Source of the DNA: a virus
Length of the DNA: 30,259 nt
IMG/VR virus record: IMGVR_UViG_3300042882_001602
Coordinates: 1 to 30,259 of that record
Reading direction: 5' to 3' (one strand)
This document shows, in pieces, positions 1 through 30,259 of this stretch. The notes under the pieces were generated by a model that saw nothing but the letters and a program-made list of their open reading frames with translations, searched no databases and had not been told where the DNA came from. Each line of letters begins with the position of its first letter. Positions within the stretch are counted from its first letter, which is position 1. Both the position numbers and the translations under genes were made by a program.

Positions 1-345
1 TACCGCTAGTACCAGATGTTCCTGAGGTGCCATCAGTTCCTGAAGAACCTGATGTACCACTCGTTCCTGAAGTTCCGCTCGTACCAGTTGTACCAGAAGT
101 TCCTGAGGTACCGCTAGTACCAGATGTTCCTGAGGTGCCATCAGTTCCTGAAGAACCTGATGTACCACTCGTTCCTGAAGTTCCGCTCGTACCAGTTGTA
201 CCAGAAGTTCCTGAGGTACCGCTAGTACCAGATGTTCCTGAGGTGCCATCAGTTCCTGAAGAACCTGATGTACCACTCGTTCCTGAAGTTCCGCTCGTAC
301 CAGTTGTACCAGAAGTTCCTGAGGTACCGCTAGTACCAGATGTAC
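1..345 (-). repeat. 108-nt tandem repeat in the collagen-like gene
   Basis: A 108-nt unit (36 codons, 12 Gly-X-Y triplets) repeats with units starting at 31, 139 and 247. Bases 1-30 match the end of the preceding unit, so the array runs off the left edge. Units look essentially identical by eye until the third diverges near 345. The length is a multiple of nine, so gain or loss of a unit keeps the collagen register. Confidence 0.9.
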
Positions 346-1753
346 CAGATGTACCTGAGGTTCCTGTTGTGCCGGATGTACCTGAAGTTCCGCTCGTACC
401 AGTTGTACCTGAGGTGCCAGATGTTCCAGAAGTACCATCAGTTCCTGAAGAACCTGATGTACCACTCGTTCCTGAAGTTCCGCTCGTACCTGTTGTTCCT
501 GAAGTTCCGCTCGTACCAGTTGTTCCTGATGTTCCACTAGTTCCTGAAGTACCGGATGTTCCAGTTGTACCAGATGTTCCTGATGTACCTGTTGTACCAG
601 ATGTTCCTGAAGTACCACTTGAACCATTTGTTCCGTTTACACCACTGAGACCTGAAGTTCCAGATGAACCTGAGGTTCCTGATGTACCAGTTGTACCTGA
701 AGTTCCACTTGTTCCTGTTGTACCAGATGTACCGCTAGTCCCTGAAGTTCCACTCGTGCCTGTTGTACCAGATGTACCTGAGGTTCCTGTTGTACCGGAT
801 GTACCTGAGGTTCCTGTTGTACCAGATGTCCCTGAGGTTCCTGTTGTACCAGATGTACCGCTGGTACCAGATGAACCGCTGGTACCAGATGTACCGCTGG
901 TACCAGTTGTACCACTTGTTCCTGAAGTGCCCGATGTACCATCTGTTCCTGAAGAACCTGATGTCCCACTCGTTCCTGAAGTTCCACTTGTTCCTGAAGT
1001 TCCGCTGGTACCACTTGTTCCTGTTGTACCAGATGTACCACTCGTACCAGATGTTCCCGATGTACCATCTGTTCCTGAAGAACCTGATGTCCCACTCGTT
1101 CCTGAAGTTCCACTTGTTCCTGAAGTTCCGCTGGTACCACTTGTTCCTGTTGTACCAGATGTACCACTCGTACCAGATGTTCCCGATGTACCATCTGTTC
1201 CTGAAGAACCTGATGTCCCCGATGTACCACTTGTTCCTGATGTTCCATCCACTCCTGAAGAACCCGAAGTACCATCAGTTCCTGATGAGCCAGACGTTCC
1301 TGATGTTCCATCAATTCCTGATGAACCAGACGTTCCTGATGTTCCATCAATTCCTGATGAGCCACTCGTTCCCGATGTACCATCAACACCAGAAGAGCCG
1401 TTAGTACCCGATGTTCCATCAACACCAGAAGAGCCGTTAGTACCCGAAGTACCATCAACTCCTGATGAGCCAGACGTTCCTGATGAGCCAGACGTTCCTG
1501 ATGTACCATCAATACCAGAAGAACCGTTAGTACCAGAAGTACCATCAATTCCTGATGAACCAGATGTTCCACTTGTTCCAGACGAACCACTAGTACCCCC
1601 GGTGATACTGTCTGTCAAAGCAGAAAAATATATCTGTTGAGAATCCCCGGTTAAAGTTGGACTACCTTGCTCGTAGTTCGTTACAATATAGAGCACATCG
1701 CTGGGGGCGGCTGATAATGCTATACTTAAATCGGTTATTCTTACATTTGCCAT
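1..1753 (-). CDS. Collagen-like Gly-X-Y repeat fibre protein (3' end beyond window)
   Basis: The reading frame starts with ATG at 1753 and stays open to the left edge (584 codons seen), so the C-terminus is missing. Residues 1-52 form a non-repetitive head beginning MANVRITDLSIALSAAPSDV. From Gly53 every third residue is Gly, in triplets such as GTS, GSS, GTD and GTN, for about 177 triplets. X and Y are almost only Thr, Ser, Asp and Asn; proline is essentially absent, unlike animal collagen. Gly-X-Y tracts are common in phage tail fibres, where they trimerise into rods, so a tail fibre or virion appendage role is inferred from composition and from the structural genes upstream. The receptor-binding or C-terminal trimerisation domain would lie outside the window. 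The complementary strand is also open over most of this stretch, but only as a mirror of the repeat. Confidence 0.85.
   Translation of the reverse strand, partial: MANVRITDLSIALSAAPSDVLYIVTNYEQGSPTLTGDSQQIYFSALTDSITGGTSGSSGTSGTSGSSGIDGTSGTNGSSGIDGTSGTSGSSGTSGSSGVDGTSGTNGSSGVDGTSGTNGSSGVDGTSGTSGSSGIDGTSGTSGSSGIDGTSGTSGSSGTDGTSGSSGVDGTSGTSGTSGTSGSSGTDGTSGTSGTSGTSGTTGTSGTSGTSGTSGTSGTSGTSGSSGTDGTSGTSGTSGTSGTTGTSGTSGTSGTSGTSGTSGTSGSSGTDGTSGTSGTSGTTGTSGTSGTSGSSGTSGTSGTTGTSGTSGTTGTSGTSGTTGTSGTSGTTGTSGTSGTSGTSGTTGTSGTSGTTGTSGTSGSSGTSGLSGVNGTNGSSGTSGTSGTTGTSGTSGTTGTSGTSGTSGTSGTTGTSGTSGTTGTSGTSGTSGTSGSSGTDGTSGTSGTSGTTGTSGTSGTSGTTGTSGTSGTSGTSGTSGTSGTTGTSGTSGTSGTSGSSGTDGTSGTSGTSGTSGTSGTTGTSGTSGTSGTSGSSGTDGTSGTSGTSGTSGTSGTTGTSGTSGTSGTSGSSGTDGTSGTSGTSG
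941..1219 (-). repeat. 126-nt tandem repeat in the collagen-like gene
   Basis: A second array in the same gene has a 126-nt unit (42 codons, 14 triplets). Units start at 941, 1067 and 1193; the third copy matches for only about 27 nt. Its unit differs from the 108-nt unit, so the two expansions look independent. Confidence 0.85.
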
Positions 1754-1757
1754 AGCT

Positions 1758-1765
1758 AATAAATA
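1758..1765 (-). promoter_or_regulatory. TATTTATT motif close to the fibre gene start
   Basis: The minus strand reads TATTTATT, ending 4 nt before the ATG at 1753. It belongs to a set of five TATTTATW sites in front of presumed virion genes in this window. The spacing here is much shorter than at the other sites, so this is the weakest member. Confidence 0.2.
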
Positions 1766-1795
1766 TTTTTAATCTTTACTTTTTTCATTTTATTT

Positions 1796-2695
1796 TTAAC
1801 ACGGTTCACATAAATATCCAATTACAAAACCATCTGTCCCAATTTGCCACATTCCTCCTGAGGTGTCAATTGTATTAGAATACCAAAGATTGTTTCCGTT
1901 GAAGGTTGAAGTCAATGCTGCATCCGAGAAGAACCTCAATACATTAGTCCATTGAGAAGTTGGTGAATAGATTGTTTGGGTAAGAGTATATGTTGTACAA
2001 GTACAACTACTATCTCCAGAAGAGACTAAGTATGCCGTTGAATCCTCTTGAAGGATTAATGGATTACCATCTTGAGTAATGAGGACATTACCAAGTTGGT
2101 CAATAATTAATATTTCAAAAACACTTGGTGATGGAGAAGGTGATGGTGTAGGTGTTTGCGTCGGCGTTTCCGTTGTTGTCGGTGTATTTGTTGGAGTTTG
2201 GGTTGGAGTTTCTGTGTTTGTTGGCGTTGGTGTTTCAGTTGGTGTCTCTGATGGAGTATAAGTTGGAGTGTTAGTTGGTGTACTTGTAAACGTTGGTGTA
2301 GGTGTTGGTGTTTCGGATGAAGTTGGTGTGAAAGAAGGTGTTGGTGTATTTGTAGGAGTTTCTGAAGGAGTGGCAGTGTTTGTTGGCGTTTGTGAAGGTG
2401 TTGTAGGAGGTGGTGTTGTAGTTGGAGTTGGTGTTGGTGTAGGAGTAACACAAGGACCGAGTTGAACTACAACTCCGTTCAACATTTGCGTTCGTGTTTG
2501 TGCAGAATAATAAAGTGTTGCTGCAGATAACGGGTCGGGATAGGTACTTACATAAACATCAAAAGGACCTAATGCATTTGTATTAGGTGTAATTCTAATT
2601 ATATACGAATTACAAGTGTCCGCAGAGATTTGTTGTTGAATGAAATTATCACAACCGGGCGCAGTATTGACAACGAAAATTGATTGAAGGGACAT
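1796..2695 (-). CDS. Structural-type protein with long Thr/Pro linker
   Basis: This 299-aa protein has three parts: an N-terminal domain of about 80 residues with several Cys, a low-complexity linker from about residue 84 to 190 made of TPT, TPS, ETPT and NTPT units ending in a PSPSPSPS run, and a C-terminal domain of about 105 residues with a CTC motif that ends CEPC. The layout suggests two folded domains held apart by an extended, mucin-like spacer, as in virion or surface proteins. I recognise no family. It lies between a small Cys-containing protein and the collagen-like fibre gene and starts 67 nt after the former's stop. A phage appendage role is inferred only from this context and the linker. 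Confidence 0.7.
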
Positions 2696-2713
2696 CAGGT
2701 CTTTTTTTTATTT

Positions 2714-2721
2714 TATAAATA
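2714..2721 (-). promoter_or_regulatory. TATTTATA motif upstream of the Thr/Pro-linker gene
   Basis: The minus strand reads TATTTATA with 18 nt before the ATG at 2695, followed by an A-rich leader. The same octamer occurs upstream of 9163 and 29263. It could be a late promoter element or an A/U-rich translation signal. Confidence 0.3.
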
Positions 2722-2762
2722 CCCGAATGACTTAGTTTAGTGAAATAAAATTTGAAAAAAAA

Positions 2763-3104
2763 TTAGGTTGGATGAGTTTCACAACCATCAATCGTGCAGA
2801 CTGCCCCTTGGATTGAAATATTAACAATACAATCCACCAAACTGACGGTGATATTAAACGCACATCCGAATGTACAATCCAATATTTTGAAAATTTCACA
2901 ACCCGCAGAATCCCTCAAAATAAGCATGATTTGAGGTGCAGTCTGAAAGATAGGAGGGATTACAGAATTGTAGGCTATTTCAGGAGGTACAGGACCAGCA
3001 TTAATTGTTCCCAAAAGGGATTGATTGTTTCCATAAACATCTGCAATGAACACTGAAACGGGATATGAGGCACCCGAAATAAAATCTAATCTTACTTGTA
3101 CCAT
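2763..3104 (-). CDS. Small Cys-containing protein, probably structural
   Basis: A 113-aa protein of unrecognised family starting MVQVRLDFISGASYPVSVF. It is rich in beta-favouring residues and has six Cys, all in the C-terminal half (for example AGCEIF, DCTFGC and CTIDGCE). No signal peptide or membrane segment is visible. Its ATG follows the TAA of the SprB-repeat gene after a single base, so the two are probably translationally coupled and part of one virion module. It could be a small decoration or fibre-associated protein, but only its position suggests that. Confidence 0.65.
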   Translation of the reverse strand: MVQVRLDFISGASYPVSVFIADVYGNNQSLLGTINAGPVPPEIAYNSVIPPIFQTAPQIMLILRDSAGCEIFKILDCTFGCAFNITVSLVDCIVNISIQGAVCTIDGCETHPT

Positions 3105-3105
3105 T

Positions 3106-5280
3106 TTAACAACTTATATCGTATTCAATAGCAATTGAAATGTTTATGATTTGTCCACTCAGATATGGATTGGTTGGACTCTTCGTAATTGTAATTTGAT
3201 TTGTGAGAGGATTGATGTTTACACTCTGTACTCCAGGAACGGCTATCAGTAAATTTTCAACAGCCGAATACCACAAGTTAGAAGCAGGAACATCAACAAG
3301 AGTTGAACCTGAATAGAAAACATCTTGTAAATAAAGACCGACAGGTGTAACTGAAACTGAAGCAATAAATGTTGCGGAGTTAAGAATACAATTTGGATTT
3401 CCGTTTGTTAAATCTTGGAACCCATCATTGAGCATTTCTAACATTCCCATTTCACTTTCCACAGTAACAACTAATTCCTCAGTTCCAACCTCAAAAGGCA
3501 CATAACCTGAATTGACTGCAGAACATGATATTATGGTGCTTCTTTCCAAACTACATCCGTTGGCATCCGTGATTGTTAAATTATATGTTCCCCCTGTCAG
3601 ATTGTTTGCGGTTATTGATTGGGGATTACCAGCAACATTATTCGACCAAGTATAAACAAAAGGTGGAGTTCCTGAAGATATTAGTGCAGTTATAGAACCC
3701 TCTGAACCATTACCACATCCAACAGCAAATAAACTGAACTCCATTTGAGGAGTTCCATTCACAAATACCGTTTGAGATTGTTGACACCCATTAGCATCGG
3801 TAACAGAAATCACATGAGAACCCTGTGAGATGTTTGAATATGTATAACTTGTCAAACTCGAATTCGGAACAACATTTACGTTATCCACCGCATAAGTAAA
3901 AGGTGCCGTTCCACCCGTCGTCATCTCCACATAAATTGAACCATTATTCAACCCACAAGTTGAACCTGTTGTTGAAGTAAAAATTTCAAAAAGATTTGAG
4001 GTAAAAATATTTACGACTTGAGAAAATACACACGAACTATCATCTTCAACTAAAACTGTATATGAGCCTTGATACAAATTATTGAAGGTATAATTCGGGA
4101 GACTGATTGTTGTAGAATCGTTCGAACTATCAGGATAAACCAATGTATAGGTAAATGGTGGAGTACCTTGTCCCACATTTATTGCGATGGAACCGTTGGT
4201 TGAGGAACAAGTAGAATTCGTGGCATTTATAGATATGGAGCCGATTGAATTAGGTGCCTGTAAATTACTTGCAGCATATAATTGACATAAACCTGCGTCT
4301 GTTACAACGAAACCATAATCACCTGAGGGTATGTTTGAGATTGTAAAATTTTGTGCGTAACTTATATCTACATTTCCTGTACTTGCAGAATAATAATACG
4401 GTGCAGTTCCTCCTGAGATAAAAATTTCTAATGCACCATTGGCCTCAAAACAAGTGGGTGTGTATGCACTGAAATATACAAGACCCAAAGTGGGTACATT
4501 GGTTACCTCAGTATTTTTCGTTGTAGAACAACCATTGGAATCTGTAACGGTACAAGAGTAAACCCCCGTTGTAAGACCAGTTATCGTGCTTCCCGTAGCA
4601 TTATTACTCCAAAGATATGTGTAAGGTGGGGTTCCCGTTTGACCCGTTACATATATTTTACCGATTGCCTCACCTGTTGGTAAACATGCGGAGTTTGGTA
4701 CAGTGTAAAAACCAAAATCTAGTGGTGAAGAATCTAAAACTATGAAATTAGATGTTCTAGCTGAACATCCTCCACTATCAACTGCAATAATATAATATGT
4801 ACCACCACTTAAATCTCCTATTTGAAATTCTCCATTTTGTGTATCAATGAAATCAACAAGTGTATTTCCTGTATTATAAACATTGAATTGAACTGCGGAA
4901 GCCGCTGTTGTAGCAGATGGTGTAACAGAACCATTATTTAGCCCACAGGTAGTTGCACTTACTGAAAGAATTGAAGTACAAAATCCACTTGAAACATATG
5001 CGTTTACTAAAATTTGGTTGTTGGTAGGTTGTGCGCTGTCAGTGATGTTGATTTGATAAATTCCAGGGTAAAGACCAGTTCTTACTGACGGAGAAACGGC
5101 TTGTACTTCTAAGGATTCTTCTAAACTTGTTCCTAAAATCGTTTCAGTTGGTGGCAAGACTGGATTAATCCACTCTACCACATAAGGAGGCGTTCCTCCT
5201 GAAGGTAAAATACTAATTACACCTACGCCTTGTGAACTACAATCACCTGTTACATTTAATTCATAACCAATAAAAAACAT
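3106..5280 (-). CDS. SprB-repeat tail/adhesin protein
   Basis: The 724-aa protein contains about seven tandem SprB-like repeats of 70-80 residues, at roughly 10-95, 105-180, 195-260, 275-345, 355-430, 436-510 and 518-585. Each shows the pattern NGSI, then GGTPPYTYxW, then GxYxVxVTDxxGC; the fourth to sixth units are the more divergent. SprB repeats are beta-sandwich units best known from gliding-motility adhesins and other large secreted proteins of Bacteroidota. Residues from about 600 to 724 form a separate C-terminal domain that resembles the end of the upstream 991-aa protein. There is no signal peptide or sorting domain, fitting a virion part rather than a secreted host adhesin. Its ATG overlaps the upstream TAA by one base (TAATG). 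A role as tail fibre or surface-binding appendage is inferred. Confidence 0.8.
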   Translation of the reverse strand: MFFIGYELNVTGDCSSQGVGVISILPSGGTPPYVVEWINPVLPPTETILGTSLEESLEVQAVSPSVRTGLYPGIYQINITDSAQPTNNQILVNAYVSSGFCTSILSVSATTCGLNNGSVTPSATTAASAVQFNVYNTGNTLVDFIDTQNGEFQIGDLSGGTYYIIAVDSGGCSARTSNFIVLDSSPLDFGFYTVPNSACLPTGEAIGKIYVTGQTGTPPYTYLWSNNATGSTITGLTTGVYSCTVTDSNGCSTTKNTEVTNVPTLGLVYFSAYTPTCFEANGALEIFISGGTAPYYYSASTGNVDISYAQNFTISNIPSGDYGFVVTDAGLCQLYAASNLQAPNSIGSISINATNSTCSSTNGSIAINVGQGTPPFTYTLVYPDSSNDSTTISLPNYTFNNLYQGSYTVLVEDDSSCVFSQVVNIFTSNLFEIFTSTTGSTCGLNNGSIYVEMTTGGTAPFTYAVDNVNVVPNSSLTSYTYSNISQGSHVISVTDANGCQQSQTVFVNGTPQMEFSLFAVGCGNGSEGSITALISSGTPPFVYTWSNNVAGNPQSITANNLTGGTYNLTITDANGCSLERSTIISCSAVNSGYVPFEVGTEELVVTVESEMGMLEMLNDGFQDLTNGNPNCILNSATFIASVSVTPVGLYLQDVFYSGSTLVDVPASNLWYSAVENLLIAVPGVQSVNINPLTNQITITKSPTNPYLSGQIINISIAIEYDISC

Positions 5281-8255
5281 TAATTACAATTGATATTAAA
5301 GTTTATTCCAACGTTCAATGTTAGTTGTTCTCCGTTGTATAGTGGTGATGAGGTCAAGTTTGTTATTGTAAGTTGGTTTCCACTTACCACAAAATTATAC
5401 CCCTGAGTATAAAGTTCAGGAAGGTATTGATTTAAGGCATCTATCCACTGTTGATTGCTTGGGTAACCTGTTGAACCTAATCCTTGAAAAAACATCTCTT
5501 GAACCAAAATAGTTGAACCAATTCTTAAATCAACATACCACTCGGTCTGAAGGGTATCTATTACACAATTGTTCAAGTTCAATCCTCTTGATGCTAGGAA
5601 TGTATTCAAAGCAGAAAGCATTACACCATTAAAATCCGACACAGTTGGATTTCCATTGAGCCAAGGATAAATATAAATCGACCAATATTGATTTGAACTT
5701 GTACCCCCTAAGATACCTGACGTAGTCTCGCAGTCAGGTTTCACAACTGGAACCAATTCACAACCCCTTTGTCTTCTGTAAACAAATTTTTGTCTATGTA
5801 AAATTGAATTTTCAAATTTATTACCACCGTTCCAAATTGTGGTGGCAGGAATCATTTGTTCTACCAACTTCATCCAATAAGGGCCTATTCCATTGAGGTA
5901 ATCAATTAACTTTTGATAGGTATATTGATTGTTTACGGTACCGTCCAATTGAAATTGTTGAATATACTTCCACCATATTGATTGAAGAGTTGGATATCCT
6001 CCTGTTTTTCCGTCAGTAATGAATTGTCTGTTTCTTACATTAATCATATTCTCCCAAAAGGTCTGAGAGAATTCAAAAAATGTTTTTTTCTTCGGCTCTG
6101 GATTTATAAAGGTTGAGTCAACACCACCAGGCACAGGGTAACCAATTGTCAATCCTGATTCAGGAATTGGAAAATCATGTTTTCTTGATTGAACCCATAC
6201 ATCATATAACAGACCTTGAGCGGGATTTAAAAACAAATCAATATTCTTAGCATTCAATACTAATTTTTCGTTCTGTGTAAAATAATAGGCATTGTAATCC
6301 GCATTTCTTGAAACCCTTATCTTATCGTCATCAGCAAGCCAAGATTTGTTGTTATCCACAACATACCTCAACGTATAACCCAAATCCATGTATGGAAAAT
6401 TTCTGAACCTATCGAAATATTTTTGTCCGTAGGTGAAAGGTTGAAGTTGAGTTTGTATATCAAAGTTTTGTCCCGTGAAAACATCTCCTGTTACAACAAC
6501 GTCATCAGGACTTCTATGGTCTGGTGTTACCTCATACCACCCCGCACCTATTTCGAAGAAATAATTTTCAGTATCTACAGGTGCTTTTGGATACCCTTCC
6601 GCATCTATCGGGTAATCTTGTGGTGTAGTAAAAACCAGTTCATAACTTGATGAAGAGGTAAAGGCTGAAAATAATTGACCCCTAATTTTATAAGTTGCTC
6701 CAGGTAAATAAGTGGGGGTATCAACTGCATAAGTTCCTCCTGAAATTTGTGCATACTGAGCATTGAAGCTTTCTATATTAATTCTTTGGTCCGCAAGATA
6801 AATGTGCTCATTATATTCAATGAGAGATTGTGGTGCACCTATTAAACCTAAAAGAAATTCAATTGACCTCCTTGTTCCTTTGGATTTGAAAAGATATGCG
6901 GAGTTCAAAATCAAATTTCTATAAAAAGCATAATTAATTTCTGTTGGGGTGAGAGAACGAGCATATCCTGGATAAGTTGGATTTGGTGTTGTTCCAAAAA
7001 TAGAATCCAAAAAGTCCTCATCTGTAATCGGAGAGAAGTTCGAACTCCAACCTAATGTTTGTGATAGATTAACCAAAAGTTGTGAAGGGATATCATTACC
7101 TGGATTGTAATTTACAGAGTTCATAAATGCTAAAGCATCTGCAAATTGTTTGATTTGGTCAAAACTTCTACCGTAAATTTGAAATATCTTTTCAGCTTTT
7201 CTACTTAACGTATCAAATTCTTTCAATGAATCTGAAACAAGAAATCTTGAAACCAGATTGGTTTTATAAGAGTCCAAATTTTCCGCAATCGATTGTAGTT
7301 CGGTCAAATAGTTATCAAACTCAATTCCTCTAATGAGCAAATTCCAACTTCCGTTTTTTGGCCAAGTTACTTGTTTGTATTCGGTATAAAATTGACCATC
7401 TACATTTTGTTGTGGTACTTGGAAAAAGGCAGTATATGGTGGAACAACTAATCTATTTGTCAAAAACTTTTCAACTTCATCGAAATTTTCTGTGAAAACT
7501 TTATCAACAATGTAATCATTTGGTCTAATCAGAAAATTTTGGGTTAGTGTTGTCGCTGTCGTTCCAAAAGGTGCACCCGAAACATAAAACCCCAATATCC
7601 CTGAGCTTAACGTATCTGAAGGTATAAATGATGATACTTGATAAATGTCATCATTGATATCAATACAATAATCCAAATACGAATTCGTCAAATTTCTGAG
7701 ATATGACTGAACAATCTCTCTCGCTTCAATATTTGTTGTGGCACTTACAGAATAATCTATATCGAAAGGATTGATTAACCTATCAAGATTGACTTCGAAG
7801 AAAGTTTCATCTTCGATTTGGTCATATGAGATGTTAATCGCGGTTGCACCTGTTACCAACTCTAAGTTCGTAACAACAACTTCGAGTGCCGCTGGGAAAT
7901 AATTGATGATTTTAGTAACAGAAACTTCAAATCTCTTTGCCAAAGAACCATAAAGAGAAAAATTGAGAACTTGTGAGACATCATAGTTAGGATAAACTCT
8001 GAAATTTGTTGCTTGTATCCTTCTCGACTCAAATATATCCTCAATATTTAAGTCTTCGAGTGATATCAATTCAGAAAAAGCACCGACATTGAACTTGCGG
8101 TTCACCTTCTCTGTCACATTACTTGTGAAATCAAAGGTTCCTAAAGTTAAACCCCCCGCATTAACAGTTTGCAAACCAACTATATTGTCAGAGAAGGTCC
8201 CAGCACCATTTCCAGGTCTCGGGGGATAAAAATATTTTGTTCTACTTGTCGCCAT
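5280..8255 (-). CDS. Large structural-type protein (991 aa), presumed baseplate/tail
   Basis: I do not recognise the family. The 991-aa protein has no signal peptide or membrane segment, is rich in Asn, Tyr, Phe and Ser as is usual in virion proteins, and appears to have several domains. An aromatic-rich region around residues 730-840 (with SIWWKYI and GIGPYWMKLVEQM) precedes a Cys-containing junction near residue 850. The last ~130 residues (ending NVGINFNINCN) match the C-terminal domain of the neighbouring SprB-repeat protein in motif order. It starts on the TAA of the preceding gene (TAATG) and ends the same way, so it is tightly coupled to both neighbours. Downstream of gp25-like and gp6-like genes, it is probably part of the baseplate or the tail-fibre attachment apparatus. 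Confidence 0.75.
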   Translation of the reverse strand: MATSRTKYFYPPRPGNGAGTFSDNIVGLQTVNAGGLTLGTFDFTSNVTEKVNRKFNVGAFSELISLEDLNIEDIFESRRIQATNFRVYPNYDVSQVLNFSLYGSLAKRFEVSVTKIINYFPAALEVVVTNLELVTGATAINISYDQIEDETFFEVNLDRLINPFDIDYSVSATTNIEAREIVQSYLRNLTNSYLDYCIDINDDIYQVSSFIPSDTLSSGILGFYVSGAPFGTTATTLTQNFLIRPNDYIVDKVFTENFDEVEKFLTNRLVVPPYTAFFQVPQQNVDGQFYTEYKQVTWPKNGSWNLLIRGIEFDNYLTELQSIAENLDSYKTNLVSRFLVSDSLKEFDTLSRKAEKIFQIYGRSFDQIKQFADALAFMNSVNYNPGNDIPSQLLVNLSQTLGWSSNFSPITDEDFLDSIFGTTPNPTYPGYARSLTPTEINYAFYRNLILNSAYLFKSKGTRRSIEFLLGLIGAPQSLIEYNEHIYLADQRINIESFNAQYAQISGGTYAVDTPTYLPGATYKIRGQLFSAFTSSSSYELVFTTPQDYPIDAEGYPKAPVDTENYFFEIGAGWYEVTPDHRSPDDVVVTGDVFTGQNFDIQTQLQPFTYGQKYFDRFRNFPYMDLGYTLRYVVDNNKSWLADDDKIRVSRNADYNAYYFTQNEKLVLNAKNIDLFLNPAQGLLYDVWVQSRKHDFPIPESGLTIGYPVPGGVDSTFINPEPKKKTFFEFSQTFWENMINVRNRQFITDGKTGGYPTLQSIWWKYIQQFQLDGTVNNQYTYQKLIDYLNGIGPYWMKLVEQMIPATTIWNGGNKFENSILHRQKFVYRRQRGCELVPVVKPDCETTSGILGGTSSNQYWSIYIYPWLNGNPTVSDFNGVMLSALNTFLASRGLNLNNCVIDTLQTEWYVDLRIGSTILVQEMFFQGLGSTGYPSNQQWIDALNQYLPELYTQGYNFVVSGNQLTITNLTSSPLYNGEQLTLNVGINFNINCN

Positions 8256-9163
8256 TAACTTGTTATTGAAGCAAAGTTCTTACTGAAATCAATATTTGTA
8301 CCTCTACTTTGTCTAACCTCATAAAGAAGAGCGTTGAATTGGTCTCTAATTTCATACAAGTTGTATTGTCTGTAGATGTTATTTTCAGCATCATAGATAG
8401 TGTAAATTCCATCATCAATAGACTTGGTCTGATTACCATAAAGAGCAATTGCCAAGCTTGAAACGTCATATTCAACCATCTCAATTTCCAGTGTTACCGG
8501 ATTGAAGAATGTATTTGAAATGATGATATCTTGGTCAGGTTGTCCAATGAAAGGTGTGGCATTTGGGTTATTGGTTGGAGATGAAGAAGGTGACAAGGTT
8601 AAGAAAAGTAAATTTGATGTTCCTTGAACATATCTATACCTTATTGCCTTTTGTGTTGTATTAACCTCATTTGTAACCACAGGTTCACAAAAAAATGACG
8701 AGGTCACAACTCTGAAGAAATTTGGGATTTTTGAACCATCAGGATTTAAATATTCAACTCTAAATCCAACAAGTCCTTGTTGAACAAAATTGTTTTGATA
8801 TTGGGTAGGGACGTTTGCCAAATTAATGACAATTCCTTTAACGTTGGGAAGTGCACTTAACACACCACAATCTGTAATTACTGTTCTAATCTGTGCAGGT
8901 CTAATATACAAAGTATAAAATCCTAAGTTGTTGAACTGACCTGCGGGAAGTGTTAGATTATATAGTCCTCCCAAAACTTCAACACCATTATTTCCACCAG
9001 TCTCAGTATTATTGAAATAAGGTCTGAGAATTGTTGGAGCATCCAATCTTGTTAATACAAAATCATTAGTGACATCTCTTGATGGCGTATAAACCATCAG
9101 TATCTCCACATCTTGAGGGGACACATCACTTGGTCTAATTGTACCGTATGAACCTATAGCCAT
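8255..9163 (-). CDS. Structural-type protein (302 aa), unrecognised
   Basis: A 302-aa protein starting MAIGSYGTIRPSDVSPQDVE. It is mostly beta-favouring, with a charged, probably helical C-terminus around YNLYEIRDQFNALLYEVRQS. I see no catalytic motif, signal peptide or membrane segment. A TATTTATA motif lies 13 nt before its ATG, unlike its tightly overlapped neighbours, so a transcription unit may begin here. Its stop is shared with the start of the 991-aa gene. Position in the tail block suggests a baseplate or fibre-connector role. Confidence 0.7.
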   Translation of the reverse strand: MAIGSYGTIRPSDVSPQDVEILMVYTPSRDVTNDFVLTRLDAPTILRPYFNNTETGGNNGVEVLGGLYNLTLPAGQFNNLGFYTLYIRPAQIRTVITDCGVLSALPNVKGIVINLANVPTQYQNNFVQQGLVGFRVEYLNPDGSKIPNFFRVVTSSFFCEPVVTNEVNTTQKAIRYRYVQGTSNLLFLTLSPSSSPTNNPNATPFIGQPDQDIIISNTFFNPVTLEIEMVEYDVSSLAIALYGNQTKSIDDGIYTIYDAENNIYRQYNLYEIRDQFNALLYEVRQSRGTNIDFSKNFASITS

Positions 9164-9176
9164 TTTATAGTTTTTT

Positions 9177-9184
9177 TATAAATA
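9177..9184 (-). promoter_or_regulatory. TATTTATA motif 13 nt before the 302-aa gene
   Basis: The minus strand reads TATTTATA, separated from the ATG at 9163 by exactly 13 nt. The same 13-nt spacing occurs for the TATTTATW sites before 17909 and 29263. The intergenic gap here is only 36 nt, so little else is available for initiation signals. Confidence 0.35.
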
Positions 9185-9199
9185 GTTAATTTAGTTTTT

Positions 9200-10294
9200 T
9201 CAAACTCCGTTTGTTTTATTTTCAACATTAAAGAACCCGTATCCATAATTTATCATATCACCCAAGTTGTCCACCTCTCCCAACCTCTGAACTCTCTCAT
9301 AGGCACTGTTTTTACCCCTTTCCACAAAAACATCCGTCTGTATCTGTGGTTGGTCCATAACCTTAATTAATGTTTCGTTTTTTGTTATTGGAACAGCCGT
9401 TAGGTTTTGGTCTGTGAAACCTGAAGACTTTGCAAAAAACACAGTTGTACCATCTATGTAATCATAGTAATCAATACCTTGAACTGTGTATCCTGTATAT
9501 GTAGAAGCTGTAACAAATATATTTCCCCAAACTTGAGCATTTTGAATGACAGGTGTAAACAGTTGAAATTTATTTGGACCATATAGTTGCAGTTCGTTAA
9601 GTCTTGATTTTGTCTCACCTGAAACCGTATAAGGAACTGTTGTATATCTATTACTCGTTTGTGCCGATACTTGATTAACTGCATCACCCGAAAAAATATA
9701 ATTGTAACTTATCGGTGTACCAGACCAATTTCCACCTCTCGGTATAAAAAATGCGGTCCCATTTGGATTAGGAGCAACAATGTTTGTAAAAGGGGTGGTA
9801 ATTTTCTTTTCTACAAGTGTTGTTCCCCAAGGGTTATCTTGTCTTAAGGTTATAGTATATTGATTGGACCCCGATGGATAAGTGTGTGAAATAAAGTTAG
9901 GGGAAAAATTGTTCACGATTTGTATGGGTGAACCGTCGCCCCATGTAATAGTATAAACAGATAAATCTAAAAATTTGGCAAAGTCGTTCGAGGTGTTATA
10001 AACGTAATAAGTGTAAGGTGAACCAGTTGTTGCTGAAAATAAAAAATTGGCAACCACATCTTTCTGTAAAACCGCACCATCGAACGGGTCGTAATAACCA
10101 GCATCTATCGCAGTTTGGGTTAAAAGAATTGGAACCGTCAGACCTGTCAATGTAGAAGTCCCACCCGTGCCCCCACTCAGGACTTGAGTCATGGCAGAAT
10201 AAACACCAAACTCATTCCCCCTATAATTTACTTTCGATAGGTCTCCGAGAATGGTTTCGGGTGAAATAATAATATTGTAAAAATTACTATTCAT
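9200..10294 (-). CDS. PKD-like domain structural protein
   Basis: The 364-aa protein carries a PKD-like segment at about residues 85-166: TITWGDGSP at 115-123, ISHTYP at 135-140 and YTITL at 146-150 give the usual WGDG, HxY and YTxTL landmarks. PKD domains are beta-sandwiches used as spacers or binding units on surface and virion proteins. The C-terminal 35 residues contain RLGEVDNLGDMINYGYGFF, which looks like a defined short terminal element of unknown role. The start overlaps the upstream stop (ATGA, 4 nt), indicating translational coupling. A baseplate or tail-fibre-network role is inferred from the surrounding genes. Confidence is good for the gene and moderate for the domain. Confidence 0.75.
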   Translation of the reverse strand: MNSNFYNIIISPETILGDLSKVNYRGNEFGVYSAMTQVLSGGTGGTSTLTGLTVPILLTQTAIDAGYYDPFDGAVLQKDVVANFLFSATTGSPYTYYVYNTSNDFAKFLDLSVYTITWGDGSPIQIVNNFSPNFISHTYPSGSNQYTITLRQDNPWGTTLVEKKITTPFTNIVAPNPNGTAFFIPRGGNWSGTPISYNYIFSGDAVNQVSAQTSNRYTTVPYTVSGETKSRLNELQLYGPNKFQLFTPVIQNAQVWGNIFVTASTYTGYTVQGIDYYDYIDGTTVFFAKSSGFTDQNLTAVPITKNETLIKVMDQPQIQTDVFVERGKNSAYERVQRLGEVDNLGDMINYGYGFFNVENKTNGV

Positions 10295-11097
10295 CGTGGC
10301 GGATTAACATATTCATACCATTTTATCGGATTTGCCGGGTCACCAAGTCTAACACCATTTGTAGTGGTAATTGTATAAGTTTGTTTAGGATAATCTAAAT
10401 TTAGTATGTAATAGAAGTTGGTTAGAGTATTGAAAGTAAATTCGGAATTTGGAAGTGAAGATTGGGGCTGATTCATCATTCTTATGAATGAACCTATTTC
10501 TGCATTATAAAATTTAGCTGTCATATAAAACTTTGTGATATCTAAAAAGTTCCTTTTTTTCAACCAATATATAAAAAATCCCTCCTTGTCTCCAACATAA
10601 TCTAAAACAAACTTTGGTCTGTTTATTTGAACCACCTGTCTTTGCATTTGAACAGGCATTTTGAGACCTTGCTGAGTTGGAATAATTGTTGTCAAATAAT
10701 TTATCTGTTGTTTTTCATCAGGCGAGTCATAAAAATCTAATTTGAAAAACGAGTTAGAAAAATTTCTATTGTAGTAAAATACATCTTGAGCCGAAAAACC
10801 CTCTGTCAAATAATTGATTGACCAATTGTTTATATTTGTCACTGATGTACCTGAGTGAAAATAAAATTCATAATTGACTTCAGTTCGATTGTTAAAGGTA
10901 GTAGAGGTATAGGGTTCGTTTGTAAATCTGCTCACTTCAAAATCTCTCCCGACACCAATAACTTGGGTTATGATGTCTTCCTCATACAAGTCTATACTTT
11001 GGTCAATACCATCATAATCCCATGACAATTCAATGGGGACATTAATAGTCTTGTCAACACCTTGCGTTCTCTCTATTGTAAACTTATTCACACTCAT
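10291..11097 (-). CDS. Structural-type protein (268 aa), unrecognised
   Basis: A 268-aa protein starting MSVNKFTIERTQGVDKTINV. It is rich in Tyr, Phe, Asn and Thr, has no Cys, signal peptide or membrane segment, and shows no enzyme motif. The central part (LKMPVQMQRQVVQINRPKFV) is more basic. It overlaps the upstream gene by 14 nt and the downstream PKD gene by 4 nt, placing it inside one co-translated tail operon. By position it could be a baseplate wedge or fibre-adaptor subunit; I cannot match it to a named T4 protein. Confidence 0.7.
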   Translation of the reverse strand: MSVNKFTIERTQGVDKTINVPIELSWDYDGIDQSIDLYEEDIITQVIGVGRDFEVSRFTNEPYTSTTFNNRTEVNYEFYFHSGTSVTNINNWSINYLTEGFSAQDVFYYNRNFSNSFFKLDFYDSPDEKQQINYLTTIIPTQQGLKMPVQMQRQVVQINRPKFVLDYVGDKEGFFIYWLKKRNFLDITKFYMTAKFYNAEIGSFIRMMNQPQSSLPNSEFTFNTLTNFYYILNLDYPKQTYTITTTNGVRLGDPANPIKWYEYVNPPR

Positions 11098-12766
11098 CTA
11101 TTAAAGGCTTAATTGGGAAATTTATTCCTTGAATTGTACTATTATAATTAGCACCTTCAGGTATTAGTCTGAAAACTATATTCTCGAAAGGGTAGTGTGA
11201 ACTATTCAAAAAAGGGTAGTCTACCCCGATAAAGTTCGAGTCTATAAAACCATATGTGTATAGGTCTCTCCATCTGAATTGTTGGTCAACTTGCGAGAAA
11301 AAAGAATATGTCGGAACATTGTCCACCTCACCGACATCAGCAGTTTCTACGTAGTCCGAAAAATTTCGCAAGGTCATTTTATTATGTGGTGCGTAATAAT
11401 ATCCGAAGTTTTGTGGTAAAGTGGTAAAGTTGTTTTTATTGAAAATAATTTTCTGATAATAAGTTGAAACCACCCTTTCTTGTTGTTCATAATCATTCCA
11501 TTCACAAAAGTCTCCATCTATGATGTCTCCTATTTTCAATGATTTACTATATGCAAAAGTAAATTGAGTGGTTCCCTGTGTTTTTGTGTATTTTTCCAAT
11601 CCTATAGATGTATCGGAGTCTACATTATTTTGGTTCCACCATTGGTTTGGATTTGGTGTGATATTGAATTCCCACCCTTGTTTTATTCCTATGTTCCTTG
11701 TTGGGTCAAAAAAGTATCCCGAATACCCTTTGAATATTATGGATAAAAATAATTCAGATACCGGCCTTTTTTGATTGTCAGTGACACCTGAAAAATCTAT
11801 ATCGTAAGCTGAACTTACACTGTAGGCATTACTACTTGTTTTTTTTGAAATCCTTGTAATTCGATTAGGAGTGAGAGAACTTAATTCAAGTTTTTGTTCT
11901 TCTAAAAAAACATTTTTTTCGAAACCTGCTTTAGTCATTAATAAGTCATCAGGTGTTGTTATTACTTTGTGTTGTCGTATATAATATTTTGATAGTGTCT
12001 CGACAGGATTATCAGGGTTAATCATTCTTTTGAATGTACCCACTTTTCCTGTGTCAAAGGTGGTTCCAATGAATCCATAATTATACACATTGAAAATGTT
12101 TGACTCAGAACCTGTTTGTCCATTACCTAAAGAGAAGACCTCAAACAAATCATTATTTCGATATTTGAAAGAGAGCTTCACATATTCTCCAGGGGTTAAA
12201 CCGTGGGGAGCAACGCAAACAAATTGAATAACATTATTTCCTTGAAACTGAATATTGTTTATTGTAAATGGTATTCCGTCCTTAGCAACCCACGTGTTAA
12301 TTGCACATAGTGTAGTACTTAAAACTTTATTTTCATCATTTTGACTAGCATATGTAAGGTAATAAGACCAATTGTAGGTGTAAGCGCTTTTTGCAAAATA
12401 ATCAACGTGTTGGTCTGAAATATTAGGTCTGAAAAAATCGAATTCATAATATTGTGGAAACCCTTTCCATACTCCACTTGTAACAGACTCTACTTCATTT
12501 ACGTAATAAAGATTGTATTGAAAAGGTATATAATTAGTAGAACCTGTTATTGTGTTCCCATATAGATAAATTACTTTGAATGTTGGTCTATATATTGTGC
12601 ATGCTTGTCTTTCATCATCATAAACTTGTTCCAAACTAATCGTAGAACTTCTATCGTACTCCGTTATGACTTGTTGTTTAGCTTCGAGACTAATTTGGAT
12701 AGATTGGTCTACAGTAGGTGCCTCAGGAAATTGTATCTCGCTCGGTATAATTTTAAAATTATTCAT
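11084..12766 (-). CDS. Structural-type protein (560 aa) at the gp8-like position
   Basis: A 560-aa protein with no recognised family. It starts MNNFKIIPSEIQFPEAP and is very rich in Asn, Tyr, Phe and Thr, typical of tail proteins. No membrane segment or catalytic motif is visible. Its ATG lies inside the end of the 1716-aa gene (8-nt overlap) and its own end overlaps the next start by 14 nt. In T4, genes 6, 7 and 8 follow one another and encode baseplate wedge proteins; this gene is second after the gp6-like gene, so a wedge role is possible by order alone. It is longer than T4 gp8, and I see no sequence motif that proves the link. Confidence 0.7.
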   Translation of the reverse strand: MNNFKIIPSEIQFPEAPTVDQSIQISLEAKQQVITEYDRSSTISLEQVYDDERQACTIYRPTFKVIYLYGNTITGSTNYIPFQYNLYYVNEVESVTSGVWKGFPQYYEFDFFRPNISDQHVDYFAKSAYTYNWSYYLTYASQNDENKVLSTTLCAINTWVAKDGIPFTINNIQFQGNNVIQFVCVAPHGLTPGEYVKLSFKYRNNDLFEVFSLGNGQTGSESNIFNVYNYGFIGTTFDTGKVGTFKRMINPDNPVETLSKYYIRQHKVITTPDDLLMTKAGFEKNVFLEEQKLELSSLTPNRITRISKKTSSNAYSVSSAYDIDFSGVTDNQKRPVSELFLSIIFKGYSGYFFDPTRNIGIKQGWEFNITPNPNQWWNQNNVDSDTSIGLEKYTKTQGTTQFTFAYSKSLKIGDIIDGDFCEWNDYEQQERVVSTYYQKIIFNKNNFTTLPQNFGYYYAPHNKMTLRNFSDYVETADVGEVDNVPTYSFFSQVDQQFRWRDLYTYGFIDSNFIGVDYPFLNSSHYPFENIVFRLIPEGANYNSTIQGINFPIKPLIDECE

Positions 12767-15700
12767 TCGGGAGATATTTTTGTTTGAATTTATCTAAAGC
12801 AGAAGCTCCTTTTGTTACACCGAAATAAAAATGAAATGGAGCACCAACCATAAACTTATCTTTCATACCAGGAAACTTCAATCCACTGTAAAGTCCTTGA
12901 GAATTTTTATTGAAGATATAACCTCTTTGATTTACATCCAGTGTTGTATCAGATGGCACAAAATAATTTGGTGTGGTCAAGTTTCTTCTGTTCAATGATT
13001 GATAAGGTGAACTCACAATATCAGAAATTGAAGTCGCCCAATTATTAAATTCACTACCAAAAATAGTTTGAGAAACAGACCCTTGAGTTAATTGCCATTG
13101 ATAGAAAGGAACTTGTTGTGATTTTATTCCATAATTGAAAACTACTGCGGTAACATTAGGGTCAAATCTAAAATTGATTAACCCTGGTGTAAGAAAATCT
13201 TTTGTTTGTAAATTTTCTGTTGTTGAAGAATAAAACACACCTATCGTAGGATTATCCTGTCCCTGAGTATAAACATAAACAGCATTATTTGGATTATTAT
13301 TTGAGAACGGATAATATTCGGGACTAAAAGGAACTAATCCTATTTCCGAGTTGATAGAAAAAAGTTGTGCTAAGTCCGCATCCAATCTACTTTTTGGGTT
13401 GAACAATGGGCTTGTTGGTCTACCGTTTCTTGTGAATAATGAATTTACGGAATTATCTCTAGCATTTAACATCTGTTGTAAAAAAGTCTTATTAAGAATT
13501 CTTGAAATAACAAAAAGATTTACCAAATCAGATGTGTCAGAATAACTAGTGTTACTCAAATTGTTCATTACGTAAGCATTGGTCGAGGGTTCAAAAATTA
13601 TTTCATCATAAAAGAAATCTTTCATTCCCAAATTCATTATTGTTGTTGGAAAAAGAAGATTTCTATCATTCAATGAAAACTGCGGTGCACTCATGTCCGC
13701 CGGCCTTCCAATAAATCTACCTACAGTTGTTGTTCCTGACCAAGGGCTACTTCTGAAATAAAAATTATTTGTATTTGAATCAAAATATGTGAGTTTATTG
13801 GGATAATTTGGTGGGAGAGCTTTGTTGTTCGAATCGAAAGTAATGTCGACTTGGATTGGGAACATAAATAATGAACCGTTAACCCAATTGTTTGTGAATG
13901 TTTGACTTAGAACCCCTCTACATAATCCATAAAAAAATCTAAATCTGTATGCCCATTCATTAAAATTTCGAATGTCTTTTCCTATATCTCGTATTCTTCT
14001 TTTTACAAAAGTATAACATCCTCTCTCCACTTGGTCTAATTCCGAACAGTTCAAATTTACCGTAAAACCAGTACCCGTTCCATCGTAACAAGACAGACTA
14101 ACCATGTTTTCACAGGTGAAGGTACTGAATACATTAGTTTCACCATACTGACCCGCAATATCTTCAGTAGGTTGTTGTGCCCCTGTGCTTACCACAGTGT
14201 TTTCAATATTCTCCGCAGACCCACTCTCATCGGAGATTAAATATATTCCAAAATTCAAATTTTGTTGTAGTAAAGACGGATTAACTTTCCAGCTTGAACC
14301 ATCCAATTGGTCAGAACTTGGGAGTCTATCAGTTCTAAACACATTTCTTGTGTTTGTTTGAATATTCATTGGTGTTGCGCTGAATGTTGGGTAATATGTA
14401 TAAGTCAAGTTGAACATCCCAACTTCATCAGGTTCATACCCATCACATTTACCAACAAAAGCAGCACCTCCAGATAAATCTTCTGTTGCACCATAGAAAG
14501 CTGAGGGTTCATCAAAAGTATAACTTGCAATTCGGTTACTCAATGTTCCGTTGAATATATTACCTGTAGCAGGGCTGGAGATAATTGCATTTTGGAAGTT
14601 AGTACCTAAATTTACAACTTGTAAATACCCACGAGCAAAAGGGGAACCGTAAAGTTGATTAGGGTTATATGTACGTACAATTTGTGATGCATCTAAGGAT
14701 GAGTAGTATCCAACTTGTGATGTGGTAAATGCAGACCACTGTGTGCCGACAGTAGTTGAACCATTAATTCCTCCTCGGAAAAAGTGGGACGGGTAAAAAA
14801 TTTCGTTCTGACCATTAACTGTAAATGGTTGAACGGTCATAGTTGTGGTTTCCAATTTTTGAATTGGAATGTTCAGTTTTGTACTTGCAGTTATTATTAA
14901 ATTTGAATCAGACCCCATGTTTTTTCCAAACAAAACGTTTAGGTCATACTTGTTATTATATTTTGGTGAATATGGGTCAACACCCCTTTGTAAGATTACC
15001 AAGTATTGTTTATCAAAATCTTCAAAAAGAGTAGATACTTGATATTCAGGACTTACTGTTGGTGGTCCCCAACCTAAACCTATAATATTTCCAATACTTT
15101 CTTTTGTATTCAAAATGAATCTAGTTTTGGAGGTCAAAACATCTGGAAGAGTTTCGGGTGGGAATGAAGTAGGAAAATATTGAGAGGCTTCTGCCATGGT
15201 CATAGCCGTTACAACCTGAAAATATTCAACATCTGAAGCGAATTTATAAATGTCGTTTGTGGAACCATATCCTAGCCGATAAGTAGAACTTCTCTCAGCT
15301 CTTGGGTTGTCAGGGTCTGCATATTTTACTTCATAAGTTGATGCTCCAACATTAAGAGGAGTTCCTGTGATACCAAAAAATGCACTACTTTGGTTTCCAA
15401 AATACTTGTAATTTACATCTTGTGAATCAACTGGATTTACAAAGGTGAGAAGTTGTCCAGTTTCAAATTTTTCTTGACAAGAAATACATAAAGTATTATC
15501 CAAGTGAAATGAAGTATTTCCTGTAAAATCAAAAGTAACTTTAATTCTATTTTTATTAGTAAAATATTTTTGTCTTAGATTAAACAAATTAAATCTTTCA
15601 CCGTAGGGTAGATAATTTGTAAAAATATATCCTGGCCTAAGGTTATCTCTTTGATTATGAATGAATGCTTCAAATGATTGTGGTGTTTTATATGTTTGAA

Positions 15701-17909
15701 CTTCCAATAACCTATCAATGGTTCTTCCTCTTTGTGAGCTAGGATTTCCCGCGAAAACAGAACTTAACATAAATTCAAGAATATCGAAGTCATCAGGGTT
15801 TACATTCGAGGGTTCTAAAATATTACTGTAAATAAGTGAACCATAATTCCAATTACCTGAGTAATATGAAAGAATACTATAACCAACAGAGATATTATTT
15901 GAACCCTCATCTCTTGTTGTACATGGACATCCTTCACAATCAGGATATGTTATTGCAGGTAGGGTTAATACCTTAACCGTTTTACCCTGTAATAATCTAC
16001 CTAAAAGGGTAGCAACAATTGCAAATGCTAATGTTTTACCGAAAGACGCCAGGTAAGACCAACCCTGAGCAAGTGCTTGTGCTGCCTGTAATTTTAAAGC
16101 GAAGGCCACCAAAGCATTTTGAACGGCATTTATGTCCACCCTCGCCGGCGCAATAGCCGCCTGAAATTCCAAATTACCGGCCTGAACGAAACTTATGATT
16201 GCTAAAGTTAAATAAAGACCAGCTACTGTAAAAAGAAATGCTTGAAGTAAACCCTTCGTTTCATTTAAAAAATCCCATAAACCTAAAATGAAATGTATTG
16301 CAACAATAAGTGGTGCGGATATTAATTGAAAAATTTGCAATATAATTGATACTATAAAATAGAGTAAATCAAAATTCCTAAATCCTTCGTTTACAGGGAA
16401 TTTATTTACAGTATCCGCACAAGAATTATCGTCAATTTCTTTAATACCAATAAATCTACTTCTTCCACCAAATTTGAATTGGTCTATTAATGAAGAAGGG
16501 GTATAAACTCGATTGTATTCAAATTGATAAAAAGTGTCCTGACAATTTATAATTTCATCTATTCTTGAACTTGCTTCCTGTGTTGAAAAACCATTTGTAT
16601 ACCCTGACCAATCTAAACCAAAATAATATGAACTTCCTAATCTAGCTCTTGCCGATGTGCTGAAGCCCAAATTTGGGTCGTTAGAAGGACTTGTCCATCC
16701 ATATTCTTTAACATTAGGTAATAAATAATATGGTCTTCTAACCCCATCCGTTAACGTCGCGGCTTGTGTCCACTTAATTTTAAATCTATATTTGGCTTTG
16801 GTTGGAATTCCGATAGTTGGGTCATAAGATATCACTTTTTCTCCAAATTCATTTGTAATGAAATAATCCAAATTCATTGGAAGTTCCAATAACCATGAAC
16901 CATTCTCGTCTATGACATTTCCGTTCTGTTCTATTTGGTATTGCTCTAATATTGGATTTCCGCTTATATCCAAATTTATGTTTTGTCTTATCGCCAATAT
17001 TTGACCGGTGCCTGTCTCTAAACTACACAAGTTTCCAAAATTATCTTTCGGCCTTTGCCCCAAAATAGTCAAATTTGTAAAAGGTAACTTGAAATCTGGT
17101 CTCACTCTCATTGAGTCCGAAGTAGAATATATCGACCCCATGAAAACAGAGGTGGGTTGAATATCAATATTTGCTTCATCCCTCAAATCAAAATCAACCC
17201 TGTTAATTGCAATCTGACAAATTGATGGTTCACCCCAAAGTGGAGAAATCTCAACAGATTTCGAAAGACTTACAATCTGCGGTAAAGAATTTAAATCAGT
17301 GGATGTTCTAAATCTATTTCCAGCAACTTGAGCTTCTGTTGCCCTTCCCATTCTAATCAAATCTTGAGGTGTTACAGAGAACTCTCCGATATCAGAAAGG
17401 TCGACATCCATAACTACAGTTTGTTCTCCAAGAGGAACACCCATAATCATATAGTCACCACTATCATTAGTTTTGGCTGTGAACTTATAATATTTTTCGT
17501 AAATTTCGAAAGCGGTATTTCCTGTTAATACATCAAGTCTTGTAGGAAGGGTTCCTGTTGCTGCGTGAACGGAATAAGATTTTTCGTAAGGTAATAAATT
17601 GTATCTATAACCATCTTCGTTTTTATCCTCAGGTGATTTGTATGGATAGATGGAAGAAATTACAGGGTTGGATTCATCAATTGCTTCTATTGGAATAAAG
17701 ATTGAAACTCTGGCGTTTGGTAGACCCAATCCATTGTTTGCTGTAAGACGACCTACAATCACACCATACTCACTACAAGCTCTTAGATAGATGTCTGTTT
17801 GATTTAATTTCAACGACAATATTTCCAAAAACTCAAACTCTTGGTCAAGTTCTACGTTGATTGATTTGGTGATGCCAAGTTCCGTTCTAATCCTATATGA
17901 TTGACCCAT
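12759..17909 (-). CDS. Giant tail/baseplate protein with carboxypeptidase-regulatory-like domain and hydrophobic island
   Basis: This is the longest gene (1716 aa). Near the N-terminus a carboxypeptidase-regulatory-like beta-sandwich is visible: GVIVGRL and GLPNARVSIFIPI at 49-75, an insertion, then TNDSGDYMIMGVPLGEQTV at about 147-165. Residues 513-642 form a strongly hydrophobic island: 513-545, 554-578 and 619-642 are each long enough to cross a membrane, with an Ala/Gln-rich amphipathic stretch between the last two. A CxxCxC cluster (C658, C661, C663) and a later CxxC (CISC, near 806) follow. The remainder is Asn/Tyr/Phe/Ser-rich like other virion proteins here. Directly downstream of a gp6-like gene it occupies the position of T4 gene 7 (baseplate wedge), but it is much longer and no gp7 similarity is claimed. 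A tape-measure or host-envelope-contacting role is an alternative. Confidence 0.75.
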   Translation of the reverse strand: MGQSYRIRTELGITKSINVELDQEFEFLEILSLKLNQTDIYLRACSEYGVIVGRLTANNGLGLPNARVSIFIPIEAIDESNPVISSIYPYKSPEDKNEDGYRYNLLPYEKSYSVHAATGTLPTRLDVLTGNTAFEIYEKYYKFTAKTNDSGDYMIMGVPLGEQTVVMDVDLSDIGEFSVTPQDLIRMGRATEAQVAGNRFRTSTDLNSLPQIVSLSKSVEISPLWGEPSICQIAINRVDFDLRDEANIDIQPTSVFMGSIYSTSDSMRVRPDFKLPFTNLTILGQRPKDNFGNLCSLETGTGQILAIRQNINLDISGNPILEQYQIEQNGNVIDENGSWLLELPMNLDYFITNEFGEKVISYDPTIGIPTKAKYRFKIKWTQAATLTDGVRRPYYLLPNVKEYGWTSPSNDPNLGFSTSARARLGSSYYFGLDWSGYTNGFSTQEASSRIDEIINCQDTFYQFEYNRVYTPSSLIDQFKFGGRSRFIGIKEIDDNSCADTVNKFPVNEGFRNFDLLYFIVSIILQIFQLISAPLIVAIHFILGLWDFLNETKGLLQAFLFTVAGLYLTLAIISFVQAGNLEFQAAIAPARVDINAVQNALVAFALKLQAAQALAQGWSYLASFGKTLAFAIVATLLGRLLQGKTVKVLTLPAITYPDCEGCPCTTRDEGSNNISVGYSILSYYSGNWNYGSLIYSNILEPSNVNPDDFDILEFMLSSVFAGNPSSQRGRTIDRLLEVQTYKTPQSFEAFIHNQRDNLRPGYIFTNYLPYGERFNLFNLRQKYFTNKNRIKVTFDFTGNTSFHLDNTLCISCQEKFETGQLLTFVNPVDSQDVNYKYFGNQSSAFFGITGTPLNVGASTYEVKYADPDNPRAERSSTYRLGYGSTNDIYKFASDVEYFQVVTAMTMAEASQYFPTSFPPETLPDVLTSKTRFILNTKESIGNIIGLGWGPPTVSPEYQVSTLFEDFDKQYLVILQRGVDPYSPKYNNKYDLNVLFGKNMGSDSNLIITASTKLNIPIQKLETTTMTVQPFTVNGQNEIFYPSHFFRGGINGSTTVGTQWSAFTTSQVGYYSSLDASQIVRTYNPNQLYGSPFARGYLQVVNLGTNFQNAIISSPATGNIFNGTLSNRIASYTFDEPSAFYGATEDLSGGAAFVGKCDGYEPDEVGMFNLTYTYYPTFSATPMNIQTNTRNVFRTDRLPSSDQLDGSSWKVNPSLLQQNLNFGIYLISDESGSAENIENTVVSTGAQQPTEDIAGQYGETNVFSTFTCENMVSLSCYDGTGTGFTVNLNCSELDQVERGCYTFVKRRIRDIGKDIRNFNEWAYRFRFFYGLCRGVLSQTFTNNWVNGSLFMFPIQVDITFDSNNKALPPNYPNKLTYFDSNTNNFYFRSSPWSGTTTVGRFIGRPADMSAPQFSLNDRNLLFPTTIMNLGMKDFFYDEIIFEPSTNAYVMNNLSNTSYSDTSDLVNLFVISRILNKTFLQQMLNARDNSVNSLFTRNGRPTSPLFNPKSRLDADLAQLFSINSEIGLVPFSPEYYPFSNNNPNNAVYVYTQGQDNPTIGVFYSSTTENLQTKDFLTPGLINFRFDPNVTAVVFNYGIKSQQVPFYQWQLTQGSVSQTIFGSEFNNWATSISDIVSSPYQSLNRRNLTTPNYFVPSDTTLDVNQRGYIFNKNSQGLYSGLKFPGMKDKFMVGAPFHFYFGVTKGASALDKFKQKYLPNE

Positions 17910-17922
17910 CCAATACTTTTAA

Positions 17923-17930
17923 AATAAATA
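17923..17930 (-). promoter_or_regulatory. TATTTATT motif 13 nt before the 1716-aa gene
   Basis: The minus strand reads TATTTATT, 13 nt before the ATG at 17909, within an 87-nt gap after the gp6-like gene. An imperfect inverted repeat (TTGTGT near 17935 against ACACAA near 17955) lies just upstream and could be a weak terminator for gp6. Together they suggest a break between two transcription units. Confidence 0.3.
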
Positions 17931-17996
17931 GTTATTGTGTAATTTTGTAAAAACACACAATCAAAGTATAGGGATATTAACCCCAAAATAAATTGA

Positions 17997-19835
17997 TTAA
18001 GAGAAGGTAATAGATTGGAAGTTCTTAACTGAAACTCTAATATCTTTATTCGGAAATCTTATCTGATAAATTTGGTTAGGTTGAGCAAATATTGTATCAT
18101 CAACAGGTCCAACTTGTTTGAGTTCAGGGTCAGAATATTCCATAGAAGTCTCTGCGGATGAATATTGTCCGCCTACCTCATTGAAGACATCGATACTTGC
18201 AACAGTCAATACTCCGTTTGTATTTTGAATTATACTTCTTAGTTCTGAAAGATATACGTTTTGTCCAAGTTCTCTTGTTTGAGGATTAAAATAAGCAGAT
18301 ATTTTGTCGATTACGTTGGTAATAACTTGACCTGAGTTTTGAGCCGAGTCTAAAACTATTGAAACATCAACACTCAAATCAATAACCTCAGCACTGAAAA
18401 TCGAAATATAGTCATTCATCATTCTGTAGTTTGACAAGTAGTTTGCAATATTTTGTTTCAAGGTATTTGAAACAATGTTAGTCAATCTTCCTGATGTATC
18501 GTATGAAAGAATTTGAACTAGTATTTTATTGTCGTTTTCGGTTATCGCCACTTTTGCTGGTGCTCCAAACTGAGCTGGCATCGTTCTGATTATTGACTCA
18601 TAGTCTGAAACTGTGACTGCTCTTTTTTGTGCTGCGAAGTTAAATGAAACATAGTTTCTTACTTCGTCAATCGTTGGCATGTTTGCACCACCAATTGCTG
18701 CTGTAACGTTATTACATCTCAACGAATTAACCACTGCGGTGTTTGTATTGTCTGATGGGCCATTTACAAAAAATGATACAGTCCCAACTTGATTAATTAC
18801 ATTTGTTCCCATGTTTGTGTTAAGTCCACCCCCAACTCTATATTGAATAAACAAAGTAGAGTTAGGTCTAAGTGCTGAACCTAAAGAAAGATTGTTGGTA
18901 TACTTTTGTAAATCCAATGTTGCACCTAAAGTTGTAAATTGGTCTAAGGCATCTTGCGCTGTATTTGTACCTCCACCGAACGTTAACTTCTTGAAACCCT
19001 CTGAAGTAAACTCTGATATAAATCTATTTTGAGTTTGAATGTATCTACCAACTTTTATACCGGGTTGGTCAGAAACTTTTGTTGGGTCTTCTACAAATAT
19101 TCTATCTTCCGCTAATGCATCAACTTCATACCATCTATCTTGTAAACCTAAAAATTCTGCAGTGCTCGGTAAGTTAGTAAACTGAGTTCCATTTTTCAAT
19201 AACACACTTGTGATACCTAAAACATTTTTTTCAGGTAAAAACAATTCAAAGAATGGTCTAACATCATTTGGTGTGATTACTCTTTTGAACACTTTTGTTA
19301 TTCCGTTTACTACAACTTCTCTTTTTGTTATTGTGTAATTGATTAAAACTCCATTAGCATTGAAATTTGGTATTTTCAATCTATTAGGGAAACCTTGAGA
19401 ATTATATGGGGAAGCGAAATCAATATCTTCCACGTTTTCAAAAACTATACCCGCACCGATTACTTGTGAACCTCTTAGTAAGGTTCCAAGATATCTTTCA
19501 TCTTCTTTATCTCCGAAGGCTGGAACGGTGATTGAAAAATCAACAAGAGCCACAGATGGTCTCATTCCAGGTATTTTCAAACCATAAGTTCTAGCTATAT
19601 TGTAGATTGAAGACTTTTGTTGAGCATATTGTAATACTGTCTCTTGTAAACTTCTATCAATATGAAAATTAAGATTGTCAGCTACAGCAGCGTTTAAATC
19701 AAGAAATACTGAAAATACTGAGGCGTCATTAAAATCTTGAATAAGTTCGGGATAATAAGTTCTTACATAATTTTGTAACTCAACTCTAATTGCCGCGAAG
19801 TCTCTTGTAGCGTATGATATATTTCTATCTGCCAT
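17997..19835 (-). CDS. gp6: Baseplate wedge protein, gp6-like (baseplate J family)
   Basis: The 612-aa product resembles T4 gp6 and phage P2 gpJ-type wedge proteins, which form the ring of the contractile-tail baseplate. The N-terminus (ISYATRDFAAIRVELQNYV, then DLNAAVADNLNFHIDRSLQE and RTYGLKIPGMRPS) has the usual opening of this family. The C-terminal half contains the typical region around AVTVSDYESIIR with long helices and a beta stretch near VYLSELRSIIQNTNGV. The length is close to T4 gp6 (about 660 aa). It starts 5 nt after the gp25-like gene; gp25/gpW and gp6/gpJ homologues are commonly adjacent in contractile tails, which supports both calls. Confidence 0.88.
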   Translation of the reverse strand: MADRNISYATRDFAAIRVELQNYVRTYYPELIQDFNDASVFSVFLDLNAAVADNLNFHIDRSLQETVLQYAQQKSSIYNIARTYGLKIPGMRPSVALVDFSITVPAFGDKEDERYLGTLLRGSQVIGAGIVFENVEDIDFASPYNSQGFPNRLKIPNFNANGVLINYTITKREVVVNGITKVFKRVITPNDVRPFFELFLPEKNVLGITSVLLKNGTQFTNLPSTAEFLGLQDRWYEVDALAEDRIFVEDPTKVSDQPGIKVGRYIQTQNRFISEFTSEGFKKLTFGGGTNTAQDALDQFTTLGATLDLQKYTNNLSLGSALRPNSTLFIQYRVGGGLNTNMGTNVINQVGTVSFFVNGPSDNTNTAVVNSLRCNNVTAAIGGANMPTIDEVRNYVSFNFAAQKRAVTVSDYESIIRTMPAQFGAPAKVAITENDNKILVQILSYDTSGRLTNIVSNTLKQNIANYLSNYRMMNDYISIFSAEVIDLSVDVSIVLDSAQNSGQVITNVIDKISAYFNPQTRELGQNVYLSELRSIIQNTNGVLTVASIDVFNEVGGQYSSAETSMEYSDPELKQVGPVDDTIFAQPNQIYQIRFPNKDIRVSVKNFQSITFS

Positions 19836-19840
19836 TTCTT

Positions 19841-20320
19841 TTAAATATTGATTATTACAAAATCACTCTGTGCAAAGGTTTGTGCATTGACTGAATAATC
19901 TATTTTTATTTTTGCCGTATATTCTCCTGTACCTTTCCCAGGTACTCTATAAATGTCCGTAAGTCTTGGGTCACTTGAAATGGGTTGTTCATTAATACTA
20001 TTAACCTCAACAGATTGGTCTGCGGGTTCAATAGTTATTTGATTTACAAGGAGATTTGGCATAAATTGATTTATTGAATCACGTATGTCTGACTCAATTG
20101 CTTGGAAGGTCAACCCGTCATTAGGTTCAAATATGAACTCATAAAGTCTTGTTCCAAATTCAGGTAAATAATATCTTGAACCCTTTCTAGTTAGAAGTAG
20201 AAAAATCAAATCTGCCCTGATTTGTTGTGATTCAAATTCTGTCAGTCTAAGATAATCACCTCTAAGTGAATCCTCAAAAGGAAATTTCAAACCATAAGTA
20301 ACACCTTCTGCCATAAACAT
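19841..20320 (-). CDS. gp25: Baseplate wedge subunit, gp25-like (GPW/gp25 family)
   Basis: The 159-aa product has the gp25/gpW signature: an N-terminal FPFEDSLRGDYLRLTE segment, then LLLTRKGSRYYLPEFGTRLY and EFIFEPND at 41-68, followed by a helix around QAIESDIRDSINQFMP. gp25 is the small conserved wedge protein that holds the sheath initiator and wedge core in contractile tails. The annotated start is ATG at 20320 (MFMAEG); a second ATG at 20314 (MAEGVTYG) is equally plausible, and neither has a clear Shine-Dalgarno. The C-terminal ~40 residues extend past the conserved core. It is followed after 5 nt by the gp6-like gene. Confidence 0.88.
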   Translation of the reverse strand: MFMAEGVTYGLKFPFEDSLRGDYLRLTEFESQQIRADLIFLLLTRKGSRYYLPEFGTRLYEFIFEPNDGLTFQAIESDIRDSINQFMPNLLVNQITIEPADQSVEVNSINEQPISSDPRLTDIYRVPGKGTGEYTAKIKIDYSVNAQTFAQSDFVIINI

Positions 20321-20327
20321 AAATATA

Positions 20328-20528
20328 CTACGGTGTTTTTTTAATTAAAGTTGTATTCCCTTTAATTGCTTTCCGTTCAAATGGACAATGTCTACATCCT
20401 GAACCGCAACAGTATCCCCTACTCAAATGATAAGATTCGGTCATAACTTTTCGTCCATTCTCCATGTAAAAATCAGAAGGGAGAAGTTTTGACTTCTCCC
20501 TTTGACTATCGTTTTTACTTTCTTTCAT
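20328..20528 (-). CDS. DUF5522-type small cysteine-rich protein
   Basis: The 66-aa protein carries LLPSDFYMENGRKVMTESYH followed by LSRGYCCGSGCRHCPF, the pattern I associate with DUF5522, a small family of unknown function found mainly in cellular bacteria including Bacteroidota. Four Cys and one His in the CCGSGCRHC motif suggest metal binding. Its ATG overlaps the reductase stop by one base (TAATG), so co-translation with the reductase is likely. A strong terminator-like hairpin lies within its first third (20477-20502). A shorter start at Met22 (20465) would avoid the hairpin but would lose the conserved LLPSDFY part. It was probably acquired from a host; any link to cobalamin or nucleotide metabolism is only suggested by position. 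Confidence 0.75.
   Translation of the reverse strand: MKESKNDSQREKSKLLPSDFYMENGRKVMTESYHLSRGYCCGSGCRHCPFERKAIKGNTTLIKKTP
20477..20502 (-). terminator. Terminator-like hairpin inside the DUF5522-type gene
   Basis: An 11-bp perfect stem pairs 20477-20487 with 20492-20502 around a 4-nt loop. On the minus strand the downstream arm ends CTTCTCCCTT and is followed by CTGATTTTTACATGG, giving a short T run. It lies 26-51 nt beyond the reductase stop, as expected for a terminator of that gene, yet it is within the coding sequence of the next gene. It may act as an attenuator or an RNA 3'-end stabiliser. Confidence 0.6.
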
Positions 20529-22390
20529 TAAACAAATTTTACTTCACAAGCGCCACCAGCACATGCCGCTTCACCACTCAAATCTGTATTGTCGTCAATT
20601 TCAACGATTTTGGATAAATCAACGTCCTTAAGTGTTGCCATTAATTCGTCATACTTTTCTTTGGTACAATCTTCGAACGGTGCTTGAATATAAGTTCCAC
20701 CATCATAAGGTAGTACAGAAAGACCATTATAATACTCTTTGTTTTCCCACATCCACTCACCTACTGCAGGCCATTCGTGTTCACGAATTGAAACTGTTGC
20801 AGATACGTTGTGAGCGTTTGAGCCACTTCTATGACCAGGTTTAATCCATTCTTGTTGTACCTTTTTAACTCTCTCTAAAAGTTGAATTGGTGATTCGTTT
20901 CTTAGAATTGAACCCTCTGGTGATTTTTGTGGAATACCAATAACCGCAGTGTCGTGTGGTCTGAAGTATTCGTCTTCTACTAATTCAGGATGATTACTCT
21001 TAAGATGACTGTAAATTGCTTCGTTCTTACCAACTCTCACTCTTCTGATATAGTAATCGTTGTGCCAAGCGTGAATACCTGATGAAGTTCCAAGGGTAAG
21101 AGATGTTGTTCCCGCTGGTTTAACTGTTGTTGTTCTAGCTGCAGGATTTATTCCAATTATTTCAGCAACTCTTTTGTTTTCTTCTTTTACTACTTTAGCA
21201 GCTGATTTCATGTTCAATCCTAAGACCGCACCTGAACCAATACCTGTCATTGAAATTCCAATCAATGCGTCTTTTTCAGTTGTTCTTTGCCAAATTGGTC
21301 TGAGGTAGTGAAAATCAGTATAACCTGCTTGAAGTGTCCCGATGAATGTTGCAGCTTTAACTCTATCCTCATAGTCTTCTTGTGATACAACATTGGATAC
21401 ATTCACCTCCGTAAGATTACAGAATTGGAATGGACGAAGTGCAATTTCACAACATGGGTTAGTTCCCCAATCTTTATCGTTACTCAAATAAATTCCTGGT
21501 TCACCAGCACCACTCGCTTCAATTCTTTTCCAAAGGTCCATAAAGTAATCCTTTGTAATCTTGTGTCTCATAAGAACGGCCGAGTTATTAGCCCTACCCC
21601 TTTGTGGGTTGTGTTCCCACCATTGACCACTTTTACAACCAATCATTTCTTCATCTGTTGCTGAGAACAAAGAAATCAAAGCCGCTCTTCTGATACCACC
21701 CGCAAGAACCGCATCCGCAATATGGCAAACCATATCATGAACTTCAATTGGTCTGAGTTTGTCACCGTCTTGTTTTGCATCTAAAATACCTTCTAATTTG
21801 ATAAGACACTCTTTGAGAGGTTGAGGACCGGGTGCTTTACCACCTGAGGTAACAAGTCTCGCACCTTTTGGTCTGATATCACTGAAATCGAATTCGATGT
21901 GTGAACCACCAAAGAAGTAAGTTTTAACCAAAACTTTAATTGCATCTGCCCATCCCTCGATAGAATCCGCAACCAACCATCTTCTACCTCTTTCTTTACT
22001 TGGTTTTCTAATTTCGGGTAATGCGTCTACGTGATGTTTTTGAACAGAATATCCCACACCTGTTCCACCTAACAATAGAAACATAATTTCAGAAAAAACT
22101 CTCCAATCATCAACAGGTGCATATGCACAGTTATAAATTCTGTTTGGTGAAATTTCAATTGGTTTTCCTGCAAACTGCATTGACCTCATTGATGGAAGAA
22201 CTTGTTTCTTGTAAACATACATGTAATTCTCTCTGATTTCATTTTCTAATTGTGGAAACTTTTTGATATGCATCTCCATGTTTCTTGTGACAAGCTCTTG
22301 CCACGTCTCTCTTCTCTTCAACTCAGGGATATACTTTGCATACTTCATATACACTGTAATCTCTGATAAAATTCTGTTCGAAATGTCCAT
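20528..22390 (-). CDS. nrdJ: Adenosylcobalamin-dependent ribonucleotide reductase (class II)
   Basis: The 620-aa enzyme reduces ribonucleotides to deoxyribonucleotides using a thiyl radical generated by adenosylcobalamin. Key residues are visible: C88 in RIYNCAYAP, the active-site N311-P-C313-C-E315 (NPCCEIALRPFQFCN), C324 eleven residues after C313, and the C-terminal redox pair C610/C615 (CAGGAC). These match C119, C408, C419 and C731/C736 of the Lactobacillus leichmannii triphosphate reductase. GGTGVGYSVQ at 108-117 is also typical. It is shorter than the ~739-aa Lactobacillus enzyme but keeps all catalytic residues. No small radical subunit or thioredoxin gene is visible nearby, as expected for class II. 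It would supply dNTPs for phage replication and relies on host cobalamin. An ATATTTAATAA motif lies in the 134-nt region upstream. Confidence 0.93.
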   Translation of the reverse strand: MDISNRILSEITVYMKYAKYIPELKRRETWQELVTRNMEMHIKKFPQLENEIRENYMYVYKKQVLPSMRSMQFAGKPIEISPNRIYNCAYAPVDDWRVFSEIMFLLLGGTGVGYSVQKHHVDALPEIRKPSKERGRRWLVADSIEGWADAIKVLVKTYFFGGSHIEFDFSDIRPKGARLVTSGGKAPGPQPLKECLIKLEGILDAKQDGDKLRPIEVHDMVCHIADAVLAGGIRRAALISLFSATDEEMIGCKSGQWWEHNPQRGRANNSAVLMRHKITKDYFMDLWKRIEASGAGEPGIYLSNDKDWGTNPCCEIALRPFQFCNLTEVNVSNVVSQEDYEDRVKAATFIGTLQAGYTDFHYLRPIWQRTTEKDALIGISMTGIGSGAVLGLNMKSAAKVVKEENKRVAEIIGINPAARTTTVKPAGTTSLTLGTSSGIHAWHNDYYIRRVRVGKNEAIYSHLKSNHPELVEDEYFRPHDTAVIGIPQKSPEGSILRNESPIQLLERVKKVQQEWIKPGHRSGSNAHNVSATVSIREHEWPAVGEWMWENKEYYNGLSVLPYDGGTYIQAPFEDCTKEKYDELMATLKDVDLSKIVEIDDNTDLSGEAACAGGACEVKFV

Positions 22391-22524
22391 TTTTGTAATT
22401 TTTTTGTAGAATATTTTTATTAAAAAAATCGGTGATTTTCTTATTAAATATCGGGTCGTGTACTAATCGACCACAAATTTAATTAAAAAAAAATAAGTTT
22501 TTTTTGAAAAAAGTAGATATTTAA
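22391..22524 (-). promoter_or_regulatory. Intergenic region upstream of the reductase
   Basis: This is the longest non-coding stretch in the window and is extremely A/T-rich. On the minus strand it contains ATATTTAATAA (22451-22441), shared with the regions before the helicase and gp32-like genes, and a short inverted repeat GGTCG (22454-22458) / CGACC (22468-22472) with a 9-nt loop immediately upstream of it. No T-rich tail follows the repeat in the coding direction, so it fits an operator better than a terminator. It probably holds the promoter for the reductase and DUF5522-type genes. No Shine-Dalgarno is evident before the ATG. Confidence 0.4.
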
Positions 22525-23907
22525 TTACACGTTGTTTTGAGTATTTTCACGAGCCTTTCTTTTTTCAAGTAGCTCTCTAACTCTATCTCTTTTTTTCTCT
22601 TCTTGTTGTTCTTCAAATCCAAGGAATGTTACTGAGGATTCTGTATCTATCTCAAGGAGTTCATTATTGAATTTACAATTTTCAAATACAACTCCGTCTT
22701 TACCCAAACGGGATTTTGTGATGGCTATAGTTGCTAAGTTCAACTCTTTTTGTTGAAGTGTTTTTGCTACTGTAATGATTACGTGTCCGACTTGCGCTTT
22801 CTTAATTGAACCGCCCATTTGGTCAGTAGTTACAACTTCAGAGGAAATTGAACTTCTGTTACCTTGAGTTGCAGTCCAACCGACAAGATTTAATTCATGA
22901 CACATGGCTTCAAATGCTCTCATTACAGAACCCTCAGCTTTCCACTCGTCTTTTGCAGATTGTTCAGGTAGAACACAATCAATGTAGTCCAACAAAATCA
23001 AATCGATTTTAGTTCCGTCAGCTATCATCTTTCTAACTTGATTTTTGATTTGGTTCATTGTCACCGAATCAGAGGCAAGTTTCTTCAAGACAAGTTTGTT
23101 TTTCATCGTCTCTTGTATCTCGACAATTTTGGACATTACCTCTTCTTTATGATTAGCTAACTCGTCGGGTGCAATACCAGTCCAAATCGTGAAGTGTTTT
23201 CTTTGAACTATTTTCGGATTGTCCTCAAAGAAAATTTGAAGAACATTATATCCCATATTGAAAGCGGTGTTGGCAATCTTGGTTAAAATTGTGGTCTTAC
23301 CAACACCTGTGGGTGCAAGTATGACCCCAATTTCACCTTTGGCTAATCCACCCTTTAATAGTTTGTCAATACCAGCAACTCCCATAGGAATTGGGTGTCT
23401 ATAGTCTTCTTCCAATACTGTTTCCAAACCCGTAAAGATATCAGAGACATTTTTCTCAACTTCTCCCACCTGTAAAGCTTCACGGACTAAACCTTCCACT
23501 TTATCGTAAGACTCAAAGTCACCCTCTGTGATAATTTTTTGGGCTTTGTCCATAGCCTTCTGAAGCTCTTGTTGTTTACAAAACTTGAGTGCTTTTTCTT
23601 GGACAAACTGTGAACCTTCGAATGGTGCGTCTTTGACTTGTTTGAGTGTGTCGAGAACTATCTTTGCAACAAATTCTTGTGTAACTTCGGCTCTGATAAG
23701 TTGTTCCAAAGTTTCAAAATTCGGAGTAGCCTCAAACTTTTTATAATACTCTTTGATTAATTGAATAATAATTTTGAAATACTTGTTATCGAAGTAAGAA
23801 CTCTCAATAACATCCATAATGGATGAAGCGAAGTCTTTATCTTCTATAATTTGGTTCAGTAATTGTATCTGAAATGTGTTGCCTAAGTAGTCAAAATTCT
23901 TATTCAT
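22525..23907 (-). CDS. gp41: Replicative DNA helicase, gp41/DnaB-like
   Basis: The 460-aa product is a RecA-fold hexameric helicase that would unwind DNA at the phage fork. Residues 10-75 resemble a DnaB-type N-terminal helical domain. Walker A is APTGVGKTT (198-206), Walker B is LILLDYID (303-310), and ATQGNR (346-351) is the sensor-like segment; a basic region with ITKSRLGKDG follows near 375-385. T4 gp41 is of similar size (about 475 aa). The charged C-terminus (EEQQEEKKRDRVRELLEKRK) may bind a helicase loader or primase. The ATG has a GGAG Shine-Dalgarno, unusual here, and an ATATTTAATAA motif 24 nt upstream. No loader (gp59) or primase (gp61) gene is seen in the window. Confidence 0.92.
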   Translation of the reverse strand: MNKNFDYLGNTFQIQLLNQIIEDKDFASSIMDVIESSYFDNKYFKIIIQLIKEYYKKFEATPNFETLEQLIRAEVTQEFVAKIVLDTLKQVKDAPFEGSQFVQEKALKFCKQQELQKAMDKAQKIITEGDFESYDKVEGLVREALQVGEVEKNVSDIFTGLETVLEEDYRHPIPMGVAGIDKLLKGGLAKGEIGVILAPTGVGKTTILTKIANTAFNMGYNVLQIFFEDNPKIVQRKHFTIWTGIAPDELANHKEEVMSKIVEIQETMKNKLVLKKLASDSVTMNQIKNQVRKMIADGTKIDLILLDYIDCVLPEQSAKDEWKAEGSVMRAFEAMCHELNLVGWTATQGNRSSISSEVVTTDQMGGSIKKAQVGHVIITVAKTLQQKELNLATIAITKSRLGKDGVVFENCKFNNELLEIDTESSVTFLGFEEQQEEKKRDRVRELLEKRKARENTQNNV

Positions 23908-23931
23908 AACTCCGAAATATATCCCCTCTAT

Positions 23932-23942
23932 TTATTAAATAT
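23932..23942 (-). promoter_or_regulatory. ATATTTAATAA motif before the helicase
   Basis: The minus strand reads ATATTTAATAA, overlapping the last base of the upstream stop and 24 nt from the helicase ATG. The identical 11-mer lies upstream of the reductase (22451-22441) and the gp32-like gene (28315-28305). Confidence 0.35.
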
Positions 23943-24403
23943 TAGTCCCTCAAATCAAATTCGCAGTATTGATAATTTAATTCTTCAGATGAAAAAATGT
24001 CAGTCAAACTTTTCAAAACATCTTTCAAATATGGTCTTACGTCCACCGTATAACGAACTTTCGGAGGAAAAATTTTACCATCAAAAATTCTATGACAAAT
24101 TGTCTGGTCTCCCACTTTAACATAAATGTTGAATACTTCAGGTCCATCAGTGAAAGAAGTTTCCATGATTTTTGAGTCATGTTTGATTGCTTCCATGTTG
24201 TCCATCATATAAACAACCGTTTTCATTTTGAGGTAGTAGTGAAGCTCATCTTTAAGGTCTTTGATAAACTCATAAAACTCAATTGAGCTTTTCGCATCAG
24301 GATTGTAACCTTTAACATTGAAGTATCTTTGTACTACAATGTTTTCGTTGAGAGTCAAAAGAAACTCCATCTTGGTGATTTCTTGTTCTTTCATGTTTTT
24401 CAT
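23942..24403 (-). CDS. Hypothetical protein (153 aa) in the replication cluster
   Basis: An unrecognised 153-aa protein with the segment EFLLTLNENIVVQRYFNVKG near the N-terminus, then a helical, charged middle (FYEFIKDLKDELHYYLKMKT) and a C-terminus around VRYTVDVRPYLKDVLKSLTD. No catalytic motif or membrane segment is visible. Two closely spaced ATGs (24403 and 24394) could both start it. It sits between the oxygenase (23 nt upstream) and the helicase (34 nt downstream), so an accessory replication role is possible but not shown by its sequence. Confidence 0.7.
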   Translation of the reverse strand: MKNMKEQEITKMEFLLTLNENIVVQRYFNVKGYNPDAKSSIEFYEFIKDLKDELHYYLKMKTVVYMMDNMEAIKHDSKIMETSFTDGPEVFNIYVKVGDQTICHRIFDGKIFPPKVRYTVDVRPYLKDVLKSLTDIFSSEELNYQYCEFDLRD

Positions 24404-24426
24404 TTGTTTTTAGTGTTTCGTTTTTC

Positions 24427-25167
24427 TTAAAATTTAAATAAATTGTCTGTTTCTTTTATTCCCAATTCTTCATCTCTGTAGAAGATAACTGTGTGTTTGT
24501 CTTTCACTTCTTCATCGGTGAAATAATAAAGTGCCAACGAATATCTTGACACGTCATCAGGAGTGTTTAATGGTATTGGATGTCCGTGAGGTGCATCTTC
24601 AATAGAAAAGATAACCGCTCTGTTGAATATAGGTTCGACCTCAATTTCTTTCTTCCAAGGGTTCCCACCCCATAACTCCAAGTTACCACCCCATTCTTTC
24701 TCCCAATTTTCATTTAAATAAAGTAGTACGTTTAAGTTACGTTTCCATTTTTGACCAGGGTGTTGGTTATAATCAATGTGGATGGATAACTTACCCCCTT
24801 TATTTATTTTATGTATTCCCCCTCCCAACATTATAGGGTCTCTATATAATTTTTCAAACCCTGTTAGATTTTCTAAAAATTTAATAAATGGTTTAGAGTT
24901 CATATAATCTGTAACCATATTAGTAATTGGAAGATTCTGTTTAAATTCTTCCATATCCGTAATCCCTGACGGATAATATAGTTTGTTTTTTTGAAATTCT
25001 TCAACCCATTCCTCTTCGTTAGAAAACCATTTTTTGTGTTTTTTAATTTCTTCTAAACAACTTTTTAGTAAAAACTCGGGTAGAAAATTATCAATCACAA
25101 TATACGGAAAAGGTTTTGCATTTCTATATTGGACTTTTAGTTTGTCTGATAAAGTGTAGTCTATCAT
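24427..25167 (-). CDS. 2-oxoglutarate/Fe(II)-dependent oxygenase, prolyl-hydroxylase-like
   Basis: The 246-aa product has the double-stranded beta-helix signature of 2OG/Fe(II) oxygenases: H130-x-D132 (SIHIDYNQHPG), LNVLLYLNENW and WGGNLELW, a distal His in PHGHPIPL (194 or 196), and R208 in SRYSLALYYF, which would bind the 2OG carboxylate. These enzymes hydroxylate protein or small-molecule substrates using 2OG and oxygen. The ATG at 25167 overlaps the upstream TGA (ATGA) and is preferred; a longer form from 25224 would need a TTG codon deep inside the upstream gene. Such oxygenases recur as auxiliary genes in T4-like phages, usually with unknown substrate. Co-translation with the exonuclease places it in the replication operon; a nucleic-acid or virion substrate is equally possible. 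Confidence 0.85.
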   Translation of the reverse strand: MIDYTLSDKLKVQYRNAKPFPYIVIDNFLPEFLLKSCLEEIKKHKKWFSNEEEWVEEFQKNKLYYPSGITDMEEFKQNLPITNMVTDYMNSKPFIKFLENLTGFEKLYRDPIMLGGGIHKINKGGKLSIHIDYNQHPGQKWKRNLNVLLYLNENWEKEWGGNLELWGGNPWKKEIEVEPIFNRAVIFSIEDAPHGHPIPLNTPDDVSRYSLALYYFTDEEVKDKHTVIFYRDEELGIKETDNLFKF

Positions 25168-26156
25168 TTCTTTCGTTTTTCTTTTCTTGTTAATTTCATA
25201 AATGGTCTTAGGAAGTTTACCCAAGCTTCATCGTTTTTTGGAAGATATTTGAAGAGACCATCTTCCATCATAAGTCTCATTAGGTTTTTGTATCCTCTGT
25301 CTGTAGGGTCAATTGTGTCTGTGTATATTTGTTCGACAAGTTCTTTACCTTCATCGGTAATAAGTGGATTCCCAAGGTCTACAATCTTCATGTTTGTGTT
25401 GTAGAACTCCTCACCAAGTATACCATTTTTTGTCTTACCAGTCAAAATATTCTCAAGGGCTTTTGGTTTTTTCTTTTGCTCGTTATTTCGTGCAATATCG
25501 AGTAATTCGTCCATAGTACAAGGTATTTCCTGCAAAACAGGGAAGAATTTTAATAAAGTTTTTTCCCCTAATCCTTCAATACCATCGATATTGTCGGACT
25601 TGTCTCCTGTGAAAACTTTGGTAAGTAAAACGTTATAATGTGGTATCTCAACTTTGTTGATTGTTATCATATCCCCATTCTTAAAGTATTGTTTTGAGAT
25701 TGGAGAATATATGGTAACTCTTTCAGATATGAGTTGAGTTAAGTCTTTGTCTGCTGAGAAGATTATTATGTCCTCATCTTTTGCGACTTTACAGTAGTGA
25801 GCAATTAAATCATCAGCCTCGTTGTTAATCATCTCAACTTGGCGTACGAATATCTCCTCGAGGTATTGTTTAACTCGAGATTTTTGTTGGAGGTATGACT
25901 CGTACTTGTACTCGTTCATATCCTGCCTTCTATTCGCCTTATATTGTGGGTATAAAGATTTTCTTATTGATGAGTTTGAGTCGCCGTCCCAAAATACAAC
26001 CACTTTATCGTGATTGTGCTCCTCCAAGAATCGTCTAAGTGTATTGATGAAGTGATATACTCCACCTATGTGAGAACCGTCCGTAAAAAGGTCCTTAACC
26101 CCGTGAAATCCTATTTTAAATAAATTGTCTCCGTCGACAAGTAGTGTTTTTGTCAC
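25164..26156 (-). CDS. rnh: 5'-3' exonuclease / RNase H (FEN-like), T4 Rnh-type
   Basis: The 330-aa product is a flap-endonuclease-family nuclease, which in T4 removes RNA primers and degrades 5' ends on the lagging strand. Metal-binding acidic motifs are visible: LLVDGDN at 5-11, FWDGD at 55-59, NNEADDLI with E113, D115 and D116, SADKD with D136 and D138, and GDKSDNIDGIEGLGEKT from 184, the helix-3-turn-helix DNA-binding region with D185 and D188. T4 Rnh is 305 aa. The start is GTG at 26156, preceded by an AGAGG Shine-Dalgarno, and fits because the family begins just before the first catalytic Asp. It lies 20 nt after uvsX and overlaps the oxygenase by 4 nt. Confidence 0.92.
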   Translation of the reverse strand: MTKTLLVDGDNLFKIGFHGVKDLFTDGSHIGGVYHFINTLRRFLEEHNHDKVVVFWDGDSNSSIRKSLYPQYKANRRQDMNEYKYESYLQQKSRVKQYLEEIFVRQVEMINNEADDLIAHYCKVAKDEDIIIFSADKDLTQLISERVTIYSPISKQYFKNGDMITINKVEIPHYNVLLTKVFTGDKSDNIDGIEGLGEKTLLKFFPVLQEIPCTMDELLDIARNNEQKKKPKALENILTGKTKNGILGEEFYNTNMKIVDLGNPLITDEGKELVEQIYTDTIDPTDRGYKNLMRLMMEDGLFKYLPKNDEAWVNFLRPFMKLTRKEKRKK

Positions 26157-26176
26157 AAACCTCTTTTAAGGGTTAC

Positions 26177-27178
26177 TCAATCTTCTTTTTCTTCTGTCAA
26201 TGTAAAATCGCCTTCAGCACCTATAATATCTTTCCAATAATCAGCATATTCTTTTTTATATGCCTCAATAGAAGTTTTTTCCTCTGCAGAATCTTTACCC
26301 GCCAAAAATCCGTGTGGTGTTACAATAATTCTTCCATCATCATATCCAAGCCCATTGATATGGTTTTTCATCACTGAAATTTTACTTCTGACTGCAAACT
26401 TTACAGTTCTTTTGTCTTTGGTGGCAGTAATCTTTGTTGTACCAGCACCTTTTTGATTTCCAAACAAAAATACAAGGGATGAGTTCAACCAAACGGATTC
26501 TCCACCCTTCGCTTTGATTTTTGGTTGTCCAAATGGATTATCAGGAAGTTCGACCCACGGTTGATTGATTATAATAAGTGTGTTTTCGTAGTCGGTATCT
26601 GCTTTTCTAGAACCTGAAATTCTTTGATTAATTCCCATACCAATCTTATCTGACAGAACTGAAGCGTTGTGTTGTTTACCACCTTTACCTTCATATGTCA
26701 TCTTACATGGTACAGAACCAACAGAGTCCCAAATAAAACAAAGACTATAATTCAATTCCCCTTTTTCCTGAGCATCCAAAAGTTGATTTATATAGTCTGT
26801 AATTTGTTCGATATAACTAAAGTTATTGTTGAATAAGAAAAACCCATCCCAATCCATTTCTCCTGTCTCGGTATCTACTACTTCCTCACATTGGAAACCC
26901 ATAAGTTTTGCGTGGTCAAAACTCCACTTTTGTTCGGTAATGATGAAGACTGGAAGAATTTCTTTCCTTTGAGCATCCACTGCGGCTTTGATTGCTGCAG
27001 TTGTTTTACCTGTGTCGGAGTGACCAAGGAACATATTAATGTGTCCAATCGCTGGCCCAGGAAGTCCAACTGCATCTAAAAAGTCTTGACCTAAATCAAG
27101 GAACCTTTGAGGTTTATATTTTGCAGAAGTGGAAAACTTCTTTTTTAAATTACTAAAATCGTTTTTCTTAATTGCCAT
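26177..27178 (-). CDS. uvsX: RecA-like recombinase UvsX
   Basis: The 333-aa product is a RecA/UvsX-type strand-exchange ATPase for recombination-dependent replication and repair. Walker A is GHSDTGKT (52-59), with FLGHSDTGKTTAA around it, and Walker B is LCFIWD (146-151). The segment AKGGESVWLNSSLVF in the second half resembles the DNA-binding L2/core region of UvsX. The start is ATG at 27178, two bases after the TAA of the 70-aa gene. Position between the gp32-like gene and the exonuclease agrees with joint action on ssDNA, with gp32-like protein as partner; a UvsY-like mediator is not recognised nearby. The C-terminal tail is acidic (EEKED), as is common in RecA. Confidence 0.93.
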   Translation of the reverse strand: MAIKKNDFSNLKKKFSTSAKYKPQRFLDLGQDFLDAVGLPGPAIGHINMFLGHSDTGKTTAAIKAAVDAQRKEILPVFIITEQKWSFDHAKLMGFQCEEVVDTETGEMDWDGFFLFNNNFSYIEQITDYINQLLDAQEKGELNYSLCFIWDSVGSVPCKMTYEGKGGKQHNASVLSDKIGMGINQRISGSRKADTDYENTLIIINQPWVELPDNPFGQPKIKAKGGESVWLNSSLVFLFGNQKGAGTTKITATKDKRTVKFAVRSKISVMKNHINGLGYDDGRIIVTPHGFLAGKDSAEEKTSIEAYKKEYADYWKDIIGAEGDFTLTEEKED

Positions 27179-27180
27179 AG

Positions 27181-27393
27181 TTAAAAGTCTAAGTCGTAAT
27201 CAATGAAATCAAGTAGGTCGTCTTCGGGGTAAAAATCTTCCCAAGTTCCATTGTTGTTAATATAAAATCCCCCACCATTACCATCTTCCCATTTTCTCAA
27301 ATGATAAACTTTTCCATCTCCATCTTCCAATTTAAATTCGAAGGTAACTGCTTCGTAGATTTTTTTTGGTTGTTCTTGTACTTTGAAACTCAT
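27181..27393 (-). CDS. Small acidic hypothetical protein (70 aa)
   Basis: A 70-aa protein of unrecognised family starting MSFKVQEQPKKIYEAVTFEF. It has a beta-like middle with WEDGNGGGFYINNNGTWEDF and a very acidic C-terminus (PEDDLLDFIDYDLDF). It lies between the terminator-like hairpin after the gp32-like gene and uvsX, with only 2 nt between its stop and the uvsX start, so it is probably co-translated with uvsX. The acidic tail could mimic DNA or mediate contact with ssDNA-binding or recombination proteins, but this is speculative. Confidence 0.65.
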   Translation of the reverse strand: MSFKVQEQPKKIYEAVTFEFKLEDGDGKVYHLRKWEDGNGGGFYINNNGTWEDFYPEDDLLDFIDYDLDF

Positions 27394-27404
27394 AAAATAA
27401 AATT

Positions 27405-27427
27405 AAGGGCGGTTCATCACCGCCCTT
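27405..27427 (-). terminator. Rho-independent terminator-like hairpin after the gp32-like gene
   Basis: An 8-bp perfect stem (AAGGGCGG / CCGCCCTT) with a 7-nt loop begins 10 nt after the stop of the gp32-like gene and is followed on the minus strand by AATTTTATTTT. It would end or attenuate the gp32-like transcript before uvsX. Confidence 0.8.
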
Positions 27428-27436
27428 GGTTATAAA

Positions 27437-28285
27437 TTAGAATGGTAAATCTTCATCAGCTGCTGCGTCTGCTTGTGGGTCTACGGTTTTTGAAGGTTTA
27501 CTTCCACCCATAGAGGTTTCAGAAACTTCATCGTCACCATAAACATATCCACCTTTTTCGTTATCCCACTTAGGTGTTTTACCCTCAGCGATTGCTTCTA
27601 AGTACTCAACAGGTTTTTTACTGTAAACATCAGTCCAACTCAATTCATCTGATAACCACTCTTTCGCTTGGTCTGCGTCTGCAGAAACGGGAGATGGGTC
27701 ATCATACATAATAGCTGAAACTGTAGTGTATTCCTTACCTTTTGGAGTTTTAGATTTAGCAAGTTCAATAATAAGGTCACGACCTTTCTCTGCATCCGTG
27801 ATATCACCTTTGTTTCTCCAAATTGGAATAATTTTGTCTAAGATACCTTCGTTTTTGTAGTTGTGTTTAAATCTCCAAAACTTTGGTCCGTCCGTTTCGT
27901 TATCTCTATCGATAACTTTCACGATGTAGAACTTGCGTGACTTGTACTGTTTTGCCAACTCTTTATCGGATTCTTTTCCTGTTGACATCAACTCTTCGTA
28001 AACCTCATTCAAAGGTGAACGTTCGTTGTCATTTTTTCCTGGGTCATAGAATTTTTGCCATTGACCACCTACTTGGATTTCGTGATACCAAGCCTCTTTG
28101 AATGGTGAGGAGCCATCTGCGGTAGGAAGAATTCTTACTCTTCTCTGACCTGATTTCTCTTTATCACCAAGGATTAAAGCGAAATACTTTTTCATTCTTT
28201 CGTCTTGCGACATTCTTGATTGGGCCCCGCCCCCTTGTTGTGATTTTTCATACTGTGCCAATACGGCGTCTAATACATTACTCAT
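27437..28285 (-). CDS. gp32: Single-stranded DNA-binding protein, gp32-like
   Basis: The 282-aa product has gp32-type features: a basic, Gln/Gly-rich N-terminus, an OB-fold-like core with FALILGDKEKSGQRRVRILP and FYIVKVIDRDNETDGPKFWRF, and a flexible Gly/Ser/Asp-rich C-terminus ending DEDLPF, an acidic protein-recruitment tip like those of gp32 and SSB. It would coat ssDNA and recruit helicase, recombinase and polymerase. T4 gp32 is 301 aa. T4 gp32 binds zinc through Cys77, Cys87, Cys90 and a His; this protein contains no Cys at all, so that zinc site is absent. Terminator-like hairpins flank it at both ends, and an ATATTTAATAA motif lies 19 nt before the ATG, so it is probably transcribed separately, which suits a protein needed in large amounts. 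Confidence 0.88.
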   Translation of the reverse strand: MSNVLDAVLAQYEKSQQGGGAQSRMSQDERMKKYFALILGDKEKSGQRRVRILPTADGSSPFKEAWYHEIQVGGQWQKFYDPGKNDNERSPLNEVYEELMSTGKESDKELAKQYKSRKFYIVKVIDRDNETDGPKFWRFKHNYKNEGILDKIIPIWRNKGDITDAEKGRDLIIELAKSKTPKGKEYTTVSAIMYDDPSPVSADADQAKEWLSDELSWTDVYSKKPVEYLEAIAEGKTPKWDNEKGGYVYGDDEVSETSMGGSKPSKTVDPQADAAADEDLPF

Positions 28286-28304
28286 AGTTTAAAATTTAGA
28301 TTGT

Positions 28305-28315
28305 TTATTAAATAT
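28305..28315 (-). promoter_or_regulatory. ATATTTAATAA motif before the gp32-like gene
   Basis: The minus strand reads ATATTTAATAA, 19 nt before the ATG at 28285 and after the hairpin at 28344-28367. The same 11-mer precedes the helicase and reductase genes. It is a candidate promoter element for replication and nucleotide genes. Confidence 0.35.
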
Positions 28316-28343
28316 AATTGGGTTTACCCTATATGTCAAATTG

Positions 28344-28367
28344 AAAAGGGACTTTTCAGTCCCTTTT
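28344..28367 (-). terminator. Terminator-like hairpin after the coiled-coil gene
   Basis: A 9-bp perfect stem (AAAAGGGAC / GTCCCTTTT) with a 6-nt loop begins one base after the stop of the 221-aa gene. The A/T-flanked stem ends in TTTT on the minus strand, followed by CAATTT. It separates the coiled-coil gene from the gp32-like unit and, being A/T-symmetric, could work in both directions. Confidence 0.75.
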
Positions 28368-28368
28368 A

Positions 28369-29034
28369 TTATCTTTTGAATTCAAAATTATCTGTCGGAT
28401 TTTGTCCTGGTTGGAATGAGTTTTTAACATCATTCACATTCATATCAACCACTTGGTCCGAAGTTAAAATATAATCATGTTTTCCTGTTTTTTCCATCTC
28501 TTCTTTCTTGTCGTCAAAAAAATCGGATAGTTTTTGGTTATAAGGATATGAGTCATAAGTTCTCAACTCTAACTTCTCTTGTGGAGTTTTTTCTCTGTAT
28601 CTCTCAATCTTATTTTCCAAACTATTGAGTTTGTTCATTATTTGGTCCATTTCCCCAAGTTTCTTTTCCAAGTTACCGAGCTGGTTAAATAATGTATCAA
28701 AATACTCCTCTTGTTTTTGTTCAACATTTTTTTGAGAAGTAACAAGTTCTGTCACATCAAGTTCTTCAGTTTCATCTCCCTTCTTCTCCTCTGATTTTCC
28801 TTCATCATCAATTTTTTCTACATCAGGGTCAGCCTCAACATCTAATGGTTCTGCCTTAGGTGCTTCAGGGGCTGGCGCCGCTGGAGCTGGTGCTTCTGGT
28901 ACAGCCGCGTCAGGTGCTGGTGCGGGTGGTGGAGGTGCCGCCAATGGGTCTGCTACAGCATCTTGTTCCATTATATATTTGTTAATGTTTCTATATCTTT
29001 CGATTTCACTTAAAATTTTCTTATCTAAACTCAT
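28369..29034 (-). CDS. Pro/Ala-rich acidic coiled-coil protein (221 aa)
   Basis: I do not recognise a family. The N-terminus (MSLDKKILSEIERYRNINKY) is helical. Residues ~28-62 are a Pro/Ala low-complexity stretch with PPPPAPAPDAA and repeated EAPAPAAP units, followed by an acidic Glu/Asp/Lys segment to ~95. Residues ~100-150 form a likely coiled coil (LFNQLGNLEKKLGEMDQI, then MNKLNSLENKIERYREK). The C-terminus is hydrophilic, ending NPTDNFEFKR. This layout fits a rod-like scaffold or adaptor with a flexible spacer; a head-core or virion role is possible, but a replication role cannot be excluded. It starts 4 nt after the 74-aa gene and ends at a terminator-like hairpin. Confidence 0.7.
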   Translation of the reverse strand: MSLDKKILSEIERYRNINKYIMEQDAVADPLAAPPPPAPAPDAAVPEAPAPAAPAPEAPKAEPLDVEADPDVEKIDDEGKSEEKKGDETEELDVTELVTSQKNVEQKQEEYFDTLFNQLGNLEKKLGEMDQIMNKLNSLENKIERYREKTPQEKLELRTYDSYPYNQKLSDFFDDKKEEMEKTGKHDYILTSDQVVDMNVNDVKNSFQPGQNPTDNFEFKR

Positions 29035-29038
29035 TTGA

Positions 29039-29263
29039 TTAACCGTTTAATAATTGTTTTATACCGTGAACGGTTTCAACTTTAACTTTTCTATTTGCCA
29101 TGTGTTGGTGGCCGGCTCTTTCAATAAGACCATCTCTGTCTCTCACAACGTAACACTCACCTGTATCTAAGTCACAAACTTCTCTCGTTCCATCACCGTT
29201 GTCTTGCTCTGAATACCTAATGTTTTTTCCTAAATAAGCATTCAATTTTGATTTCAAGTCCAT
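29039..29263 (-). CDS. Small hypothetical protein (74 aa)
   Basis: A 74-aa protein with a helical start (MDLKSKLNAYLGKNI), a central CDLDTGECYVVRDRDGLIER containing two Cys seven residues apart and several Asp/Gly turns, and AGHQHMANRKVKVE near the end. The Cys pair plus two His could bind metal, but no known motif is matched. A TATTTATA motif lies 13 nt before the ATG. It is followed after 4 nt by the coiled-coil gene, so both are probably expressed together. Confidence 0.6.
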   Translation of the reverse strand: MDLKSKLNAYLGKNIRYSEQDNGDGTREVCDLDTGECYVVRDRDGLIERAGHQHMANRKVKVETVHGIKQLLNG

Positions 29264-29276
29264 AAAATACTTTTTA

Positions 29277-29284
29277 TATAAATA
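29277..29284 (-). promoter_or_regulatory. TATTTATA motif 13 nt before the 74-aa gene
   Basis: The minus strand reads TATTTATA, 13 nt before the ATG at 29263 and within the 23-nt gap after the IPT/TIG gene. Sequence and spacing match the site before 9163 exactly. Confidence 0.35.
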
Positions 29285-29286
29285 TA

Positions 29287-30259
29287 TTAACTTGGGATAA
29301 AGGTGAAGGTTATTGGGAGTATTATTCCATTAGGACCACTTGTGGTTGTTATCGCTCTTATGTTCAAATTCGTTGGTGTAGTTATCGATGGAATTGATGG
29401 AATAGAAAACTTAACCCTTGTCGATGAAACTAATTGGTATGTAGAAGGTTCGGCTCTTGTCCATAGATTAGAAGGAACTCCTCCGATTTCTATTGTTCTT
29501 ATATACTCCATGTACGTACCATCTAAGGTAACTATTGTACCTGGCTTACCGTCAGATGGTGTAACAGATGTTAATGTGGTTGAAGGACATAATGGTGCTG
29601 CAGTTGTGGTATTTAAGTTGTTAGTAGTACCTGATTGTGAAGGCGGTAAAACAGGGAAATCTGTTTTGAAACCTAATGATTTGGCACTGTCAACGGCTTG
29701 TTCAAAAATTGTTTTGAATCTATTATCTATTGATTGTTGGTTTTTCTGATAATACTCAAGACTTATATTCGATGATGGAAACTCTGTACAATAATATTGT
29801 ATAATATAACCTTGAACGATTTGTGAAACTCTTGCAGTCAAAAGTGCCCCCATAAAATCCAAATACTTGTCCTCCGAGACAAATCTAGCCGTTGGCAATG
29901 ACAACCCTTTTCCGTCTGCTGTTTGAACTTTTTTACAAGTGTAAAATCCTTGTTGTATGTTTTGTACGCTGTTACCAGGTAAGGATTTATCCAATGTGAT
30001 ATCAGCGAAATTCCAATTTGCAGATTGGAAATTACCACCCTGTTTTCCTGGAGTTGAATAGGTCCTTACGTATGAAAGAATATAAATAAGGGTTTGTAAT
30101 TGTTGGTTTGTCGGGAATTTGCGTTTGATATCATCAGCAAATTCATTTTGAGAACGTTGTGTTAGACCCAAGGCCTGTGTTATGTAAGTTGAAAATTGAG
30201 GTGCTCTGTTATTATAACAAGCCTCTTCAGCAGCAGCCTGTACCGATGTAGTGTTGACT
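29287..30259 (-). CDS. IPT/TIG-domain structural-type protein (5' end beyond window)
   Basis: The frame is open from the right edge (first full codon at 30258) to the stop at 29287, about 324 residues, with no ATG start near the edge, so the N-terminus is missing. A TTG at 30171 is in frame, but coding clearly continues upstream of it (CYNNRAPQFSTYITQALG), so it is not the start. The N-terminal visible part is helical, with FPTNQQLQTLIYILSYVRTY. The last ~100 residues look like an IPT/TIG immunoglobulin-like domain: LTSVTPSDGKPGTIVTLDGT, then TIEIGGVPSNLW and a final beta strand. IPT/TIG domains act as spacers or carbohydrate-contact units on surface and virion proteins. A virion role is likely; which part is unknown. 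Confidence 0.7.
   Translation of the reverse strand, partial: VNTTSVQAAAEEACYNNRAPQFSTYITQALGLTQRSQNEFADDIKRKFPTNQQLQTLIYILSYVRTYSTPGKQGGNFQSANWNFADITLDKSLPGNSVQNIQQGFYTCKKVQTADGKGLSLPTARFVSEDKYLDFMGALLTARVSQIVQGYIIQYYCTEFPSSNISLEYYQKNQQSIDNRFKTIFEQAVDSAKSLGFKTDFPVLPPSQSGTTNNLNTTTAAPLCPSTTLTSVTPSDGKPGTIVTLDGTYMEYIRTIEIGGVPSNLWTRAEPSTYQLVSSTRVKFSIPSIPSITTPTNLNIRAITTTSGPNGIILPITFTFIPS

Follow-up and report, generated by a model that had tools for sequence, protein, structure and literature searches.

Why should a giant protein encoded among baseplate genes carry, in its middle, a cluster of segments hydrophobic enough to enter a membrane? The question is raised by an IMG/VR virus record of 30,259 bases (hereafter the window, meaning the whole stretch of DNA analyzed), in which a gene at 12759..17909 on the minus strand encodes a 1716-aa protein. 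The original prediction was that this presumed baseplate protein buries a membrane-active module in the virion and releases it on the host envelope during infection. Here we ask what kind of phage carries this gene, how the protein is built, whether the hydrophobic island is conserved, and which explanation fits it best.

Gene context and phage lineage

The structural genes of the window are all encoded by the minus strand and begin with gp25-like and gp6-like genes, followed by those for proteins of 1716, 560, 268, 364, 302, and 991 aa and, last, a 724-aa SprB-repeat protein. The gp25-like baseplate wedge protein (19841..20320, minus strand) matches PHROG 261 and PF04965, and the gp6-like baseplate wedge protein (Baseplate_J; 17997..19835, minus strand) matches PHROG 219/6 (E values of 1e-26/1e-23) and PF04865; the gene for the 1716-aa protein thus directly follows a gp6-like gene, as originally predicted. 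Its end is overlapped by 8 bases by the gene for the 560-aa protein (11084..12766, minus strand); the two are neighbors in 72 of 73 loci. The gene order from gp25 to the 991-aa protein (gp25-gp6-1716-aa-560-268-364-302-991) is retained in essentially all loci with enough flanking DNA. The 724-aa protein (3106..5280, minus strand) contains SprB repeats (PF13573, E = 4e-22) and is a probable fiber or adhesin.

Relatives on contigs of 309-326 kb encode a gp23-type major capsid protein, as does a 197-kb marine/polar relative, and one of the 309-326 kb relatives also has matches to the T4-type portal and terminase together with a tail sheath. We therefore assign these viruses to the T4-superfamily phages, most of them jumbo phages. 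Their host is probably a member of Bacteroidota, because SprB repeats are present and, by gp6, Flavobacterium phage immuto ranks among the nearest isolates.

Other parts of these genomes deserve brief mention. Between the replication genes and gp25, the window has a 620-aa ORF (20528-22390) that is ribonucleotide reductase-like by sequence motifs; matches to it are missing at that position in several relatives (e.g., L071). Near the start of the window, two ORFs overlap on opposite strands (27-1640, plus strand, and 637-1590, minus strand); the former encodes a Val-Pro-Glu repeat and the latter probably a collagen-like or Gly-Thr-Ser-type fiber repeat. The 326-kb relative encodes a radical-SAM-domain protein (L215:1145-3262, minus strand) close to its tail-fiber genes.

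An undescribed protein family

The 1716-aa protein had no match in Pfam, PHROGs, NCBIfam, a PDB sequence search, or INPHARED (tblastn). Two distant homologs used as tblastn queries likewise found no match in INPHARED, and no relative was present in GTDB genome contigs; the family is undescribed in every collection searched. Its relatives come from IMG/VR, where the protein query retrieved 37 loci and a profile search retrieved at least 563, and two further scans reached distant clades.

Profile comparison ruled out homology to T4 gp7, gp8, gp10, and gp53, as well as to the cassette proteins of phages immuto, Mel-JY01, and LR756508. For T4 gp7 the HHalign probability was 0.1-0.2 (<1%), with no comparison above threshold, and Pfam detected no Tail_P2_I domain in the 1716-aa protein. 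The three phages, which are relatives by gp6, have no detectable homolog of the 1716-aa protein in the fetched baseplate regions; their large cassette protein is 1265-1400 aa long, and among the tail genes tested in immuto none encodes a TM-strength segment. The presumed role as a baseplate protein is based on gene context, with gp6- and gp25-like neighbors and strict synteny; similarity to T4 gp7 does not contribute.

Which protein, then, occupies the place of gp7? The 991-aa protein (5280..8255, minus strand) contains a domain common to the large cassette proteins of Flavobacterium phage immuto, Microcystis phage Mel-JY01, and LR756508 (HHalign 95.4%, E = 1.7e-8), and the only Tail_P2_I signal in the 326-kb relative, a sub-threshold one (E = 0.0985), comes from the L071 ortholog of this protein. 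Together these matches place the gp7/gpI role in the 991-aa protein, which by sequence appears to be a better candidate for it than the 1716-aa protein. We therefore treat the latter as an extra, lineage-specific component.

A hydrophobic island in the middle of the protein

Kyte-Doolittle hydropathy in 19-residue windows showed three hydrophobic stretches, at residues 509-549, 552-580, and 618-640, which are the sole ones above 1.4 in the 1716-aa protein. They and the CxxCxC cluster that follows (C658, C661, and C663) lie where the original prediction placed them; the codon of C663 (15921-15923) is at the edge of the interval given there. We re-implemented a Hessa-type insertion-energy predictor, with which control helices of LepB and bacteriorhodopsin score correctly. 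Taking a dG of <1 as TM strength, this predictor found three such segments within residues 513-640: 526-548 (-0.38 kcal/mol), 554-575 (-1.14 kcal/mol), and 619-640 (-0.15 kcal/mol). No segment of any other protein in the window scored below 1.5. The N terminus of the 1716-aa protein has no hydrophobic segment nearby, and there is therefore no sign of ordinary export.

On the one hand, the top hydropathy window (2.32) is unexceptional when compared with shuffles of the same protein (mean of maxima, 1.85; 99.9% quantile, 2.89), so that this single maximum is not significant on its own. On the other hand, three such segments inside 130 residues, in an island that occupies the same position in 123 of 123 distinct homologs, are more than chance would give. 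Its conservation leads us to reject a chance origin.

Domain architecture

The protein is built of an N-terminal domain, a predicted hydrophobic helical hairpin, a cysteine motif, and a large beta-rich C-terminal region. The N-terminal region (residues 1-512; 16374..17909, minus strand) is the best conserved part and is found in all clades; even for the distant ones, the marine/polar clade among them, identity is 34-43%. Residues ~48-170 probably form a transthyretin/carboxypeptidase-regulatory-like beta domain: CarboxypepD_reg was detected below threshold in two homologs (L186 and L108, with E values of 8e-4 and 1.7e-3), and the AlphaFold 2 (AF2) model of this region matches weakly to TTR-like domains only, including PA1324 (3qec, Foldseek probability 0.98). 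Foldseek matches of the same model to cytolysin and STING were discarded because of low probability and TM-scores.

The island itself consists of two parts that differ in conservation. The core hydrophobic helix (residues 513-548; 16266..16373, minus strand) contains the TM segment 526-548 and is helical in the AF2 model. Its length is 34-36 residues in all aligned homologs, only 2.9% of its residues are charged, its mean hydropathy is 1.95, and two polar residues in it, Q528 and H539, are nearly invariant. The variable hydrophobic part (residues 549-645; 15975..16265, minus strand) contains the TM-like segments 554-575 and 619-640 and an Ala/Gln-rich amphipathic linker. Conservation within the protein is lowest here, with lengths from 33 to 135 residues and 14% identity among homologs, yet mean hydropathy stays at 0.92, whereas equally variable stretches elsewhere in the protein are hydrophilic (-0.07 to -0.47). 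The flanks of the island are asymmetric: acidic residues prevail in the 20 positions before it and basic ones in the 15 that follow (net positive in 2% versus 85% of homologs).

Overall confidence is low in the AF2 model of residues 1-1000 (pLDDT 66.6, pTM 0.39), but the model places helices at 515-589 and 595-640 with pLDDT mostly between 70 and 92. In this low-confidence model the island is a helical hairpin and does not run through a globular core, an outcome that agrees with the original prediction.

Behind the basic stretch lies the YPDCxxCxC motif (residues 655-663; 15921..15947, minus strand), whose conservation exceeds 90% in the main family; in distant clades it is shortened to YPxCxxC or gives way to other cysteines. 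The C-terminal region (residues 664-1716; 12762..15920, minus strand) is beta-rich in the AF2 model of residues 640-1716 (pLDDT 74.6, pTM 0.56), for which neither PDB nor BFVD gave a credible fold match. An NxWxNGSLxxF motif at approximately residues 1341-1350 of this region is also found in distant clades. In one subclade (L068, L069, L072, L074, L078, L096, L101, and L105), the protein has a second, independent hydrophobic block at approximately residues 1030-1093, with dG values down to -2.56.

Conservation of the island and synteny with gp6

Each of the 123 distinct homologs that were long enough for testing has, at the same place, one or more TM-strength segments; the identities of these homologs range from 34 to 100%. 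The best segment has a dG of <0 in 116 of the homologs, and the median of the best values is -1.72. Among about 700 distinct orthologs of 17 neighboring genes, none has a TM-strength segment; apparent exceptions, SprB-repeat neighbors with TM segments, all turned out to be family members from the marine clade. Rather than being absent from close homologs, a possibility raised with the original prediction, the island was found in every homolog, close or distant, an outcome in favor of that prediction.

Because sampling by the protein itself could introduce ascertainment bias, we also ran a search anchored on gp6, taking in gp6 loci with enough downstream DNA. The family protein follows gp6 in all 68 of these loci, and the island is present in each of the 51 copies long enough for testing. 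In 67 loci the family protein follows directly; in the remaining one (L235) it comes after a lengthened gp6 ORF. The gp6 match in that locus (L235:1214-3660) spans 2447 bp, versus ~1836 bp elsewhere, and its gp6 gene seems to contain an insertion. Among most relatives, gp6 is about 82-88% conserved.

The most divergent homologs come from marine/polar phages and show 34-39% identity over the first ~540 residues. Most of the middle of the protein is missing from them, whereas its N-terminal region is retained together with a single, very hydrophobic helix and the NxWxNGSL motif. The one marine-clade copy tested (L186) has SprB repeats in its C-terminal part (residues 832-987, E = 2e-11), and this protein also matches a PHROG called Hoc-like head decoration. 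These two matches suggest that adhesin modules may be exchanged among virion proteins.

Two side observations concern individual loci. In the marine/polar clade, an ORF of ~103-109 aa that starts with MGCGCK or MSCCK lies between gp6 and the family protein (L184:5675-5998 and L186:5676-5996; also in L189, L197, L201, L202, and L205). Its product contains a strong hydrophobic segment and is a possible partner of the family protein. In another locus (L028:10640-10660), a clean 313-bp deletion relative to L036 and L113 takes out most of the island and leads to a stop at residue 551. Over the compared 3 kb, L028 is otherwise 100% identical to L036, and the deletion is either an assembly error or a real population variant.

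Comparison with T4 gp7, tape measures, and other contractile machines

The protein of T4 that invites comparison is gp7, which is also large and encoded directly after gp6. Wedge proteins of its type are marked by forming the (gp6)2-gp7 core bundle. The original prediction took T4 gp7 as soluble and the location of the module as unusual; both statements need qualification. T4 gp7 is indeed a baseplate component with solved structures, but it (L294:7061-10159) carries a TM-like segment at residues 879-900 (dG -0.22), and its GenBank record describes the C terminus as a predicted integral membrane domain, so that the location is not wholly without parallel. It is the sole T4 wedge protein tested that has such a segment; T4 gp29 has one marginal segment (236-258, -0.11), and the remaining T4 baseplate proteins tested have none. 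Since the structure of gp7 was solved despite this segment, a single segment of such strength is no proof of membrane contact. The gp7 value is close to that of the weakest segment of the 1716-aa protein, and 114 of the 123 homologs score better. Moreover, gp7 has one marginal segment near its C terminus, whereas the family has an island of one to four segments in the middle of the protein.

Tape measures, such as those of the lactococcal phage TP901-1 and T4 (gp29), are also tail proteins of the virion with a TM-predicted region, although their genes occupy another position than that of the 1716-aa protein. The first TM-predicted region of the TP901-1 tape measure is essential for infection (PMC5099701), but the authors doubted membrane insertion and proposed chaperone binding for this hydrophobic region (PMC5099701). 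The 1716-aa protein does not resemble a tape measure, which is long and mainly helical and determines tail length by its own length: except for the island, both halves are mainly beta or loop in the AF2 models, and we saw no tape-measure repeats. In the 326-kb relative, a separate 2569-aa ORF near the sheath is the likely tape measure, and we found no TM segment in it (best value, 2.46).

Contractile machines other than phages provide further points of reference. In prePAAR effectors of the T6SS, N-terminal TM domains are held by Eag chaperones in a pre-insertion state (PMC12881460); here, too, a contractile machine carries a TM domain that is to be released into a target membrane. However, the TM domain of these effectors is N-terminal rather than in the middle of the protein, Pfam detected no PAAR or toxin domain in the 1716-aa protein, and three large contigs contained no Eag/DcrB-type chaperone (DUF1795, PF08786). 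In a thylakoid-anchored CIS, the TM helix of the tail-fiber-like protein Cis13 anchors the baseplate (PMC8894136); CisA links the Streptomyces CIS, a contractile machine, to the membrane (PMC12237407); and TssN docks the T6SS baseplate of Bacteroidota (PMC10781749). By their descriptions, these are membrane-linked partners of phage-tail-like baseplates, but the machines that they anchor remain in their own cell, whereas a phage must leave.

Possible roles of the island

What does the island do? We infer the presence of the protein in the virion from gene order only, and what follows about timing and membrane insertion is to be read in the same conditional sense. It is conceivable, though in our estimation unlikely, that the island never contacts lipid but is buried as the hydrophobic core of a soluble helical bundle, formed by the hairpins of several copies of the protein or together with gp6 or other wedge proteins. 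T4 gp7, with its TM-like segment in a solved baseplate component, is a precedent, and gp6- and gp7-type proteins do form helical core bundles in contractile baseplates (PMC10457771, PMC8894135). The core helix, with its constant length and the near invariance of Q528 and H539, has features expected of a packing helix and probably makes specific contacts; furthermore, the continuous AF2 helices, of 75 and 46 residues, exceed what a bilayer needs. We counted the same helices in favor of a membrane, as they are long and do not form a compact core. The second half of the island fits a packed core poorly, because it varies freely while its proposed partner gp6 is well conserved: a stretch that is variable yet hydrophobic shows the pattern of lipid-facing helices and would be odd for a core packed on gp6. 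In addition, the 991-aa protein is the better gp7-type bundle partner. Insertion energies mostly well below the gp7 value and the independent block gained elsewhere in the protein by one subclade also speak against a soluble core; they raise the probability of a membrane role but do not settle it.

If the island does engage a membrane, it could be that of the producing cell, where the protein might anchor itself and the growing baseplate to the inner membrane during assembly. Cis13, CisA, and TssN are precedents, and the anchoring would resemble that by Cis13, but we regard this role as rather improbable, since a virion, unlike the anchored machines, must exit the cell. Furthermore, the positive-inside rule predicts a cytoplasmic location for the basic C-terminal flank, in which case the 500-aa N-terminal region would have to cross the membrane without a signal peptide. 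Given the charge asymmetry and the lack of a signal peptide, insertion of the ordinary kind thus seems less likely in the producing cell, and the fiber-type SprB repeats of the marine-clade C-terminal region fit an exposed part of the virion better. It is also imaginable that the 1716-aa protein never enters the virion but resides in a membrane of the infected cell (acting, for example, in surface exclusion or envelope remodeling) and is encoded in the baseplate cassette by chance. TTR/carboxypeptidase-regulatory-like and SprB domains do occur in bacterial surface proteins, too. We give this little credence, as the cassette order and the position after gp6 are kept so strictly, and the protein has neither a signal peptide nor an N-terminal hydrophobic segment.

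In the explanation that we favor, with a chance of being right that is not far from even, the 1716-aa protein associates with the baseplate as a component specific to this lineage, and its hydrophobic hairpin engages the membrane of the host in the course of infection. The hairpin would be the membrane-engaging module, composed of one fixed 36-residue helix and a freely varying second half, and would most likely be packed in or on the virion baseplate before infection. Upon tail docking and contraction, it would contact or insert into the host membrane, and the inserted hairpin may open or stabilize the path of the tube, a task usually assigned to tape-measure or ejected proteins. More tentatively, one may propose that, in a whole lineage of T4-superfamily jumbo phages, engagement of the membrane during infection has passed from the tape measure to a dedicated giant protein associated with the baseplate; its hairpin would be kept ready in the virion for release into the host envelope, and its distal part would evolve freely, perhaps with host lipids or envelope.

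Implications for contractile-tail phages

To our knowledge, how the tube and DNA of a T4-like contractile tail pass the inner membrane is still an open question. The family described here is a concrete candidate for this step, with a TM-strength module found across hundreds of uncultured jumbo-phage contigs. Our results suggest that a part predicted to pierce a membrane or anchor to it may be kept in or on the baseplate of these phages and that contractile-tail phages may hold membrane modules outside the tape measure, in parallel to the links between baseplate and membrane in CIS and T6SS.
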